Below are positions 1 through 64,000 of a DNA stretch of 64,000 bases, piece by piece. Source of the DNA: Tardiphaga sp. 709 (GTDB taxonomy: Bacteria; Pseudomonadota; Alphaproteobacteria; Rhizobiales; Xanthobacteraceae). The stretch covers positions 1,612,001-1,676,000 of the forward strand of contig NZ_CP135529.1 of assembly GCF_032401055.1 (NCBI RefSeq), written 5' to 3'. Below the pieces are notes generated by a model. That model had not been told where the DNA came from and ran no database searches. It saw nothing but the letters and a program-made list of their open reading frames with translations. The translations under genes and the position numbers were made by a program. Positions within the stretch are counted from its first letter, which is position 1. Each line of letters opens with the position of its first letter.

Positions 1-125
1 CGGCGCCGCACAGGGAAAGCCACAGCGGCTCGGCCTGAAATCAGCACGCGCCCCGCCCTTGCCTGGGCTGTGCAACTGCGCTGTAACAGACGCAAACCTG
101 CCGAGCATTGCTGGAGATCAACTTC

Positions 126-578
126 GTGAACGCCCCTGCCCGCGCCCCGGCGCCCGTCCTCGACGACTATCCCTATCGCCTGTCGGACAATGTGCGCTTT
201 GCGGATCTCGATCCGAACAACCACGTCAACAACGCGGTGTATTCCAGCTATTTCGAGACCAGCCGCGTGTTGCTGATGCGGGACCCGGCATGCGGGCTGA
301 TCGCGCCTGGGCAAAGCTGGGTGCTCGCGCGGCTCGATATTCACTTTCGCGCCGAATTGCACTGGCCCGGCAAGATCGAACTAGGGCTCGGCGTCACCAA
401 GATCGGCCGGACCTCGGTGACCTATTCGCAGGTGGTGTTTTCGGAAGGCAAGTGCATGGCCTCGGCGATCGCAACGACCGTGATGGTTGGCCTCACCAGC
501 CGCGCGCCGACACCGATCCCACCGGATGTGGTCGAGCGCTTCCAGCCCTGGATGCTGCGCGGCTTGAACGCGCAGTAA
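126..578 (+). CDS. hotdog-fold acyl-CoA thioesterase (4HBT/YbgC-like)
   Basis: Predicted cytoplasmic thioesterase of about 150 residues, the usual size for a single hotdog domain. The segment ADLDPNNHVNNAVYSSYFE carries the D-x(n)-H-x-N-N signature of the 4-hydroxybenzoyl-CoA/YbgC-type family, in which the Asp or nearby residues act on the acyl-CoA thioester. I chose the GTG at 126 because a GGAG sits about nine bases upstream. A TTG at 108 would add six residues but has no visible ribosome binding site, and an in-frame stop lies at 84-86. The acyl substrate cannot be read from the sequence. It is convergent with the ferredoxin gene, only 19 bases away, so the two are unlikely to form an operon. 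Confidence 0.8.
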   Translation: MNAPARAPAPVLDDYPYRLSDNVRFADLDPNNHVNNAVYSSYFETSRVLLMRDPACGLIAPGQSWVLARLDIHFRAELHWPGKIELGLGVTKIGRTSVTYSQVVFSEGKCMASAIATTVMVGLTSRAPTPIPPDVVERFQPWMLRGLNAQ

Positions 579-597
579 ATAAGAGATCTCGGAAAGC

Positions 598-918
598 TCA
601 GGCCTGGCGTTCCGGCGTGATCACAACAAGCCCATCGAGCGCATCGGTGATCTTGATCTGGCACGACAGCCGGGAGTTCGGCTTGATGTCGTAACCGAAG
701 TCCAGCATGTCCTCTTCCATCGGCGTCGGCGCACCGACGCGCTCCTGCCAGGCTTCGTCGACATAGACGTGGCAGGTGGCACAGGCGCAGGCGCCGCCAC
801 ATTCGGCTTCGATACCCGGGATGGCATTGCGGATGGCCGCCTCCATCACCGTGGAGCCGATCTCGGCGTCAATGCTGCGGGTCTCACCGGAGTGATCGAC
901 AAAGTTTATCTTGGCCAT
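598..918 (-). CDS. 2Fe-2S ferredoxin, adrenodoxin/putidaredoxin type
   Basis: Small soluble electron carrier of 106 residues. Cys40, Cys46 and Cys49 form the C-x5-C-x2-C cluster loop and Cys86 supplies the fourth ligand, the spacing of vertebrate-type (adrenodoxin, putidaredoxin, ISC Fdx) ferredoxins rather than plant type. The acidic segment after the loop (PMEEDMLDF) is the usual partner-docking helix of this family. The protein is complete, with start ATG at 916-918. Partners could be a cytochrome P450 reductase system or Fe-S cluster assembly. No P450 or isc gene is nearby, so the role is open. Cys44 inside the loop is an extra, non-ligand cysteine common in this family. Confidence 0.92.
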
Positions 919-1062
919 GATGCTCGCGCTGCCGAAAGGAAGATACGGGCTGTCCTATAACGGGTCGATCCGGATCGCGCCAGCACTCCGCAGCAAAACC
1001 GTCATCTGGAAAAGCAGGATCAAGCATGACCCCTTGGGGGATCAAAAACGATCCCTTGGGGA

Positions 1063-1440
1063 TCAGGACCGCTTCAGAAGGACGTCGATCTCCGCCCGCG
1101 CCTCGAGAACGGCGTCAGTGAGCGTCATCAGGGCCTCAGCGGTATCGATGTTGTCGCGCAGCGCACTTTCCAGCCACTCGGCGGCTTCCGTGATGCGGAA
1201 CGCGCCGACTGCCTGCGCGGAGCCCTTCAGCTTGTGCGTGAGCGCAGCCGCATCCGCCGGCATTTTGACGATCTTCTCGATCAACTCGCTCGACTGGGCC
1301 GCGAACATCGCCAGAACTTCACGCTCCAGGCTGCTATCGCCCATAGTCATACGTTGAAGGTGGGGGAAATCGATCGGTCCGTCATCGGGAACCAGCGGCG
1401 GTGACGGCATCCATTGAACCCGTTCGAGGTGAAGCGGCAT
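1063..1440 (-). CDS. HPt domain phosphotransfer protein
   Basis: Single-domain histidine phosphotransfer protein of about 125 residues. The motif LTHKLKGSAQAVGA contains the phosphorylatable His (about residue 69 from the chosen start) followed by the Lys-Gly-Ser-Ala helix typical of HPt four-helix bundles. I chose the ATG at 1440 because the upstream in-frame extension (to 1533) looks non-coding and unlike the family. HPt proteins pass phosphate between a hybrid kinase receiver and a response regulator. No cognate kinase is adjacent, so this is an orphan relay module. It is divergent from the giant coiled-coil gene across a 396-base spacer. Confidence 0.85.
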   Translation of the reverse strand: MPLHLERVQWMPSPPLVPDDGPIDFPHLQRMTMGDSSLEREVLAMFAAQSSELIEKIVKMPADAAALTHKLKGSAQAVGAFRITEAAEWLESALRDNIDTAEALMTLTDAVLEARAEIDVLLKRS

Positions 1441-1836
1441 TGATGATGGCCCAAATTCCCGCCAACCGAACGATCCGGCTGCGATTTTTTGCAGCCAAAC
1501 ACGGAATTGGTTAACGGAACGTTCTAGGTACAATCCGCCGGGTTGACGCAGTTTTGACGCAAACTCGCCACGATTGAGGGGCCATTCCGTTTATTTGAGG
1601 CGCCACAAGAAGTTACCGGGGGAAGCCGTTAACTATCATTAAGAATGTCTTAACCAGAACCATTTCATTCGCGCGACCAAGCCAATAGGATGTTTGCGGA
1701 AGTAGCGGACAAGCCGAGCGACCGGCAGTCCGAAATTCGTCCCGCGGGGTGCACATGGCCAGTCGCCATGCTGCAGGCGGGAACGAATCGTGGGGACTTC
1801 TGTGTCAGTTGCGTAATCAGGGGGCGTGGAACGAGC
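1441..1836. other. intergenic region between divergent HPt and gpr-like genes
   Basis: This 396-base stretch has no convincing gene. It contains a GAACGTTC palindrome at 1517-1524, a direct repeat of TTGACGCA at 1543-1550 and 1554-1561, and several TTAAC elements (1511, 1629, 1650). The last of these is part of a full CtrA-like box. The open frame extending the downstream gene upstream to 1690 lacks a plausible start and is treated as untranslated leader. Confidence 0.6.
1639..1655 (+). promoter_or_regulatory. CtrA-like binding site upstream of the gpr-like gene
   Basis: The sequence TTAAGAATGTCTTAACC matches the alphaproteobacterial CtrA consensus TTAA-N7-TTAAC exactly. An additional TTAA lies at 1629-1632. 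The box is 182 bases upstream of the chosen ATG, so the transcription start would fall inside the spacer. AT-rich tetramers are rare in this GC-rich DNA, which makes a chance full match less likely. Binding is inferred only. Confidence 0.55.
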
Positions 1837-4800
1837 ATGGCAAACAACACCAAAAAGGCCAAGGATCCGACCGAAGTCGCGCTCTCTGCCATCCAGGAAG
1901 CTCTCAACATCAGTGATCCCGCGCATGTCGATCGCGATCAACCCGCGATCCGTGCCGACAATACTCCCACCAATCCATCTTCCCCCGTCGACCTCGACGA
2001 CAACGCCTTCGACGCACGCATCGCCAATGATCGCCCGGGCTTCGAGCCGCAGGACGATCAGCGCTTTGCGCGCCGTCCTGCGAACGATGACCGCGAAACC
2101 ATCGGCCAGATCCTGCAGGCGCTGCAGAAGAACCGCCCCGCCCGCAACGTCTATACGCTCGCCACCCTGTTCGCCGGCTTGTGGATCGTCGGCGCAGGCC
2201 TGTTGACCGTTGCGTTCCTGCCGTCTCTGCAGGCTCTGATCGGTCAGGGCTCCGGCGGCACGCTGGCGCTGGCTGGTCTCGCCGCGCTGCTGTTCGCCCC
2301 GATCCTGCTGTTTTACTTCCTCGCCAGCCTCGCCTGGCGCGGCCAGGAAATGCGCCTGATCGCCCAGTCGATGGCACAGGTTGCGATCCGCTTCTCCGAG
2401 CCCGAAAGCACGGCCAGCGACTCGATGGTCACGGTGGGCCAAGCGATCCGCCGCGAAGTCGCTGCGATGGGCGACGGCGTCGAGCGCGCGATTGCGCGTG
2501 CCGGCGAACTCGAAACCCTCGTCGCCAACGAAGTTTCCGCGCTCGAACGCGCTTACTCTGACAACGAAGTCCGCATCCGCGCGCTGCTGCAGGACATCGC
2601 GCATCAACGCGACAACCTGGTCGGTCAGGCCGAGCAGGTTCGCTCCGCCATTTCGGGCGTGCAGATCGATCTTCGCCACGACATCGCGCTGATTTCGGAC
2701 GCCATCGCATCGCGCGTCGACGAAGTCGCCAAGAGCATCACCGGCGCCCTCGAAGAGCGCGGCGAACACATCACTCGTGCGCTCGGCAATGCCGGCGACA
2801 ATATGATCCTCGCGCTCGGTGAGCGTGGCGGCGACTTGCTCGACCGCCTCGAAGAGGCCAGTGCCGAGACCACCCGCGCGGTGCTCGACGCCAGCGAGCG
2901 TCTGACGACCAGCCTCAACTTCAAGACCGGCCACGTGCACGACGAGTTCGTCGATCTCGCCGACCGCGTCCACGAAATGCTCAACGAGCGTATCGACCGC
3001 ATCACCAGCGAATTCGAACAGCGCTCGTCCACGATTGTCGATCGCGTGTCGGATCGCACCGAGCAGGTCCATGACTCGCTTAAGAATTCCAGCGATAGCC
3101 TGCTGCTCGAACTCGAGCTGCGCAGCGGCGACCTCGTCAGCAAGATCGACGATGCCGGCAACCGCCTGGCCAACCAGATCCTCACGTCAGGCGACAAGGC
3201 GGGCGAGTCCCTCGACGCCACCGTCAACGCGCTGGTGGCCAAGGTCGCGAGCCAGACCGAAACCGCGCACGACACCCTCAGCCTGCAGATGAACGCCTTC
3301 GACGAACTGGTGAAGGAACAGGGCTCTGAGCTGGCCGAGCGCTTCTCGCGCGACAGCGGCACGCTGGGCGCACTGATCACCAAGCACATCTCGGAATTCG
3401 ACCGCACCGTGAAGACCTTCGGCGGCGAAGTTGTCGATCGCCTGGGTCAGCGCACGCAGGACATCTCGGAAACGCTGAAGACTTATGTCGATAATTTCGA
3501 CACCCGCGTCGCGTCCAATGTCGGCGGCATCACGTCGTCGCTCGACACCCGCCTCGCAGAATTCGAGACCAAATTCGAAGGCCGCGTCGTCAATCTCGAT
3601 GCGTCGCTCGACAGCAGGATCAAGTCGTTCGACGAGACCGTCGATGGACGTCTCAAGAGCCTTGAAGAAACGTTTGACGCTCGGGCGCAGTCGGTCACAG
3701 CGACCATCGATACGCGCCTTGAAAACCTCGCATCGACGCTCTCGGAAGGTGCCAATCAAGCCGTCCAGTCAGTCGATTCGCGCCTGACGCATCTGACCAC
3801 CGCCCTGACCGAAGGCGCGAACCTCGCAGTCAGCTCGGTCGACGACCGCTTGACCCACCTGACCACCGCACTCACGGACGGCGCCGTGCAGGCGATCCAC
3901 TCGATCGACGACCGCCTTTCCTACTTCACGAGCTCGCTCACCGAAGGCACGACACAGGCGATCACGGCCATCGACAGCCGCATCAACAACGTTACCGATG
4001 CCATCGACAGCCGCAGCACACAGTTCGCGGATACCATCACTGCACGCTTCCAGACGATCCACGAAGGCATGGAAGGTCGTATCGGCATTGTTGCCGGCGG
4101 GATCGAAACCCGCGTCGAACAGTTCGAGGAACTGCTCGGCTCGCGCATCGAAGCCGTTGCCGGTCGTATCGAAACCTCCGGCCGCACGGCCAGCGACTCG
4201 CTCATGGCCCGCGCCGAAGAACTCTCGATCGGCATCAAGACCAATGTCGAGGACGCCGAACGTTCGCTCACGCATCTCATGGTCAATACCAGCGAGACCA
4301 TTCAGGCCGGCGCTCGCGCAGCGCAGGAATCCCTCGTGTCGGTCTCGACCGATGTCGGCGCGCAGCTGAAGCTGACGGCGTCCGATATCGAGAGCTCGCT
4401 GACCGCTGTCGGCACCACTGCCGCCACGGCCATCGTCAACAGTGCCCGCGATGCGCAGGCCACGCTGGTCAATGCGTCTTCGGAAGCCTCGCTGCAGGTG
4501 AAGTCACTGTCGGCCGATGTCGAACGCACCCTCACTGCGGCCGGCTCCGCCACCGCAGCCTCGATGCTGTCGGGTGCCCGCGACGCCCAGTCGACCCTGG
4601 TCGCCACCTCTTCGGAAGTCGCCAGCCAGATCCAATCGCTCTCGGCCGATATCGAACGCACGCTCACTGCCGCCGGCACGGCGACGGCCGACTCGGTGCT
4701 GTCCGGCGCCCGCGCCGCGCAGAGCACGCTGGTCGCCGCATCGACCGACGCCTCGCAGCAGGTCCGCACCCTTGCGGCCGATGTGGAGCGCACGCTGATC

Positions 4801-7251
4801 GCCGCCGGCACTGCCAGCGCGGACTCGATCCTGGCCAGCACACGCAGCGTCCAGTCCTCGCTGATCGACGCCTCGACCGAAGCGTCGAACCATGTCCGCA
4901 ACCTCGCGGCTGACATGGAGCGCAGCCTGACCACCGCCGGCACCGCAACTGCTGAGTCGATCGTCGCCGGCGCCCGCGAAGCCCAGAGCACGCTGGTCAC
5001 GGCGTCTTCCGAGGCATCAAGCCATGTGAAGTCGCTCGCCATCGACGTGCAGCGCACGCTCACCGCCGTCGGCGCCGATACGGCCGCTGCGATACTCTCG
5101 AGCGCCCGCGAAGTGCAGACCTCGCTGGCGACCTCGTCGGCCGATGCCGCGAACCAGATCAAGGTGATCTCCGCCGACATCGAGCGTTCGCTCTCGAACG
5201 TCACCGCCAACACGACCGACAACATCCAGACCAGTGCGCAGAATGCGCACAACTCACTGGTCGCCGCCTCGAACGAAATCACCACCAAGATCAAGACCAC
5301 CTCGTCGGAGATCGAGCGATCGGTGTTCGCCGCATCGGGCAGCTTCGGCACCACGATGACCGGCAAGACCGACGAAATTGTCACCTATGTGCAGCAGCAG
5401 ACCGACCGTCTGTCGCAGATGGTCGACGCCAAGCGCGGTTCGCTGGTCGATGCCCTGGGCGCCAAGGCCAATCAGCTCACGGTCGACATCGATCGCGTCA
5501 CCGCCGACGCGCTCAAGGCGATCGAGAGCCGCGGCCAGACCTTCTCGCAGACCATGGTCACCAACAGCACGGACGTGGCTCGCGCCATCACCACGGCTGG
5601 CGAACTCGCTACCGGTGCGGTCAACAAGTCGCTGAAGGATCTCGAGCAGAGCTCGCGCACCGCCATCGAGCAGTCGCGTCAGGTCTCGATCACTGCGGTC
5701 ACGGAGATGCAGGAAACCAGCAAGATCCTGCGCACCGATACCGTGGCGCTGTTCGAACGCCTGCGTGAAGGCAACATCCTGCTGCAGGAAGTCCTCACCG
5801 GCGCCCACGACAACCTCAACTCGCTGGAGCGCGCCCTGGTCACCCGCGTGGCGGATTTCGTGTCCACCATGAACGACGTAACGTCGCGCAACGGCCTGGC
5901 CACCCAGACGCTGGAAGAACAGCTCACCGTGTTCACCTCCAAGACCTCGAAGGCCTTGGAGGATCTCGGCTCACTCTCGGGCCAGTTCGAAACCCATGGC
6001 CATGCCCTCGTGGATGCCGCGGCTCTGGTCGAACAGAGCAACCGCACCACGATGTCGTCGGTCGGCGAACGCAAGGCGGCGCTGGAATCGCTGGTCACCA
6101 CCATCGATCTGCGCACCACCGATCTCGATCAGCGCCTCACCCGCTTCACCGGCCTGCTCGATGAATCGCTGGCAGCCGCCGAAGAACGTGCCCGCGACAT
6201 CGCTCGCGTCGTCGCGGAGACAGCAGGTCAGGGCTCGGCAGCGATCAGCCGGCAGTTCGAAGCCGTCCGCACTGCAGCGGAAGAAGAACGCCGCGCGACA
6301 ACGCAAGCCATGAGCGAAATCTACCAGCAGGGCACGCAGGAAGCCGATGCCATGTTCAAGCAGTCGGCCGACAAGTTCTCATCGATGGTCGCCAGCATGA
6401 AGCAGATGGCTGCCGAAATGCACAACGAGCTCGAGAGCACCCGCACCGAACTGCGCCGCGGCGTTCTCGACATGCCGCAGGAAGCCGCCGAGAGCACAGC
6501 GCAGATGCGCAAGGTGATCGTCGACCAGATCGAGGCGCTCGCCGAGCTGAACCGCATCGTCGCACGCCACGGCCGCGGCCTCGACGTGGTCTCGACCAGC
6601 CGCACCACCAGCGTGCAGCGTGACGAGGAGCCGGCGATGGCGATCGCCAGCAGCCGTAGTGAAGCGCGCCACGAGGCTCCGCGTCCGGCCCTGCGCCGCG
6701 AGGAGCCGCCTGCCCGTAGCGCAACGAACTTGCCGATGCCCGATATCGGTGGCCCTGCGCCGCGTCGCACCGAAGCGCCGTCGGTCGCTCCGGCCAATTC
6801 CGACCAGGGCCGTGACGGCTGGTTGTCGGATCTGCTCGGCCGCGCCGATCACGTCGAGGAAGATCGCACGCCGCCGCGCCGCGCACCGGCTCCGCAGCAG
6901 CCTGCAGCCTCGGCCAATCCGCTGGAGTCGCTGTCGCTCGACATCGGCCGCCTGATGGATCGGACGCTGGCTGCAGAAATGTGGGATCGCTATCAGCGCG
7001 GCGAGAGCAAGGCCTTCAGCAAGCGGCTCTATACGCCCGCCGGCCAGAAGGCTTTCGATGAAGTCGCCCGCAAGTATCGGTCGGACCGCAACTTCAAGGG
7101 CACGGTGGATCGCTACATCACCGAGTTCGAACGCCTGCTCGACGAAGTCGCCCGCGATGAACGCGGCCCGGCAGCGCTGCGCAGCCATCTGACCTCGGAA
7201 ACAGGTCTGGTCTACACCCTGCTCGCGCATGCAGCAGGTCGGCTGGGCTAA
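1837..7251 (+). CDS. giant membrane-anchored coiled-coil protein, growth pole ring (GPR/RgsE)-like
   Basis: Predicted inner-membrane scaffold of 1804 residues. Order: polar N-terminus (about 1-100), two hydrophobic membrane segments (about 108-165, around YTLATLFAGLWIVGAGLL and TLALAGLAALLFAPILLFYF), about 1400 residues of helical hydrophilic sequence with apolipoprotein-like 11-residue periodicity, including four 22-residue and eight 44-residue repeats, a Pro/Arg-rich linker (about 1575-1695), and a compact C-terminal domain (about 1700-1804). Architecture and size match the Agrobacterium GPR protein and Sinorhizobium RgsE, related to Caulobacter TipN, which organise unipolar growth. That identity is inference from architecture. 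The ATG at 1837 follows a purine-rich GGGGGCGTGGA; an upstream in-frame extension to 1690 is not supported. A CtrA-like box lies upstream and a strong terminator follows. Alternative: a generic apolipoprotein A1/A4/E-like or kinesin-like annotated protein with another structural role. Confidence 0.75.
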   Translation: MANNTKKAKDPTEVALSAIQEALNISDPAHVDRDQPAIRADNTPTNPSSPVDLDDNAFDARIANDRPGFEPQDDQRFARRPANDDRETIGQILQALQKNRPARNVYTLATLFAGLWIVGAGLLTVAFLPSLQALIGQGSGGTLALAGLAALLFAPILLFYFLASLAWRGQEMRLIAQSMAQVAIRFSEPESTASDSMVTVGQAIRREVAAMGDGVERAIARAGELETLVANEVSALERAYSDNEVRIRALLQDIAHQRDNLVGQAEQVRSAISGVQIDLRHDIALISDAIASRVDEVAKSITGALEERGEHITRALGNAGDNMILALGERGGDLLDRLEEASAETTRAVLDASERLTTSLNFKTGHVHDEFVDLADRVHEMLNERIDRITSEFEQRSSTIVDRVSDRTEQVHDSLKNSSDSLLLELELRSGDLVSKIDDAGNRLANQILTSGDKAGESLDATVNALVAKVASQTETAHDTLSLQMNAFDELVKEQGSELAERFSRDSGTLGALITKHISEFDRTVKTFGGEVVDRLGQRTQDISETLKTYVDNFDTRVASNVGGITSSLDTRLAEFETKFEGRVVNLDASLDSRIKSFDETVDGRLKSLEETFDARAQSVTATIDTRLENLASTLSEGANQAVQSVDSRLTHLTTALTEGANLAVSSVDDRLTHLTTALTDGAVQAIHSIDDRLSYFTSSLTEGTTQAITAIDSRINNVTDAIDSRSTQFADTITARFQTIHEGMEGRIGIVAGGIETRVEQFEELLGSRIEAVAGRIETSGRTASDSLMARAEELSIGIKTNVEDAERSLTHLMVNTSETIQAGARAAQESLVSVSTDVGAQLKLTASDIESSLTAVGTTAATAIVNSARDAQATLVNASSEASLQVKSLSADVERTLTAAGSATAASMLSGARDAQSTLVATSSEVASQIQSLSADIERTLTAAGTATADSVLSGARAAQSTLVAASTDASQQVRTLAADVERTLIAAGTASADSILASTRSVQSSLIDASTEASNHVRNLAADMERSLTTAGTATAESIVAGAREAQSTLVTASSEASSHVKSLAIDVQRTLTAVGADTAAAILSSAREVQTSLATSSADAANQIKVISADIERSLSNVTANTTDNIQTSAQNAHNSLVAASNEITTKIKTTSSEIERSVFAASGSFGTTMTGKTDEIVTYVQQQTDRLSQMVDAKRGSLVDALGAKANQLTVDIDRVTADALKAIESRGQTFSQTMVTNSTDVARAITTAGELATGAVNKSLKDLEQSSRTAIEQSRQVSITAVTEMQETSKILRTDTVALFERLREGNILLQEVLTGAHDNLNSLERALVTRVADFVSTMNDVTSRNGLATQTLEEQLTVFTSKTSKALEDLGSLSGQFETHGHALVDAAALVEQSNRTTMSSVGERKAALESLVTTIDLRTTDLDQRLTRFTGLLDESLAAAEERARDIARVVAETAGQGSAAISRQFEAVRTAAEEERRATTQAMSEIYQQGTQEADAMFKQSADKFSSMVASMKQMAAEMHNELESTRTELRRGVLDMPQEAAESTAQMRKVIVDQIEALAELNRIVARHGRGLDVVSTSRTTSVQRDEEPAMAIASSRSEARHEAPRPALRREEPPARSATNLPMPDIGGPAPRRTEAPSVAPANSDQGRDGWLSDLLGRADHVEEDRTPPRRAPAPQQPAASANPLESLSLDIGRLMDRTLAAEMWDRYQRGESKAFSKRLYTPAGQKAFDEVARKYRSDRNFKGTVDRYITEFERLLDEVARDERGPAALRSHLTSETGLVYTLLAHAAGRLG
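3709..3972 (+). repeat. four tandem 66-bp (22-residue) repeats inside the gpr-like gene
   Basis: Four consecutive 22-residue units begin with D-[TSD]-R-L and contain a T-[AST]-L-[ST]-[ED]-G core, for example DSRLTHLTTALTEGANLAV. Twenty-two residues equal two hendecads, the period of apolipoprotein-type amphipathic helices. The repeat is at protein level; codons have diverged between units. Confidence 0.85.
4312..5367 (+). repeat. eight tandem 132-bp (44-residue) repeats inside the gpr-like gene
   Basis: Eight contiguous 44-residue units start with A-R-[DAE]-A-Q-[SA]-[TS]-L-V and contain a S-A-D-[IV]-E-R-[TS]-L core followed by an Ala/Thr/Gly-rich turn. Forty-four residues are four hendecads, so each unit should be one long amphipathic helical turn set. 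Units three to five are the most alike and the last two are the most diverged, which suggests expansion by internal duplication. Confidence 0.9.
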
Positions 7252-7304
7252 GCAAGACCACATCCAAACGCGAAAAGCGGAGGCAGCGATGCCTCCGTTT
7301 TTTT
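7161..7304 (+). repeat. direct repeat copy 1: 3' end and terminator of the gpr-like gene
   Basis: This 144-base segment holds the last 30 codons of the giant gene plus its terminator. A second copy lies at 10434-10575, in the same orientation, differing by a two-base deletion and about three substitutions. The pair brackets the LysR/MBL/hydrolase cassette. Confidence 0.92.
7278..7304 (+). terminator. rho-independent terminator of the gpr-like gene
   Basis: An eight-base stem CGGAGGCA / TGCCTCCG encloses a GCGA tetraloop and is followed by seven T residues. It lies 26 bases after the stop codon. Confidence 0.92.
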
Positions 7305-7498
7305 GTTAGACTAGTTCGTGCCCCCATAAAGAGGAAACGCCCGAGATGGAGATTGAACGCAACTTCGGCGACACGCTTGATTCCTGCCGATCCGCGCCAT
7401 CTGCGGACATTGGACGCCTACCCGAAACCGGACAGCCCGTGCGAACTGTGAAAGCCGCGGCAAGATCTCCGATCATCATCGATCTGCGCATCGAACGA

Positions 7499-8446
7499 TC
7501 ATGAAACTCCGGCGCTTGACGCCGTTTGCCTGAGAAGCCAATCCGCCTGGAGCTGCGCCATATCGGCCCGCAGACGCGGCAAGGCCCAGTCCAAAAAACA
7601 CCGGACCTTCAACGGCTGCAGTCCGGCATCCGGATAGACCAGGCTGACCGGTAGTGGCTCCGGCGCGAAATCCGGTAAGAGAATCTGTAGCCGACCAGAT
7701 TTTAACTCATCCGCCACCTGATAGCAGAGCACCCGGATGATCCCTATGCCGGCAAGGGCGGCCTGTATGGCCGCGTCCGTTGTATTCACGGCCAGCTTCG
7801 AGCGCGGCTCCACGGCGAAGGCAGCGGTGTCTCGCCGATAGCGCCATTCGGGCGATGTCGCGAAGCCATTGAAAGCAATTCCGTCATGCTGTGCCAGATC
7901 TTCCGGCACGCGCGGGATGCCATTCCGAGCCAGATAAGCAGGGCTGGCACAGATGACACGGTGAACGACGCCGACGCGCGTCGCTATCAGTGCATTGTCC
8001 TCCAGATGCCCGATACGCAAAGCAAGATCGACATGCTCGCTCACGAGATCGATCTGCTTGTCGGCCAGCGTGAGCCGCAGCGAGATATCGGGCTGCTCCG
8101 CCAGAAAGCTCAGTGCGATGGGCAACAGATGGCGCTCCCCGAATGCGACGGGGGCCGTGACATGGAGCACGCCACGTGGCGCATTGTATTCACCGCCCGC
8201 CTCTCGCTCTGCCTCCTCCAACTGTTCGAGTATCCGACGTGAGGCGGCGACATAAGCGCGGCCGGCATCGGTGAGCGTGAGCTTGCGGCTAGTGCGAATA
8301 ACCAACCGGGTGCCGAGATGCTGCTCGAGTTCAGCGACCTTGCGGCTGACGGTGGCGAGCGGTGCGCGCATCTGGCGCGCACCGGCGGACAGGCTGCCAG
8401 CCTCGACAACTGCCAGCAGCACCGACATGGCCTCGAACCGGTCCAT
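7499..8446 (-). CDS. LysR-family transcriptional regulator
   Basis: Complete LysR regulator of 315 residues. The N-terminal winged helix-turn-helix spans about residues 1-60 (FEAMSVLLAVVEAGSLSAGA, then LATVSRKVAELEQHLGTRL), followed by a linker helix and the two-lobed effector domain from about 90 to 300. The start is taken at the second of two adjacent ATGs because GGAAGG is better spaced from it. It is divergent from the exported metallo-hydrolase gene, the classic arrangement for a LysR protein controlling its neighbour. The effector is unknown. It lies inside the segment bracketed by the duplicated gpr 3' end, so it probably arrived or moved together with the neighbouring genes. Confidence 0.93.
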   Translation of the reverse strand: MDRFEAMSVLLAVVEAGSLSAGARQMRAPLATVSRKVAELEQHLGTRLVIRTSRKLTLTDAGRAYVAASRRILEQLEEAEREAGGEYNAPRGVLHVTAPVAFGERHLLPIALSFLAEQPDISLRLTLADKQIDLVSEHVDLALRIGHLEDNALIATRVGVVHRVICASPAYLARNGIPRVPEDLAQHDGIAFNGFATSPEWRYRRDTAAFAVEPRSKLAVNTTDAAIQAALAGIGIIRVLCYQVADELKSGRLQILLPDFAPEPLPVSLVYPDAGLQPLKVRCFLDWALPRLRADMAQLQADWLLRQTASSAGVS

Positions 8447-8605
8447 CATACCTTCCGAACTTTGGGAGGAACCCTCCTGCAGTCTTAGGATACCGTTTTA
8501 CCATTGGCGACTCTAGTTTTCGCGACGCTGAGGGCCTCGCGGGATGCGTGCCCCAGATAGCGGACGCGCGCTAAGGCGGCGTCAAGGATCAGGAAGGCGC
8601 CAACC

Positions 8606-9568
8606 ATGACCAATTTCTCTCGTCGCGCGCTCATAGGCGGACTCGGTGTCGGCATCGTGGGCAGTGGCTTTCTCCCCGGGATTGCCGCAGCCAAAAACGC
8701 AGCGGCTCCGGCAAAGGGTGTGACGCCTTTGGCGCAGATCCAGATCGGCCGCTTCACCGTGACCGCGCTGACCGACGGCTATGCCGACATGCCTTACACC
8801 TATTTCCCCGGTCGCACGGCCGAACAGGTGGAACAGGCTGCAAAGGCCCAGTTCACGGCGCGGCCGAGCGGCGTGCGTTTCGTGTTCAATCAGTATCTGA
8901 TCGAGGACGACCAGCGCCGGATTCTGATCGATACCGGGCCGGCAGGCTCCATCGGCCAGACAGGTGCACTCCCGAAGGCGCTCGCCGCATTCGGCATCAG
9001 CCGCGATCAAATCGATGCGGTGATCGTGACGCATATGCATCAGGACCACATGGGTGGCCTGATCGTTGGCGGGAAGAAGAATTTTCCCAAGGCCGAGCTC
9101 TATGTCGACCGTCGCGACGTCGTGCATTGGACCGATCCGGCAAAGCAAGCCGGTGCGCCCGACTATCTGCAGCCCAGCTTCAAAATGGCGAACGAAGTCG
9201 TGCGTCTGTATCCCAAGCTGCAGAAGATCGATGGCGAGCGCGAGATCGTGCGCGGCATTTCCATCGTGGATCTGACGGGTCATACGCCAGGCCATATCGG
9301 CGTGCGGATCGCCGATGCCGGTCAGAGCCTCATCATGGTATCCGACATGGTCTTCCCCGTGATCCATCCGAGCGCGACCGATGTGGGGTTCCTGTTTGAA
9401 CAGGACCGCCCGGCGGCACAGGCGATGCGCGACAAGTTCTTTGCGCGCGCAGCTTCCGAAGGCGCGCTGATCGCGGCGACGCATATGCCCTTCCCCGGCC
9501 TCGGTCGCATCGTCTCGGATCGCGGACAATTGCGCTGGCAGGTGGCGGACTGGGCCTTGCAGACCTGA
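8606..9568 (+). CDS. exported MBL-fold metallo-hydrolase
   Basis: A 320-residue metallo-beta-lactamase-fold hydrolase. The N-terminus MTNFSRRALIGGLGVGIVGSG carries a twin-arginine motif and a hydrophobic stretch ending near GIAAA, so export by Tat is likely. The core zinc motif THMHQDHMGG (about residues 142-151) is intact, and further metal His/Asp candidates are in TGHTPGH and the SDMVF segment. AGGAAGG precedes the ATG. The closest broad groups are lactonase-like and quorum-quenching-type MBL enzymes, but the substrate cannot be assigned. Divergent LysR gene upstream suggests inducible expression; the following hydrolase gene is decayed. Confidence 0.9.
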   Translation: MTNFSRRALIGGLGVGIVGSGFLPGIAAAKNAAAPAKGVTPLAQIQIGRFTVTALTDGYADMPYTYFPGRTAEQVEQAAKAQFTARPSGVRFVFNQYLIEDDQRRILIDTGPAGSIGQTGALPKALAAFGISRDQIDAVIVTHMHQDHMGGLIVGGKKNFPKAELYVDRRDVVHWTDPAKQAGAPDYLQPSFKMANEVVRLYPKLQKIDGEREIVRGISIVDLTGHTPGHIGVRIADAGQSLIMVSDMVFPVIHPSATDVGFLFEQDRPAAQAMRDKFFARAASEGALIAATHMPFPGLGRIVSDRGQLRWQVADWALQT

Positions 9569-9633
9569 ACGACAGGCTGACGCGCTGAGCGAAACGCCCC
9601 GATCCGCAACAACAGCTTTACAGGATTACACGC

Positions 9634-10311
9634 ATGACATCGTCGTCCGCCAAATCAAGCGTCCTTGCAACGCGCGGCGGCGCAGCGCTGATAAACCCGT
9701 CCGACACACTCGTGCTGCTGCTCGATCATCAGTCCGGGCTGTTCCAGACGGTCAAGGACATACCGGTCGCCGATCTCAGGCGGAATGTCGAGATGATCGC
9801 CAGGCTATGTGCTCTGCTGAACATCCCGGTGATTACGACCGCCTCCCACCGGCCGGCTCCAATGGGCCGCTGATGCCGGAAATCCATCAACATACTCCGC
9901 ATGCCGTCTACGTCGTCCGCAAGGGCGAGGTGGAACGCCTGGGACAATGCGGATTTCGTGGCTCAGGTTGAATCCACGGGCCGCAAGACCCTGGTGATGG
10001 CCGGTGTGTGGACCAGCGTCTGCGTGATGTTTCCGGCGCTCGATGCACGCGTTGCCGGCTACGATGTCTATGCGGTCATCGATGCGTCGGGAGATCCAAG
10101 CGAACTGGCATCGCGCACATCGCTCGCCCGCTTCGTTCAGGGCGACGTAAAGCCGACCTCGACCAACGCGCTGCTGTCGGAACTGCACCGCACCTAGGCT
10201 CGCCCTGAGGCCGCCGAACTTGCCAAACTCTATGGGCTCGTATCGCCCAATTATGCCGCGATCATCGAAAACTATCAGCGGGCTCAGGAAGCCGCCTTGG
10301 CAAAGAAGTAG
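9634..10311 (+). pseudogene. isochorismatase-family (YcaC-like) hydrolase, frameshifted
   Basis: Three fragments in one reading frame add up to a cysteine hydrolase of roughly 225 residues. The N-terminal part (LVLLLDHQSGL, with the family Asp) is intact to about 9850. Reading then needs a shifted frame (ending near GPLMPEIHQHTPHAV) until about 9930, where the first frame resumes with NAWDNADFV. The catalytic-Cys region VWTSVCVMFPALDA is present. An in-frame TAG at 10195-10197 then interrupts the C-terminal part, which ends at 10309-10311 (AELAKLYGLVSPNY follows the stop). Two compensating frameshifts plus a nonsense codon indicate a pseudogene, although sequencing error could produce the same pattern. 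It lies 65 bases behind the MBL gene, with which it was probably co-transcribed. Confidence 0.8.
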
Positions 10312-10433
10312 TTGCTGCTGGCGCCGAGGGGCTCAACAAAATCGACGCCAAGGACTCGGTCAGCATCTTTGGAGGTCACTGACAGATCGCCGATCGCGTA
10401 TTGGCGCCGCCGACGGCGTCGCTTTCAGGCGAG

Positions 10434-10575
10434 ACGCGGCCCGGCAGCTGCGCAGCCATCTGACCTCGGAAACAGGTCTGGTCTACATCCTGCTCGCGCA
10501 TGCAGCAGGTCGGCTGGGCTAAGCAAGACCACATCCAAACACGAAAAGCGGAGGCAGCGATGCCTCCGCTTTTTT
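10434..10575 (+). repeat. direct repeat copy 2: duplicated gpr 3' end and terminator
   Basis: About 142 bases nearly identical to 7161-7304. It retains the C-terminal codons (SHLTSETGLVY, then AHAAGRLG) and the stop codon, but a two-base deletion near 10447 breaks the frame. There is no upstream part of the giant gene here, so this copy is a non-coding relic. Confidence 0.92.
10547..10575 (+). terminator. rho-independent terminator, duplicated copy
   Basis: Ten-base stem AGCGGAGGCA / TGCCTCCGCT with GCGA loop and a T-tract. One substitution relative to the first copy lengthens the stem. It would stop transcription coming from the MBL/hydrolase genes. Confidence 0.88.
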
Positions 10576-10630
10576 ATTGGGCCTGCTGTTGTGCCGGAGC
10601 GCTATACGCGGGGCCAGGCCGGTGCCGTCA

Positions 10631-11035
10631 TCATGCGGGATCCTTGTCGTGAATGTTGACGCCGAACGGCAAGGACACCCAGGCATGCCGGCGGCAATGA
10701 TAGACGGAGATCTCCGGAGGCGGAAAATCCGGATCGGCAAAGCAGCCGACCGCCACGGCTACGGAACGCGCTTCATATCCTTCTTCGGTGTGGAAGAGAT
10801 TGGTGCCGCAGACGGGGCAGAACCGGAATCGGAAGCGCGCCCCCTGATCCCCTGTGCGGACATACTCGGTCGCGATACCGCTCACATTGTAACTTGGCCC
10901 GAAGCCCGCGAGCGCCGCGAAGACGCTGCCGGTCCGGCGCTGGCAGGCGAAACAGTGGCATATACCGACGCCCTTCGGCTCGCCTTCGAGCACGATGGAC
11001 AGCTGACCGCACGAACAGGAAGCAGTTCTCGACAT
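10631..11035 (-). CDS. GFA (glutathione-dependent formaldehyde-activating) family protein
   Basis: A 134-residue zinc-binding GFA/CENP-V fold protein. The paired cysteine motifs are visible: CSCG near the N-terminus, CHCFACQ in the centre and CPVCG later, the pattern that holds structural and labile zinc ions. The ATG at 11035 is preceded by AGGAGG, so the in-frame upstream extension to 11071 is rejected. Family members bind or react with glutathione adducts, but most, probably including this one, have no proven substrate. It is a single gene between the duplicated terminator and the aldose epimerase gene. Confidence 0.9.
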   Translation of the reverse strand: MSRTASCSCGQLSIVLEGEPKGVGICHCFACQRRTGSVFAALAGFGPSYNVSGIATEYVRTGDQGARFRFRFCPVCGTNLFHTEEGYEARSVAVAVGCFADPDFPPPEISVYHCRRHAWVSLPFGVNIHDKDPA

Positions 11036-11088
11036 GACGGACCTCCTCGATGCAGCGGTCTGCTGGATCACGGGCCGCGACAGTTACC

Positions 11089-11964
11089 TTATGCGAACCC
11101 GATGCGTTGGGTGAAGCTGCGCGTCTCGCCCACCGCGATGTGCATCACGCCCGGCTTGTCGGCGAACTCACCGTCAAAATCCACCGGGCTGGCATAGCCG
11201 TACCACGGCTCGATGCAGAGGAATGCAGCCCCGGATGGTTTCGACCAGATACCAAGTTCGCGGAAGCCTTCCCAGGCGAAGGTGATCGTCGGTCCGCCAG
11301 GCGCGCTATAACTCAGCGACCTGCTGGCGAGATGATCGAAGATCATCGCATCCTTCGCGAACAGCGATTCCGACAGCGCCAGTGCGCCGCCCTGCACCGG
11401 CGACGATTCCGGCTCCTTCAGCAGCAACCCACTCTCAAGCCGTCTGATCGGCGCCGGTTCAGCATCGGAGAAAATGATCGTATGTGCGCGCTTGTCGGCG
11501 CTATCCGTCAGCGGCCAGTGAAAGGCCGGATGCGCACCAATCGAGGCCGGCAGCATCTCGTCGCCAGTGTTGGTGACGGCATAACCGATCACCAGTTCAT
11601 CGCCCTCGATCACATAGGTGACGTCAAGCCGAAACGCGAACGGATATTTCGCCCGGCTCGCGTCATTGTCCGCCAGCGACAGCGCGCAGGATGCAGATTC
11701 CTGCCCGGTCCAGCTGAAGCGCTGGTCGCGCGCAAAACCGTGTTGGGTCATCGCATAGACCTGGCCGCGATGGCGCAGCACATCGTCCTTCAGCTTCCCG
11801 ACAATCGGAAACAGCAGCGGCGCGTGGCGAGGCCATTCCTCGCCGGCCTGCCAGAGCACCTCATGCCCATGCGCATCTTTCAATGAGCAGAGTTCGGCGC
11901 CATCGGCCTTGATCGTCGCCGTGACGCGGCCATTGCTGATGGTGAAGCTATCTTGGGTCTCCAT
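11089..11964 (-). CDS. aldose 1-epimerase family protein (LacX-like)
   Basis: A 291-residue galactose-mutarotase-like protein, predicted cytoplasmic. Visible family features are the N-terminal SCDGAELCSL-type strand (here ADGAELCSLKDAHGHEVLWQ), the HGFARDQRF segment with the conserved His, and AHPAFHWPL with a second His, which serve as acid/base residues in sugar mutarotation. The ATG at 11964 has GGAGA upstream; the longer frame to 12117 runs into the MCE protein gene antisense and is unlikely. Sugar specificity is not evident. It sits downstream of mlaD on the same strand with a 31-base gap and may be read from the mla transcript. Confidence 0.9.
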   Translation of the reverse strand: METQDSFTISNGRVTATIKADGAELCSLKDAHGHEVLWQAGEEWPRHAPLLFPIVGKLKDDVLRHRGQVYAMTQHGFARDQRFSWTGQESASCALSLADNDASRAKYPFAFRLDVTYVIEGDELVIGYAVTNTGDEMLPASIGAHPAFHWPLTDSADKRAHTIIFSDAEPAPIRRLESGLLLKEPESSPVQGGALALSESLFAKDAMIFDHLASRSLSYSAPGGPTITFAWEGFRELGIWSKPSGAAFLCIEPWYGYASPVDFDGEFADKPGVMHIAVGETRSFTQRIGFA

Positions 11965-11995
11965 CAGCGCTCTCCATGTATATTGAGACTGGTGT

Positions 11996-12925
11996 CTATT
12001 GAGCCTGCTGGCGACGACGCGGCGGAGCAGCGGGTGCCGGCGGCGCGGCCGGAGCAGGTGCAGCCGCGGGTGTGCCGCTGCTGGCGCCAAACAACAGACG
12101 CGTCGGGTTGCGGTCAAGATTGTTCACCGCACGGCTGATATCGGCGAGGGTACGGCGGCCATCGAGCATCAATGCACCGGAACGCTTGTCGAGATTCTCT
12201 GTCAGCTCATGAAACGACTTCACGGCCGCCGTGAGTTCGCCGCCGTCCTTGCCGCCCGCGAGCGCATCAAGGCCGAGCAGAATATTGTCGGTCCGCGCGA
12301 CGACGCTGTCGGCCTTGCCCATGACACCATCGGCCTTGCCCATCACGCTGTCGATCTTCAGCATGATGCCGTCGATCACTTCCGAATTTTTCGCCAGCGT
12401 CGCCGTGAAGGTTTCGACATTCTTCATGGCGCCCTTGAGAGTATCCTGATTGTCGGCGACCAGACGATTGACGTTGTTGAGCGTCGCCCGGATCGATTCC
12501 GATATATCCCGCAGCAGTTCCGGATCGGCCGTCAGCACCGGCACGCCGTCGGTGTCCAACGGGACCGCGGGCGCAGCTTCATCGCCGCCCTTCAGCGCGA
12601 TCGCCGCTACACCCGTGAGCCCCTGAAATTCCAGGCCGACCTGCGTGTCCTTGCGAATAGGCGCGATATTCTCGACCATCGCCAGCGCAACGACGCGCTT
12701 GGGATTGTCGAGCTTCACGGAGACGACCTCACCGACCCGGATACCATTGAAGTTGACATTGCCGCCGTTGCGCAGGCCCGACGCCGCGCCTTCGAAGATG
12801 ATGCGCAGCGGCGTGCGCTGCGTGGTCGAATGCAGATTCTGGAACCACAACACGAAGCCGAACGCTGCGGCAATCACCGCCAGCGTGAAAATTCCGATCA
12901 GGACGAAGTTCGCCCGCGTTTCCAT
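11996..12925 (-). CDS. mlaD: MlaD-like MCE-domain lipid transport protein
   Basis: A 309-residue periplasmic substrate-binding component of an Mla-type phospholipid ABC transporter. A single N-terminal membrane anchor (about residues 6-27, FVLIGIFTLAVIAAAFGFVL) precedes the MCE domain (about 35-120, with VNFNGIRVGEV), then a long helical region and a Pro/Ala-rich tail ending in PRRRQQAQ. MCE proteins form hexameric rings that channel lipids between membranes. The chosen ATG gives the short cytoplasmic N-terminus typical of MlaD. It is the third gene of mlaE-mlaF-mlaD, 19 bases after mlaF. The low-complexity C-terminal tail is common in rhizobial versions. Confidence 0.93.
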   Translation of the reverse strand: METRANFVLIGIFTLAVIAAAFGFVLWFQNLHSTTQRTPLRIIFEGAASGLRNGGNVNFNGIRVGEVVSVKLDNPKRVVALAMVENIAPIRKDTQVGLEFQGLTGVAAIALKGGDEAAPAVPLDTDGVPVLTADPELLRDISESIRATLNNVNRLVADNQDTLKGAMKNVETFTATLAKNSEVIDGIMLKIDSVMGKADGVMGKADSVVARTDNILLGLDALAGGKDGGELTAAVKSFHELTENLDKRSGALMLDGRRTLADISRAVNNLDRNPTRLLFGASSGTPAAAPAPAAPPAPAAPPRRRQQAQ

Positions 12926-12944
12926 CAAACCAACTCCAGTACAA

Positions 12945-13757
12945 CTAGCCGATAACAGCGCGTGCGCGCTTGCCGTGGAAATATTCCCGTAGCCAGGGAT
13001 GTTGCGAGGCCAGCATGTCGGCCATCGTTCCCTGCGCGATGATCTTGCCATTGCCGAGAACGGCGATCCGGTCGCAGGCTGTATGCAGGCTGTCGAGATC
13101 ATGAGTTACCATGAAAACGGTCAGCCCCAAAGTTCGCTGCAGCGTGCGCACCAGTTCGTCGAAATCGCCGGCGCCGATCGGATCGAGACCCGATGTCGGC
13201 TCGTCCAGGAACACAATCTCCGGATCGAGCGCGAGCGCCCGCGCCAGCGCAACGCGCTTGATCATGCCGCCCGAAAGTTCCGACGGATAGCGATCCGCGA
13301 CCTCCGGCTTGAGCCCGACCATGGTAAGCTTGGCCATGGTGATCTCATCGAGCAGACGCTCCGAGACCTTGAGATATTCGCGCACCGGAAACTGGATGTT
13401 CTGCCGCACGTTGAGTGACGAGAACAACGCCCCGTGCTGAAACAGGATGCCCCAGCGCCGCTCGACATCGCGGCGTTCCTTGTCGCCGCCATCGAGATCA
13501 GTTCCGAACACCTCGATCGTGCCGGAGACTTTCGGCACGAGGCCAATGATCGTGCGCATCAGCACGGACTTGCCGGCGCCGGACGCACCGACGAAGCCGA
13601 GGATTTCGCCGCGGGTGACATCGAGATTGAGACCATCGAGTACACGGCGGCTGCCGAATGCCACGGTAAGATCGCGCACGCTGATGATCGCATCGGCAGA
13701 GATGGAGGCAGCACCCGTCGGCGTCTCAGTAATGGGCGTCGCAGTCGTCGAGGTCAT
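12945..13757 (-). CDS. mlaF: MlaF-like ABC transporter ATP-binding protein
   Basis: The 270-residue ATPase of the Mla lipid transporter. Walker A is GASGAGKS, the ABC signature LSGGMIKR and Walker B IVFLDEPTSGLD, all intact. The signature variant LSGGM with following KR is typical of the MlaF/Ttg2A group. About 30 residues of Thr/Pro-rich sequence precede the nucleotide-binding domain. The gene lies 5 bases after mlaE and 19 before mlaD, so the three are one operon. The protein should power retrograde phospholipid movement that keeps the outer membrane asymmetric. Confidence 0.95.
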   Translation of the reverse strand: MTSTTATPITETPTGAASISADAIISVRDLTVAFGSRRVLDGLNLDVTRGEILGFVGASGAGKSVLMRTIIGLVPKVSGTIEVFGTDLDGGDKERRDVERRWGILFQHGALFSSLNVRQNIQFPVREYLKVSERLLDEITMAKLTMVGLKPEVADRYPSELSGGMIKRVALARALALDPEIVFLDEPTSGLDPIGAGDFDELVRTLQRTLGLTVFMVTHDLDSLHTACDRIAVLGNGKIIAQGTMADMLASQHPWLREYFHGKRARAVIG

Positions 13758-13762
13758 GGCCG

Positions 13763-14893
13763 TCAGATCCCGATCGTTGCGAAGAAGATCGCGAACACGC
13801 CATCCATCACGATCACAAAGAATATTCCCTTCACCACGGACGATGTTGTGTGCTGCCCCAGCGACTCCGCGCTGCCCTGCACGGCAAGGCCTTCGACGCA
13901 GGCCACGATGCCGATCACCATGGCCATCACTGGCGCTTTCACCATGCCGACGATGAAGTGGTTGATCGAAATCGCCTCGCGCAGACGCGACAGGAACGAC
14001 GATGGATCGACTCCGCCATAGAGCCAGGCGACCAGACCGCCACCATAGAGCGCAGCCATCGCGCCTAGAAATGCGAGAATGGGCAGCGCCAGCACCAGCG
14101 CCACCATGCGCGGCAGGATCAGAACTTCGATGGCATCGAAACCCATAGTGCGGAGCGCATCGATCTCCTCGCGCATCTTCATGGAGCCGAGTTCGGCGGT
14201 GTAGGCGCTGCCGGACCGGCCGGCGACCATGATCGCCACCAGCAGCACGCCGAGCTCACGCAGCACCAGCACGCCGAGCATATCGACCACGAAGACGTCG
14301 GCGCCGAAGCGGCGAAAATGGAACAGACCCTGCTGGGCTACGATACAGCCGATCAGGAAGGTGATCAGGACTACGATCGGTACTGCGTTCCAGCACACCT
14401 GCTCCAGGTGATGCACCACCGAGGTGAGCCGGAATTTCGACGGATGCCGCCAGACGCGGAACCAGGCCGCGATCACGGCACCAATCATATCAACCAGCGC
14501 GACGAGGGTTTCCCCGATGCCATAGATATTGCGGCCGATGCCATCGAGCACGGCAGTCAGGGCGCTACCGCTTGCCGGTAACGGGACCGCAGGCTTCACG
14601 CGGCGGACCTCGTCGACCAGGGTCGCGTAATTCGCCGAAAGGCCCGCGATCTGCGCCTCGTGGCCCCCATTGGTCAGCGCCCGACGCAACCGCTCGATCA
14701 GCCAGGCGCCGAATGTATCCAGCTTGGACACCTGCGACACGTCGATGAAGATGTTGGGGCGGCTACCGGTCAGCTTCTCGGCCTCGCCGACGAGTTTTTC
14801 GAGCGCGGGGGCAAAGCGCGCCGTCCACGACCCAGCCGCGCACAGCGCCAAGCCGTCGCCTTTCGCGATCTGTTCCAAGGTCGGGCCGCTCAA
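13763..14893 (-). CDS. mlaE: MlaE-like ABC permease with N-terminal STAS-like domain
   Basis: A 376-residue inner-membrane permease. Residues 1-100 form a STAS-like domain (NIFIDVSQVSKLDTFGAWLI), and residues about 130-376 are the MlaE permease with five or six membrane segments and the conserved ELGSMKMREEIDALRTMG coupling loop. Fusion of STAS to MlaE replaces a separate MlaB subunit and is usual in alphaproteobacteria. Translation probably begins at TTG 14893, where GGGAG lies seven bases upstream. It is first in the mlaEFD operon, with a CtrA-like box about 97 bases upstream. Confidence 0.94.
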   Translation of the reverse strand: MSGPTLEQIAKGDGLALCAAGSWTARFAPALEKLVGEAEKLTGSRPNIFIDVSQVSKLDTFGAWLIERLRRALTNGGHEAQIAGLSANYATLVDEVRRVKPAVPLPASGSALTAVLDGIGRNIYGIGETLVALVDMIGAVIAAWFRVWRHPSKFRLTSVVHHLEQVCWNAVPIVVLITFLIGCIVAQQGLFHFRRFGADVFVVDMLGVLVLRELGVLLVAIMVAGRSGSAYTAELGSMKMREEIDALRTMGFDAIEVLILPRMVALVLALPILAFLGAMAALYGGGLVAWLYGGVDPSSFLSRLREAISINHFIVGMVKAPVMAMVIGIVACVEGLAVQGSAESLGQHTTSSVVKGIFFVIVMDGVFAIFFATIGI

Positions 14894-14989
14894 AACAGGC
14901 TCCCGCGGGCGTTCAGTCTGTGCATGAACAAAGTATTAACACGCCCAAATACGTTTCTGAGAAGCCAAGTGAAGCCAACACGTTGCTAT

Positions 14990-15006
14990 GGTTAATATGG
15001 CCTTAA
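14990..15006 (-). promoter_or_regulatory. CtrA-like binding site upstream of mlaE
   Basis: Read on the minus strand the site is TTAAGGCCATATTAACC, a full TTAA-N7-TTAACC match, with the following bases extending it to TTAACCAT. It lies about 97 bases upstream of the mlaE start and about 120 bases upstream of the divergent epimerase gene. It has the same layout as the box before the giant gene. Binding is inferred. Confidence 0.5.
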
Positions 15007-15126
15007 TTCGCCCTGACGGGACTGTCAGACACCGGCATTGCGTCGCAAACAAGTTCACGGCGATCACGTAAACTTATAGACACGCCATTACCCGCCGTTG
15101 CCGGCCACAGCCCGAAAGACGCCGCA

Positions 15127-16128
15127 TTGTCCGCCTCCGACGCTGCCCCTGCCCTAATGACCGCCCGGATCGAGCAATGGCCGATCGCTGGCGCCTTCAC
15201 CATCAGCCGTGGCGCCAAGACTGAGGCCGTCGTCGTGGTCGCCGAGATTCACCGTGGCGGTTTGACCGGCCGTGGCGAATGCGTCCCCTATGCGCGCTAT
15301 GGCGAGACCCCGGAGGCCACGCTGGCGGCCATCCTGGCGATGCAGGACCGATTTGCCGCGGGCCTCGACCGAAACGCCCTGCAATCGGCCATGCCTGCCG
15401 GTGCCGCCCGTAACGCCGTGGATTGCGCCCTGCTCGACCTCGAAGCCAAGAGCCGGGGCCAGCGCGTCTGGGATATGCTGCAGCGGCCGGCACCGCGCGC
15501 CTGCACCACCGCCTATACGATCTCGCTAGGTACGCCCGAGGCGATGGCCTCCGCCACCGCAAAGGCGGCCTACCGGCCACTGCTGAAGATCAAGCTCGGC
15601 AGTGACGACGACATCAGCCGCATCACGGCCGTGCGCCAGGCCGCACCGGAATCCGAGTTGATCGTCGATGCCAATGAGGCGTGGACGCCGGACAACCTGA
15701 AAGCCAATCTCGATGCCTGCCATAATGCCGGCGTCACGCTGATCGAGCAGCCGCTGCCGGCAGGCAAGGATGATGCGCTGATGCATGTGCATCGGCCGAT
15801 CATGGTTTGCGCCGACGAGAGCGTGCATGGCCTGGCTTCGCTCGAGGCGTTACGCGGGCGTTACGATGCGATCAACATCAAGCTCGACAAAGCCGGCGGC
15901 CTGACCGAAGCGCTGGCGATGGCCGATGCCGCGCGTGCCATGAATCTCGACATTATGGTCGGCTGCATGGTGGCGACGTCGCTGGCGATGGCGCCCGCGA
16001 TGCTGATTGCGCAATATGCACGCTTCGTCGATCTTGATGGCCCGCTATTGCTCGCAGGGGATCGCGACGGCGGTCTGCGCTATGACGAAAGCACGGTCTA
16101 TCCGCCCGACGCGGCGCTCTGGGGCTGA
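15127..16128 (+). CDS. dipeptide epimerase (L-Ala-D/L-Glu epimerase type), enolase superfamily
   Basis: A 333-residue enolase-superfamily enzyme, probably acting on peptidoglycan-derived dipeptides in the cytoplasm. Visible catalytic features are the KxK motif (Lys154, Lys156), three metal ligands Asp181, Glu207 and Asp230 (in VDANEAW, IEQPLP and CADES), and a lysine at 252 or 255 in NIKLDKAGG. The C-terminal DxD-type segment LDGPLLLAGD suits the dipeptide epimerase clade. The start is TTG at 15127, or ATG at 15157. The gene ends overlapping the 3' end of the convergent MFS gene by 31 bases. Muconate-type lactonising activity is a less likely alternative. Confidence 0.87.
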   Translation: MSASDAAPALMTARIEQWPIAGAFTISRGAKTEAVVVVAEIHRGGLTGRGECVPYARYGETPEATLAAILAMQDRFAAGLDRNALQSAMPAGAARNAVDCALLDLEAKSRGQRVWDMLQRPAPRACTTAYTISLGTPEAMASATAKAAYRPLLKIKLGSDDDISRITAVRQAAPESELIVDANEAWTPDNLKANLDACHNAGVTLIEQPLPAGKDDALMHVHRPIMVCADESVHGLASLEALRGRYDAINIKLDKAGGLTEALAMADAARAMNLDIMVGCMVATSLAMAPAMLIAQYARFVDLDGPLLLAGDRDGGLRYDESTVYPPDAALWG

Positions 16129-17315
16129 TCGCCCGCAACGCCCGGCGGCTGCCCGGCGCGATACCGGCCGAACCATATGACGGTCGCACCGGCAAAGCCA
16201 AGCACAGCCATCACGTAGTAAACGCCCTCGCCGTAACGCGCATAGATCGCGCCTGACAGAACCGCCATGCTGCTCATCACAAGGCCGGTGCAGGCGGTGA
16301 CATAGCCCTGCGCCCGCGCCATGACGTGCGGCGGCACGTGATGCAGCAGCAGGCCCATTGTGCCGAGTTGCGTCAGACCGTAGGTCGCGCCGTGCAGCAA
16401 TTGCACGACCACGAGAATTGGGAGCGGAAGCGTTTGCGCGGTCAGCGTCCAGCGCAGCAATGCGCCAAGGCCACCAAGGATGACCATGGTCGCGGGTGCC
16501 AATGTCAGGCGCGGCGACACTGCGAACAGGACGATCTCGGCCAGCACGCCCAGCGTCCACAGACCCGCGATGGTGAGGCCGTCGAGCCCAGCCGCCTGCC
16601 AGGTGATCGACGCGAAGGTGTAGTAGCCGGCATGGCTGCCCTGGATGAGCGCCGCGGAGATCGCGATGGCGAGAAAGCCGGGATCGCGCAGCAAAGCGCT
16701 CGCCTTCGACAGCACCGTGCCGTCGCCTGTCGACGCGCCCAATGGCTGCAGACCAAGGCTGACGACAGCCGACAGCACCATCGCCGCGACAATCACCCAG
16801 ATCAGATGCTCACCGTCGAGCCAATTGACCACCAGACCGCAGGCAAGCGCACCAACCACGAAAGCGGCCGAGCCCCACAGTCGCAGTGGCCCGTAATCGA
16901 AGCCGAAGCGCACGACGCCTTTCAGCGCATAACCATCGGTCAGCGCCGTGAGCGGCGTCCAGACCACTGCCGTCAGCGCGAAGACCAGGAGCACGGCGAG
17001 CGGTTCGCGGAGCGTGCCCACTGTCGCAAAGCCGATCATGGTGAGAAAGGCACAGACAATCATCGTCTGGCGCAGGGCATGACGGCGCTCCGCGAAAGCG
17101 GTGATGAAGGGCAGCGTGGTGAAACGCGTCATCGACGGCACAGCCAGGATGGCGCCGATCCAGGTCGGATCGATGCCGATCGCCTTCAGCCAGACGGGGA
17201 AGAACGGCAGATAGAAGCCGCTGGAGCCGAACACCGTGCCGTAGAACATCGCCAGCCGCTGCGCGAATTTGCGGCGGATTTGCGGGGCGCTATGGGTGGC
17301 AGATTCGGCTATCAT
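16098..17315 (-). CDS. MFS transporter, phenylpropionate/nucleoside-permease-like (MFS_1_like)
   Basis: A 405-residue membrane carrier with about twelve hydrophobic segments. The N-terminal FYGTVFGSSGFYLPFFPVWLKAIGIDPTWIG region, with a signal-like first helix and Pro/Phe-rich loop, is typical of the HcaT-type 3-phenylpropionate carrier group. The ATG at 17315 fits the family length; the frame reading to 17441 would overlap the divergent neighbour. The substrate is unknown, and no aromatic catabolic genes are nearby. It may work with the convergent dipeptide epimerase gene only by proximity. Confidence 0.85.
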   Translation of the reverse strand: MIAESATHSAPQIRRKFAQRLAMFYGTVFGSSGFYLPFFPVWLKAIGIDPTWIGAILAVPSMTRFTTLPFITAFAERRHALRQTMIVCAFLTMIGFATVGTLREPLAVLLVFALTAVVWTPLTALTDGYALKGVVRFGFDYGPLRLWGSAAFVVGALACGLVVNWLDGEHLIWVIVAAMVLSAVVSLGLQPLGASTGDGTVLSKASALLRDPGFLAIAISAALIQGSHAGYYTFASITWQAAGLDGLTIAGLWTLGVLAEIVLFAVSPRLTLAPATMVILGGLGALLRWTLTAQTLPLPILVVVQLLHGATYGLTQLGTMGLLLHHVPPHVMARAQGYVTACTGLVMSSMAVLSGAIYARYGEGVYYVMAVLGFAGATVIWFGRYRAGQPPGVAGDQPQSAASGG

Positions 17316-17394
17316 GAGGTGAACTGCGATTCGCCACGGGATCGTGGTGATGGTTACATACCGCGCATCCCTGTGCGCGCCACGAGTTATCATG

Positions 17395-18627
17395 ATGGCC
17401 GAAGAAGCATTTGCCCTGTCGCCGATCTCCGCCCGCCCCACACTGCCGGGCGAGGCAGACTATGACGCGATCCGCGAAGCCTTCATGGAGACCGCGCGCG
17501 GCCGCTGGTTTCTTGCCGAATATGCCAAGCGGAACCGCACCGCCGATACCAGCCTGGTTCTCGAAGCCGTCACGCGCCTGGAAGCCAATCTCGCCGCCCA
17601 GAAGCAGGCGCCAGCGCTCAGCCTGATCGCCGCCCTCGGCGCGATCCGTTCTGCCGTCCGTCAGGCCAAGGCAACCGCCATCGAGGCGTTGCCGCGCGTC
17701 GACACCGACGAGGTTTTGACCGGTGCCCGCAACGGCACCCGCATCATCCGCGAGATCGCCTGGACGCTGCGCGAATGCGGCGCCGACACGCGCATCTGCG
17801 ATCTCCTGGACACACAGGTGAAGGCCATCGAGGCCGGCCAGCAGGCGCCCAACGGCAATGGCCGCGAGGACGTGTTGGCGAGCTACGACTTGCTGATGCA
17901 GCGCATCGAGCAGATGGTCGATGGCAGCGCGGCGACGGTTGCGCAGGCCGAACCGACTCCGGTTGCCGAAAAGGCTGAGCAGGTTGTCGCAGAAGCGCGC
18001 GAAGCATCCGTGACACCGCTGTTCAAGTCCCAGGCGAGCGAAGTGCTTGCTGAAACGGTCACGATCTCAAGCGTCGAACCGCCGCGCCCCGCTGTACAGC
18101 CGGCCCTTGTAGAGACGGTCGTCGCCGAAACGGCCGCGCCTGTCGCAGAAGCCACCGCGGAGATTGCCGCCACGATGGCGGAGACCTCCCTGGCTATCGC
18201 TGCGGACCTGCAGGCGCCTGAAACGACAGGGATTGCGGAGGACGAACATGACCTCGCCGTGCTCGATATGGTCGCCGCAGAGATGGGCGCGCTCGATCTG
18301 AGCGAGCCGGACGTTATTGAGCCTCAACTTGCCGAGCCTCAATACGTCGAGCCTGAGGTGATGCAGGTTGAAGCTGTCGCTGTTCAGCCAGCCGAGCCCG
18401 AAGCCCTCAATCCCGATCTGATGACGCTGGCGCAGATCGCCGAGGTTGCACTGGCACCCGAGCCGCCGCAACCGGACCTAGTGCCTCAGGTGGAAGCCGC
18501 CGCGCCGTCGCTTGGGGCAGCGCTGATTGCTGGCGGCGTGATCGCGGATCCGAACGCGCCGGCATCGGACCCGCTGGCGCCGATCCGCAAGATGACGCAA
18601 GCCGAGAAGATCGCGTTCTTCTCGTAA
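17395..18627 (+). CDS. hypothetical protein, helical N-domain and acidic Ala/Glu/Pro-rich tail
   Basis: A 410-residue protein I do not recognise with confidence. Residues 1-180 look folded and helical (EADYDAIREAFMETARGRWFLAEYAKRNR, a second block around RNGTRIIREIAWTLRECGADTRICDLLDTQ). Residues about 190-380 are low-complexity, rich in Ala, Glu, Val and Pro, with loose repeats such as EPQLAEPQYVEPEV. The C-terminus (PIRKMTQAEKIAFFS) looks conserved-like and could be a short binding tag. No signal peptide or membrane segment. Start at 17395 (second of two ATGs). It is divergent from the MFS gene with an 80-base spacer. The fold may be a regulator or scaffold, but no function is assigned. Confidence 0.8.
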   Translation: MAEEAFALSPISARPTLPGEADYDAIREAFMETARGRWFLAEYAKRNRTADTSLVLEAVTRLEANLAAQKQAPALSLIAALGAIRSAVRQAKATAIEALPRVDTDEVLTGARNGTRIIREIAWTLRECGADTRICDLLDTQVKAIEAGQQAPNGNGREDVLASYDLLMQRIEQMVDGSAATVAQAEPTPVAEKAEQVVAEAREASVTPLFKSQASEVLAETVTISSVEPPRPAVQPALVETVVAETAAPVAEATAEIAATMAETSLAIAADLQAPETTGIAEDEHDLAVLDMVAAEMGALDLSEPDVIEPQLAEPQYVEPEVMQVEAVAVQPAEPEALNPDLMTLAQIAEVALAPEPPQPDLVPQVEAAAPSLGAALIAGGVIADPNAPASDPLAPIRKMTQAEKIAFFS

Positions 18628-18642
18628 GCGCCTCTGGCCGGA

Positions 18643-19629
18643 TCAGGCGTTGATGATCCTGGCGTAGAGATCCGCATCGACATTGCCGCCGGACAAAACG
18701 ATCACCACCGTCTTGCCGCGCGCGTCGAAACGCCCGTGCATCAGCGCAGCCAGCGCCACGGCGCCGCCAGGCTCGACCACCAGCTTCAAATCGCGAAACG
18801 CAAAGGCCATCGCCTTGCCGACTTCGTCGTCAGTAGCGGTGACGGCACCCGCCAGCAGATGCTGGTTGACGGCGAAGGTGATTTCGCCGGGCGTCAGGGC
18901 CATCAGCGCATCGCAGATCGTTCGGCCCGTATTGCTGTGCGCGACGCGCTTGCCAGCGCGTAATGAGAGGCCGTGATCGTCAAACCCCGCGGGTTCAGCG
19001 ACGATGATCGAAGTCTCCGGGAAACGCGCCTTCACAGCGGTCGCGATGCCACCGATCAGGCCGCCACCGGACGCTTGCGCAGACACGATGTCCGGCGCGA
19101 TGCCCAAAGCGGCCATATCCTCGGCGATCTCGCGGCCGACGGTGCCCTGCCCGGCCATCACGAACGGATCGTCATAGGGCGGCACGACCGTGGCGCCGCT
19201 CTTGCCGGCGATATCGCGCGCGATGGCTTCGCGGTCTTCCTTGTCGCGGTCATAGAGCACGACTTCGGCGCCATAGCCTCTGGTGCGCTCGACCTTCGAC
19301 ACCGGCGCATCGGACGGCATCACGATGGTCGCCTTCATGCCAAGGATCTGCGCCGCGGCGGCAACGCCCTGCGCATGATTGCCGGAGGAGAATGCGACGA
19401 CGCCCCTGCCGCGCTCACCCTCGGGGATCGAGGAAATCTTGTTGAAGGCACCGCGAAACTTGAACGACCCGGTTCGCTGCAGCACTTCAGGCTTCAGGAA
19501 CACTTTCGCGCCGGTCTGCGCATCGAGCGCAGGCGAGCGGAGCAATGGCGTGCGCGCCGCATAGGGGGCGATGACGCGCGCGGCGGCATCGATATCGGCG
19601 GATGTGATCGGCATCGAGGTGTTTGTCAT
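18643..19629 (-). CDS. threonine/serine dehydratase, PLP-dependent
   Basis: A 328-residue fold-type II PLP enzyme. The Schiff-base lysine is Lys57 in GSFKFRGA, the substrate Ser/Asn loop is SSGNHAQG, and the phosphate-binding glycine loop is SGGGLIGG. There is no C-terminal ACT regulatory domain, so this is the catabolic or serine-racemase-like type rather than biosynthetic IlvA. It should deaminate threonine (to 2-oxobutyrate) or serine (to pyruvate) in the cytoplasm. It is convergent with the hypothetical gene and not obviously in an operon. The 2-oxobutyrate it could release is a possible substrate for the E1 enzyme at about 30 kb, an inference only. Confidence 0.92.
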   Translation of the reverse strand: MTNTSMPITSADIDAAARVIAPYAARTPLLRSPALDAQTGAKVFLKPEVLQRTGSFKFRGAFNKISSIPEGERGRGVVAFSSGNHAQGVAAAAQILGMKATIVMPSDAPVSKVERTRGYGAEVVLYDRDKEDREAIARDIAGKSGATVVPPYDDPFVMAGQGTVGREIAEDMAALGIAPDIVSAQASGGGLIGGIATAVKARFPETSIIVAEPAGFDDHGLSLRAGKRVAHSNTGRTICDALMALTPGEITFAVNQHLLAGAVTATDDEVGKAMAFAFRDLKLVVEPGGAVALAALMHGRFDARGKTVVIVLSGGNVDADLYARIINA

Positions 19630-19682
19630 GCGCGCATTTTATCGCGCGGCACAACCAGCGGGCAAGCTATACCAATCGCAGA

Positions 19683-20732
19683 TCAGGCAGCGAAACGCGG
19701 ATGCTTCGCTGCGGACGGTGCACGGGCGGCGATTTCGGCCCGCACATGGCTGATATTGTTAACGAAAGCGCGTGCCGACGCTTCCCAGGTGTGACCGGCA
19801 GCAAAGCTGAGACAATCCTGCGGCGAAATCTCGAGCGCCTTGAGACAGGCCTGCCGCAAGTCATCCGACAACACACCGACTGGCGACGCGCCGATCACGT
19901 CCTTCGGACCCGTTACCGGGAAGGCAGCCACGGGCACGCCGCTCGCCAGCGCCTCGAGCAGCACGAGACCATAGGTGTCGGTCTTGCTCGGAAACACGAA
20001 GACATCGGCTGAAGCATAGGCAACGGCCAGAGCCTCGCCCTGCAGCGCGCCCGTGAACAGTGCCTCGGGATATTTCGCTTCGAGCGCGGCACGCGCCGGA
20101 CCATCGCCGACCACGACCTTCGTACCCGGCAGGTCGAGATCGAGGAAAGCTTCGAGGTTCTTCTCGACGGCGACGCGGCCGACTGAGAGGAAAATCGGCT
20201 TCGGCTTGCCGAGATCGACCTGGCGCGGATGAAACAGATTGGCGTCGACGCCGCGCGGCCACAGCACGACACTACGGAAGCCGCGGTCACGTAGCTCGCT
20301 CGCCAGCGCCGGCGTAGCCGCCATCACGGCAGAGCTGGCGCCATGGAAGCGGCGCAGGCCGGCCCAGACCCAGGATTCCGGAATCGGAAAACGCGCCGAG
20401 ATATATTCGGGAAAGCGCGTGTGAAAACTGGTGGTGAAGGGAATGTTGCGACGGCGGCAATAAGCGCGCGCAGAAAATCCGATCGGGCCTTCAGTGGCGA
20501 TGTGGATGTTGTCGGGCTTCGCCTCGTCGATCAGTTGCGCGATCTTGCGGCGGCTCGGAATCGCGACGCGCAAATCAGCGTAACTCGGTAGCCCGACCGT
20601 ACGAAACGATTCCGGCGTGAGAAAACTCACATCGACGCCAAAGCCCTTCGCCGCCTCCGCCATCATCGTCAGCGTCCGCACGACACCGTTGACTTGGGGA
20701 TGCCAGGCATCGGTAGCGACGAGAATGCGCAT
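19683..20732 (-). CDS. GT4-family glycosyltransferase
   Basis: A 349-residue GT-B glycosyltransferase. The N-terminal domain begins RILVATDAWHPQVNGVVRT and contains SFHTRFPEY. The C-terminal nucleotide-sugar domain contains VGDGPARAAL and the E-x7-E region within TDTYGLVLLEALASGVP. The chosen ATG at 20732 gives the canonical family N-terminus. Relatives make glycolipids such as mannosyl- or glucosyl-diacylglycerol. Location next to a UDP-diacylglucosamine-type phosphoesterase and a PmtA-like methyltransferase supports a lipid role, but the acceptor is not visible. It starts 14 bases after the phosphoesterase gene, so they are probably one operon. Confidence 0.9.
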   Translation of the reverse strand: MRILVATDAWHPQVNGVVRTLTMMAEAAKGFGVDVSFLTPESFRTVGLPSYADLRVAIPSRRKIAQLIDEAKPDNIHIATEGPIGFSARAYCRRRNIPFTTSFHTRFPEYISARFPIPESWVWAGLRRFHGASSAVMAATPALASELRDRGFRSVVLWPRGVDANLFHPRQVDLGKPKPIFLSVGRVAVEKNLEAFLDLDLPGTKVVVGDGPARAALEAKYPEALFTGALQGEALAVAYASADVFVFPSKTDTYGLVLLEALASGVPVAAFPVTGPKDVIGASPVGVLSDDLRQACLKALEISPQDCLSFAAGHTWEASARAFVNNISHVRAEIAARAPSAAKHPRFAA

Positions 20733-20746
20733 CAATCCGCCATCCT

Positions 20747-21544
20747 TCAAGCCGCCTTGGCCGGTGCAAGCGCCGGCACGGGCATGCCGCGGCGGACCGG
20801 ATCGGTCCAGGTAATGATCTCGAAGCGGCCATCCTCGTGTTCGACCAGCGCCGTACAGCTTTCGACCCAATCACCGCAATTCATGTAGCGGATGCCATGC
20901 TCGTCGCGGATCGTCGCGTAGTGGATGTGGCCGCAGATCACGCCATCAGCGCCGTGGCGCCGCGCCTCACCGGCCAGCGTCTCTTCGAACGCGCCGATAT
21001 AGTTGACGGCGTTCTTCACCTTCATCTTGGCCCATTTCGACAGCGACCAGTAAGGGAAGCCGAACAATTTGCGCAGCGCATTGACCAGGCGATTCATCTG
21101 GATCGCGAAGTCATAGGCCTTGTCGCCGAGATGGGCGAGCCAGCGCGCGTTCTGCACCACTAGGTCGAAAATATCGCCATGGATGACGAGATATTTCTTG
21201 CCGTCCGCGCCTTCATGCGTCGCGGTCTCGACAACCTCGATACCGCCGAAATGCGTGCCGTAATAGCTGCGCAGGAATTCGTCGTGATTGCCGGGAATGT
21301 AAACGACCTTGGCGCCCTTGCGCACCTTGCGCAGCATCTTCTGGACGAAGTCGTTATGAGACTGCGGCCAGTGCCAGCCGGATTTCAGCGCCCAGCCATC
21401 GACGATGTCGCCAACGAGATAGATGGTATCGGCATCATGGGTACGGAGGAAGTCCAGCAGCCGGTCAGCCTGCGATCCGCGGGCGCCAAGGTGGACGTCG
21501 GAGATAAACAAGGTGCGAAAGCGCTTTTCGTTGCCTTCACTCAT
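20747..21544 (-). CDS. calcineurin-like metallophosphoesterase (LpxH-like, UDP-2,3-diacylglucosamine pyrophosphatase family)
   Basis: A 265-residue dinuclear metal phosphoesterase. Metal-ligand motifs occur in order: SDVHLG, VGDIVDGW, PGNHDEF, VIHGD and GHIHYA. An insert of about 60 residues with aromatic and basic helices (KAYDFAIQMNRLVNALRKLFGF) matches the lipid-binding cap of the LpxH group, but the family is broader than true LpxH. The ATG at 21544 has GGAAAGAG upstream; a start at 21559 adds five residues. It lies between the PmtA-like methyltransferase and the GT4 gene, all on the minus strand. True lipid A LpxI/LpxH could be encoded elsewhere, so a gene symbol is withheld. Confidence 0.9.
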   Translation of the reverse strand: MSEGNEKRFRTLFISDVHLGARGSQADRLLDFLRTHDADTIYLVGDIVDGWALKSGWHWPQSHNDFVQKMLRKVRKGAKVVYIPGNHDEFLRSYYGTHFGGIEVVETATHEGADGKKYLVIHGDIFDLVVQNARWLAHLGDKAYDFAIQMNRLVNALRKLFGFPYWSLSKWAKMKVKNAVNYIGAFEETLAGEARRHGADGVICGHIHYATIRDEHGIRYMNCGDWVESCTALVEHEDGRFEIITWTDPVRRGMPVPALAPAKAA

Positions 21545-21600
21545 CACGTCTCTTTCCATGTCGAGCAGCTAACTGATTTGCATGACACGGCGATGACGAT

Positions 21601-22260
21601 TTACGCCGCCAGCGCCGCCGCGGTTCGCTCAAAAGTAACCAATGTGTAGATGCCGAACGGCGCCACCTTGCGGCGTTCGATGAGGATCGATTCAGCATTC
21701 GCTTGCGACCACGCCTGCAGCCGCGCGAACGGGAATTCCGGGCGCAAACCGAAGGAACGGGTCTTCACGGCGGCCCAGCGCTCAACGGCGGCTGCCAGAC
21801 CAGTCTCCGAATACAGATGATTGACGAGAATGATGCGTCCGCCCGGCTTCACCACCCGGTGGCACTCGGACAACACCTGCTCGGGATTCTCGACCAGCGT
21901 AATCACAAACTGCGCGACGACACAGTCGAAGGTCGCGTCTGCAAAGCTCATCGCATGGGCATCCATCTCCCTGATGTCCTTGACCCATGGATAGCGGCCG
22001 GTCGCCATCTTGGCGCGCGCCTTGGCAAGCATGGGCGCGCTCAGATCGATACCGGTGATCTCGGTTGTCGCATCATAGTCATCGAATGACAGGCCCGTGC
22101 CGACGCCGACTTCAAGCACCTTGCCGCCCACAGCACGCGCCGCTTCCGCAGCCGCGCGCCGGCCCTTCAGCATCACCGGACCGCACACCGCATCATAGAT
22201 CGGAGCCCAGCGCGCATAGGCCGTTTCAACAATGGATTTTTCGAGATCCAGCGTCGTCAT
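21601..22260 (-). CDS. class I SAM methyltransferase, probable phosphatidylethanolamine N-methyltransferase (PmtA-like)
   Basis: A 219-residue Rossmann methyltransferase. The SAM-binding motif I is VLEVGVGTG, motif II area is ITGIDLSAPML, and DATFDCVVAQF fits motif IV. The opening YARWAPIYDAVCGPV matches the Y-x-x-W-A-P-x-Y-D start of Rhodobacter/rhizobial-type PmtA enzymes, which make phosphatidylcholine from phosphatidylethanolamine. The lipid-type neighbours support this. Other small-molecule methyltransferases (UbiE-like) share the fold and cannot be excluded. It is the first of three same-strand genes and the 56-base gap to the next gene suggests co-transcription. Confidence 0.78.
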   Translation of the reverse strand: MTTLDLEKSIVETAYARWAPIYDAVCGPVMLKGRRAAAEAARAVGGKVLEVGVGTGLSFDDYDATTEITGIDLSAPMLAKARAKMATGRYPWVKDIREMDAHAMSFADATFDCVVAQFVITLVENPEQVLSECHRVVKPGGRIILVNHLYSETGLAAAVERWAAVKTRSFGLRPEFPFARLQAWSQANAESILIERRKVAPFGIYTLVTFERTAAALAA

Positions 22261-22655
22261 CGAAGGTTCCGTCCAGCGTGTCCGGAAGAATCGGACAACC
22301 CATTTGCTGTTCGGCTGATATCAAGCCGGGATGACAGATCGACGACAGAGTGTCGCATGAGAGGTACCGCTGGATACGCCAGAGGACCGCCAAAGGGACT
22401 ACCGTAACCGATATGTACCCGCAGAGCGGCTGCAGCGCGTGGCTCGTGAATCCGGCGCTAACGCGCGCGGAATTTGCAAGACGAAGCCCTTCCTGAACGC
22501 GTTCCGAAACGCCTGGCCGCCTTTTCGCGGCGCCTTAAGCGAAAATAACGCTGCTCTGACGCCTGACTGACGTCGGCGACGACGTCGACAGGCTTCAATG
22601 GCTGTCACACAGCGATGTACCGGGATATCCCGGTCGCAAAAATCGGAGCACCACC
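22261..22655. other. intergenic region, no gene seen
   Basis: About 395 bases between the divergent PmtA-like and DUF1127 genes. Short open frames exist, but none has a good start and recognisable product. No tRNA-like or repeat structure was noticed. It presumably holds the promoters of both genes. Confidence 0.5.
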
Positions 22656-22880
22656 ATGCGCGCCTACGCACAGTTTGTATCAGGCGACGATCATCTGCGT
22701 CTTGGTGCGATCTTCAGCCTGCCTGCCACGTGGCGGCAGCGAGCCCGCTTCAGGGCAGAGTTGCGCGCGGATATCAGAGACAGGCCCGATTTTCTCTGCG
22801 ATATCGGCATCGGCCTGTACGAAGCGCATGCCGAAGCGTCACGGTTTTTCTGGGAGCCTTGGCTACTGAAGCGCCGCTAA
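22656..22880 (+). CDS. DUF1127 small protein
   Basis: A 74-residue basic protein. The segment RFRAELRADIRDRPDFLCDIGIGLYEAHAEASRFFWEP follows the DUF1127 (YjiS-like) pattern of an Arg-rich helix followed by an L-x-D-I-G-I turn and an E-A-x-x-E helix ending F-W. Family members in alphaproteobacteria regulate RNA or phosphate/carbon metabolism in ways still being worked out. GGAGCACCACC precedes the ATG. The C-terminus, LLKRR, is short for the family. Not clearly linked to its neighbours. Confidence 0.72.
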   Translation: MRAYAQFVSGDDHLRLGAIFSLPATWRQRARFRAELRADIRDRPDFLCDIGIGLYEAHAEASRFFWEPWLLKRR

Positions 22881-23113
22881 CCCAAAATCATAATCCAATT
22901 GTTGCGGCGGACCTGCGCTCGACCAGGAGCGTGAGTATCGATGTCTCCGAGACTCACCAGAAGATCAAGAATCTTCGGGTGGAGCATTTCCATGACACGA
23001 CATTCGTCCTTTTCAACGGCGGTTAATCGGACGATCGTGCAAACAGACATTGTATTTCACTGGGAAACGCGCTGGATCATAGATACGATCTATGACCTGT
23101 GGGGGACGGCGCA

Positions 23114-23581
23114 TTGGACAAGCTCACTCTGAACGATCCGCTATTCGCTACCTACGTCATTGCTGCGAGTCTGACGATCCTCAAGGCTGTGGCGATGTCG
23201 TGGCTGACTGTAGTCCGTATGGTCGACGTCAAAGGCGGCTACCGTTCGCCGGAGGATATCAAGAAGACGCCGATGAACCCCGCGCCCTCCCCGGCGCAAC
23301 TCTTGCCCAACGAGCGCGTCGAGCGGATTCGCCGGATCCAAATGAACGATCTTGAGAGCCTGCCCTACTTCCTGGTCGCGGGTTTGCTCTACATTCTCAC
23401 GCAACCATCCCTGCTGCTCGCGCAATGGCTGCTATACGGCTACGTCGCCTCACGTCTGCTTCACTTTATCGCCTATCTCACCGGACAGATTCATGAGATC
23501 CGCGCGACCTTTTGGACTGTGGGCTCGCTCATCCTGGTCTTCATGACCGTCCGGACGTTGATATCTGCAGTCAGCGCGTGA
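23114..23581 (+). CDS. MAPEG-family membrane protein (MGST1-like)
   Basis: A 155-residue integral membrane protein with four hydrophobic segments (about 11-33, 82-100, 104-125 and 132-152). The N-E-R-V-E-R-I-R-R-I-Q-x-N-D-L-E-S-L-P motif between TM1 and TM2 is the glutathione-binding signature of microsomal glutathione transferase 1-like MAPEG proteins. It may conjugate glutathione to hydrophobic electrophiles or reduce lipid peroxides. I chose TTG 23114, which has GGGGGA upstream; GTG at 23099 adds five residues. It is convergent with the BTAD regulator gene, three bases apart. Confidence 0.85.
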   Translation: MDKLTLNDPLFATYVIAASLTILKAVAMSWLTVVRMVDVKGGYRSPEDIKKTPMNPAPSPAQLLPNERVERIRRIQMNDLESLPYFLVAGLLYILTQPSLLLAQWLLYGYVASRLLHFIAYLTGQIHEIRATFWTVGSLILVFMTVRTLISAVSA

Positions 23582-23584
23582 GGC

Positions 23585-25573
23585 TCAATCCGTAACGCCG
23601 GCTTCGTGCTGAGCCGACAGGTAACGTTCGAGAGCAGCGTCCTGCTTGAAAAAGCGCATAGCACGAAGCTCTGTGATAGTCGTCTTTTGCACGGCATCGC
23701 GCTGGCGCGTCACGTCACGCGCCTCTTCCAATCGCCTGGCGGCTACAAGATTGGCTACCAGCATGCGATGACCCGTACCGTTGGCCGGATTCTGCTGGAT
23801 CGAGTTGCGCGCCCACAAGATACCATCCTCGGGGCGCCCGAGCGCAAAGCATGATGCAGCCAGGCCCGTCATCCAAAAATGGAGCATATTGTCGTAGGGG
23901 CTAAGGGCGATCGACCGGTGAAGGCATGTGACAGCATGCTCATAGTCACCACCCATGCTGTCGATCATTCCAAGGATGCCCCAGGCGAAGGCGGAGCTTG
24001 GATTGAGGCGCACAGCCTCCTTGCAGTGGACGCGCCCCTGATCGTTGTTGCCGACCGGACCAAACAATGTGAAGCCATAGACCGCATGGGCAAAAGCATC
24101 TGTGCCATCTTCCTCGACGGCGCGGCGTGCCAAGGCGAGGGCTTCGACCAACGTTTCCGGCAAAGCCGCCGCCCCCAGAGGCGACGCCATGACAAGTGCC
24201 CAGGCAAGGGACGCCAGCGTGGCTGGGCGCAGCTGATCGAGGGTGAGAGACTGTCGCAACAATACGATCGCCCTCGTGATCCCGTCACGGGTTCCGCTCC
24301 ATAGATAGGGAAGCGCTCGCAGGTAGATGTCGTAAGCTGAAAGATCCGAGAGCGGCTTACGCCGTGCGCGTTCGACCTCGGCGCTCCGCACCGCCGGATC
24401 AATCACCGCAGCGACACTCGCGCTGATGTCATCCTGCAGATCGAAAACATCGACGATGGCGCGATCGTAGCGATCCGACCACACTTGGACCTCATCGCGG
24501 GCATGGGTCAGTTCGGCCGAGACACGGATGCGGTTGCCCGCTTTGCGGATGTTGCCGCTCAGGACGTATTGAACACCCAGTTGTTGTGCGATTTGCCGGC
24601 TGGTCAGCCTTCTATCCTTGAAGGCAAAGCTCGATCCGCGTGCGATGACCACGAATTCGCGAAAGCGCGACAAAGCGGTGATGATGTCCTCGGTGACACC
24701 GTCAGCGAAGTATTCCTGCTCCGGGTCGTCGCTCATGTTCCGAAACGGCAGAACCACGATGGATGGTTGATCCACGGCCATCATCAGAGCAGGCGCGGGT
24801 GGAACCGATATCTCGACCTCGCTGACAACCACCGATTCAGCCAGTGTCTGGGCCCTGCGTAGTTCAGCGACGAGTGCTCGGGTTGCCTCGTCCGGCTCCG
24901 TGTTGAGCTCTCGCTTCAGAAGCGTAACGACCTCTTGATAGTATTTGAGCGCTTCAGCTTTACGCCCTGTTGCAGACAGAGCCTGCATGATCAACCGGTG
25001 CGCATCCTCACGCATGTTGTTCAGCGCGCTCGCGCGATGCCCGGCCTTCAATGCGTGATCGGCACGACCGGCGGCCAGCTCTTTTTCGCCGAGCCCGACC
25101 ATCGCACTTAGAGCCAGCTCCTGAAATCGCTGGCGTTCGCCAGCCAGCCAATCGCTCCAGCCTTCTTCGGTAACACCGATGTCATCGACGAAGCGCCCTC
25201 GATAGAGATCCGCTGCCTCACCCAGCGCATCGCGGCCGCCTTCCCGCACCAGGACCTCGAACCGGCTGACATCGCACAGGATCACCGTCGTATTCAGCGA
25301 TACGAACTCGCCATCGCTCTTGAGAGCATCCCGACCCAGAATTTGACGTAGCTTGAACAATGACTGACGGAGGTTCTGCCTGGCTTGCGCGTCGAAATAA
25401 GACCCCCAGAACAGGCTCGACAGTTTTTCGCGCGGCTGAGGCTCCGGTGCCGTGCAAGCCAGATAAGCAAGCAATCCCGAGAGCTTCTTGTTTGGCAAGC
25501 CGACGGCGCCGTTCGGCCCGGTGAGCACGAAGCGTCCCAAAAGCGAAAGATTAAATTTTGGGCACAATGCCAA
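23585..25573 (-). CDS. SARP-like BTAD transcriptional activator with TolB-like domain and TPR repeats
   Basis: A 662-residue cytoplasmic regulator. Residues 1-95 form an OmpR-type winged helix as in SARP regulators (FNLSLLGRFVLTGPNG, then ARQNLRQSLFKLRQILG). Residues about 95-240 are a bacterial transcriptional activator domain built of TPR-like helices. Residues about 265-400 resemble the TolB-like/adenylate-cyclase-associated domain (SIVVLPFRNMSDDPEQEYFADGVTEDIITALSRF). The remainder is TPR-like (around AWGILGMIDSMGGDYEHAVTCL). Starts include TTG 25573 (GGAAG upstream) or TTG 25567. It is divergent from the cluster of small membrane proteins and may control them; that is inference. Confidence 0.88.
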   Translation of the reverse strand: MALCPKFNLSLLGRFVLTGPNGAVGLPNKKLSGLLAYLACTAPEPQPREKLSSLFWGSYFDAQARQNLRQSLFKLRQILGRDALKSDGEFVSLNTTVILCDVSRFEVLVREGGRDALGEAADLYRGRFVDDIGVTEEGWSDWLAGERQRFQELALSAMVGLGEKELAAGRADHALKAGHRASALNNMREDAHRLIMQALSATGRKAEALKYYQEVVTLLKRELNTEPDEATRALVAELRRAQTLAESVVVSEVEISVPPAPALMMAVDQPSIVVLPFRNMSDDPEQEYFADGVTEDIITALSRFREFVVIARGSSFAFKDRRLTSRQIAQQLGVQYVLSGNIRKAGNRIRVSAELTHARDEVQVWSDRYDRAIVDVFDLQDDISASVAAVIDPAVRSAEVERARRKPLSDLSAYDIYLRALPYLWSGTRDGITRAIVLLRQSLTLDQLRPATLASLAWALVMASPLGAAALPETLVEALALARRAVEEDGTDAFAHAVYGFTLFGPVGNNDQGRVHCKEAVRLNPSSAFAWGILGMIDSMGGDYEHAVTCLHRSIALSPYDNMLHFWMTGLAASCFALGRPEDGILWARNSIQQNPANGTGHRMLVANLVAARRLEEARDVTRQRDAVQKTTITELRAMRFFKQDAALERYLSAQHEAGVTD

Positions 25574-25760
25574 TTACTTCCAATTTTTGAACAGACGCGC
25601 GCTCTCAATATACATTCTACCTGGATTGGCAACTTTGCGAGCAATATTAACGCAGCGATGACGGCTGACTAACGCCGGATGAGACGGCAGCGGGTTCAAA
25701 TCAAAATGCGACGAGATGCGAGCGGCATTCGGCGCAGAGCAACTTCACCCGGAAGCCTTC

Positions 25761-25913
25761 ATGCGCACGCGTCACATCATTGCGGTCATCGCTACCCTGA
25801 CCGTGATCCTCGCCGGAGTTGATGTGGCGCGGACTTCCCTCGCCGCTCCGAAAGCCAGAGCGGCTTCGCACGCCACGCCTCCCGTCTCACCTCTCCTTTT
25901 CGGAGGCGACTGA
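25761..25913 (+). CDS. small exported or membrane peptide, unknown
   Basis: A 50-residue protein beginning MRTRHIIAVIATLTVILAGVD, a basic start followed by a hydrophobic stretch and an Ala-rich potential cleavage region (SLAAPKARAASHA). About 15 to 20 mature residues would remain, ending SPLLFGGD. It opens a run of very small genes divergent from the BTAD regulator. Function unknown. Confidence 0.45.
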   Translation: MRTRHIIAVIATLTVILAGVDVARTSLAAPKARAASHATPPVSPLLFGGD

Positions 25914-25955
25914 TCTCAGTTCGATTTCGAAGTCGCTATCAAGCAGGAGGTCGCA

Positions 25956-26177
25956 TTGACCAATACCGCGCAACTGCGAGCGCTATCGTATGCCTTTCTC
26001 TCAACCGAAGACGAACGACGAGTCGTCGCGAGATGGAGAATTGGAGTGATCGCGTTCTATGGCTCGATTTTGTTGATTGCTTTGGCTGCAACGAGCCAAA
26101 GGCCCCAAGCCGATCAGCCTGACCTCGCTTCCAATGATTTCGTCACATACCACATGTCGAGCCCGCCGCTACCGTAG
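25956..26177 (+). CDS. small single-pass membrane protein, unknown
   Basis: A 73-residue protein with one central membrane segment (about 30-47, IGVIAFYGSILLIALAA) between a charged N-terminus (STEDERRVVARWR) and a polar C-terminus. Start TTG at 25956 is supported by an excellent AGGAGG five bases upstream. Part of the small-gene run. Function unknown. Confidence 0.6.
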   Translation: MTNTAQLRALSYAFLSTEDERRVVARWRIGVIAFYGSILLIALAATSQRPQADQPDLASNDFVTYHMSSPPLP

Positions 26178-26322
26178 GCGAACAAAGCCAACGCCGCAGT
26201 AGCATCGCTGCCAATGCCAGCAAGCGCGGCGAAGTTTCTAACGCAAATTTCAAGGGTGTCAGGCGGGCCCAGCGGTCAGCAAGCTCACCTGCATCATCCC
26301 GTGAAGTATCAGGAAAAGAGTG

Positions 26323-26676
26323 ATGAAGACCGACTTTCCGGCGCCATCTCCAGCACCTGTAGGGGCTTCGATGATCGTCAGCGCACTTCATGAATCACGT
26401 CGCCGGCAGGCAATCAACATCGTTCATCGCTACCAGCATCTCATCTCCGACCGCGTCGAAACCAATCTTGGCAAGCCTATTCCATCGCCGGACACGCGCG
26501 TTCGTCAGATACAGAACAGTGAAAGGAAAAGAAACGTGAGGCGACTGAGCGAAACACACCTGATCATCCTGATCCTTATCGGCTTCGGCATTGTGCACGT
26601 GATTGGTGGCGTCCTGCTCGCACGGGCGGCGCCCGAGCACAGTCGCCCTGTGAATATAGCGGCCTGGGGCGACTGA
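26323..26676 (+). CDS. hypothetical protein with C-terminal membrane segment; internal start possible
   Basis: Open frame of 117 residues. The N-terminal half contains SALHESRRRQAINIVHRYQHLI, a basic helix resembling a motif I associate with small alphaproteobacterial proteins. The C-terminal half has one membrane segment (THLIILILIGFGIVHVIGGVLL). An AGGAAAAGAG lies before the ATG at 26323. However, AAAGGAAAAG also precedes an in-frame GTG at 26536, which would give a separate 46-residue membrane protein, so two products or one fused product are possible. Confidence 0.4.
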   Translation: MKTDFPAPSPAPVGASMIVSALHESRRRQAINIVHRYQHLISDRVETNLGKPIPSPDTRVRQIQNSERKRNVRRLSETHLIILILIGFGIVHVIGGVLLARAAPEHSRPVNIAAWGD

Positions 26677-26733
26677 TCGCGGCAGGCGAAGAGGCATCAA
26701 TCATCAATGGACGGCAACAATCGTGAGGCTGAC

Positions 26734-26886
26734 ATGACTGCAATCGCGAGCGCGATGTCCCGCGCGATTCGTTCGATCACCGGAGCCGATGTGCTCAAGC
26801 ATTTTCTGTTTTTCTGCGGAGCCGGAATTCTGGTGTTCGTGCTCTCGCTCACTTACGGCCTGGATTTGAGCTCGGGCCTTTTCTGA
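26734..26886 (+). CDS. small single-pass membrane protein, unknown
   Basis: A 50-residue protein with a helical N-terminus (SAMSRAIRSITGADVLKHF) and a C-terminal membrane segment (FLFFCGAGILVFVLSLTYGL). GTGAGG lies five bases before the ATG at 26734; an ATG at 26707 would add nine residues. It sits between other small genes of the same strand. Function unknown. Confidence 0.5.
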   Translation: MTAIASAMSRAIRSITGADVLKHFLFFCGAGILVFVLSLTYGLDLSSGLF

Positions 26887-26954
26887 TCCTCGCCACGATT
26901 ACGCAAACCGAAGCGCTCAATTCCCCGCAGACCATATCCGCATGAGGTCACTAC

Positions 26955-27374
26955 GTGAACGCTCTGATCGCCACCTATATCGCATGGATCATTGCCCAAA
27001 CCGGCTTCGTCCCTCCGGCTCACCCGCCAATCCATTTCGCGACGTCAGCAGAAATGGCTGTGCTAAGTGGTGCGCCGGAAAATAGCGGGCTCGAATTTCA
27101 GGCCCTCTACAGCCGCGAACAAGGCGCGATCTACCTGCCCCACGAGTGGCAACCAGTCAATTTGCGGCAGAAGAGCGCGCTGCTGCACGAGCTCGTGCAT
27201 CACGTGCAACGAGCCAACAACGTCGAAGCTCCATGTGTGGCAGCCCACGAACGCCAAGCCTATGACCTTCAGATGAAATGGCTACGCGAACAGGGTGCCG
27301 AGGATCCCTACAACCTCATCGGCACAAATGAACTCACAATCTACATGGTGAGCGTCTGCCGCGACGGTTCGTAA
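26955..27374 (+). CDS. HExxH-motif small protein (DUF6647-like), possible zinc metallopeptidase
   Basis: A 139-residue protein with an N-terminal hydrophobic stretch (IATYIAWIIAQTGFV), probably a signal peptide or anchor, followed by a domain with LLHELVHHVQ (about residues 76-85), the HExxH zinc motif of metallopeptidases. A Cys pair (Cys93, Cys135) could form a disulfide outside the membrane. The GTG start at 26955 has a GAGG upstream. Domain is small for a full protease and catalysis is unproven. It closes the run of small genes. Confidence 0.75.
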   Translation: MNALIATYIAWIIAQTGFVPPAHPPIHFATSAEMAVLSGAPENSGLEFQALYSREQGAIYLPHEWQPVNLRQKSALLHELVHHVQRANNVEAPCVAAHERQAYDLQMKWLREQGAEDPYNLIGTNELTIYMVSVCRDGS

Positions 27375-27487
27375 GCGGCACGCGACGTTCTTTCGTCATA
27401 TGCCATGAGATGCAACAGGCTCATGCGCGGACCGATGCTCAGGTGATTGGAGCGCGCCGAGGTTGGTTTGAGCCAACCTTGATACGC

Positions 27488-28288
27488 CTAATAGAATGCG
27501 TGGAAATGATGCACGGGCCCATGGCCATGCCCGACTGTAAAACGATCCGCGGCACCGATCGCCGCTGTGACATAGGCTTTCGCCGCACGCACCGCGGCTT
27601 CCAGCGTCTCGCCTTTGGCAAGCCCTGCGGCGATCGCTGACGATAGCGTGCAGCCCGTACCATGCGTGTTCTTCGTCGCGACACGCGCGGCCGGCAATGC
27701 GATGGCGCGATCGGCGGTGATAAAATAGTCGGTGCTCTCCGGGCCGTGGCCGTGACCGCCCTTGATCAGCACAGCCTTGCAGCCGAGCGCGAGCAGCCGC
27801 TTGCCCTGCGCCTCGATCGCAGCATCGCCCTCTGCCATCGGCTCGTCGAGCAGTGCGGCGGCCTCTGGCAGGTTCGGCGTGATAATCTGCGCCAGCGGAA
27901 TGAGCGTGCTGCGCAGCGCGGCGATGGCCTCCGGCGCCAGCAGGCGATCGCCTGAGGTCGCGACCATCACCGGATCGAGCACCACATGCTTCGGCTGCCA
28001 TGTCGCGAGGCCCGCGGCGATGGCCTCGATCACATCGCGCTGCGCGACCATGCCGATCTTCACCGCGCCGACGGCGAGATCGACGAACACGGCGTTGATC
28101 TGCTCGCTGACGAACTCAGCGGGCACCTGATGGATGCCGGTGACGCCCTTGGTGTTCTGCGCGGTCAGTGCTGCGATCACCGACGCGCCATAGACGCCCA
28201 GCGCCGCGAAGGTCTTGAGGTCGGCCTGGATCCCGGCGCCGCCCGAGGAATCCGAACCGGCAATGGTCAGCGCAATGGGTGTGGGCAT
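27488..28288 (-). CDS. thiD: hydroxymethylpyrimidine/phosphomethylpyrimidine kinase
   Basis: A 266-residue ribokinase-fold enzyme of thiamine biosynthesis, phosphorylating HMP and HMP-P in the cytoplasm. Visible features: N-terminal [18 protein letters not shown], the [11 protein letters not shown] segment, and the anion-hole/catalytic motif [21 protein letters not shown] near the C-terminus. The start MPTPIAL at 28288 is family-like; a GTG at 28303 adds five residues. The C-terminal [13 protein letters not shown] is His-rich and matches the common ThiD tail. No other thi gene lies nearby. Regulation is not visible. Confidence 0.96.
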
Positions 28289-28441
28289 CGGAAAAACTCG
28301 CACGAGATCAAGGGATAAGCAGCCATACCAGTCCTACCCTGCCAGTCGTGAACCAGCAACCCGGCGACATGCTGGCGGCTTGCGCCGCACCCTGTTTTGG
28401 GCTTGATGATCTCTAAAATCGCCCGCTTCCGGAGAATCCCG

Positions 28442-28678
28442 ATGGTCCCCTTCTTTGTCCAGTTCAAGTGCAAGCTTGGCCAGTCCTATGCCGTCGCCAA
28501 CGCGCTGGCCGAAGCCGAAATCGCCTCGGAGATCTATTCCACAGCCGGGCATTACGATCTGCTGGTGAAGTTCTACGTCGATAACGCCACCGACATCGGC
28601 CATTTCGTGAACGAGAAGGTGCAAACCATCCCGGGCATCCAGGACACCCACACGATCATCACGTTCAAGGCGTTTTGA
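28442..28678 (+). CDS. stand-alone Lrp/AsnC ligand-binding (RAM) domain protein
   Basis: A 78-residue protein corresponding only to the effector-binding, oligomerising domain of Lrp-type regulators, with no helix-turn-helix. Pattern VQFKCKLGQSYAVANALAEA, TAGHYDLLVKFYVDN, then IPGIQDTHTIITFKAF matches the RAM fold. GGAGAATCCCG precedes the ATG at 28442. Such stand-alone domains can bind amino acids or mix with full-length Lrp proteins. It is about 2.7 kb from the Lrp regulator at 31390, which may or may not be a partner. Confidence 0.9.
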   Translation: MVPFFVQFKCKLGQSYAVANALAEAEIASEIYSTAGHYDLLVKFYVDNATDIGHFVNEKVQTIPGIQDTHTIITFKAF

Positions 28679-28701
28679 GGCGGAGCTGCCCCAAACTCTC
28701 G

Positions 28702-28825
28702 TGTCGTCCCCGCGAAGGCGGGGACCCATACACGCTAGAGATTGAGGCAAAGCACTGAAATCATGGCTCTGCCGCTTCTCTTGCTCTGACCGTGGTTATG
28801 GATCCCCGCCTTCGCGGGGATGACA
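28702..28825. repeat. inverted palindromic repeat pair (GTCCCCGCG/CGCGGGGA type)
   Basis: Two 29-base arms, each with an internal TCCCCGCGAAGGCGGGGA-type hairpin, face each other about 66 bases apart, with about two mismatches. The element fills the spacer between the RAM-domain gene and the E1 gene, which are convergent. Repeats of this type are scattered in Bradyrhizobium-group genomes. It could act as a bidirectional terminator. Confidence 0.75.
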
Positions 28826-28852
28826 TCTGAGAGACCATCGCCTCTCCAGCAT

Positions 28853-31237
28853 TCACACCGCCATCTTCCGATGCAGCACGGGCACGCCGCTCAGCTCCTC
28901 CGCCGCGTCGACGATCGCATTCGCGTCGATGCCGTGGTGGCGATAGAGATCGACAATTGTGCCCGTCTGGCCGAATTGCTCGACACCCAGCGCTTCCATG
29001 CGATGACCGCACACGCTGCCGATCCAGCCCAAAGTCGCCGGATGGCCATCGAGCACGATGACGATGCCGCAATCGCGCGGCAGCGGCTGCAGCAGCTTCT
29101 CGATACGGCTCAGATGCTGCGGGTTACGCCTGTCGCGGCGGATTTTCCGCGCCGACGTCCAACCCGCGTGGAGACGGTCGGCTGAGGTGATCGCCAAGAG
29201 GCCGATGTCGCGATGGCTGTCGCCGAGCAGTCCCGTTGCCTCGATCGCCTCCGGTGCCAGCGTGCCGGCATAGGCGATCACCAGATCGCAATTGGCGCCC
29301 GGCTTGCGCAGCCAGTAGGCGCCATCGGTGATGCCCTCCCGCAGCTCCGGCGTCATCATGCGCTGCGGCTGTTCGATCGTGCGCGTGGACAGCCTCAGAT
29401 AGACCGAGCCGCCCGTGCGTTGGCCGGCATCATCGGTGCCAGCGTCACGCTGCATGTGCTGGAAGCCCCAGCCCATGATCACGGCGAGCTCATCGACGAA
29501 AGCCGGCTCGAACGATGCGAGACCATCCTGCGCCATGCCGATCAGCGGCGTCGCGATCGACTGATGCGCGCCGCCTTCCGGCGCCAGCGTGATGCCCGAC
29601 GGCGTCGCCGCCACCATGAAACGCGCATCCTGATAACAGGCATAGTTAAGCTGATCGAGACCACGCTCGATGAAGGGATCGTACAGCGTCGCGACCGGCA
29701 GCAGGCGGACGCCGTTGATGCTGCTCGACAGGCCCAAGGCCGACATCAGGATGAACAGGTTCGCCTCGGCAATGCCGAGTTCGATGTGCTGGCCCTTCGG
29801 CGAGAAATCCCAATTGAAGGTCGAGGGAATCTTCTCGCTGCGAAAGTGATCGGCCTTCTCGGCGCGCGCGAACAGCCCGCGGCGATTGACCCAGGCGCCG
29901 AGGTTCGTCGACACGGTGACATCGGGCGACGCGGTCACGATGCGCGACGCCAGTTCGGTATCGCCCCGCGCCAACTCATTGAGCACCAGGCCAAAGCCCT
30001 GTTGTGTCGACATCTCCGGCGACGGCTTGAACGACAGATGCGCGGGAACGTCAATGGCAGGCGCTGACAAGCGCCGCGTGCCCTGCTGCACGAAGGGCAC
30101 ATTCTTCAGGAAGGCATCCAGCTTCGCCGCATCCTGCGTCAGGCCTTCATATCTGTCCCACTCATGGCCGGGACGGATGTTCTGTGCCGCGCGCCAAGTC
30201 TCCATCTGCGTCGGCGTCATCAGGCCGGCATGATTGTCCTTGTGGCCCTGGAACGGCAGGCCGATGCCCTTGATCGTATAGGCGATGAAGCAGACCGGAC
30301 GATCGTGATCGATCGCCTCGAAGGCCTCAACCATGCTGGCCATGTCATGACCGCCAAGATTGGACATCAGCGCCAGCAATTCGTCGTCGCTGCGCGCCTC
30401 GATCAGACGCGACACCGGGCCTTGGTCGCCGATTTCGTCATTGAGCCGCTTGCGGAACGCCGCGCCGCCCTGGAAACACAAAGCCGAATAGATCTGGTTC
30501 GGACAGTTGTCGATCCAGGTCTTCAGCGCGGCACCGCCAGGCTCGGCAAAGGCGGCGCCCATCAGCCGGCCATACTTCACGATCACCACGTCCCAGCCAA
30601 AGTTGCGGAACATGGATTCGAACTTCTCCCACAGCCCTTCGCGCACGACGGCGTCGAGGCTCTGGCGGTTGTAGTCGACGACCCACCAGGTATTGCGCAG
30701 TCCATGCTTCCAGCCTTCGAGCAGCGCTTCAAAAATGTTGCCCTCGTCCATCTCGGCATCGCCGACCAGCGCGATCATGCGGCCCTCGCGGCGGTCCTTC
30801 ATCCAGCCGTGAGCCGAGACGTAGTCCTGCACCAGCGATGAGAACAGCGTCTGCGCGACGCCGAGGCCAACCGAGCCGGTAGAGAAATCGACATCGTCGA
30901 TATCCTTGGTGCGCGACGGATAGCTCTGCGCGCCCTTGAAGCCACGGAAGTTTTCCAGCTTCTCGCGCGTCTGGTTGCCGAACAGATACTGGATGGCGTG
31001 GAACACCGGGCTCGCATGCGGCTTCACCGCAACGCGATCCTCCGGCTTCAGCACAGAAAAATAGAGCGCTGACATGATCGTCGCGAGCGACGCCGACGAA
31101 GCCTGATGACCGCCGACCTTGAGACCATCGGTATTGGGGCGGATGTGGTTGGCGTTATGGATGGTCCATGATGAGAGCCAGAGCACCTTGCGCGCCAACG
31201 CGGTCAGGGTCTGCAGGCGATTGTGATCGATCGGCAT
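28853..31237 (-). CDS. homodimeric 2-oxoacid dehydrogenase E1 / transketolase-like enzyme
   Basis: A 794-residue TPP enzyme with the order of homodimeric AceE-type E1. The thiamine motif is GDAEMDEGN...DYN (about residues 155-190), the N-terminal substrate domain has GGHQASSASLA, and the Pyr domain lies about 430-620. Size is below AceE (about 890), closer to the MdeB group reported to process 2-oxobutyrate with methionine gamma-lyase. GGGAG precedes the ATG. No E2 or E3 gene is adjacent. A divergent Lrp regulator, as with mdeR, supports a role in amino acid-derived oxoacid breakdown. General annotation is safe; MdeB-like specificity is inference. Confidence 0.82.
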   Translation of the reverse strand: MPIDHNRLQTLTALARKVLWLSSWTIHNANHIRPNTDGLKVGGHQASSASLATIMSALYFSVLKPEDRVAVKPHASPVFHAIQYLFGNQTREKLENFRGFKGAQSYPSRTKDIDDVDFSTGSVGLGVAQTLFSSLVQDYVSAHGWMKDRREGRMIALVGDAEMDEGNIFEALLEGWKHGLRNTWWVVDYNRQSLDAVVREGLWEKFESMFRNFGWDVVIVKYGRLMGAAFAEPGGAALKTWIDNCPNQIYSALCFQGGAAFRKRLNDEIGDQGPVSRLIEARSDDELLALMSNLGGHDMASMVEAFEAIDHDRPVCFIAYTIKGIGLPFQGHKDNHAGLMTPTQMETWRAAQNIRPGHEWDRYEGLTQDAAKLDAFLKNVPFVQQGTRRLSAPAIDVPAHLSFKPSPEMSTQQGFGLVLNELARGDTELASRIVTASPDVTVSTNLGAWVNRRGLFARAEKADHFRSEKIPSTFNWDFSPKGQHIELGIAEANLFILMSALGLSSSINGVRLLPVATLYDPFIERGLDQLNYACYQDARFMVAATPSGITLAPEGGAHQSIATPLIGMAQDGLASFEPAFVDELAVIMGWGFQHMQRDAGTDDAGQRTGGSVYLRLSTRTIEQPQRMMTPELREGITDGAYWLRKPGANCDLVIAYAGTLAPEAIEATGLLGDSHRDIGLLAITSADRLHAGWTSARKIRRDRRNPQHLSRIEKLLQPLPRDCGIVIVLDGHPATLGWIGSVCGHRMEALGVEQFGQTGTIVDLYRHHGIDANAIVDAAEELSGVPVLHRKMAV

Positions 31238-31343
31238 GATGGACTCCCGCGTCGGCCAGCTGAGCTGGTTCGTAATGAGGTCGCCATTCTAGCAGGCGCG
31301 CCAAAGGGATTTTCTCAATTCATCGCGACAACCATGACCATAT

Positions 31344-31371
31344 TGGGATAAACGAATTGTTCCGGATCCCA
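31344..31371. promoter_or_regulatory. inverted repeat between E1 and Lrp genes, candidate operator
   Basis: TGGGAT and ATCCCA arms are separated by 16 bases, ending 18 bases before the Lrp ATG. Spacing fits binding by a dimeric regulator to successive helical faces. The site would serve autoregulation of the Lrp gene and control of the divergent E1 gene; this is inference. Confidence 0.4.
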
Positions 31372-31389
31372 TTTCATGGAATTTTCCCA

Positions 31390-31851
31390 ATGTCAGCCCT
31401 CGACGCAATCGACCGCAAGATTCTCGCCGCGCTGCAGATCGACAGCCGCATCACCATGCAGGAGCTGGCCGAGAGGGTCGGGCTCTCGATCTCGCCGTGC
31501 CATCGCAGGGTGAAATTGCTGGAAGAGCGCGGCGTCATCACCCGCTACATGGCGCTGGTCGATCAGAAGGCAATCGGGCTGCCAGTCAGCGTCTTCATCT
31601 CCATCCAGCTTGTCAGGCAGAAGGAGGAAGACCTCAACCGTTTTGCGAAAGCGATCTCGAAATGGGAGGAAGTACTGGAATGCTATCTGATGACCGGCAA
31701 CCGCGACTATCTCTTGCGCGTCGTCGCGGCGGATCTGTCGTCCTATGAGGCATTCCTGAAGAACAAGCTGACGCGGCTCGACGGCATCGCCTCGATCGAA
31801 TCCAGCTTCGCCCTCAGCCAGGTGAAGTATTCGATCGCACTGCCGGTGTAA
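31390..31851 (+). CDS. Lrp/AsnC-family transcriptional regulator
   Basis: A 153-residue full-length Lrp regulator. The helix-turn-helix (about 5-55: DAIDRKILAALQIDSRITMQ, then RVGLSISPCHRRVKLLEERG) is joined to a RAM domain (about 65-150). The chosen ATG gives the typical LDxxDRKIL start; the frame upstream to 31357 is unlikely. It is divergent from the E1 gene, the same layout as the MdeR regulator with mdeAB in Pseudomonas. The effector is probably an amino acid. It is convergent with the MHYT gene, 10 bases apart. Confidence 0.93.
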   Translation: MSALDAIDRKILAALQIDSRITMQELAERVGLSISPCHRRVKLLEERGVITRYMALVDQKAIGLPVSVFISIQLVRQKEEDLNRFAKAISKWEEVLECYLMTGNRDYLLRVVAADLSSYEAFLKNKLTRLDGIASIESSFALSQVKYSIALPV

Positions 31852-31861
31852 GGGCCCAGAG

Positions 31862-34279
31862 CTAGCTGGCTCGCTTCACCGTGGCGGCGGTACCACCCAG
31901 GGCGCTGACGACGCTTTGATAATGCGCAATCGGCTGTGGGCGGCCGATCAGGAAGCCCTGGATCTCCGCACAGCCCTCGGCGGCAAGAAACGACATTTGG
32001 GCGACGGTCTCGACGCCCTCGGCGATCACCGGGAGCTTCAACGAGCGGCCGAGCCCGATGATAGCGTGAACAATAGCCGCGGACTGCGGATTGTCCTCGA
32101 GCTTGGCCACGAAGGTCTGGTCGATCTTGATCTTGTCGAAGGGGAAAGCCTGCAGATAGCTCAGGCTCGAATAACCCGTGCCGAAATCATCCATGGCGAC
32201 GCGAACGCCCAATTCCTTGACGGCGTGCAGGATTGCGATGGCACCAGCAAAATCGTCAATCAGCACGCCTTCGGTGATCTCGATCTCGACACGCTTTGGG
32301 CAGAGACCGGTTTCCGCCAGAACGGCGGCGAGCATCCCGGGCACATCGCCGCGCTGAAAATTGACCGGCGACAGATTGATGGCGATCGACAGCGGATTGA
32401 CCCAGGTTGCCGCCTCGCGACAGGCCTCGCGCGCCACCCATTCGTCGATGGCGCCTATCAGACCGCTCTCCTCCGCCAGCGGAATGAACACCGTCGGCGA
32501 GATGATGCCGCGCTCGGGATGCCGCCAGCGCAGCAGAACCTCGAAGGCGACGACAGCGCCCTCCGTGGTCGCCTGCGGCTGAAAATAGAGTTGGAATTGC
32601 TTGTTCTCGACCGCCACCACGAGATCACGTTGCAGCAGTCGTTTCTCGCGGATGTGCTGATCCATCGCAGCCTCGAAGAAGCGGATGGTGCCGCGTTCCT
32701 CGGCCTTGGCGCGATCGAGCGCCAGATCCGCATGCGCAATGAGAGCTTCGATATCCTGGCCGTCCTGCGGATAGACGGAGATGCCGATACTACAGCGAAC
32801 ATTGACGTGCTGGCCGTCGATCTGAAACGTATTATCGAGAATGCTCGACAACCGCGCGCAGAGATCTTCCGCTGTTTGCGGCTCCGCGCCGAGATGAGAC
32901 ACGATCGAGAAGATATCGCCACTCGGCCGTGCCAGAAATGCACCGTTGCAGGCTTGCGCCAGCCGCTTCGCCAGCTCGGCCAGTACGGCGTCGCCGGTGG
33001 CCTGGCCGTATACATCATTTGTCTCTCTGAAGCGGTCGATATCGATCCGCGCGATCGCAAACGAGCCGTGTCCCGCCGAGGCCTCTTTGAAGACGCGGGC
33101 CAGATGTTCGTTGAAGGCAACACGATTGGGCAGATCGGTGATCGGATCGTGCCGCGCGAGATGCACGATCCGCGCTTCGCTGAGTTTGCGGTCGGTGATG
33201 TCGGCGTGGGTCGCGACCCAGCCGCCATTCTTCATCGGCCGGTAGCGCACATTGATGGCGCGTCCATCCGGCAGCTCGGCGGTCTGGCTGCTCGGCACGC
33301 GATCCGCGAGGGCCGTCCGCATCTTCATCTCATAACTATCCATGTCGACAAACAGCGTGCCAGCTGCCGCGCGAATTGCCAGCACCTGATCCTCAGTCGC
33401 GCCGGCCAACATTTTCGCCGGCGGGATATTGTACATGCGCAAGTAGCTTTCGTTCCACAATTCGAGCAGGCCATCGGCGCCATACATGCATAGGCCCTGC
33501 TCCATATTGTTGAGCGCCGCATCGAGCTGCAGATTGCGCTTGCTCATACTGCGGCGGGTGCGCTGATCTGTTACGGCAACGACGAGGCCGGCGATCACCA
33601 CGGCAGCGGTGAAGGCCGCAATGGCCAGCGACAGTTCGATCGGCGACAGCAGACTTTGGTTCTCAGCGGCTGCGGCATTGTAGGTCAGATCGATCGCGCC
33701 CATGGCAACAAAGTGATGTACGCAGATCGCGAGCGTCAGAAGCAGTGCGGCAACGAGTAGCTTGCCCGACCGGTCGGCGGTCTGGGCGACCAGGATTGCC
33801 AAGGCGGCAATCACCATGCCGCCGACGACCGACACCGTCACAAGGTCCGGCATCCACTGGATGATGGCGGGGATGCGCAGCGACGCCATGCCCATATAGT
33901 GCATGCAGGCGATGCCGAGGCCGATCACCGCGCCGCCGGCCAGCGCGTTTCGTTTGGTTCGATTGAACAGCGCGATCGCGAAGCCGGCCGTGGTCATCAC
34001 TGCAGAGGCGACGAGCGAACAGGCGGTGATGATGAGGTCGTAGTGGAGTTCGAAACCAGGCGTGTATGCGAGCATCGCGATGAAATGCGTCGCCCATGTG
34101 CCGAAGCCGGTGACCGCGCCCGCGGTAATCAACCACGCAAGGCGCGTGTCGGGCAATGCGGTGCGCGCCCGCGTGAACAGGTTGACGGCAGCAAGGCTGG
34201 AGAGAAAACACACCGCTGCCGCCAGCAGGATCTGCCGCCAGTCATGCTGCAATTCGATGCAATTCCAGACTCGTAGCAT
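31862..34279 (-). CDS. MHYT-PAS-GGDEF-EAL membrane protein, probable c-di-GMP phosphodiesterase
   Basis: An 805-residue inner-membrane signalling protein. The N-terminal MHYT sensor (about 1-230) has seven hydrophobic segments and three motifs THFIAML, MHYMGMA and VHHFVAMG, possibly binding a metal or gas. A PAS domain follows (about 250-365), then GGDEF (about 370-530) and EAL (about 545-795). The GGDEF signature is degenerate (SGDIF), so cyclase activity is unlikely. The EAL signature reads EVL, but downstream catalytic motifs (INLSPVNF, EITEG, DDFGTGYSSL, AEGVET) are present, so phosphodiesterase activity is plausible. Start at 34279; an upstream frame to 34324 exists. Alone, not in an operon. 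Confidence 0.93.
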   Translation of the reverse strand: MLRVWNCIELQHDWRQILLAAAVCFLSSLAAVNLFTRARTALPDTRLAWLITAGAVTGFGTWATHFIAMLAYTPGFELHYDLIITACSLVASAVMTTAGFAIALFNRTKRNALAGGAVIGLGIACMHYMGMASLRIPAIIQWMPDLVTVSVVGGMVIAALAILVAQTADRSGKLLVAALLLTLAICVHHFVAMGAIDLTYNAAAAENQSLLSPIELSLAIAAFTAAVVIAGLVVAVTDQRTRRSMSKRNLQLDAALNNMEQGLCMYGADGLLELWNESYLRMYNIPPAKMLAGATEDQVLAIRAAAGTLFVDMDSYEMKMRTALADRVPSSQTAELPDGRAINVRYRPMKNGGWVATHADITDRKLSEARIVHLARHDPITDLPNRVAFNEHLARVFKEASAGHGSFAIARIDIDRFRETNDVYGQATGDAVLAELAKRLAQACNGAFLARPSGDIFSIVSHLGAEPQTAEDLCARLSSILDNTFQIDGQHVNVRCSIGISVYPQDGQDIEALIAHADLALDRAKAEERGTIRFFEAAMDQHIREKRLLQRDLVVAVENKQFQLYFQPQATTEGAVVAFEVLLRWRHPERGIISPTVFIPLAEESGLIGAIDEWVAREACREAATWVNPLSIAINLSPVNFQRGDVPGMLAAVLAETGLCPKRVEIEITEGVLIDDFAGAIAILHAVKELGVRVAMDDFGTGYSSLSYLQAFPFDKIKIDQTFVAKLEDNPQSAAIVHAIIGLGRSLKLPVIAEGVETVAQMSFLAAEGCAEIQGFLIGRPQPIAHYQSVVSALGGTAATVKRAS

Positions 34280-34527
34280 AAAGATACCAACATCTGACGA
34301 GATATCGAAGCATAGCGCGTGCAACGTTCGGAATGTTTAAAACTCGCGAAAAAACTGCACGGAAGAGCTGTTATTCTTAAGCCGCGATAAAGCCCGAAAT
34401 ATGCCAGGGTATCATCGTCCATGTTTGCGGAAAGATATGCAACACATTCGGATGTACCCACCGCAAGCGCCATGGCTCAGGGGAAATCGAGCAATGGGGA
34501 CGACCTGTTTCGATCAACAGCTCATCA

Positions 34528-35481
34528 TTAAGCGCTCGGATAAGGTTCCGCCGGTGCGGTGACCTGCGCACGGCGCACGCGTTCGCGATGTGCGGTGTAG
34601 ACACCGCTGGCGATGATGATTGCAGCACCGGCGAAAGCGACAGCATCGGGCACTTCGCCAAACAGGAAGAAGCCGATCAGCGTCACCCACACCAGCTGCA
34701 CATAGGAGAACGGCGCCAGTACCGATGCATCCGCATAGCGGAAGGCCAATACGACAATCCAGTGGCCGACAGTAGCGGCGACGCCAATACCAACACCGAG
34801 CGCGATCTGCGTCCAGCTCGGCACGATCCAGTAGAACGGCACGATGACACTGAGCAGGAGAAAGCCGGTGATCGCCGAGAACGCCATCGTGGTGATGGCG
34901 CGGTCGGCTCCGCTGATTTTGCGCGTCAGCACCAGCGCGGTCGCCCAGCCCAGCGCCGAAATGATGGGAAAGATCGTGCCGGGCTGAAACGCCGCGGTGC
35001 CCGGCCGCACGATGATCAATACGCCCAGAAGCCCGGCAATGGTGGCGGTCCAGCGGCGCAGACCGACCTTTTCGCCGAGGAAGAGAACCGATAGCCCGGT
35101 GACGAATAGCGGCGAGATGAAGCCGGTCGCAGTCGCTTCCGCGATCGGCAGATAACCGAGCGCCATGATGAAGAAGATCGACGAACACAACAGGCCCAGC
35201 CCGCGAAAGACCTGCAGCAGCGGCCGCGTCGAGCGCATCGGATTGCCCGAGGCCGGCGCCAACACGATCGGCAGCAGGATCACGACGAACACCAGAAAGC
35301 GGATCCAGGCGATCTCCACCGATGGCATGCCCGTGCGCGACAGATATTTCGCCATCGCGTCCGATGACGCCAGAAACGCCGTCGAGCAAATGATCATAAG
35401 AATGCCGTGCAGCGGCCGGTCGGTATGGCGATGAGCCGATACACGGGCAGCAGTCTTCGGCGGCGGAACATGGCTTGTCAC
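34528..35481 (-). CDS. EamA/DMT-family permease
   Basis: A 317-residue inner-membrane carrier with ten hydrophobic segments and the two-EamA-domain symmetry of the drug/metabolite transporter superfamily (GxxxW-rich repeats, PLFVTGLSVLFLGEK and FSYVQLVWVTLIGFFLFGE marking the end of each half). Start is GTG at 35479-35481; an internal ATG at 35397 is a shorter alternative. Most relatives export amino acids or metabolites, but the substrate is not visible. It is separated from the MHYT gene by a 248-base region holding no gene. Confidence 0.88.
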   Translation of the reverse strand: MTSHVPPPKTAARVSAHRHTDRPLHGILMIICSTAFLASSDAMAKYLSRTGMPSVEIAWIRFLVFVVILLPIVLAPASGNPMRSTRPLLQVFRGLGLLCSSIFFIMALGYLPIAEATATGFISPLFVTGLSVLFLGEKVGLRRWTATIAGLLGVLIIVRPGTAAFQPGTIFPIISALGWATALVLTRKISGADRAITTMAFSAITGFLLLSVIVPFYWIVPSWTQIALGVGIGVAATVGHWIVVLAFRYADASVLAPFSYVQLVWVTLIGFFLFGEVPDAVAFAGAAIIIASGVYTAHRERVRRAQVTAPAEPYPSA

Positions 35482-35669
35482 GAGCGGGGACCAATATGCG
35501 GGCTCGTCGGTGCATGCGAGCCGAATCGAATAGGGCTCACAAAACGACGATCACAAGGCCGGGACAACTGCCGATATCAGGACACGGATATGCAAGAAGG
35601 CAAAAAAGCCTATGCCGGCCGACGCATCAGCGGTCAGCGTGCAGCGCAGCATCGATTTTACCGCATCCC

Positions 35670-36509
35670 CTACAGCATCGGCAGACTGGAAGGCTCCCGG
35701 CCGAGCGGGAATACCTTTCCAATATCGGCCAGTTCGGCCGTACTGAGCGTCAATCCGCTCGCCGCCGCGTTGTCCGCGGCATGAGCGGCCGAAGACGCCT
35801 TCGGAATTGCGAAGACCGTTGGCTGGCGGATCAGGAAAGCCAGCGCCACCTGCCGCGGCGTGGCCAGATGCGCATCGGCGATCTGCTGCAGGATTTTGCC
35901 ACCCGGCGAGCGCGGCGACGGGAAATCATTATGACCGAACGGCGAATAGGCCACGACGGCGACGCCATGGCTCTCGCACCACGGGATCACGCGGTGTTCG
36001 ATGGCGCGCTCCTGCAAATGATAGAGCACCTGATTGCAGGCGATGGCGCCCTTGCCTGCGAGTTTCGACAGCTCGTTGAGATCGTCGACATCGAAATTGC
36101 TGACACCCCAGGAGGCAATCTTGCCGGCGGCCTTCAACTCTCCGAAGGCAGCAACGGTCTCGGTAAGCGGAACCTGACCGCGCCAGTGCAACAGATAGCA
36201 ATCGAGCCGATCAGTCCCCAGCCGCTTCAGCGAGCGCTCGCAGGCGGCAATGGTGCCCTTCCGCGACGCGTTGCTGGGCAGTACCTTGGAGACCAGGAAC
36301 ACCTCGTCGCGACGGCCGGCGATGGCCTCTGCAATCACGAGCTCGGCGTCACCATACATTTCGGCCGTGTCGATATGGCTCATGCCGGCATCGAGGCCGG
36401 CCTGCAGCGCCCTGACCGCCGCAGCGCGGTCACTGTGGTCGATATACCAGGTGCCTTGCCCAATTACCGAGACGTCGCGCGTGGTGTGGCCGAATGGATT
36501 GTGTCGCAT
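35670..36509 (-). CDS. aldo/keto reductase
   Basis: A 279-residue NADPH-dependent (alpha/beta)8 oxidoreductase. Catalytic tetrad residues are visible: Asp in HIDTAEMYGD, Tyr in MYGDAELVI, Lys in LVSKVLPSN and His in CYLLHWRG. C-terminal PRQVALAFLIRQPTVFAIPKASS is the cofactor phosphate-binding region. The ATG at 36509 is chosen; the longer frame to 36545 is less family-like. Substrates are unspecified carbonyls. It lies downstream of fmdB on the same strand with a 69-base gap, and may belong to the fmd transcript's tail. Confidence 0.92.
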   Translation of the reverse strand: MRHNPFGHTTRDVSVIGQGTWYIDHSDRAAAVRALQAGLDAGMSHIDTAEMYGDAELVIAEAIAGRRDEVFLVSKVLPSNASRKGTIAACERSLKRLGTDRLDCYLLHWRGQVPLTETVAAFGELKAAGKIASWGVSNFDVDDLNELSKLAGKGAIACNQVLYHLQERAIEHRVIPWCESHGVAVVAYSPFGHNDFPSPRSPGGKILQQIADAHLATPRQVALAFLIRQPTVFAIPKASSAAHAADNAAASGLTLSTAELADIGKVFPLGREPSSLPML

Positions 36510-36578
36510 GCTCGCGCCTCCGCCTCCCGTGGCAATGAGGCACACGGGAGTGGACTCTAGCGCATCAATTCAGAGGAG

Positions 36579-36920
36579 TCAGTGGCTGATCATCCACGGC
36601 CGCGCTGTCGGGAAGCTCTTGGCGCCCGAGCGGGTCTGCTTCACCAGCCGCGATGGCTTCTTTCCGGAACAGCAGCCGCAACCGGCCCCATGCGACGCCT
36701 TGTACTCCGCCGATGTCTTCGGCGCATTGCGGCTGCGCTCATTGGTGGCGTGGGCCTTGCGCTTGTCGGAGGGCATGCAGAAGAAGGCGGGCGCAGTCAG
36801 GATCACGCGCGGCGCCTGCGTCGCGCAATGCGGACAGTCCTGCGGGTCATCGCATTCGGCCATCGGCCGCATGTCGGTGAAGGGACCGCAATCGTCGCAG
36901 AGATATTCATAGACCGGCAT
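36579..36920 (-). CDS. fmdB: FmdB-family zinc-ribbon protein
   Basis: A 113-residue protein whose first 45 residues form an FmdB zinc ribbon (YEYLCDDCGPF, then CPHCA). The rest is a basic tail with a second cysteine cluster (GCGCC). FmdB is encoded beside formamidase in Methylophilus and was proposed to regulate the fmd operon; its exact role is unsettled. It follows fmdA by 78 bases on the same strand, matching the known gene order. The C-terminal GCGCCSGKK is typical of alphaproteobacterial versions. Confidence 0.87.
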   Translation of the reverse strand: MPVYEYLCDDCGPFTDMRPMAECDDPQDCPHCATQAPRVILTAPAFFCMPSDKRKAHATNERSRNAPKTSAEYKASHGAGCGCCSGKKPSRLVKQTRSGAKSFPTARPWMISH

Positions 36921-36998
36921 GGCACTTCACTCTCGTTCGCACATCAGAAAAAGGGGCTGCGGGGTCGTGACGCCAACCCCGCAGCCGAGTTGACCGCG

Positions 36999-38228
36999 TT
37001 ACTTGTCCGGCGAGAGCGGCATCTCGATGTCGCCCTTGATGTGCTTGATCGGGCCCGCCGACGACGGATTGATGTCGAAGTCGAAGATCTGCGTCGGCAG
37101 CCACAGCGTGGCGCAGGCATTGGGCACGTCGACGACGCCGGAGATATGGCCCTGCACCGGCGCGGTGCCGAGGATCGAATAGGCCTGCGCGCCGGAATAG
37201 CCGAACTTCTTCAGATATTCGATGGCATTCAGACAGGCCTGGCGATAGGCGATATGCACGTCGAGATAATGCTGCTTGCCTTGCTCGTCGACAGAGATGC
37301 CTTCGAAGATCAGGAAGTCGTTGTAGTTCGGCGTCATCGGCGACGGCTTGAACACCGGGTTCTTGATACCGTATTTCGACACGCCGTCCTTGATGACATC
37401 GACCTTGATGTGCAGCCAGCCGGCCATTTCGATGGCGCCGCAGAAGGTGATTTCGCCGTCGCCCTGCGAAAAGTGCAGGTCGCCCATGGAGAGACCGCCG
37501 CCAGGGACATAGACCGGGAAATAGACTTTCGAGCCGCGCGACAGATCCTTGATGTCGCAATTGCCGCCATGCTCGCGCGGCGGCACCGTGCGCGCGCCTT
37601 CGGCCGCAGCCTTCTCCTTCGCCTCACCCTTCAGCCGACCCATATGGGCAGTCGGGCCGAACGGTGGATTGGCTAGGCCGGGCACACGCTCCGGATTGGT
37701 CGCGATCAGCGCGGTCTCACGCTCGTTCCACGTAGCGAGCAGTTTTGGATCGGGCAGACAGCCGATCAGGCCGGGATGGATCAGACCAGCGAAATTCACG
37801 CCCGGGATGTGGCGCGACGAGGTGTACATGCCCTTGAAGTCCCAGATCGACTTCTGCGCTTCCGGGAAGTGATCAGTCAGGAAACCGCCGCCGTTCTGCT
37901 TGGAGAAGAAACCGTTGAAGCCCCAGAGCGAGTCCTTCATCGGGCCGACATCGAGCAGATCGACCACGAGCAGATCGCCGGGCTCGGCGCCCTTGACGCC
38001 GATCGGGCCGGACAGGAAATGCACGATCGACAGATCGATATCGCGCACGTCGTCAGCGCTGTCATTGTTCTTGATGAAGCCGCCGGTCCAGTCATAGGTC
38101 TCGACGATGAAGTCATCGCCGGGATTGACCCATGCGACCATGGGAATGTCCGAATGCCAGCGGTTGTGAATCATGTCGTTGTCGTAGGCCGATTGCGTAA
38201 GGTCGACCTTGATCAGTGTATCTGGCAT
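36999..38228 (-). CDS. fmdA: formamidase/acetamidase
   Basis: A 409-residue cytoplasmic amidase of the FmdA_AmdA family, close to the usual 400-410. It should hydrolyse formamide or acetamide to ammonia and the carboxylate. Family features include the N-terminal GGDDFIVETYDWTGG-like segment (here PGDDFIVETYDWTGG), VHFLSGPIGVKGAEPGD, GNCDIKDLSRG and MGDLHFSQGDGEI. AAGGGGAGC precedes the ATG. The gene lies 49 bases after urtE, and fmdB follows, so the amide transporter, formamidase and accessory form one transcription unit supplying ammonium. Confidence 0.95.
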   Translation of the reverse strand: MPDTLIKVDLTQSAYDNDMIHNRWHSDIPMVAWVNPGDDFIVETYDWTGGFIKNNDSADDVRDIDLSIVHFLSGPIGVKGAEPGDLLVVDLLDVGPMKDSLWGFNGFFSKQNGGGFLTDHFPEAQKSIWDFKGMYTSSRHIPGVNFAGLIHPGLIGCLPDPKLLATWNERETALIATNPERVPGLANPPFGPTAHMGRLKGEAKEKAAAEGARTVPPREHGGNCDIKDLSRGSKVYFPVYVPGGGLSMGDLHFSQGDGEITFCGAIEMAGWLHIKVDVIKDGVSKYGIKNPVFKPSPMTPNYNDFLIFEGISVDEQGKQHYLDVHIAYRQACLNAIEYLKKFGYSGAQAYSILGTAPVQGHISGVVDVPNACATLWLPTQIFDFDINPSSAGPIKHIKGDIEMPLSPDK

Positions 38229-38277
38229 TCAATGCTCCCCTTCGGTTACTGGTCTTGGTGGTTGAACGTAAGGCTGG

Positions 38278-38967
38278 TTAGACGGACAGGTACTTTGCGA
38301 TCTGTGCCGCATCGATACCCTCACGGGCTTCGTCGCGAACAATCTCGCCGTTCTCGATCACCAGCACCCGGTCGGCGACATCGAGCGCGAAGCTCAAGAC
38401 CTGTTCGGAGACGATGATCGACAGGCCCTTGGTGTCGCGGATGTGCTTCAGCGTCCGCGCCATGTCCTTGATGATCGACGGCTGGATGCCTTCGGTCGGC
38501 TCATCGAGCAGCAGCACCTTCGGCTTGGTGGCGAGCGCCCGCGCGATGGCAAGCTGCTGCTGTTGGCCGCCGGAGAGATTGCCGCCGCGGCGGCCTTTCA
38601 TTTCCAGCAGCACCGGAAACAGCTCGTAGAGATCGCCGGGCACTTCCTTCTCGCCGGAGGCGACGAGGCCGGTCTCGATATTCTCCTTCACCGTCATATG
38701 CGAGAAGATCATGCGGCCCTGCGGGACATAAGCGAGGCCCCGCGCGACGCGCTCATAACTCTTGAGCGCGCCGAGCTCCTTGCCTTCCATGGTCACCGAG
38801 CCGGACTTGGTTGGCACGATTCCCATCAGCGATTTCATCAGTGTAGTCTTGCCCATGCCGTTGCGGCCCATGATGGCCACGATTTCGTTGGGCTGCACCG
38901 AGACATTCAGGCCGTGCAGGACTTCGCTCTGGCCGTAAGCGACGTGGAGATCGTTGATCGCGAGCAT
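38278..38967 (-). CDS. urtE: urea/amide ABC transporter ATP-binding protein UrtE
   Basis: A 229-residue ABC ATPase of the branched-chain amino acid/urea group. Walker A is GRNGMGKT, signature LSGGQQQQ, Walker B LLLDEPTEG. The ATG at 38967 is chosen; reading upstream enters a palindromic repeat. It is the last transporter gene, followed by fmdA. Its linkage to fmdA suggests the transported solutes are short amides as well as urea, as in Methylophilus FmdDEF; that is inference. Confidence 0.92.
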   Translation of the reverse strand: MLAINDLHVAYGQSEVLHGLNVSVQPNEIVAIMGRNGMGKTTLMKSLMGIVPTKSGSVTMEGKELGALKSYERVARGLAYVPQGRMIFSHMTVKENIETGLVASGEKEVPGDLYELFPVLLEMKGRRGGNLSGGQQQQLAIARALATKPKVLLLDEPTEGIQPSIIKDMARTLKHIRDTKGLSIIVSEQVLSFALDVADRVLVIENGEIVRDEAREGIDAAQIAKYLSV

Positions 38968-38984
38968 GGCTATTCTCTCTCGGT

Positions 38985-39067
38985 CGTCATTGCGAGCGCA
39001 GCGAAGCAATCCAGACAGCACCGAGCGAAGGCTGGATTGCTTCGTCGCTTCGCTCCTCGCAATGACG
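38985..39067. repeat. inverted repeat, CGTCATTGCGAG / CTCGCAATGACG type
   Basis: Arms CGTCATTGCGAGCG... and its complement end at 38985 and 39067, with inner arms around GAAGCAATCCAG and CTGGATTGCTTC. The element lies between urtD and urtE. A related copy is at 55810-55899. These are mobile-looking palindromes widespread in rhizobia and relatives. In an operon it could attenuate or stabilise RNA. Confidence 0.8.
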
Positions 39068-39097
39068 GCTGCGGGCTGTGGCGTTCCATCATCATCC

Positions 39098-39853
39098 TCA
39101 ATGACCCAGATAGACTTCGATGACCTTGGGATCGTTCTGAACCTTCTCCATGGTGCCTTCGGACAGGATCTGTCCCTGATGCAGCACGGTCACCTTGTGG
39201 GCGATGTCCTCGACGAATTTCATGTCGTGCTCGATCACCAGCACCGAGCGGTTCTTGATGATCGTATTGAGCAGCTCCGCCGTCTTGACGCGCTCGCTCA
39301 CGCTCATGCCGGCGACAGGCTCGTCGAGCATCAGCAGGTCTGGATCCTGAATCAGCAGCATGCCGATCTCGAGCCACTGCTTCTGGCCGTGCGAAAGCAC
39401 ATCGGCATACATGTTGAGACGATCCTTCAGGAAGATCATCTCGGCGACCTCCTCGACGCGCTCGCGCACCGCGGCATCGCGCTTGAACATCAGCGAGCCG
39501 AACACCGAGCGCCCGCGCGGATAGGAGATCTCCAGATTCTCGAACACCGTGAGATCGTCATAAACCGACGGCGTCTGGAATTTGCGGCCGACACCCGCCT
39601 GCACAATCTGGTTTTCCTTCAGCTTGGTCAGTTCCGTGCCACGAAACTGCACGGAGCCTGACGTCGCTTTGGTCTTGCCGCAGATCAGATCGAGGACGGT
39701 GGTCTTGCCGGCGCCGTTGGGCCCGATGATGACGCGGATCTCGTTCTCCTCCACATAGAAGGAGAGATCGTTGACCGCCTTGAAGCCGTCGAAGGAAACA
39801 GTGAGCCCCTCGACCGCGAGCAGAAATTCCTTGGGCTGATGTCCGATGAGCAT
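39098..39853 (-). CDS. urtD: urea/amide ABC transporter ATP-binding protein UrtD
   Basis: A 251-residue ABC ATPase. Walker A is GPNGAGKT, the signature is the variant LSHGQKQW, and Walker B is LLMLDEPVAGM, all usual in UrtD/LivG proteins. AAGGGGAC precedes the ATG. It begins 9 bases after urtC and pairs with UrtE on the two permeases. The His in the signature replaces the usual Gly and is family-typical. Confidence 0.93.
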   Translation of the reverse strand: MLIGHQPKEFLLAVEGLTVSFDGFKAVNDLSFYVEENEIRVIIGPNGAGKTTVLDLICGKTKATSGSVQFRGTELTKLKENQIVQAGVGRKFQTPSVYDDLTVFENLEISYPRGRSVFGSLMFKRDAAVRERVEEVAEMIFLKDRLNMYADVLSHGQKQWLEIGMLLIQDPDLLMLDEPVAGMSVSERVKTAELLNTIIKNRSVLVIEHDMKFVEDIAHKVTVLHQGQILSEGTMEKVQNDPKVIEVYLGH

Positions 39854-39862
39854 GATGTCCCC

Positions 39863-41008
39863 TTACTCGGCCGGTGCGCCGTCAGCGGCGGATTTGATGG
39901 CCCAGGCTTTTCGCGTCTTCGACGTGCGTAGTGCGATCAGGCGATCGACGTGACGCTGCACGTGGTCGCGCCAGATGCCGGACAGGCCATTGGGGAAGAA
40001 CAGCACCACGGCAATGAACAAGCCGCCGAGGCCGAACAGCCAGAGCTCGGGGAAGGATTCCGACAGCATGGTCTTTGCGTAGTTCACCAGCAGCGTGCCG
40101 TAGACCGCACCGAAGATGGACATGCGGCCACCCACGGCCGTGTAGATCACCATCTCGATGGACGGCACGATGCCGACAAAGGACGGCGACATGAAACCGA
40201 TCTGCAGCGTGAACATGGCGCCGCCGATCGCCGCGAACATCGCCGCGGCACAGAAGGCGAAGATCTTGAAATTGGCGACGCTGTAGCCGGAGAAGCGGAC
40301 GCGATCTTCCTGTTCGCGCATCGCCACCAGGATGCGGCCGAGCTTGGTCAGCCGGACGAATTGCGCCGCGATAATGCAGGCAAACAGCACGAACACTTCA
40401 AAGAAGTAGAGGATGACCTTGGCGTGGTCGGTGCGGATGTCCCATCCGTTCAGCGTCCGCAGGTCGGTCATGCCGTTGATGCCGCCGGTATAACCCTGCT
40501 GGCCGATGATCAGGATGGTGGCGATCGCGGCGATGGCCTGGGTGATGATGGCGAAATAGACGCCGCCGACACGACGTTTGAACATCGCGGCACCGATGAT
40601 GAAGGCCAGCAGCGTCGGCACCACGAGGATGGCGATGATGGTCAGCGTCAGCGAGTGAAACGGCTTCCAGAACATCGGCAGCGCCGTGATCTGGTTCCAG
40701 TCCATGAAATCCGGAATGCCGGGCGTCGACTGAATCTTCGTGTTGGCGACGCTGGAGGCTTCCAGCTTCAGGAACATGGCCATGCAGTAGCCGCCGAGGC
40801 CGAAGAACACGCCCTGCCCGAGGCTGAGGATGCCGCCATAACCCCAGCACATCACAAGGCCCAAGGCGACGAAAGCATAGGTCAGATATTTGGCGACGAG
40901 GTTGAGACGAAACACATCGAGAAACAGCGGCAGGATCACCGCGAGCAGCAGCAGCAGCGACAGGAAACCGATCAGCTCCGAGCGGTTGAAGAAGCGTGAA
41001 TTGATCAT
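39863..41008 (-). CDS. urtC: urea/amide ABC transporter permease UrtC
   Basis: A 381-residue inner-membrane permease of the LivM group with about ten hydrophobic segments and the family FGLGGYCMAMFL region. It contains a coupling EAA-like loop near AMREQEDRVRFSGYSVANFK. A 36-base gap separates it from urtB. The C-terminal tail (RDHVQRHVDRLIALRTSKTRKAW) is basic and cytosolic. Confidence 0.93.
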   Translation of the reverse strand: MINSRFFNRSELIGFLSLLLLLAVILPLFLDVFRLNLVAKYLTYAFVALGLVMCWGYGGILSLGQGVFFGLGGYCMAMFLKLEASSVANTKIQSTPGIPDFMDWNQITALPMFWKPFHSLTLTIIAILVVPTLLAFIIGAAMFKRRVGGVYFAIITQAIAAIATILIIGQQGYTGGINGMTDLRTLNGWDIRTDHAKVILYFFEVFVLFACIIAAQFVRLTKLGRILVAMREQEDRVRFSGYSVANFKIFAFCAAAMFAAIGGAMFTLQIGFMSPSFVGIVPSIEMVIYTAVGGRMSIFGAVYGTLLVNYAKTMLSESFPELWLFGLGGLFIAVVLFFPNGLSGIWRDHVQRHVDRLIALRTSKTRKAWAIKSAADGAPAE

Positions 41009-41044
41009 GTGATGATTGCCCTGCTCTGTCTGTACTGCACGCGC

Positions 41045-41971
41045 TTACTTGCGGACCTTGAGGGCGAACAGGCCCTGCGGCCGGATCATCAGGATCGCGA
41101 CGATGGTGAGCAGCGTCAGCACTTTGGCCATCGAGCCGGACATGAAGAACTCCATGGTCGACTGCGCCTGGGAGATGGTGAAGGCCGAGGCGATGGTGCC
41201 GAACAGGCTGGCCGCGCCGCCGAACACCACGACGAGGAACGTGTCGACGATGTAGAGCTGGCCGGAAGTCGGCCCAGTCGATCCGATCATGGTGAAGGCT
41301 GAGCCGGCGATCCCGGCGATGCCGCAGCCGAGGCCGAAGGTGTAGCGGTCGACCTTCTCGGTATTGATGCCGACAGCGCCCGCCATCACACGGTTCTGCA
41401 CCACGGCGCGAACCTGACGACCCCAACGCGACTTGTACATGATGTAGGCCACCACCATGGTGATCCCCAGCGTCAGCACCATCACGAAGATGCCGTTGAT
41501 CGGCACTTCGATCGTGTCGGTGACCTGCTTGGAGCCCATCATCCATTGCGGCAGTTCGACACCGACTTCACGCGCACCGAACACCGAGCGATAGGCCTGC
41601 TGCAGGATCAGGCTGAGGCCCCAGGTCGCCAGCAGCGTATCGAGCGGACGCTTGTAGAGATGCCGTATCAGCCCCCATTCGACCAACATCCCCAGCGCAC
41701 CGGAGGCGATGAAGGCGAGGATCATGGCGACGAAGAAGTAGCCGGAGAACAGTGACGGCAGATGCGACTGGAAGAAGCTCGACGTCAGCCAAGTAACGTA
41801 GGCGCCGAGGATCATGAATTCACCATGCGCCATGTTGATGACGCCCATCTGGCCGAAGATGATGGCGAGGCCGAGTGCCATCAGCACATAGACCGAAAAC
41901 AGGATCAGGCCGGCAAAGCCCTGCATTGCGAAGATGGCGCCAAGGTCACCAATCGAATAGTCGCCGAACAT
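41045..41971 (-). CDS. urtB: urea/amide ABC transporter permease UrtB
   Basis: A 308-residue LivH-type permease with about eight membrane segments (ALGLAIIFGQMGVINMAHGEF is the diagnostic early segment). It lacks the long N-terminal extracytoplasmic extension seen in some UrtB proteins. A GGAGG precedes the ATG. A 131-base spacer separates it from urtA, within the same operon; it may hold a processing site but no clear hairpin was noted. Confidence 0.93.
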   Translation of the reverse strand: MFGDYSIGDLGAIFAMQGFAGLILFSVYVLMALGLAIIFGQMGVINMAHGEFMILGAYVTWLTSSFFQSHLPSLFSGYFFVAMILAFIASGALGMLVEWGLIRHLYKRPLDTLLATWGLSLILQQAYRSVFGAREVGVELPQWMMGSKQVTDTIEVPINGIFVMVLTLGITMVVAYIMYKSRWGRQVRAVVQNRVMAGAVGINTEKVDRYTFGLGCGIAGIAGSAFTMIGSTGPTSGQLYIVDTFLVVVFGGAASLFGTIASAFTISQAQSTMEFFMSGSMAKVLTLLTIVAILMIRPQGLFALKVRK

Positions 41972-42102
41972 CGATCCGTCCTCCGTCAGGGAAGGGTCCC
42001 GCGCCGCGCGTGAACACGCGACGCGGGGTTGTCGTGCGCGGATAGGTCGTCCGCGCCAGGGAGAGGTGGAGCGCGGCGATCACGCCGCGCGGGGAGAATG
42101 GC

Positions 42103-43362
42103 TTACTGGTAGCCCTTCGGGAACGGATCCGGCTCGATCAGTTCGGGCGTCTCGAACACCACCTTGAACTGGCCATCGAGCTGCGCCTGGCCGACGCGGG
42201 CCTTGGACCACAGATGGTGGTTCGGATGGATCTTGACGTAGCCTTCCGGCGCCTTGGTGAACTCGATGCCAGCAGAGGCCGCGGCGATCTTGTCGACATC
42301 GAACGAGCCGGCCTTTTCGACCGTCATTTTCCAGAGCCACGGGCCGAGATAGGCAGCCTGCGTCACGTCGCCGATCACGGTCTTCTCGCCCCACATCTTC
42401 TTGAAGGCGGCGACGAATTCCTTGTTGTTCGGATTATCGAGCGACTGGAAGTACTTCATACAGGCATAGGCGCCCGCGATGTTTTCACCACCGATGCCGT
42501 CGATTTCGTCCTCGGTGACCGAGATGGTCAGCATGGTCTGCTTCGACAGGTCGATGCCGGCCGCCTTGAGCTGCTTGTAGAAGGCGACGTTGGAGCCGCC
42601 GACCACCGCGGCATAGATCACGTCGGGCTTGGTCAGCTTGATCTTGTTGATCACCGAGTTGAACTGGGTGTGGCCGAGCGGGAAGTATTCTTCGCCCGAC
42701 ACCTTGCCGCCGAGCTTGCCCTCGATGTGCTTGCGGGCGATCTTCATCGACGTGCGCGGCCAGATATAGTCCGAGCCGATCAGATAGAAGCTCTTGCCGT
42801 TCTTGGTCTTGGAGACCCAGTCGAGGCCGGCGAGGATCTGCTGGGTCGCTTCCTGACCGGTATAGATCACGTTCTTCGACTGCTCGAGACCTTCATAGAA
42901 GGTCGGGTAGTAGAGCATGCCGTTATATTGTTCCATGACCGGCAGCACCGCCTTGCGGGAGGCCGAGGTCCAGCAGCCCATGATGGCAGCGACCTTGTCA
43001 TTGACCAGCAACTTCTTGGCCTTTTCGGCGAAGGTCGGCCAGTCCGAGGCACCGTCTTCCTGGATGAACTTGATCTTGCGGCCGAGCACGCCGCCCATGG
43101 CGTTGATCTGATCGATGGCGAGCTTTTCAGCCTGAACCGAGCCGGTTTCCGAGATGGCCATGGTACCGGTGACCGAGTGCAGGATACCGACGGTGACTTC
43201 CGTATCGGTGACCGCAAGACCGGTGGTGTTGATGGCCGAGGTGGCCGGCGCCTGCGCAAAAGATGTGCGCGGAAGCAGCGACATTGCCGGCAAAGCCGCC
43301 ATGCCCATCAGCAGTTTACGCCGCAATGGCGAGTGCAAGCCCGGTTTCTTCTCGTCTGACAT
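42103..43362 (-). CDS. urtA: urea/amide ABC transporter substrate-binding protein UrtA
   Basis: A 419-residue periplasmic type I binding protein. The N-terminus SPLRRKLLMGMAALPAMSLLPRTSFAQA is a Tat-like signal peptide. The mature part contains VGILHSVTGTMAISE, TFAEKAKKLLVNDKVAAIMGCWTSASRKAVLPVMEQYNGMLYYPTFYEG, characteristic of UrtA/FmdD. The ATG at 43362 is chosen, the longer frame to 43485 entering the regulatory palindrome. It is first in the operon urtABCDE-fmdAB. Divergent from the permease-kinase gene across a 161-base spacer. Confidence 0.94.
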   Translation of the reverse strand: MSDEKKPGLHSPLRRKLLMGMAALPAMSLLPRTSFAQAPATSAINTTGLAVTDTEVTVGILHSVTGTMAISETGSVQAEKLAIDQINAMGGVLGRKIKFIQEDGASDWPTFAEKAKKLLVNDKVAAIMGCWTSASRKAVLPVMEQYNGMLYYPTFYEGLEQSKNVIYTGQEATQQILAGLDWVSKTKNGKSFYLIGSDYIWPRTSMKIARKHIEGKLGGKVSGEEYFPLGHTQFNSVINKIKLTKPDVIYAAVVGGSNVAFYKQLKAAGIDLSKQTMLTISVTEDEIDGIGGENIAGAYACMKYFQSLDNPNNKEFVAAFKKMWGEKTVIGDVTQAAYLGPWLWKMTVEKAGSFDVDKIAAASAGIEFTKAPEGYVKIHPNHHLWSKARVGQAQLDGQFKVVFETPELIEPDPFPKGYQ

Positions 43363-43417
43363 TTCAACCCCACTGGTTCGAGTACGCCTATTGGTGAGGC
43401 AAGCATTGCTGAACTTG

Positions 43418-43458
43418 TGCGGTGCACGGATACGCGAGATCGCGTATACTGCACCGCA
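43418..43458. promoter_or_regulatory. nested palindrome in urtA / permease-kinase intergenic region
   Basis: Outer arms TGCGGTGCA (43418-43426) and TGCACCGCA (43450-43458) enclose inner arms ATACGCGA (43430-43437) and TCGCGTAT (43440-43447). All 17 arm pairs match. A TATACT lies at 43445-43450, a possible -10 element for the kinase gene. The structure is too long and regular for chance and fits a regulator binding as two dimers. A weaker TTTGC/GCAAA inverted repeat is at 43476-43490. Confidence 0.7.
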
Positions 43459-43523
43459 AAATGCCGACGTAGGTTTTTGCATCACGCAAACATGCGTAGT
43501 CGGGTGGGGTCAGGAGCAAAGTA

Positions 43524-46500
43524 GTGGCAGGGCGGCAGCGTATCGACCGCGTGAGACGCCAGTACAATCAATGGGTCGCCAACCAGACCCTGGAGGATTA
43601 CGCACTCCGCTTTACGGCGAAGAGCGCCAGGCGCTGGTCCGCCGCGCGGGTCGCCAATACGGCATTGGGCGCCATTTCGTTTCTCGCCCTTGAGGCCATC
43701 GGCGGCACCATCACCATCAATTACGGCATGACCAACGCCACGGCAGCGATCCTGGTGGTCAGCGTCATCATCTTCTGCTGCGGATTGCCGATCGCGTATT
43801 ATGCCGCAAAATGCGGCATTGATATCGATCTCCTCACCCGCGGTGCCGGTTTCGGCTATATCGGCTCGACTGTTACCTCGCTGATTTATGCGTCTTTCAC
43901 CTTCATCTTCTTCGCCATCGAGGCGGTCATTCTCGCCTCGGCGCTGGAGATGTGTTTCGATATTCCGCGCCCCATCGGCTACCTGATATCGGCCGTGGTC
44001 ATCATCCCGCTGGTGACCCATGGCATCACGCTGATCAGCCGTTTTCAGCTCTGGACCCAGCCGATCTGGCTGGTGCTCAACCTGCTGCCTTTCGCGGCCA
44101 TCGCCTATGCCAGCCGCGACTCCTTCGTGGCCTGGACCAAATTTCCGGGCGACCACGGCAGCGCCGCCGGCCATCTCGATCTCCTGCTGTTTGGCACGGC
44201 CGCTTCAGTCGTATTCTCGCTGGTCGCGCAGATCGGCGAACAGGTCGACTTCCTGCGCTTCCTGCCGCGCGACCGCCGCAGCTCACGTGCGAGCTGGTGG
44301 GTAGCGCTGCTGTGCGCGGGCCCGGGCTGGATCATTGTCGGCGCGATCAAGCTGCTGGCCGGCTCGTTCCTCGCCTATTTCGCACTGACCCACGGCGTTT
44401 CGGCCGAGCACGCCGCCGAACCCGCGCATATGTATCTCGAAGCGTTTCGCTACGTGCTGTCCCAGCCTGATCTGGCGCTGGCACTGACCGGCACCTTCGT
44501 GATCCTGTCGCAGCTCAAGATCAACGTCACCAATGCCTATGCGGGCTCGATCGCCTGGTCGAACTTCTTCTCGCGTCTCACCCACAGCCATCCCGGCCGC
44601 GTCGTCTGGCTGGTGTTCAACGTGCTGGTCGCGCTGCTGCTGATGGAAATCGGCGTCTATAAGGCGCTGGAGCAGACGCTGGCGCTGTATTCCAATGTTG
44701 CGATTGCCTGGGTCGGCGCGCTGGTCGCCGATCTCGTCATCAACAAGCCGCTCGGGCTGCGCCCCCAGCAGATGGAGTTCAAGCGCGCGCATCTCTACGA
44801 CATCAACCCGGTTGGCGTCGGCGCGATGCTGGCAGCAACCGTGATGTCGGTCAGCGCCTTCTATGGCCTGTTCGGCCCGACGGCCAAGGCGCTGTCGCCT
44901 TTCGTCGCTTTGCTGACTGCGCTTGTCACTGCGCCAATCATCGCCTTCGCCACCGGTGGAAAATACTACATCGCCCGCAAGCCGAAGCGCGCTTGGCAGA
45001 ACATGGCGGCGATCCAGTGCTGTATCTGCGAACATTCGTTCGAGCCCGAGGACATGGCGCATTGCCCGGCCTATGCCGGCCCGATCTGCTCACTGTGCTG
45101 CTCGCTCGATGCGCGTTGCCACGATCTCTGCAAGCCGCATGCGCGGATCGACGCCCAGATGTCGGCGACGTTCGGCAAATTGCTGCCGGAGCCGATCCTG
45201 GCCCGGCTCAATTCGCAGCTCGGCCATTATCTTGGCGTGTTCATGATCGCTGCCGGCCTTGTCGGCCTGACGCTGGGACTGATCTATCTGCAGACCTCCG
45301 CCGCATCGCCGGGAGACAGTGCGCAGGTCTCGGAAGTGCTGTGGAAAGTGTTCTTCGCGCTGGCGATCATTATCGGCGTGGTGGCATGGCTATTCGTGCT
45401 GGCCAAGCAAAGCCGTCGCGCGGCGGAAGCCGAAACCAAGCGGCAGACCACGCTGCTGATGCAGGAAATCGACGCGCACAAGCGCACCGATGCAGAACTG
45501 CAGCGCGCCAAGGAAGTCGCCGAATCTGCCAATCTCGCCAAGAGCCGCTATGTGGTCGGCCTGAGCCACGAGCTGCGCTCGCCGCTCAATGCGATATCAG
45601 GCTATGCGCAGCTCCTGGAGCAGGATGACAGTCTGCAGACCCGCCCGCGCGATCAGGTCCGCGTGGTGAAACGAAGCGCCGATCATCTCTCCGGCCTGAT
45701 CGACGGCATTCTGGATATTTCAAAGATCGAGGCGGGGCGCCTGTATCTCTCGCGTGACGAAGTGCGCCTCACCGACTTCCTCGATCAGCTCGTCGGCATG
45801 TTCCGCCTGCAGGCCGCCGCCAAGGGCATCGACTTCGTGTTCCGACGGCCGAACATCCTGCCCACCGTGGTCTATGCCGACGAGAAGCGGTTGCGACAGA
45901 TCCTGATCAACCTGCTCTCCAATGCGATCAAGTTCACCCAACAAGGCAGCGTGCAGTTCGTGATCCATTATCGCAGCCCCGTGGCCGAATTCGAGATCAT
46001 CGATACCGGACCGGGCATCCGGCCCGATGATCTCGAGCTGATCTTCGCGCCGTTCGAGCGCGGCGCGCTTGGCGCAGCACAGCCGCATACGGGCACCGGT
46101 CTGGGCCTCACCATCTCCAAGCTGTTGGCCGGCGTGATGGGCGGCGATATCCGCGTCTCCAGCGAGGTCGGCAACGGCAGCACCTTCCGCGTCAAGATGC
46201 TGCTCTCCGAGGTGACGAACCCCACGCGCATCGCGCCGGTGGACGCGCCGATCTATGGCTATCACGGCGCGCGCAAGACCATCCTCATTACTGACGACGA
46301 TCCGACGCAGCGCGACCTGTTGCGCCAGGTGCTCACACCGCTCGGCTTCATTCTGCTCAGCGCCCCCGATGGACAGGCCTGCCTCAGCCTCGCCCAGCAT
46401 TGCCGGCCCGATCTGTTCCTGCTGGATATTTCCATGGCTGGCATGGACGGCTGGACCGTCGCCGAAAAACTGCGTGCATCCGGCCACCATCAGGCCCGCA

Positions 46501-46898
46501 TCCTGATGGTTTCGGCCAGCGCGCTGGAAGCCCATGGCGCGCCGCTCGCCCAGCCCTTCCATGATGGCTACCTCATGAAGCCGATCGAACTGCCGCGGCT
46601 GCTGGAACAGATCGGACAACTCCTGAAGATCGAATGGCAATACGAACGCGACGAAGTGGCACCTCTGCCGCAATGGACACCGAATAGCGGCACACGGCCG
46701 CCCGTGCATCATGTAGAGGAACTCATTAGCCTCGGGCAGATGGGGCACATTCGCGCCATCCAGTTGAAGCTCGACGAGATCGGCAACGATCACCCCGAAC
46801 ATGCCGACTTTGTCGCGCTGATGCGCTCGCTGATCGATCGCTTCGACCTCGATCAATACATGGCCACCTTGAAGACGCTGTACACCTATGACCACTGA
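43524..46898 (+). CDS. NCS1-type permease fused to hybrid histidine kinase and receiver
   Basis: A 1124-residue transporter-sensor fusion. Residues 1-475 form a cytosine/purine/allantoin permease (NCS1) with about twelve membrane segments. A cysteine-rich module spans 499-536 (Cys499, 500, 502, 514, 522, 525, 526, 532, 536; His504, 513, 533). Two more hydrophobic segments lie at about 562-580 and 610-633. Then HisKA with His682 in LSHELRSPLN, HATPase (NLLSNAIKF, DTGPGI, GTGLGLTI) and a receiver with Asp968. The tail of about 65 residues is helical. The GTG start has AGGAG seven bases upstream. The 3' end overlaps the response regulator by 11 bases. I infer it senses a nitrogenous solute through the permease and controls the divergent urt-fmd operon. 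Similar fusions with SSS-type carriers (CbrA) are known. Confidence 0.9.
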   Translation: MAGRQRIDRVRRQYNQWVANQTLEDYALRFTAKSARRWSAARVANTALGAISFLALEAIGGTITINYGMTNATAAILVVSVIIFCCGLPIAYYAAKCGIDIDLLTRGAGFGYIGSTVTSLIYASFTFIFFAIEAVILASALEMCFDIPRPIGYLISAVVIIPLVTHGITLISRFQLWTQPIWLVLNLLPFAAIAYASRDSFVAWTKFPGDHGSAAGHLDLLLFGTAASVVFSLVAQIGEQVDFLRFLPRDRRSSRASWWVALLCAGPGWIIVGAIKLLAGSFLAYFALTHGVSAEHAAEPAHMYLEAFRYVLSQPDLALALTGTFVILSQLKINVTNAYAGSIAWSNFFSRLTHSHPGRVVWLVFNVLVALLLMEIGVYKALEQTLALYSNVAIAWVGALVADLVINKPLGLRPQQMEFKRAHLYDINPVGVGAMLAATVMSVSAFYGLFGPTAKALSPFVALLTALVTAPIIAFATGGKYYIARKPKRAWQNMAAIQCCICEHSFEPEDMAHCPAYAGPICSLCCSLDARCHDLCKPHARIDAQMSATFGKLLPEPILARLNSQLGHYLGVFMIAAGLVGLTLGLIYLQTSAASPGDSAQVSEVLWKVFFALAIIIGVVAWLFVLAKQSRRAAEAETKRQTTLLMQEIDAHKRTDAELQRAKEVAESANLAKSRYVVGLSHELRSPLNAISGYAQLLEQDDSLQTRPRDQVRVVKRSADHLSGLIDGILDISKIEAGRLYLSRDEVRLTDFLDQLVGMFRLQAAAKGIDFVFRRPNILPTVVYADEKRLRQILINLLSNAIKFTQQGSVQFVIHYRSPVAEFEIIDTGPGIRPDDLELIFAPFERGALGAAQPHTGTGLGLTISKLLAGVMGGDIRVSSEVGNGSTFRVKMLLSEVTNPTRIAPVDAPIYGYHGARKTILITDDDPTQRDLLRQVLTPLGFILLSAPDGQACLSLAQHCRPDLFLLDISMAGMDGWTVAEKLRASGHHQARILMVSASALEAHGAPLAQPFHDGYLMKPIELPRLLEQIGQLLKIEWQYERDEVAPLPQWTPNSGTRPPVHHVEELISLGQMGHIRAIQLKLDEIGNDHPEHADFVALMRSLIDRFDLDQYMATLKTLYTYDH

Positions 46899-47811
46899 CA
46901 ATAAAAAACGCGACGTCGCGCTGGTGGTAGATGACTCGCCGGAAACATTGCGGCTGCTAACTGATGCCTTGGACGGCGCCGGCATGACCGTGATGGTGGC
47001 CATGGACGGCGCCGCCGCAATGCGCATTGTCGAACAGATCACGCCGGACATCATCCTGCTGGATGCCGTCATGCCGGGGATCGACGGCTTCGAAACCTGT
47101 CGCCGGCTGAAGCGCGACGCGGGCCTCGGCGACGTGCCCGTAATCTTCATGACCGGGCTCTCCGAGACCGAACACATCGTGCGCGGCCTTGAGGCCGGCG
47201 GCGTCGATTACGTCACCAAGCCGATCATCATCGAGGAAATGCTGGCGCGCATCCGCGTGCACCTCGCCAATGCGCGGCTCACGCAAAGCGCGCGCACCGC
47301 GCTCGATGTCTCCGGGCGCTTCCTCCTTGCCGTGAGCAACAAGGGCAATATCCTGTGGGCCACACCGCAGGCGCAGAAATTACTCGGCGATCACCTGATC
47401 GCCGCGCCCAATGATGAATTGCTGCTGCCACCAGTCATGATGCAGTGGCTCGAGCAGATGCAGCGGCCGGGCGCCAAGCCGGCACCGTCATCGGGCTTTC
47501 CGAGCAACGAACTGCTGCGTCTGCAATATATGGGGAAAGTCGGCTCCGACGAATTCCTGCTCCGGCTCGCCAAGGAAACCGCGCCAACCGCCCCCGCCGA
47601 GTTCAGCAAGGAGCTGGGCCTCACCGGCCGCGAGGGCGAAGTGCTGTCCTGGCTCAGCAAGGGCAAGAGCAACCGCGATATCGCGCAGATCCTTGGCCTC
47701 AGTCCGCGCACCGTCGACAAGCATCTCGAGCAGATCTACGCCAAACTTGGCGTCGAGAACCGTACCGCGGCTGCGGCAATTGCGGTGAATGCGAGCCACA
47801 GACGGCAATAG
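46888..47811 (+). CDS. LuxR-family response regulator
   Basis: A 307-residue regulator. The N-terminal receiver (1-125) has Asp59 in LLDAVMPGIDGF, acidic pair in VVDDSPE and Lys in YVTKP. A middle region of about 100 residues (130-235) resembles a PAS-like sensor (FLLAVSNKGNILWATPQAQKLL). The C-terminal LuxR helix-turn-helix (about 240-300) has LTGREGEVLSWLSKGKSNRD and TVDKHLEQIYAKLGV. It overlaps the permease-kinase gene, so translation is coupled and they are surely partners. The nested palindrome next to urtA is a candidate target. The middle domain between REC and HTH is unusual for NarL-type proteins. Confidence 0.92.
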   Translation: MTTDNKKRDVALVVDDSPETLRLLTDALDGAGMTVMVAMDGAAAMRIVEQITPDIILLDAVMPGIDGFETCRRLKRDAGLGDVPVIFMTGLSETEHIVRGLEAGGVDYVTKPIIIEEMLARIRVHLANARLTQSARTALDVSGRFLLAVSNKGNILWATPQAQKLLGDHLIAAPNDELLLPPVMMQWLEQMQRPGAKPAPSSGFPSNELLRLQYMGKVGSDEFLLRLAKETAPTAPAEFSKELGLTGREGEVLSWLSKGKSNRDIAQILGLSPRTVDKHLEQIYAKLGVENRTAAAAIAVNASHRRQ

Positions 47812-47858
47812 CCACGACGTGATCGTCGCGTAGTTCGACCGCTGCTCCAATCAGTCTG

Positions 47859-47872
47859 ATACTGCACCGCAA
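47859..47872 (+). promoter_or_regulatory. repeat of a half-site from the urtA/kinase palindrome
   Basis: The 14-nt string ATACTGCACCGCAA is identical to 43446-43459, the right side of the nested palindrome. Here it occurs without its complementary arm, 150 bases upstream of the orphan binding-protein gene. It suggests a shared regulator; chance recurrence within 5 kb cannot be excluded but is unlikely. Confidence 0.45.
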
Positions 47873-47921
47873 GCGCGGCATCGCGGCGCGTGCTCACACC
47901 TTTCTACGCGCTAGTTCGCTA

Positions 47922-47949
47922 TTGACAAACCTTTTCGCCAATATCTAAT
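47922..47949 (+). promoter_or_regulatory. sigma70-type promoter of the binding-protein operon
   Basis: TTGACA at 47922-47927 is followed after 16 bases by TCTAAT at 47944-47949. An inverted repeat GACAAA (47924-47929) and TTTGTC (47949-47954) spans the promoter, a possible operator for a repressor such as the operon's own IclR protein. Confidence 0.55.
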
Positions 47950-48007
47950 TTGTCGAAAAACAGGGAATGACTGGCCCGACACGAGGCCGCATTGGGGAGA
48001 GAAACAG

Positions 48008-49213
48008 ATGACACGCCAGTTCCTGGTGTGCGCAGCCGCGCTCACGCTTTGGACATCCACCGTCTCCGCTCAGGTCTCCGACGACGTCGTTCGCATCGGT
48101 GTTCTCACCGATCTCTCGAGCTGGGGGCGCGACAATAGCGGCCCCGGTTCGGTCGAAGCCGCGAAGATGGCGCTCGAAGAATTCGGCCCGACGGTGCTCG
48201 GCAAGCCGATCGAAATCATCAGCGCCGATCACCAGATGAAGTCTGACGTCGGCATCCAGATCGCGCGCAACTGGTTCGACGCCGGCAAGGTCGACGCCGT
48301 TGTCGATATCCCGAACTCCGCCATCGCCATCGCGGTTCATAATCTGGCGAAGGACCGCAACAAGATCGCACTGCTATCCGGCCCCGGCGCAAGCACGCTC
48401 ACGGATGAGCTGTGCAGCCCCAACACGGTCCACTTCACCTACGACACCTACGCGCTTGCGAAGGTGACGGCCTCTGCGGTGGTCGCCGGCGGTGGAAAGT
48501 CATGGTTCTTCATCACGGCCGACTACGCCTTCGGCAATCAGCTTGAACAGGACGCGACGCGCTTCATCAAGGCGAGCGGCGGCACCGTGCTGGGCGGCGT
48601 GCGCCATCCGACCAACACCGCCGACTTCTCGTCCTTTGCGCTGCAGGCGCAGAACTCGAAGGCTGAAGTCGTCGCCTTCGCTAATGCCGGCCAGGACACC
48701 GACAATTCGATCAAACAGTCGGGCGAATTCGGCTTGGTCAAAGGCGGCCAGAAACTGGTCGGCCTGCTGATGTTCGACACGGACGTGCATGCCATCGGAC
48801 TGGACGCAGCCCAAGGCACCTACCTCACCACCGCGTCCTACTGGAACATGGATGACAAGACGCGGGCCTGGTCGAAGAAGTTCTTCGAACGCACCAAGGT
48901 GATGCCGACCATGATCCAGACCGGCGTTTATGGCTCGGTGCTGCACTATCTCCAGGCCATCAAGGCTGCCGGCACCGACGATCCGGCCAAGGTAATGGCC
49001 AAGATGCGCGAACTGCCCATCGAGGACACCTTCGTGCATGGCGGCAAACTGCGCGAAGACGGCCGCGTCATCCGCGACATGTATCTGGCCCGCGTGAAGA
49101 AGCCGTCGGAATCCAAAGAGCCTTGGGACTATCTCGACATCGTCAAGACCGTGAAGGGCGATGACGCGTTCCGGCCCATCTCTGAATCTAAATGCCCATT
49201 GCTGAAGAAGTAA
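48008..49213 (+). CDS. branched-chain amino acid/amide-type ABC binding protein (orphan)
   Basis: A 401-residue periplasmic type I binding protein with a signal peptide (about 1-22, ending VSAQV). VRIGVLTDLSSWGRDNSGPGSVEAAKMALEEF and YDTYALAKVTASAVV fit the LivK/aliphatic amide-urea binding group. No permease or ATPase gene accompanies it, so it may feed another LivHMGF-type transporter, possibly urtBCDE. The gene starts an apparent operon with the FAD enzyme (6-base gap) and SDR. The sigma70-type promoter at 47922 and the palindrome half-site lie upstream. Confidence 0.9.
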   Translation: MTRQFLVCAAALTLWTSTVSAQVSDDVVRIGVLTDLSSWGRDNSGPGSVEAAKMALEEFGPTVLGKPIEIISADHQMKSDVGIQIARNWFDAGKVDAVVDIPNSAIAIAVHNLAKDRNKIALLSGPGASTLTDELCSPNTVHFTYDTYALAKVTASAVVAGGGKSWFFITADYAFGNQLEQDATRFIKASGGTVLGGVRHPTNTADFSSFALQAQNSKAEVVAFANAGQDTDNSIKQSGEFGLVKGGQKLVGLLMFDTDVHAIGLDAAQGTYLTTASYWNMDDKTRAWSKKFFERTKVMPTMIQTGVYGSVLHYLQAIKAAGTDDPAKVMAKMRELPIEDTFVHGGKLREDGRVIRDMYLARVKKPSESKEPWDYLDIVKTVKGDDAFRPISESKCPLLKK

Positions 49214-49219
49214 GGTCTC

Positions 49220-50947
49220 ATGGCTGCTGATCCCAAAGCGAATATCGAGCTTTACGAATGCGACGTACTGGTCGCCGGCTCCGGCTGCTCCGGCATGTCG
49301 GCGGCGATCACCGCAAAACATAGCGGGCTCGATGTCCTGATCGTCGAAAAGGAGCCGCGGTTCGGTGGCACGACCGCGCGCTCCGGCGGCTGGCTGTGGA
49401 TCCCCGGCACATCACTGGCGCGCGCCTGGGGCATCAATGAAGGACCTGACGAGGCGCGCACCTATCTGCGCCATGAAGCCGGCAACAGCTTTGACGCCGC
49501 ACGCGTCGATGCGTTTCTCGCCGCAGGGCCGGAGGCAATCGATTTCTTCACCTCCAAGACGGCGGTACGCTTCGACATGCCGCTGACCTTTCCCGATTAC
49601 GATGCGGAGGCGCCCGGCGGCAAGCAGGGCGGCCGTTCCATGGTCGCGCGGCCGTTCGACGGGCGTGAGCTCGGCGACCACATCAAGGATATCGGCGCGC
49701 CGCTGCCCGAACTGACGGTGTTCGGCATCATGCTCGGCTCCGGCAAGGACATCATCCATTTCATGCGCGCGACGAAGTCGCTGACCTCGGCCGTCTATGT
49801 GGCCAAGCGACTGTCTAAGCATTTCCTGAACGTCCTGCGCTATGGTCGTGGCATGACACTGACCAACGGCAACGCCCTCGCCGGCCGGCTCGCCAAATCC
49901 GCCTTCGACCTCAAGATCCCGCTCTGGCTGTCGTCCCCGGTGCGTGAACTGATCATCGAGAACGGCGCGGTCCGCGGTGCCATCGTCGAGCGCAGCGGCA
50001 AGCGCGTCCGCATCTTCGCACGCCGCGGCGTGGTGCTCGCATGCGGCGGCTTCCCGCATGACATCGAACGGCGCAAGGCGATGTTTCCGCATGCGCCGAC
50101 CGGCCGAGAGCACTATTCGCCCGGTCCAACCGGCAATACCGGCGACGGTCTTCGCCTCGCCGAGTCCGCCGGCGGGCGCGTCGAAGATTCACTGCCTAAT
50201 GCCGCTGCCTGGGTGCCGGTCTCGGTCACCCATCGCAAGGACGGCAGCAAGGGCGTGATGCCGCACTTCATCGATCGCGCCAAACCCGGCGTAATCGCCG
50301 TGATGCGCGATGGCGCTCGTTTCGCCAATGAAGGCAATTCCTACCATGCTTTCGTCCAGCAGATGATGAAAGCGGCGAAGCCCGGCGAGGAGATCGCGGC
50401 GTGGCTCGTTTGCGATCACCGCGCGCTGCGCCAATACGGGCTCGGCGCCGTACCGCCGTTTCCGATGCCGATCGGCCAGTATCTGAATTCCGGTTATCTC
50501 ATCAAAGGTAATACGCTCGAGGAGCTCGCGGGCAAGGCCGGCATCGACGCCGGCGGCTTCGTCACCACCATCGCGCAATTCAACAACACCGCCGCCGAAG
50601 GCCGCGATCCCGCCTATGGCAAGGGCTCCCGCGCCTATAACCGCTATCAGGGCGATGCCAACCATGGTCCGAACCCCTGCGTTGCACCCATCGAACAAGG
50701 GCCGTTCTATGCCATCAAGATGGTGATCGGCGATCTCGGCACCTATGCCGGCATCAGGACCGATGCGCAGGCACGCGCACTCGATGCCGGCGGTCAGGTC
50801 ATCAACGGCCTCTATGCGGCCGGCAACGACATGGCGAGCATCATGGGCGGCAATTATCCCGGCGCGGGTATCACGCTTGGCCCCGCGCTCACCTTCGGCT
50901 ATATCGCCGGCCGCCACCTCGCCGGCACACCGGTAAAGGCGGCATGA
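49220..50947 (+). CDS. FAD-dependent oxidoreductase (fumarate reductase/3-ketosteroid dehydrogenase family)
   Basis: A 575-residue flavoprotein. Residues 12-45 contain the FAD-binding GSGCSGMSAAITAKHSGLDVLIVEK, and the C-terminus has GLYAAGNDMASIMGGNYPGAGITLGPALTFGYIAG, the flavin-binding and active-site loop of the FAD_binding_2 group. Such enzymes dehydrogenate or reduce C=C bonds, as in KstD or fumarate reductase. No steroid context is seen, so the substrate is probably the compound bound by the preceding protein. It overlaps the SDR by four bases. Confidence 0.9.
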   Translation: MAADPKANIELYECDVLVAGSGCSGMSAAITAKHSGLDVLIVEKEPRFGGTTARSGGWLWIPGTSLARAWGINEGPDEARTYLRHEAGNSFDAARVDAFLAAGPEAIDFFTSKTAVRFDMPLTFPDYDAEAPGGKQGGRSMVARPFDGRELGDHIKDIGAPLPELTVFGIMLGSGKDIIHFMRATKSLTSAVYVAKRLSKHFLNVLRYGRGMTLTNGNALAGRLAKSAFDLKIPLWLSSPVRELIIENGAVRGAIVERSGKRVRIFARRGVVLACGGFPHDIERRKAMFPHAPTGREHYSPGPTGNTGDGLRLAESAGGRVEDSLPNAAAWVPVSVTHRKDGSKGVMPHFIDRAKPGVIAVMRDGARFANEGNSYHAFVQQMMKAAKPGEEIAAWLVCDHRALRQYGLGAVPPFPMPIGQYLNSGYLIKGNTLEELAGKAGIDAGGFVTTIAQFNNTAAEGRDPAYGKGSRAYNRYQGDANHGPNPCVAPIEQGPFYAIKMVIGDLGTYAGIRTDAQARALDAGGQVINGLYAAGNDMASIMGGNYPGAGITLGPALTFGYIAGRHLAGTPVKAA

Positions 50948-51714
50948 TGGCCAGCTTCGCCCCCGATCTGCTGAAGGGTCAATTGGCGCTTGTAACGGGT
51001 GCTGCCGCTGGCAACGGTCGTGCGATTGCGCTGGGTCTGGCTGCACATGGGGCCGACGTCATCGTGACCGACATCGACCGCGATGGCGCTGCGCAGACGG
51101 CCAGCGAGATCGGAGCAGTTGGACGGCAGTCATGGCATCATCATCTCGATGTCACGGATGTCGATACCTGCCGACAGATCGCACAGACCGTCAAAGCGAG
51201 TGCCGGCGACATCTCGATCCTGATCAACAATGCCGGTATCATCATTCGCGAAGGCATCGATTCCGAACGCGCGGTGGAGAACTGGCGGCGCGTGCTCGAC
51301 GTCAATCTCAATGGCGTCTTCAACGTGACCCACGCCTTCCTGCCCGCCTTGCGCGCGCGGCGCGGCAACGTGATCAATCTTGGCTCCATCGCCTCTTTCG
51401 TTGGGGTCGCCGATACGCTTGGCTATTCGCCTTCCAAGGGCGGCGTGAAGCTTCTGACGCAAGCGTTGGCGCGCGAAGTGGCCAAAGACGGCGTGCGCGT
51501 CAACGCCATTGCGCCGGGCGTGATCGAGACGGCCATGACCGAAGCGACACGCAACGATCCCGCGCGATTGGCCGGCTTCCTCGGCCGCACGCCAATGGGG
51601 CGCGTTGGCCAACCCGATGAGCTGATCGGCCCCGTGGTCTTCCTCGCTTCACCCATGGCGTCCTATGTCACCGGCACAACCTTGCCAGTGGATGGAGGCT
51701 TCCTGGCCGTGTAG
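50944..51714 (+). CDS. short-chain dehydrogenase/reductase
   Basis: A 256-residue SDR with the dinucleotide-binding TGAAAGNGRAIA, NNAG in ILINNAGI and catalytic Ser-Tyr-Lys (Ser in LGSIAS, YSPSK). It should oxidise or reduce an alcohol/ketone using NAD(P). Translation is coupled to the flavoprotein through an ATGA overlap. Probably acts on the same pathway intermediate; the compound is unknown. Confidence 0.92.
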   Translation: MMASFAPDLLKGQLALVTGAAAGNGRAIALGLAAHGADVIVTDIDRDGAAQTASEIGAVGRQSWHHHLDVTDVDTCRQIAQTVKASAGDISILINNAGIIIREGIDSERAVENWRRVLDVNLNGVFNVTHAFLPALRARRGNVINLGSIASFVGVADTLGYSPSKGGVKLLTQALAREVAKDGVRVNAIAPGVIETAMTEATRNDPARLAGFLGRTPMGRVGQPDELIGPVVFLASPMASYVTGTTLPVDGGFLAV

Positions 51715-51741
51715 TGTCCGCGGCACTGGTTTGGGGCAAGC

Positions 51742-52527
51742 ATGGCTAAAGAGAGTCGCGGTATTCAGTCGATCGAGGTCGGGGGTGAATTGCTGCAGGC
51801 GCTGGTGCGCAATGGGGAACCGATGATGCTGCGGGATCTGGCCCGCGAGGCAGGAATGTCACCGGCCAAGGCGCATCCCTATCTCGCCAGTTTCTCCCGC
51901 ATCGGCCTGATTGAGCAGGACCCATCCACCGGCCGCTATGAATTTGGTGCACTCGCCCTCGAGCTCGGCATCGTCACGCTGCGTCGCCTGTCGGCCGTCC
52001 GCGTTGCAACGCCGGCCATCATGGCGCTTGCCGGCACCATCGACCATGCCGTCTCGCTGGCGATCTGGGGCACCCATGGACCGACCGTGGTGCGCATGGA
52101 GGAGCCCAGCCACCCTGTGCACATCGCCATGCGCGTGGGCTCCACGGTGTCGCTGCTCGAGACAGCGACAGGGCGGATATTCGCGGCATTCATGCCACCT
52201 GCGACCATCAATGCCGCGCTCACCGAGGATCTCGATCGGCTCTCGATCGGCTACGATCCGAACCGCGAGATAAAAGGCCCGGCCATCGACAAGATCCTCG
52301 CCGACATCCGCACACGCGGGCTGGCCCGCGCCGTCGGCGAGCCCCTGCGCGGCGTCAACGCATTTTCAGCGCCGGTGTTCGACCATAGCGGCGCGGTGGT
52401 CCTAGCGGTGACTGCCATGGGCGCGGTGGGCACATTCGACGTCAACTGGAACAGCCCGATCGCTAAGGCCCTGCTCGATTGCACCAATGTGATCTCGCGT
52501 CGGCTCGGCCGCGACGTCAAGGACTGA
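51742..52527 (+). CDS. IclR-family transcriptional regulator
   Basis: A 261-residue IclR regulator. Winged helix-turn-helix at about 12-75 (MLRDLAREAGMSPAKAHPYLASFSRIGLIEQ), effector-binding GAF-like domain from about 85 to 255. The gene lies 27 bases after the SDR and closes the operon, so it probably responds to the operon's substrate. The effector-binding lobe has no diagnostic residue I can assign. A 172-base spacer precedes the next ABC gene set. Confidence 0.92.
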   Translation: MAKESRGIQSIEVGGELLQALVRNGEPMMLRDLAREAGMSPAKAHPYLASFSRIGLIEQDPSTGRYEFGALALELGIVTLRRLSAVRVATPAIMALAGTIDHAVSLAIWGTHGPTVVRMEEPSHPVHIAMRVGSTVSLLETATGRIFAAFMPPATINAALTEDLDRLSIGYDPNREIKGPAIDKILADIRTRGLARAVGEPLRGVNAFSAPVFDHSGAVVLAVTAMGAVGTFDVNWNSPIAKALLDCTNVISRRLGRDVKD

Positions 52528-52699
52528 GCAGCGCAGCAATCTGCGTAAGATGCGTGCAGCGTGCAAAGTTGTCTGACAACCCGACGCGTGGCCTTGTCGC
52601 CCCAGTCCATCGTGTTACGATCCCTTAGGCGCATCTCCGGTCCACGGGGAGCGACCATAAAATCACCGCCGGTCAAGGCGGCTCGAGGGAGGATGACAC

Positions 52700-54022
52700 A
52701 TGGCTCTTTACGGCCCGACACGTCGTGCCTTTGTGCAGGGGGCGCTCGCCACCAGCGCACTTGGCCTCACCGGCATTCCAGCTTTCGCCGATCCCGCCTG
52801 GAAGAAGTACGCAGGCACCACGATTGAAGCCAATCTGATCAAGGGCCCGCGCGGCGAGCTGCTGCAGAAATACGCCTCCGAATTCACGGAATTGACCGGC
52901 ATCAAGGTCGAATCCGAAGTGATCCCCGAGCAGCAGCAGCGCCAGAAGGCCGTGATCGAGCTCACCTCCGGCAAGCCCAGCTTCGACGTCGTGCATGTCA
53001 GCTACCACGTCCAGAAGCGTCAGTTCGAAAAGGCCGGCTGGCTCGCCGATCTCACCGGCTTCATGAAGGATCCGAACCTGACCGCGCCGGATTTGCGCGT
53101 CGACGACTTCTCCGCCGGCGGTCTGCAATTTGCGCAGAACGACAAGGGCGAGATGCACTCGCTGCCGTGGTCGGTCGACTATTTCATCCTGTATTACAAC
53201 AAAGAGATGTTCGCGAAGAAGGGCGTCGCGGTTCCGAAGACCATGGATGAGATGGCAGCCGCCGCCGAGAAGCTCAACGATCCCGCCAACGGCATCTACG
53301 GCTTCACCGGGCGTGGCCTCCGCAACGCCAACATGACGCTGTGGACCAACTTCTTCCTGAACTATGGCGGCGAATTCCTCGATGCCAAGGGCAATATCCT
53401 GACCGATGGGCCCGAGGCGATCGAAGCGACCAAGATGTATCAGCGCCTTCTCACCAAGACGGCGCCTCCCGGCGTCGCGGGCTTCAACTGGATGGAGTCG
53501 ATGGCCTCGCTGACACAGGGCCGCGCGGCCATGTGGATCGACGGCGTCGGCTGGGCACCGCCCATCGAGGATCCCAATGCATCGCGCGTGGTCGGCAAGA
53601 TCGGCTACACCGTCGTGCCCGCCGGACCGAAGGGGCAATTCTCCGCCGCCTATGGCGACGGCATCGGCATCGCCAAGACCTCGACCAAGAAGGAAGCCGC
53701 CTATCTCTATTGCCAATGGGCGGTGTCGAAGACCATGGGTGCCCGGCTGTTGCAGAGCGGCGGCGGCGTGCCGTTCCGCAACTCGATCCTCAATGACGAG
53801 ACGGTGCGCAAGGGCGTGAAGAACCAGGAATGGCTGGATTCAGTGATCGCCTCGGCCAAGATCAGCAAGCTCGGCCTGCCGGTCATCGTTCCCGTCGCCG
53901 AATTCCGCGACCTCGTCGGTGCCGCCGTCACTGCCACACTGGCAGGCGCGGATCCGGCTACCGAGCTAAAGAAAGCCCACGAACAGTTCCGGCCGATTCT
54001 GGAGCGCAGCGAAAAATCGTGA
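52700..54022 (+). CDS. extracellular sugar-type ABC substrate-binding protein
   Basis: A 440-residue type II binding protein (family 1). The N-terminus TRRAFVQGALATSALGLTGIPAFA is a Tat signal. FTELTGIKVESEVIPEQQQRQKAVIELTSGKPSFDVVHVSY fits polyol/oligosaccharide binding proteins. GGGAGGA precedes the ATG. It overlaps the first permease gene by four bases. The solute may be a sugar, sugar alcohol or polyamine-like molecule; the neighbourhood of an IclR regulator does not settle it. Confidence 0.9.
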   Translation: MALYGPTRRAFVQGALATSALGLTGIPAFADPAWKKYAGTTIEANLIKGPRGELLQKYASEFTELTGIKVESEVIPEQQQRQKAVIELTSGKPSFDVVHVSYHVQKRQFEKAGWLADLTGFMKDPNLTAPDLRVDDFSAGGLQFAQNDKGEMHSLPWSVDYFILYYNKEMFAKKGVAVPKTMDEMAAAAEKLNDPANGIYGFTGRGLRNANMTLWTNFFLNYGGEFLDAKGNILTDGPEAIEATKMYQRLLTKTAPPGVAGFNWMESMASLTQGRAAMWIDGVGWAPPIEDPNASRVVGKIGYTVVPAGPKGQFSAAYGDGIGIAKTSTKKEAAYLYCQWAVSKTMGARLLQSGGGVPFRNSILNDETVRKGVKNQEWLDSVIASAKISKLGLPVIVPVAEFRDLVGAAVTATLAGADPATELKKAHEQFRPILERSEKS

Positions 54023-54978
54023 GTGAACTGACAGCGGGAAAGGCAGTCGCCAAAACGACCGCAACGGTCGCGGCCGAAGCGGCGACTGCGCAAAAGAACG
54101 AGTGGCGGCCAATTTCCTATTGGCCGTTCGTGATTCCAGCGATGATCGTCGTCATGGCGGTCATTATCTTCCCGTGGGTCTATACGATCTGGATGAGCCT
54201 GCACGAATGGAAGGTCGGCCAAGCGCCGACCTTCGTCGGCTTCGCCAATTATCTCAGGCTGCCGAGCGATGCGCGTTTCGTGGAATCCGTGGGGCACACC
54301 CTGGTCTATACGGCGCTGTCGGTCGCGCTGCCGCTGATCCTCGGCACACTGGCGGCGGTGATTTTCAACAACAAGTTTCCGCTGCGCGGCTTCTTCCGCG
54401 GGCTCTTCATATTGCCGATGATGGCGACGCCGGTCGCCATCGCACTGGTGTGGACGATGATGTTCCACCCGCAGCTCGGCGTTTTGAACTATCTGCTGTC
54501 GCTGTTCGGCCTGCCGCCATCGCTGTGGGTATTCCATCCCGCCACCGCGATCCCGTCGCTGGTGCTGGTGGAGACGTGGCAATGGACGCCGCTGGTCATG
54601 CTGATCGTGCTCGGCGGCCTCAGCGCCATTCCGACCGAGCCCTATGAAAGCGCCCAGATCGACGGTGCGACACCCTGGCAGACCTTCCGCTACATCTCGC
54701 TGCCGATGATCATGCCGTTCCTGTTCATCGCGGCGATGATCCGCATGATCGACGCCGTGAAGAGTTTCGATATCATCTTCGCGATCACGCAAGGCGGCCC
54801 CGGCAGCGCCTCGGAAACCATCAATCTCTATCTCTACAGCGTCGCTTTCGTCTATTACGACGTCGGCTATGCCTCCGCGATCGTGGTGGTGTTCTTCGCG
54901 CTCATCGTCGCTCTCGCCGGCGCGCTCTTGCATCTGCGCCAGCGCACCCACTGGAACGAAGCCGGAGGCAGTGCCTGA
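54019..54978 (+). CDS. ABC transporter permease (MalF/UgpA type)
   Basis: A 319-residue permease with six membrane segments and the EAA coupling loop near EPYESAQIDGATPWQTFRYISLP. GTG start at 54019 overlaps the upstream stop codon, so translation is coupled. An Ala/Thr-rich, charged N-terminal tail of about 25 residues precedes the first membrane segment. Confidence 0.92.
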   Translation: MSELTAGKAVAKTTATVAAEAATAQKNEWRPISYWPFVIPAMIVVMAVIIFPWVYTIWMSLHEWKVGQAPTFVGFANYLRLPSDARFVESVGHTLVYTALSVALPLILGTLAAVIFNNKFPLRGFFRGLFILPMMATPVAIALVWTMMFHPQLGVLNYLLSLFGLPPSLWVFHPATAIPSLVLVETWQWTPLVMLIVLGGLSAIPTEPYESAQIDGATPWQTFRYISLPMIMPFLFIAAMIRMIDAVKSFDIIFAITQGGPGSASETINLYLYSVAFVYYDVGYASAIVVVFFALIVALAGALLHLRQRTHWNEAGGSA

Positions 54979-54980
54979 CC

Positions 54981-55793
54981 ATGCGCGACTTTCTCAACAA
55001 ACTCGGTCTGACCTTCGCCTTCATCGTCATCGTTTCGCCGGCGGTGCTGTTCTTCCTCTGGATGCTGTCACTGTCGCTGAAATTCGAGATCGACAACGCC
55101 TCCTATCCACCGGTCTTCATTCCGGAGCGTATCAATTGGGGCAATTACGCTGCCGTCATCGAATCCAAACGGTTCATGACCTATTTCTTCAACACGCTGA
55201 TCGTCACCGGCTCGGCGACCTTGTTCGCTCTCGTTATCGGCGTGCCTGCCGGTTACGGCATCGCGCGTATGCGTGCGCGCAAATCGGCCATCGTGATCCT
55301 GATTGCGCGCATCACGCCCGGCCTGTCCTACCTGATCCCGCTATTCCTGCTGTTCCAGTGGCTCGGCCTGCTCGGCACATTGTGGCCACAGATCATCATC
55401 CATCTCGTGGTGACGGTACCGATCGTGATCTGGATTATGATCGGCTATTTCGAGACGACGCCGATGGAGCTTGAGGAATCCGCCATCATCGACGGCGCCA
55501 CCCGCTGGCAGGTGTTCCGCCACGTCGCGCTGCCGATTGCTCGCTCCGGCATCGCCGTTGCCTTCATTCTCTCGGTGATTTTCTCCTGGAACAATTTCGT
55601 CTTCGGCATCGTGCTGGCGGGGCGGGAAACGCGGACATTGCCGGTCGCGGTCTACAACATGATCTCGTTCGATCAGTTGAGCTGGGGGCCGCTAGCGGCG
55701 GCCGCCCTGATCGTAACACTGCCGGTGCTGTTGCTGACAATGTTTGCGCAAAGGCAGATTGTGGCGGGACTGACCGCGGGCGCGGTGAAGTGA
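54981..55793 (+). CDS. ABC transporter permease (MalG/UgpE type)
   Basis: A 270-residue permease with six membrane segments and EAA loop ELEESAIIDGATRWQVFRHVALP. It starts two bases after the other permease. No ATP-binding gene follows; the operon is closed by a palindromic repeat and then the convergent nasC. A shared MsmK/UgpC-type ATPase from elsewhere is presumably used. Confidence 0.93.
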   Translation: MRDFLNKLGLTFAFIVIVSPAVLFFLWMLSLSLKFEIDNASYPPVFIPERINWGNYAAVIESKRFMTYFFNTLIVTGSATLFALVIGVPAGYGIARMRARKSAIVILIARITPGLSYLIPLFLLFQWLGLLGTLWPQIIIHLVVTVPIVIWIMIGYFETTPMELEESAIIDGATRWQVFRHVALPIARSGIAVAFILSVIFSWNNFVFGIVLAGRETRTLPVAVYNMISFDQLSWGPLAAAALIVTLPVLLLTMFAQRQIVAGLTAGAVK

Positions 55794-55809
55794 CGCAAAG
55801 GCCCCTCCA

Positions 55810-55899
55810 CGTCATTGCGAAGAGCCCTTGCGACGAAGCAATCCAGTCTTCGCTTGCGGCCCTCTGGATTGCCGCGTCGCTTCGCTCCTCGCAATGACG
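55810..55899. repeat. inverted repeat, second CGTCATTGCGA / CGCAATGACG copy
   Basis: Same family as 38985-39067: outer CGTCATTGCGA and its complement, inner GAAGCAATCCAG and CTGGATTGC. It fills the convergent spacer between the permease gene and nasC and can fold as a long hairpin, possibly ending both transcripts. Confidence 0.8.
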
Positions 55900-55915
55900 A
55901 CTGAAAGGCCGACGC

Positions 55916-58627
55916 TCAATTCGCCGCCGCCACCTTGGGCTGCTCATCCGGCGCCGTTTCGCTCGCGGCTATCAGGCGCTTGAGCTCCGGTATGCACGAG
56001 CCGCAATTGGTGCCGGCCTTGAGCCTGGTTCCGATCTCGGCCGCGGTGCCAGCCCCAGCGGCTATTGCGTCACAGATGGTGTTGCGACCAACGCCGAAGC
56101 AGGCGCAGACGATGGGCCCTGCACTCGCAGCACCATCTGCGGACTTTCCAGAGAGCAGCGTACGGCGCTGGTCGTCGCTCACGGTCTCGGCCGCGAACAA
56201 TTCCTTCACGGCATCCCAGGAGAGCGCGCCCTCCGTCGGGCCGATGAACAGACAGGTCTCGATCCCGTCATCCTTGAACGACACCGCGCGATACACACCT
56301 TGGCCGGCGTCTTCGTATTCAGCGGCATCATCGCCCAGCAACGGCTTCAACCAGCTCTGCCAGGTCTCAACATCGGTATTGTCCGAGAGCAGATAACCGA
56401 CGCCGCCCGTGACCGCGACGCGCGTCCATTGCACGCCGAACGGCATCTCCAGCGGACTACGCGACAGCACGAAGCCACGCTGTGCAAACACCGCAGGTGC
56501 GATCGCCACCGGCGTTGCCTTGTTCTCGGGCTGACCGGAGAACGGGTCGGTGATCGGCGCGACAAGTCCGCCGACACGCGCGAAACCCGCGGTCTCGTCG
56601 TTCCAGTGGATCGGCGCGAACAGCATGCCGCGCTGCTGCCGTTCGCTGACAATGACTTTCAGCACGCATTCGCCATAGTCGGTCGTCAACCGCGCATGGC
56701 CGCCATCGACGATGGCGAACTGCGCAGCATCGTCAGGATGGATCTCGACGAACGGCTCCGGAATATGCTGGCCGAGCCGCGGGCTGAGACCCGTGCGCGT
56801 CATCGTGTGCCACTGATCGCGAACGCGGCCAGTGTTCAAACGCAGCGGCCGCTCGACGGACACCTGCGTGCGCAGCTCCGGCGCCTCCGGCGCGATGAAA
56901 CGCGCGCGCCGGTCATTGGCGTAGAATTGGCCATCGGCGAAGAACCGCGCCTGCGGCTTCGTGGTCCCCTCGCGCACCGGCCATTGCACCGGGGCCATGG
57001 TGTCGAAGGCCTCATCCGAGACCTTCATCAATCCGCCTATATCGAAATCGCGATGGCCGTTGTTCTCGAAGGCCGAAAGGGCGGCGTGCTCGCGAAAAAT
57101 CTCGGCGGCCGATGTGTAGGCAAATGACGCGCCGTAACCCAGGCGCCTGGCGACTTCGCTCAGCGCCCACCAGTCCGGCCGCGCCTCGCCAGGCGCCCGC
57201 AGAAACGACCGCTGCCGCGACACGCGGCGTTCGGAATTGGTGACCGTGCCGGACTTCTCGCCCCAGGCCAGTGCTGGCAGCAACACATGCGCACCGGCAT
57301 TCACGGTGTCGTTGGACCGCACATTCTCTGACACCACGAACAGATCGAGCTTGCTCAGCGCCGCCCGCACGGCATCGGCATCCGGGAGCGACACCGCGGG
57401 ATTGGTACCCATCACCCACAACGCCTTGATCTCGCCACGGCCGATGGCTTCGAACATCTGCACGGCCTTGAGGCCTTCATGGGTGGCGATATGCGGCGCC
57501 TTCCAGAACCGGCGCACACGGTCGATATCGACAGGCGTGAAGCCCATATGGGCTGCGAGCTGGTTGGCGAGGCCGCCGACCTCGCGGCCGCCCATGGCAT
57601 TGGGCTGGCCGGTGAGCGAGAACGGCGACGCGCCGGGCTTACCGATGCGGCCGGTGGCCAGATGGCAGTTGAGGATCGCATTGACCTTGTCGGTGCCCTG
57701 CGCCGACTGGTTGATGCCCTGCGAATACAGCGTGACCACACGCGGTGTCGCCTTGAACATCTGGAAGAAGGTCGCGACATCGATCTCGTCGAGTCCCGTC
57801 GCCTTTGCTGTCGCCGCCACACTACCGGCGATGGTTCTGGCCCGCGCCAGCGCGTCGTCAAAGCCTGACGTATGCTCATCGATATAGCTGCGATCGAGCG
57901 CCCCGTTATCGGCGAGATAGGCAAACAGCCCGCTGAACAACGCGGTATCAGTGCCGGGCTTCAGGCCGAGAAACAGATCGTCATCGCCAACCGTGTCGGT
58001 GCGGCGTGGATCGATCACGACGATCCGTGCGCCTCGCGTCTGCTTGTTGGCCAGCATGCGCTGATACAGCACCGGATGGCACCAGGCGGCATTGGAGCCG
58101 ACCAGCACCAGCAAATCCGCCTGGTCGAGATCCTCGTAGCACCCCGGCACCGTATCGGCGCCAAACGCACGCTTATGGCCAGCGACTGATGACGCCATGC
58201 AGAGCCGCGAATTGGTATCGACATTGGCGCTGCCGAGAAAGCCCTTCATCAGCTTGTTGGCGACGTAGTAATCCTCAGTCAGCAACTGGCCGGAGAGATA
58301 AAATGCCACGGCACTCGGGCCATGTTCGGCGACGACCTTCCGAAATCCCTCGGCGACATGATCCAGCGCATCGCCCCAGGCGACCTGCACCATCTCGCCA
58401 TCGTCGCCCCGCATCATCGGATGCAGCAGGCGCTCGTCGAGGCTCAGCGTTTCGCCGAGCGCCGATCCTTTCGAGCAGAGTCGGCCGAGATTGGCGGGAT
58501 GCGCGGGATCGCCCGTAATCGCTGCGCCACCGTTGCCGTCCGGCGTCGCCAGCACGCCGCAACCGACGCCGCAGTAAGGGCATGTGGTGCGCGTGGCGTG
58601 CAGATGCGGATCGACCGCGTTCATCAC
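55916..58627 (-). CDS. nasC: assimilatory nitrate reductase catalytic subunit
   Basis: A 903-residue cytoplasmic molybdenum enzyme reducing nitrate to nitrite. The 4Fe-4S ligands are Cys16, Cys19, Cys23 and Cys51, followed by the molybdopterin domains (about 60-700), then a C-terminal dinucleotide-binding-like region and a BFD-like 2Fe-2S domain (about 835-885, CACFG and CGSC). Such a C-terminal domain takes electrons from an FAD protein. Size matches Bradyrhizobium NasC (about 902). It overlaps flp by four bases, so the two are translationally coupled. No signal peptide, as expected for assimilation. Regulation is probably through nitrogen control; none is visible here. Confidence 0.95.
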   Translation of the reverse strand: MMNAVDPHLHATRTTCPYCGVGCGVLATPDGNGGAAITGDPAHPANLGRLCSKGSALGETLSLDERLLHPMMRGDDGEMVQVAWGDALDHVAEGFRKVVAEHGPSAVAFYLSGQLLTEDYYVANKLMKGFLGSANVDTNSRLCMASSVAGHKRAFGADTVPGCYEDLDQADLLVLVGSNAAWCHPVLYQRMLANKQTRGARIVVIDPRRTDTVGDDDLFLGLKPGTDTALFSGLFAYLADNGALDRSYIDEHTSGFDDALARARTIAGSVAATAKATGLDEIDVATFFQMFKATPRVVTLYSQGINQSAQGTDKVNAILNCHLATGRIGKPGASPFSLTGQPNAMGGREVGGLANQLAAHMGFTPVDIDRVRRFWKAPHIATHEGLKAVQMFEAIGRGEIKALWVMGTNPAVSLPDADAVRAALSKLDLFVVSENVRSNDTVNAGAHVLLPALAWGEKSGTVTNSERRVSRQRSFLRAPGEARPDWWALSEVARRLGYGASFAYTSAAEIFREHAALSAFENNGHRDFDIGGLMKVSDEAFDTMAPVQWPVREGTTKPQARFFADGQFYANDRRARFIAPEAPELRTQVSVERPLRLNTGRVRDQWHTMTRTGLSPRLGQHIPEPFVEIHPDDAAQFAIVDGGHARLTTDYGECVLKVIVSERQQRGMLFAPIHWNDETAGFARVGGLVAPITDPFSGQPENKATPVAIAPAVFAQRGFVLSRSPLEMPFGVQWTRVAVTGGVGYLLSDNTDVETWQSWLKPLLGDDAAEYEDAGQGVYRAVSFKDDGIETCLFIGPTEGALSWDAVKELFAAETVSDDQRRTLLSGKSADGAASAGPIVCACFGVGRNTICDAIAAGAGTAAEIGTRLKAGTNCGSCIPELKRLIAASETAPDEQPKVAAAN

Positions 58628-59841
58628 GCCGCCTCCGCGCGGACGGCGAGTGCGCGGCCGAACATCATCTCGGCGCGGATATCGGAAATATCAGCGGCGC
58701 TTCGGATCAGTTCGAGATACCACAGCGCATCCTGGGTATCGCCGACCAGCACGGCGCCAGTGAGCGCGCCATCTGCGATCACCAGCTTCTTGTAGGTGCC
58801 GCGGCGGACATCATTGAGCAGCAGCGTCTCGCTGCCTTCGCCCGCCATGAAATCTCCGGCGGAGAACACGCTGACACCGGAGACCTTGAGATTGGTAGAG
58901 AGCACGCTGCCCGTATAGGCAGCAGCCTTGCCCGCGAGATGGCGCGCCAACACCCTGGCCTGTTCGTAAGCGGGCTCGACGAGGCCATAGCAGGTGCCGC
59001 GATGCTCGGCGCATTCGCCGAGTGCGAAGACGTCGTCGGTGCCAGTCGCCATCTGGTCGTTGACGACAATGCCACGATTGACCGGGATTTCCGCTTCCTT
59101 GGCAAGCGATGTGTTGGGCCGGATACCGGCCGCAAAGATCACCGCATCGGCGTCGAGCGTGCGGCCATCGGCCAGCTCAACGCTCTCGACACAATCGCTG
59201 CCATGAATACGCGCCGTATTGGCATTGAGCAAAATCCTGACGCCTTTGCGCTCGACCAGCGTTTTCAGGAGGTTCGCTGCAGGTGCATCGAGCTGACGTT
59301 CCATTAGCCGGTCCATCAGATGGATCAGTGTGACGTCAGCGCCCGCCTTGGCGAGACCATAGGCAGCTTCGAGACCAAGCAGGCCGCCGCCGACCACGAC
59401 GACACGCTTCTTCTGCGCGGCAAGTTCGAGCAGCAGGTCCACGTCGCGGCTGTCGCGGAACACATGCACGCCCTTGAGATCACCACCGGGCACCGGCAGC
59501 CGCAGTGCGGATGAACCGGTGGCGATAACCAGCTTTGAGAACGGCACATGTTTGCCGGTCGATGTCGTGACCTCACGCGCGGCCATATCGATGGCGGTCG
59601 CCGTTGCGCCGTATTTCAGTGTGACGCCGCGGTCGCGCCACCAGGCAGCGGGCTTCAGCTCAATCTCTTGCGATGTCGCCTCACCGGCCAATACCGACGA
59701 CAGCAAGACGCGATTGTAGGCGAGCCGCGGTTCGTCTCCGATGACGGCGATGGCGTATCGACCGAGCGCGCATTTCGCCAGCTCGTCCACGAGCCGAGCC
59801 GCTGCCATGCCGTTACCAATGATGACCAGCGGCTCGCTCAC
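58624..59841 (-). CDS. flp: FAD/NAD(P)-dependent oxidoreductase (Flp) of nitrate assimilation
   Basis: A 405-residue reductase. The FAD-binding GNGMAAARLVDEL is at the N-terminus, and the NAD(P)-binding VVVVGGGLLGLEAAYGL is near residue 145-165; FAALECAEH-type FALGECAEH is the second FAD contact (about residue 278). In Bradyrhizobium diazoefficiens the corresponding protein supplies electrons to NasC and the hemoglobin Bjgb. GTG start at 59839-59841. It sits 9 bases after the globin gene. Similar to the N-terminal part of NirB, so it might also be regarded as a NirB-like reductase. Confidence 0.92.
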   Translation of the reverse strand: MSEPLVIIGNGMAAARLVDELAKCALGRYAIAVIGDEPRLAYNRVLLSSVLAGEATSQEIELKPAAWWRDRGVTLKYGATATAIDMAAREVTTSTGKHVPFSKLVIATGSSALRLPVPGGDLKGVHVFRDSRDVDLLLELAAQKKRVVVVGGGLLGLEAAYGLAKAGADVTLIHLMDRLMERQLDAPAANLLKTLVERKGVRILLNANTARIHGSDCVESVELADGRTLDADAVIFAAGIRPNTSLAKEAEIPVNRGIVVNDQMATGTDDVFALGECAEHRGTCYGLVEPAYEQARVLARHLAGKAAAYTGSVLSTNLKVSGVSVFSAGDFMAGEGSETLLLNDVRRGTYKKLVIADGALTGAVLVGDTQDALWYLELIRSAADISDIRAEMMFGRALAVRAEAA

Positions 59842-59850
59842 GTCATATCC

Positions 59851-60276
59851 TTACTCGGCCGCCTGCGCTGTGCCGTAGGCTTCAGAAATCATGTAGCCGG
59901 ACAGCGTGCCATAGGCCGCGGTCCATGCTGCTGCGAGTTCGGGCGTCCATGCGTCGCCGAGGCCCTTCTCCAGGGTCCACAGCAGCGCACCGCCGACGAT
60001 TGGATAGTGCTCGGCCTTCACGCCATAGGCCACGTGCTGCTTGGCGAGCGCGCTCGCTGCAGGCAGTACAGTTTCGAGCCGCGTCAGGCCGGTGACGACG
60101 ACACCAAGCGTCGCCATCAATTTGCGACCCTGCTCCTTCATGTCGCCGCGAAACATCGGCTTCACTTGCGGAGCAACCTCGAAGAGACGGCCGTAGAACA
60201 ATTCCGCTGCCACATCGGAAATCGGCGCGACTTTCTTGAAACTATCCTGAACCAGAGCGACGTCGGACGCATTCAT
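59851..60276 (-). CDS. bjgb: single-domain hemoglobin (Bjgb/VHb-like), distal Gln type
   Basis: A 141-residue globin. The proximal His81 (in KQHVAYGVKAEHYPIVG), B10 Tyr28, CD1 Phe42 and distal Gln49 align with Vitreoscilla hemoglobin. In Bradyrhizobium, Bjgb with Flp and NasC detoxifies nitric oxide produced during nitrate assimilation. AAGGAGAG precedes the ATG. There is no fused reductase domain, so it relies on Flp. It is downstream of a second globin gene with an 85-base gap. Confidence 0.92.
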   Translation of the reverse strand: MNASDVALVQDSFKKVAPISDVAAELFYGRLFEVAPQVKPMFRGDMKEQGRKLMATLGVVVTGLTRLETVLPAASALAKQHVAYGVKAEHYPIVGGALLWTLEKGLGDAWTPELAAAWTAAYGTLSGYMISEAYGTAQAAE

Positions 60277-60361
60277 GCTAACTCTCCTTGCAGTGGAAGG
60301 TGAGTTTGTGTGTCGCGCCGCGTGAGCAAATGTTCAGCGCGCGATAAAATGCGATGTGGTT

Positions 60362-60787
60362 CTAGTGATAGGCCGCAGAAATCATGCGCGCCGCCAGGAA
60401 ATTGTAAACCTTGTACCACGAGGCTTCGACCTCGGGCGTCCAGCGCTCGCCAAGCCCCTGCCCCAGACTCCAGAACAGTGCCTCGCCGACAGACTCGTAG
60501 TGCGCGGCTTCCACGCCATAATGCACATGGTCTTTCGCGAGCTTGCCGATCACTGACAGCAGGCCTGTGATATTGTCGAGACTGCCGACGATCACCGCCA
60601 GCGTTGCGATGAACTTGTGCTTCAGCTGCGCCATGTCGCCGCGAAACAGCGGGCGCGTTTCCGGCAATGTCTCGAACAGCCGCGCATAAAACAGATCCAC
60701 CATGACCGAGGAGTTCGGCCACATCTGATCGAATGACGATTGTACGCGCATGATTTCTTCGCGCGTCAGGCCTATCGAACGACTCAT
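60362..60787 (-). CDS. second single-domain hemoglobin, distal Leu variant
   Basis: A 141-residue globin paralogous to its downstream neighbour. Proximal His87, B10 Tyr34 and CD1 Phe48 are kept, but the position matching distal Gln49 is Leu55. His57 lies two residues on. Loss of the distal hydrogen bond donor should change oxygen and NO affinity; that is inference. It lies 74 bases downstream of nrtC. The Bradyrhizobium cluster I know has only one globin, so this may be a duplicate with altered function. Confidence 0.9.
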   Translation of the reverse strand: MSRSIGLTREEIMRVQSSFDQMWPNSSVMVDLFYARLFETLPETRPLFRGDMAQLKHKFIATLAVIVGSLDNITGLLSVIGKLAKDHVHYGVEAAHYESVGEALFWSLGQGLGERWTPEVEASWYKVYNFLAARMISAAYH

Positions 60788-60861
60788 GATTTGCAGCTAT
60801 CCGGAAAGTCTGAGCCGCATTCATTCGGTTTATCCTCGGAAGTCAAGAGGTAACAAGATGC

Positions 60862-61656
60862 TTACGCGGCTTCGACGAACTTGTGGCGCTCATACAGGAA
60901 TTCGAGCACGCGCTTGCGGCAGTCGAGATAGACCGGGTTACTCGCTAGTTCGAGTCGCTTGCGCGGACGCTCCAGTGGTACATCGAGCACTTCGCCGATG
61001 GTTGCTGATGGCCCGTTGGTCATCATGACGATGCGATCCGACAGCAGCACGGCTTCGTCCACGTCATGGGTGATCATGACGATGGTGTTGCCGAGTTTCT
61101 GATGCAGCGCCATGACCGAGTCCTGCAAATGAGCGCGGGTCAGTGCGTCGAGCGCACCGAACGGTTCGTCCAGCAGCAACACCTTGGGCTCCATCGCGAG
61201 CGCACGGGCAATGCCGACGCGCTGCTTCATGCCGCCGGAGATTTCCGAGGGGCGCTTGTCCTTGGCATGCGTCATTTGGACAAGATTGAGATTGTGCATC
61301 GTCCATTCGTCGCGCTCGGCGCGGGACTTGGTCTTGGCAAACACCTTGTCCACGCCAAGACGGACGTTCTGATAAACCGTCAGCCACGGCAGCAGACTGT
61401 GGTTCTGGAACACGACGGCGCGATCAGGGCCGGGCGAATTGACTTCGCGATCCTCAAGGAGGACCCCGCCGACCGTTGCACGTGTCAGGCCGGCGATAAT
61501 GTTGAGCATCGTCGACTTGCCGCAACCGGAATGGCCGATAATGGAGACGTATTCACCCTTGCCGAGGTTGAGGTTGATATCCTTCAACACCTCGGACGAG
61601 ACCTTGCCGCGGGTGAACACCTTGTCGACGTGGTCGAGCTTCAGATATGCCTTCAT
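60862..61656 (-). CDS. nrtC: nitrate ABC transporter ATP-binding protein
   Basis: A 264-residue ABC ATPase of the NrtD/SsuB/TauB group. Walker A is GHSGCGKS, signature ISGGMKQR, Walker B VLLLDEPFGALD. Without the solute-binding C-terminal extension of cyanobacterial NrtC, it corresponds to NrtD in those systems. It starts 27 bases after nrtB. The protein energises nitrate/nitrite or cyanate uptake. Confidence 0.92.
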   Translation of the reverse strand: MKAYLKLDHVDKVFTRGKVSSEVLKDINLNLGKGEYVSIIGHSGCGKSTMLNIIAGLTRATVGGVLLEDREVNSPGPDRAVVFQNHSLLPWLTVYQNVRLGVDKVFAKTKSRAERDEWTMHNLNLVQMTHAKDKRPSEISGGMKQRVGIARALAMEPKVLLLDEPFGALDALTRAHLQDSVMALHQKLGNTIVMITHDVDEAVLLSDRIVMMTNGPSATIGEVLDVPLERPRKRLELASNPVYLDCRKRVLEFLYERHKFVEAA

Positions 61657-61683
61657 GATATCTCTCCTTAGCTGACCGAAATG

Positions 61684-62577
61684 TTAGCTGACTGAAGTGC
61701 CGTGGGTGACGAGCTTGCCCAGACCCGCGATCAAGCGGTCGAGCACGAAGCCGACAATGCCGACATAGAACAGCGCCAGGATGATCTCGCTCATATGCGA
61801 GGAATTCCAGGCGTCCCAGATGAAGAAGCCGATGCCCACGCCGCCGATCAGCATTTCAGCCGCGATGATGGCGAGCCATGACAGGCCGATACCAATGCGC
61901 AGACCGGTGAAAATATAGGGCGCAGCCGCCGGCAGCATGACTTTCCAGAAAAATTCCACCGGATTGAGCTGCACCACGGCGGCGACGTTGCGATAGTCCT
62001 GCGGAATATTCCGGATACCGACAGCCGTGTTGATAATGATTGGCCAGATCGAGGTGATGAAAATCACGAAGATTGCCGAAGGCTGACCGTCACGGAAGGC
62101 CGCAAGCGCCAGCGGCAGCCAGGCCAGCGGCGGAATGGTGCGCAACACCTGGAAGATCGGATCGAGGCCACGCATCGCCCAGACCGACTGGCCAACCAGC
62201 GTGCCAAGCGCGATGCCGACGACGGCAGCGAGCGAGTAGCCATAGGCCACACGCAGGAGACTGGCCGAGATATGCCAGAACAGACCCTTATCCAGACCGC
62301 CATTGTCGAAGAACGGATCGAAGATCAGTTCCTTGGTGTCCTTGTAGACCTTAGAGGGCGGCGGGAGCGTTGAGCCGGTGCGCCGACACAAGAGCTCCCA
62401 CATCACACCAAGCAGGAGGACGACGATCAGCGGCGGGATGACCCGCGCCGCTGTCTCTTTCGCCATCTTGGCGTATCTTTCAAAACTTACCGGCTGCTTG
62501 GGAGACAGTGCGACGCTCGCCACCGGCGGCTTCGCCAGTGCCGTTGCCGGCTCCGTCTTGATAGCTTGCATGTTCAT
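61684..62577 (-). CDS. nrtB: nitrate ABC transporter permease
   Basis: A 297-residue permease of the NrtB/SsuC type with about six membrane segments (VIPPLIVVLLLGVMWELL, then GYSLAAVVGIALGTLVG) and the EAA loop near VQLNPVEFFWKVMLPAAAPYI. A polar N-terminal tail of about 35 residues precedes TM1. It lies between nrtA and nrtC in one operon. Confidence 0.93.
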   Translation of the reverse strand: MNMQAIKTEPATALAKPPVASVALSPKQPVSFERYAKMAKETAARVIPPLIVVLLLGVMWELLCRRTGSTLPPPSKVYKDTKELIFDPFFDNGGLDKGLFWHISASLLRVAYGYSLAAVVGIALGTLVGQSVWAMRGLDPIFQVLRTIPPLAWLPLALAAFRDGQPSAIFVIFITSIWPIIINTAVGIRNIPQDYRNVAAVVQLNPVEFFWKVMLPAAAPYIFTGLRIGIGLSWLAIIAAEMLIGGVGIGFFIWDAWNSSHMSEIILALFYVGIVGFVLDRLIAGLGKLVTHGTSVS

Positions 62578-62628
62578 CGCACTGTCTCCGTCATTTCAGC
62601 TAGTCCGCATCGGTCCTAAACGTGTGTC

Positions 62629-63945
62629 TCAGGCTTCGACGCGCTTGATGGCGAGCGACTTGAGGTAGGCTGCCGGATTTTCGGGATCGAAGACCTTGCC
62701 GTCGAAGAAGGTCTCCTTGCCGCGCGAGGTCGAAGTCGGGATTTCGGCGGCAGCGACGCCCATGGTCTTCGCCGCGTCACGCCAGATATCCTCGCGGTTG
62801 ACTTTGGCGATCAGCGCCTTGCTGTCGAAGCCGGGCTCGTATTTGCCCCAGCGGATGTCTTCGGTCATGAACCAGAGGTCGTGGCTCTGAAACGGATAGG
62901 ACGCAAAGTCCTTCCAGTACTTCATGATATGCGGCGAGTTCTCGACCACCTTGCCGGTGCCGTAGTCGAACTTGCCACGGGCACGATCGAGGATGTCCTC
63001 GACCGGGCAGTTGATCCACTGCCGCTTGCCCATGATGGTGGCGAGCTCTTCCTTGTTCTCCATCTTGTCGGCCCACTGCTGGGCTTCCATGATGGCCATG
63101 GTGATGGCCTTCGCCGCCTTCGGGTTCTTGTCGACCCAGGCCGCTCGCATGCCGAGCGACTTCTCCGGATGCTTGTTCCAGAGCTCGCCGGTGTTCAGCG
63201 CGGTGTAGCCGATCTTCTGGTTGACGGTCTGGCCGGGCCACGGTTCGCCGACGCAAAACGCGTCCATCGTGCCGACCTTCATATTCGCCACCATCTGCGG
63301 CGGCGGCACGGTGATGGTCTCGACATCCTTGTCGGGATCGATGCCGCCGGCGGCGAGCCAATAGCGGATCCAGAGATCATGCGTCCCGCCCGGGAAGGTC
63401 ATCGCCACCTTCACGGACTTGCCTGCGGCCTTCTTCTTCTCGAACGCGGCCTTCAGCGGTGCAACGTCGAGGCCGACTTTCAGATCGAGATATTCGCTGC
63501 CGACCGAAATGCACTGCGCATCGAGATTAAGACGCGCGAGGATGTACATCGGCGTCGGCTGATTGTTCTGGGTGACCTTGCCCGACGAGATCAGATACGG
63601 CATCGGCGTCAGGATATGCGCGCCATCGATGCCGTTGCCTTCTGAGCCGAGCACCATGTTGTCGCGCAGCGTGCCCCACGAGGCCTGCTTCGACACTTCC
63701 ACATCAGGCATGCCGTATTTGGCGAACATGCCCTTGTCCTTGGCAACGAATAGCGGGCCGGCATCGCTTAATGCGATGAAGCCGAGCTTGGCGCCTTTCA
63801 CTTCGGGCCCGGCATCCTGCGCGAAAGCGCCGCCGGGGAAGTTCAGTCGGGCGGCCGCGAGCAAGGCAGCGGTTCCCGCGCCGGCTTTCAGAAGCTGGCG
63901 GCGGCTGATTTTGCAGCCCGGCTTGTTGGTCTCTGACTTCGTCAT
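62629..63945 (-). CDS. nrtA: nitrate/nitrite ABC transporter substrate-binding protein
   Basis: A 438-residue periplasmic protein. The N-terminus has a Tat signal (SRRQLLKAGAGTAALLAAA). The mature part contains KLGFIALSDAGPLFVAKDKGMFAKYGM and MTFPGGTHDLWIRYWLAAGGIDPDKDVETITVPPPQMVANMKVGTMDAFCVGEPW, the NrtA/CmpA signature that forms the nitrate or bicarbonate pocket. The ATG at 63945 is chosen; reading upstream to 63990 lacks a clear signal. It is the first gene visible of the nitrate operon; the promoter lies beyond or at the window edge. The binding of nitrate rather than cyanate or bicarbonate is inferred from nasC. Confidence 0.92.
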   Translation of the reverse strand: MTKSETNKPGCKISRRQLLKAGAGTAALLAAARLNFPGGAFAQDAGPEVKGAKLGFIALSDAGPLFVAKDKGMFAKYGMPDVEVSKQASWGTLRDNMVLGSEGNGIDGAHILTPMPYLISSGKVTQNNQPTPMYILARLNLDAQCISVGSEYLDLKVGLDVAPLKAAFEKKKAAGKSVKVAMTFPGGTHDLWIRYWLAAGGIDPDKDVETITVPPPQMVANMKVGTMDAFCVGEPWPGQTVNQKIGYTALNTGELWNKHPEKSLGMRAAWVDKNPKAAKAITMAIMEAQQWADKMENKEELATIMGKRQWINCPVEDILDRARGKFDYGTGKVVENSPHIMKYWKDFASYPFQSHDLWFMTEDIRWGKYEPGFDSKALIAKVNREDIWRDAAKTMGVAAAEIPTSTSRGKETFFDGKVFDPENPAAYLKSLAIKRVEA

Positions 63946-64000
63946 GTTCTGATGTCGTCCTTTCGCGCCTCGGATCGCCTGCACCGTCATTGGCCCCTCG

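Follow-up and report, generated by a model that had tools for sequence, protein, structure and literature searches.

A putative urea and short-chain-amide two-component system with an NCS1-type permease–kinase fusion as sensor, facing the urt–fmd operon of Tardiphaga sp. 709

A single open reading frame of Tardiphaga sp. 709 joins an apparent NCS1-type permease domain to a hybrid histidine kinase; together with the gene of a LuxR-type response regulator it is divergent from urtABCDE–fmdA–fmdB. We consider it probable (about 0.7) that the pair is a two-component system responding to urea and short-chain amides, with an NCS1-derived sensor and a regulator that would act at TACGYN6RCGTA and turn on uptake and hydrolysis. 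Judged by sequence, this is the best explanation of four observations: (i) the domain architecture, (ii) the kinship to NCS1 proteins, (iii) the gene linkage and (iv) a palindrome and its genome-wide placing. Coordinates are positions in the window, the 64,000-nt stretch of contig NZ_CP135529.1 that was analysed.

Architecture of the fusion kinase and its partner

43524..46898, + strand: hybrid sensor kinase (NCS1–Cys module–two helices–HisKA–HATPase–REC), one ORF with a GTG start, 1124 aa
43524..44948, + strand: NCS1-type permease domain, about residues 1–475, assigned by identity to standalone NCS1 proteins and a fold match
45018..45131, + strand: zinc-ribbon-like Cys module, residues 499–536 (C499, C502, C522, C525)
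45216..45401, + strand: two further helices, about residues 565–626, leading into the kinase (hydrophobic by eye)
45540..45737, + strand: HisKA, residues 673–738 (PF00512, 59.7 bits), phospho-acceptor H682
45879..46202, + strand: HATPase_c, residues 786–893 (PF02518, 90.3 bits)
46281..46613, + strand: receiver domain, Response_reg residues 920–1030 (PF00072, 69.6 bits), D968
46888..47811, + strand: response regulator, REC (D59) and LuxR-type GerE DNA-binding domain (PF00072, 97.1 bits; PF00196, 66.1 bits)

The first-pass annotation had described a 1124-residue protein running from an NCS1 permease through a Cys-rich module to a HisKA domain with His682, an ATPase and a receiver with Asp968, overlapped by a LuxR-type regulator gene. 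The single ORF and its Pfam domains bear this out: HisKA, HATPase_c and REC are all matched and contain the phospho-acceptor histidine and aspartate, as in a hybrid histidine kinase. H682 and D968 of the kinase and D59 of the regulator all lie within the expected motifs, and the histidine is kept in 83 and the aspartate in 80 of 85 dereplicated fusions. The regulator has 307 aa (Response_reg residues 12–123 and GerE residues 245–299 in Pfam), its ORF overlaps that of the kinase by 11 bases, and a regulator accompanies the fusion in 47 of the 53 clusters (75% identity) that make up our fusion set.

The membrane part is harder to place. Residues 1–600 of the kinase gave no Pfam match at E ≤ 10, its permease part no NCBIfam match (TIGR00800 included), and a PF02133 search across the genome found only a different gene. 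Nor did sequence searches of the PDB, with the kinase protein or a 17-row profile, return an NCS1 structure. Because the direct family match of residues 1–475 is negative, the NCS1 kinship is drawn through relatives. The kinase is 42% and 43% identical to the standalone proteins of loci L199 and L315, which score 38.1 and 31.5 bits against PF02133 (cut-off 23.5); those of L203 and L316, in the same branch, have no PF02133 match. In an AlphaFold2 model of residues 1–662, of modest confidence (pLDDT 67.1, pTM 0.65, with the Cys module below pLDDT 50), the five top PDB fold matches are Mhp1 and CodB (E 1e-6 to 2.3e-6). Families other than NCS1 begin at E 1.9e-4, and SSS-type structures rank lower. 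The SLC5 and NCS1 folds are both LeuT-like. From the PF02133-passing relatives and the modelled fold, we assign residues 1–475 as an NCS1-type permease domain, so that the earlier assignment holds as to family and fold but not as a direct PF02133 match. An SLC5 domain (PF00474, SSF) is absent among the Pfam matches of the kinase. We set aside the idea that the kinase was taken over from a resident SLC5 kinase, the one SSF match in the genome being a 504-aa frame elsewhere that is not fused. Database records name the fusion ‘ATP-binding protein’ or ‘hybrid sensor histidine kinase’, and the class may have escaped notice because its permease domain is missed by both Pfam and NCBIfam.

The Cys-rich module is present (C499–C536). 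Its cysteines C499, C502, C522 and C525 are kept in 85 of 85 dereplicated fusions and in all five standalone relatives, and the module may bind a metal. Downstream of it the AlphaFold2 model has helices at 565–594 and 596–661; in the alignment, L198 and L199, standalone proteins linked to urease, lack this two-helix segment. The only Pfam matches in residues 475–670 are YebO and DUF4191, both below the cut-off.

Linkage to urea and amide genes

42103..43485, − strand: urtA (TIGR03407, 543.5 bits, cut-off 492.75), likely ATG start at 43362 (inner ATG)
41045..41971, − strand: urtB (TIGR03409, above cut-off)
39863..41008, − strand: urtC (TIGR03408, above cut-off)
39098..39853, − strand: urtD (TIGR03411, above cut-off)
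38278..39021, − strand: urtE (TIGR03410, above cut-off)
36999..38228, − strand: fmdA, formamidase (NF045496, 768.4 bits, cut-off 500)
36579..36920, − strand: fmdB-like zinc ribbon protein (55% identity to the fmdA-adjacent zinc ribbon protein of Azospirillum, L196)

The divergent arrangement, claimed from this one locus, proved to be conserved in a neighbourhood survey. A facing urtA, fmdA, ureA, ureD or standalone NCS1 gene lies within 1 kb of the fusion in 40 of the 53 clusters, and urtA, fmdA, ureC or a standalone NCS1 gene lies upstream on the opposite strand in 43. At least one of urtA, fmdA, amiE and ureC is found within 9 kb in 49 clusters, leaving L317, L318, L319 and L320 with none of them nearby. 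A scan of the urtA–kinase gap found no sigma-70 promoter or terminator.

The fusions occur in several contexts: urtABCDE–fmdA–zinc ribbon genes with an amidase; urt with urease genes; urease genes with no urt in the stretch fetched (L148, L166, L187, L188); fmdA–fmdB without urt; and, on a Klebsiella plasmid, urtABCDE–amiF (a formamidase by name) with fusion and regulator. The tight linkage to urtA (41 of 53 clusters) could mean that the sensor reads UrtA or the ABC transporter, in the style of a trigger transporter, and binds no substrate of its own. Fusions that adjoin urease or fmdA with no urt in the fetched stretch (the four loci above, L203 and L316) argue against this, and we hold it to be very improbable. 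A sensor dependent on urtABCDE was set aside, as fusions exist without these genes.

The class is widespread. In the order, 45 of 199 genomes have strong matches, and at least 584 related stretches occur in the genome collection. Among 72,556 plasmid records, 534 match the sensor part, 506 with a coverage of 80% or more; Klebsiella is the source of 342 of the 534, and a few are standalone permeases. The NCS1 module stays constant while its output varies among at least four types: hybrid kinase, kinase without receiver, PAS–kinase–receiver and PAS–GGDEF–EAL (c-di-GMP turnover).

The closest standalone relatives adjoin urease operons, that of L315 included. The standalone relative in L316 heads fmdA–fmdB–amiE; urtABCDE is missing there and the palindrome described below is also present. 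Close standalone relatives are few: 398 genomes of the phylum and 293 genomes of the order of genome G531 gave none, the matches there being fusions, distant proteins and a cut contig, and 369 genomes of the class of G531 gave two. Rooting of the NCS1 tree is uncertain, with outgroup end branches of up to 10 changes per column (L326, a cut contig, had been dropped beforehand). The sensor part may have been made from a permease or may have given rise to one, as the tree fits either direction.

It is an evenly balanced question whether Pseudomonadota more generally use the NCS1–Cys–two-helix unit as a portable receptor in the membrane that detects urea and formamide, the unit serving at least four outputs and being derived from, or ancestral to, a urea/amide permease. 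If so, it would represent a second line of transporter-to-receptor evolution, independent of SLC5/STAC, and the standalone cousins would form a urea/amide branch of NCS1.

A palindrome as predicted regulator site

43431..43446: palindrome TACGCGAGATCGCGTA in the gap between the kinase gene and urtA, putative binding site of the regulator, conserved in relatives

A palindrome of consensus TACGTCRNNTGACGTA is found between urtA and the kinase gene in many loci. In the Tardiphaga genome the site at 43431..43446 is the sole exact match to TACGCRAGATCRCGTA; with up to two mismatches the window form does no better than its reverse (17 versus 18 strand hits), and it is the exact site alone that is distinct there. 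Near the starts of kinase, urtA or fmdA, the palindrome is present in 96 of 127 loci versus 2 hits in 2384 kb of background, or, by cluster, in 29 of 53 versus 2 hits in 938 kb. These per-locus counts are partly fitted, because the initial form of the motif (65 of 179 loci with three or fewer mismatches) was widened to TACGYN6RCGTA after the sequences had been viewed.

Better controls are the genome-wide placing of the motif and 38 genomes without the kinase. The exact site occurs in 21 of 26 kinase-bearing genomes versus 1 of the 38, all of the latter coming from the order or family of the window and 13 of the 26 from outside it; the reversed pattern gives 8 strand hits in the 26 and 12 in the 38. 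Among the 24 distinct sites in the kinase-bearing genomes, 22 lie beside urtA (18), fmdA (3) or amiE (1). This placing lends indirect support to the control of urt–fmd proposed in the first-pass annotation. Five of the 26 genomes have no exact site. The strict palindrome is also absent from the scanned regions of 24 of the 53 clusters, including L110, L167, L181, L182 and the 890-aa branch, and from the gap in all six urease-facing loci (L148, L162, L166, L173, L187, L188); some other loci have palindrome-like sites with one or two mismatches.

A palindrome at target promoters would be expected for any regulator of these genes, and it might belong to another nitrogen regulator of urtA, fmdA and amiE, with the co-encoded regulator acting elsewhere. 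This arrangement is improbable given the near absence of the site from genomes without the kinase and its position upstream of the kinase in many loci. In addition, the palindrome is a dyad of the kind bound by LuxR-type regulators, and the site of CrbR, in the excerpted text of its report, is likewise an inverted repeat, if an imperfect one (PMC5715377).

Ligand, mode of sensing and known systems

The urt–fmd, urease and amidase contexts, together with the closest standalone relatives, point to urea and short-chain amides. The first-pass annotation had favored a nucleobase, allantoin or amide-like solute; the amide-like option agrees with these contexts, and the other two found no support in a survey that sought urea, formamide and amidase genes. 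Nucleobases, hydantoins and allantoin are the usual NCS1 substrates, and some standalone relatives at urease operons are annotated as allantoin or cytosine permeases. The sensor might then answer such compounds, urt–fmd being a general nitrogen-scavenging set. However, the relatives so annotated, like that of L315, lie with urease operons, and urea, formamide or amidase genes, the only ones sought, adjoin the fusion in 49 of 53 clusters. We set a nucleobase or allantoin ligand aside on the first of these grounds and give this alternative scarcely any weight.

We infer the ligand, its effect on the kinase, binding of the palindrome by the regulator, the phosphate route and the sign of control (activation, not repression). 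In the urea/amide system that we propose, the sensor would be an NCS1 membrane permease with a C-terminal Cys tail, joined through two extra helices to the hybrid histidine kinase. Urea or formamide, perhaps acetamide, would occupy or cross the NCS1 domain and thereby change kinase activity. Phosphate would pass, either directly or through D968, from H682 to D59 of the partner regulator, which would bind TACGYN6RCGTA palindromes before urtA, fmdA or amiE and switch on uptake and hydrolysis.

It could also be that the NCS1 domain works as a urea/amide permease tethered to the kinase, serving only for transport or as an anchor, and that sensing takes place in the cytoplasm (for example of nitrogen state, or of formate or ammonia as products), an arrangement proposed for CbrA. 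Seven polar residues (E133, Q236, E239, Q240, K332, N334, N337) are identical in 85 of 85 fusions and five of five standalone relatives; transport may be kept in the fusions because these possible ligand residues are the same as in the permeases. CbrA itself transports histidine, and its kinase activities neither respond to histidine nor need the SLC5 domain, as far as the excerpts available of the sources go (PMC7096432, PMC9100948). Yet Pfam finds no PAS or GAF domain in the kinase, in contrast to the PAS domain of CbrA (PMC7096432), and a constant NCS1 module with varying outputs fits a sensory role. A tethered permease would moreover import substrates that the adjoining urtABCDE would already take up. 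We regard cytoplasmic sensing as unlikely, and prefer sensing through the NCS1 domain.

Searches of the open-access literature, with longer result lists covered by their top-ranked titles, gave no paper on an NCS1–kinase fusion, in line with the earlier statement that no characterised case is known. Our best reading, by analogy, is that the proposed system would work like CrbS/CrbR. There too a transporter-type membrane domain sits on a hybrid kinase with a LuxR-type partner (PMC5715377, PMC9100948), and an inverted-repeat site precedes transport and catabolic genes (PMC5715377). CrbS differs in its SLC5 domain, STAC linker and acetate, in place of NCS1, Cys module, two helices and urea/amide genes. 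RpuS/RpuR of Sinorhizobium fredii, likewise SLC5/STAC, also controls a neighbouring transporter gene, but the target is the pyruvate symporter MctP and the site an imperfect direct repeat (PMC9100948). CbrA/CbrB is a permease–kinase fusion (SLC5/STAC) in which transport by the permease part has been demonstrated; it differs in its histidine substrate, its PAS domain and the lack, in the text available, of a significant ligand effect on the kinase (PMC7096432). CbrA, where histidine is transported and kinase activity unaltered, tempers our explanation (PMC7096432, in part). Mhp1 and CodB, the top fold matches, are free-standing hydantoin and cytosine transporters with 15–18% identity and no kinase.

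Among urea and amide systems, Ectopseudomonas guguanensis G3 has a urtABCDE operon III whose figure legend gives a LuxR-family two-component regulator and a hybrid histidine kinase (PMC13296017). Comparable to the Klebsiella CG307 cluster UTS (Urt/AmiF) is the Klebsiella plasmid on which urtABCDE–amiF is accompanied by fusion and regulator. The excerpts on these two systems mention no NCS1 domain or regulator test. For the fmd cluster of Methylophilus methylotrophus, the excerpt names a putative positive regulator but no sensor kinase; formamidase and short-chain amide/urea transport are encoded together there and are induced by formamide and urea (PMC10781810). Bacterial sensing of urea and formamide seems little known, and the present locus offers a candidate sensor, regulator and DNA site. 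The class also provides a second test, beside the SLC5 kinases, of a transporter domain acting as a receptor.

Domain organization and NCS1 kinship of the sensor

The hybrid kinase and its regulator are encoded opposite urtA, B, C, D, E and fmdA, each of which exceeds its NCBIfam cut-off:

43524-46898, + strand: hybrid kinase ORF, 1124 residues in a single frame; Pfam matches to HisKA (residues 673-738), HATPase_c (786-893) and receiver (920-1030)
46888-47811, + strand: regulator ORF, 11-base overlap with the kinase frame; Pfam matches to receiver and GerE (LuxR-type)
43431-43446: palindrome TACGCGAGATCGCGTA, in the urtA–kinase gap
36579-36920, opposite the kinase: FmdB-like zinc ribbon protein

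The first-pass annotation had described a single 1124-residue kinase overlapping a response regulator gene; the frames, the overlap and all three predicted signaling domains are found, and the phosphorylation-site residues are in place in the kinase (H682 and D968) and the regulator (D59). urtA likely starts at the ATG at 43362, leaving a 161-base gap to the kinase start. Tardiphaga robiniae is close to this genome (99% over kinase residues 1-662). We also note a Peripla_BP_6 periplasmic binding protein, an FAD-binding oxidoreductase, an SDR enzyme and an IclR regulator 3′ of the regulator (48008-52527); among loci L032-L111, just 2 of 80 contain a match to the FAD gene.

The same annotation placed an NCS1 domain in residues 1-475, an assignment that fails by direct profile matching but holds by way of relatives and fold. 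Residues 1-600 have no Pfam match even at E 10, the permease domain has none in NCBIfam, and in its own genome the PF02133 profile matches a different gene only. However, two standalone NCS1–Cys proteins lacking a kinase, one in a Klebsiella record (L199) and one in genome G1095 (L315), share 42 and 43% identity with the window domain and exceed the PF02133 cut-off (38.1 and 31.5 bits versus 23.5); L203 and L316, standalone proteins of the same branch, have no PF02133 match. The cut-off is also exceeded by three more distant free-standing proteins (L134, L135 and L136), whose E values against the window domain, in a small search set, range from 1e-32 to 4e-23. For an AlphaFold2 model of residues 1-662 (26 sequences, pLDDT 67.1, pTM 0.65), the top five PDB matches are Mhp1 and CodB (E 1e-6 to 2.3e-6), with other families beginning at E 1.9e-4. 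On these sequence and model comparisons, we regard kinship of residues 1-475 to NCS1 as established. In an alignment by eye, kinase K332-I333 falls near the sodium-binding Ser/Thr pair of Mhp1; this NCS1 branch may use no sodium.

Cysteines 499, 502, 522 and 525 are kept in 85/85 dereplicated fusions and 5/5 standalone relatives, whereas C514, C526, C532 and C536 are found in 85/85 fusions but only two of the five standalone proteins (L316 and L203). In the urease-linked Klebsiella and Acinetobacter standalone proteins the Cys tail is the protein end. Because the module is shared with standalone proteins and ends the urease-linked ones, it is part of the permease branch and not of the kinase; two further helices follow it in the fusions. 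H682 is kept in 83/85 and D968 in 80/85 aligned fusions, a set that includes other output types. E133, Q236, E239, Q240, K332, N334 and N337 are invariant (85/85 fusions, 5/5 standalone relatives), and with these polar residues identical in both groups, the binding site is probably retained.

Pfam also identifies the permease–Cys unit with other outputs:

L317:6852-10520: PAS-GGDEF-EAL
L318: PAS-PAS-kinase-receiver
L320, L144: kinase without receiver

In L317, the sensor unit may feed c-di-GMP turnover. In the tree, the five standalone proteins form one clade (SH-aLRT 97) adjoining the two fusions of genome G961 (97), and this group is set apart from the 80 other rows (SH-aLRT 99); since the outgroups are very long, the tree gives no direction between permease and sensor.

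Linkage to urea and amide genes

Linkage was scored for 140 fusion entries, each at least 800 residues long and with 7 kb of sequence available upstream, drawn from 161 loci (L032-L111, L144-L204 and L315-L334), a few of which were picked because a standalone NCS1 gene or second fusion is present there. Genes urtA, fmdA, amiE or ureC lie within 9 kb of 136/140 entries and, after collapse at 75% identity, which leaves little weight to the 80 close-kin loci taken from the genome collection, at least one is near 49 of 53 clusters. By gene, the clusters number 41 for urtA (28 at ≥60% identity), 30 for fmdA, 13 for amiE, 7 for ureC and 47 for the regulator. The predicted conserved divergence from the urtA region is also borne out by orientation: urtA, fmdA, ureC or a standalone NCS1 gene is upstream on the opposite strand in 43/53 clusters, and 40/53 are faced within 1 kb by urtA, fmdA, ureA, ureD or standalone NCS1. 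The other four clusters (L317, L318, L319 and L320) have no urtA, fmdA, amiE or ureC within 9 kb. The contexts are as follows:

Azospirillum, Methylobacterium: urtABCDE-fmdA-zinc ribbon gene, aliphatic amidase nearby
Sphingobium; G338 (L327): urt and urease
G1172 (L325): urt, then at least ureD
L148, L166, L187, L188: urease facing the fusion, no urt gene within the stretch
Methylovirgula: fmdA-fmdB and amidase without urt; standalone NCS1–Cys protein 3′ of the regulator
Klebsiella plasmid: formamidase named amiF
Klebsiella record, G1095: standalone NCS1–Cys protein at the ureDABCEFG end
Acinetobacter: standalone NCS1–Cys protein ahead of urease genes
G1081 (L316): NCS1-fmdA-fmdB-amiE run, NCS1 first, facing the fusion in the usual place of urtABCDE
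L315:8107-9672, L198:5663-7270, L199:8941-10548: standalone NCS1 genes in or adjoining urease operons

These contexts vary, yet agree on substrate. The best hint to the ligand is the replacement of urtABCDE by NCS1-fmdA-fmdB-amiE in L316, which points to urea and short-chain amides. Uptake of formamide by a urtABCDE system adjoining formamidase has been suggested before (PMC13209695). Two annotated records name the urease-linked standalone proteins allantoin or cytosine permease; L315, L198 and L199 are likely misnamed urea permeases. A second fusion type of ~890 residues (L144, L145, L146 and L147, ~50% identical) has fmdA ~2 kb downstream and no palindrome.

A palindrome in the intergenic gap

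TACGCGAGATCGCGTA is the sole exact match to TACGCRAGATCRCGTA in its genome; at up to 2 mismatches the 17 strand hits do not exceed the 18 of the reversed control, which leaves only the exact site distinct. The window contains two occurrences of TACGN8CGTA, where 0.19 would be expected. The form in relatives is TACGTCRNNTGACGTA. Fitted on the same loci that were scored, TACGYN6RCGTA lies close to the start of the kinase gene, urtA or fmdA in 96/127 loci, and other sequence totaling 2384 kb yields 2 hits; by cluster it is present in 29/53, versus 2 hits in 938 kb of background. The strict site is absent from 24/53 clusters and from the gap in all six urease-facing loci (0/6). Where urtA is apart from the kinase, the palindrome stays with urtA (L177, L190 and L191).

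Among genomes, TACGTYRNNTRACGTA is present in 21/26 that bear a fusion and 1/38 without a fusion match, a contrast that is lessened but not undone by the fitting and by the 38 being closer relatives of the window genome than half of the 26 are. Strand hits of the reversed pattern (8 and 12, respectively) indicate comparable background in both sets. The 24 distinct sites adjoin urtA (18), fmdA (3), amiE (1) or none of the genes sought (2). These last two, L211 and L221, could be further regulon members or chance occurrences.

Proposed signaling and distribution

Permease–kinase fusions of the SLC5/STAC type are already known, and CrbS/R (PMC5715377) and RpuS/R (PMC9100948) provide models for NCS1–kinase signaling. 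By analogy, the system most likely works in three steps: (i) the permease part would detect its substrate, (ii) the kinase would then phosphorylate its LuxR-type partner and (iii) the partner would bind the predicted palindrome site, activating uptake and hydrolysis. The CbrA system urges caution, as such a permease domain may transport without signaling (PMC7096432). No paper on an NCS1–kinase fusion was among those listed in searches of the open PMC literature, in line with the first-pass annotation, which named no characterized case. An Ectopseudomonas genome paper describes a urtABCDE operon accompanied by a hybrid kinase and a two-component regulator of the LuxR family, the portion consulted mentioning no permease domain (PMC13296017); a preprint treats the Klebsiella urt-amiF cluster and, in the portion consulted, names no regulator (PMC13060141).

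Within the order, 45/199 genomes have a strong match to residues 1-662; at E≤1e-3 the counts are 48/199, three of them weak only, and 61/398 across the phylum, some weak. The genome collection holds at least 584 related stretches, of which 80 were taken as loci. Among plasmid records, 534/72,556 match, 506 spanning at least 80% of the query and 342 coming from Klebsiella; a few are standalone permeases. In L349, the one fusion-bearing Klebsiella plasmid opened, the fusion and regulator adjoin urtABCDE-amiF.
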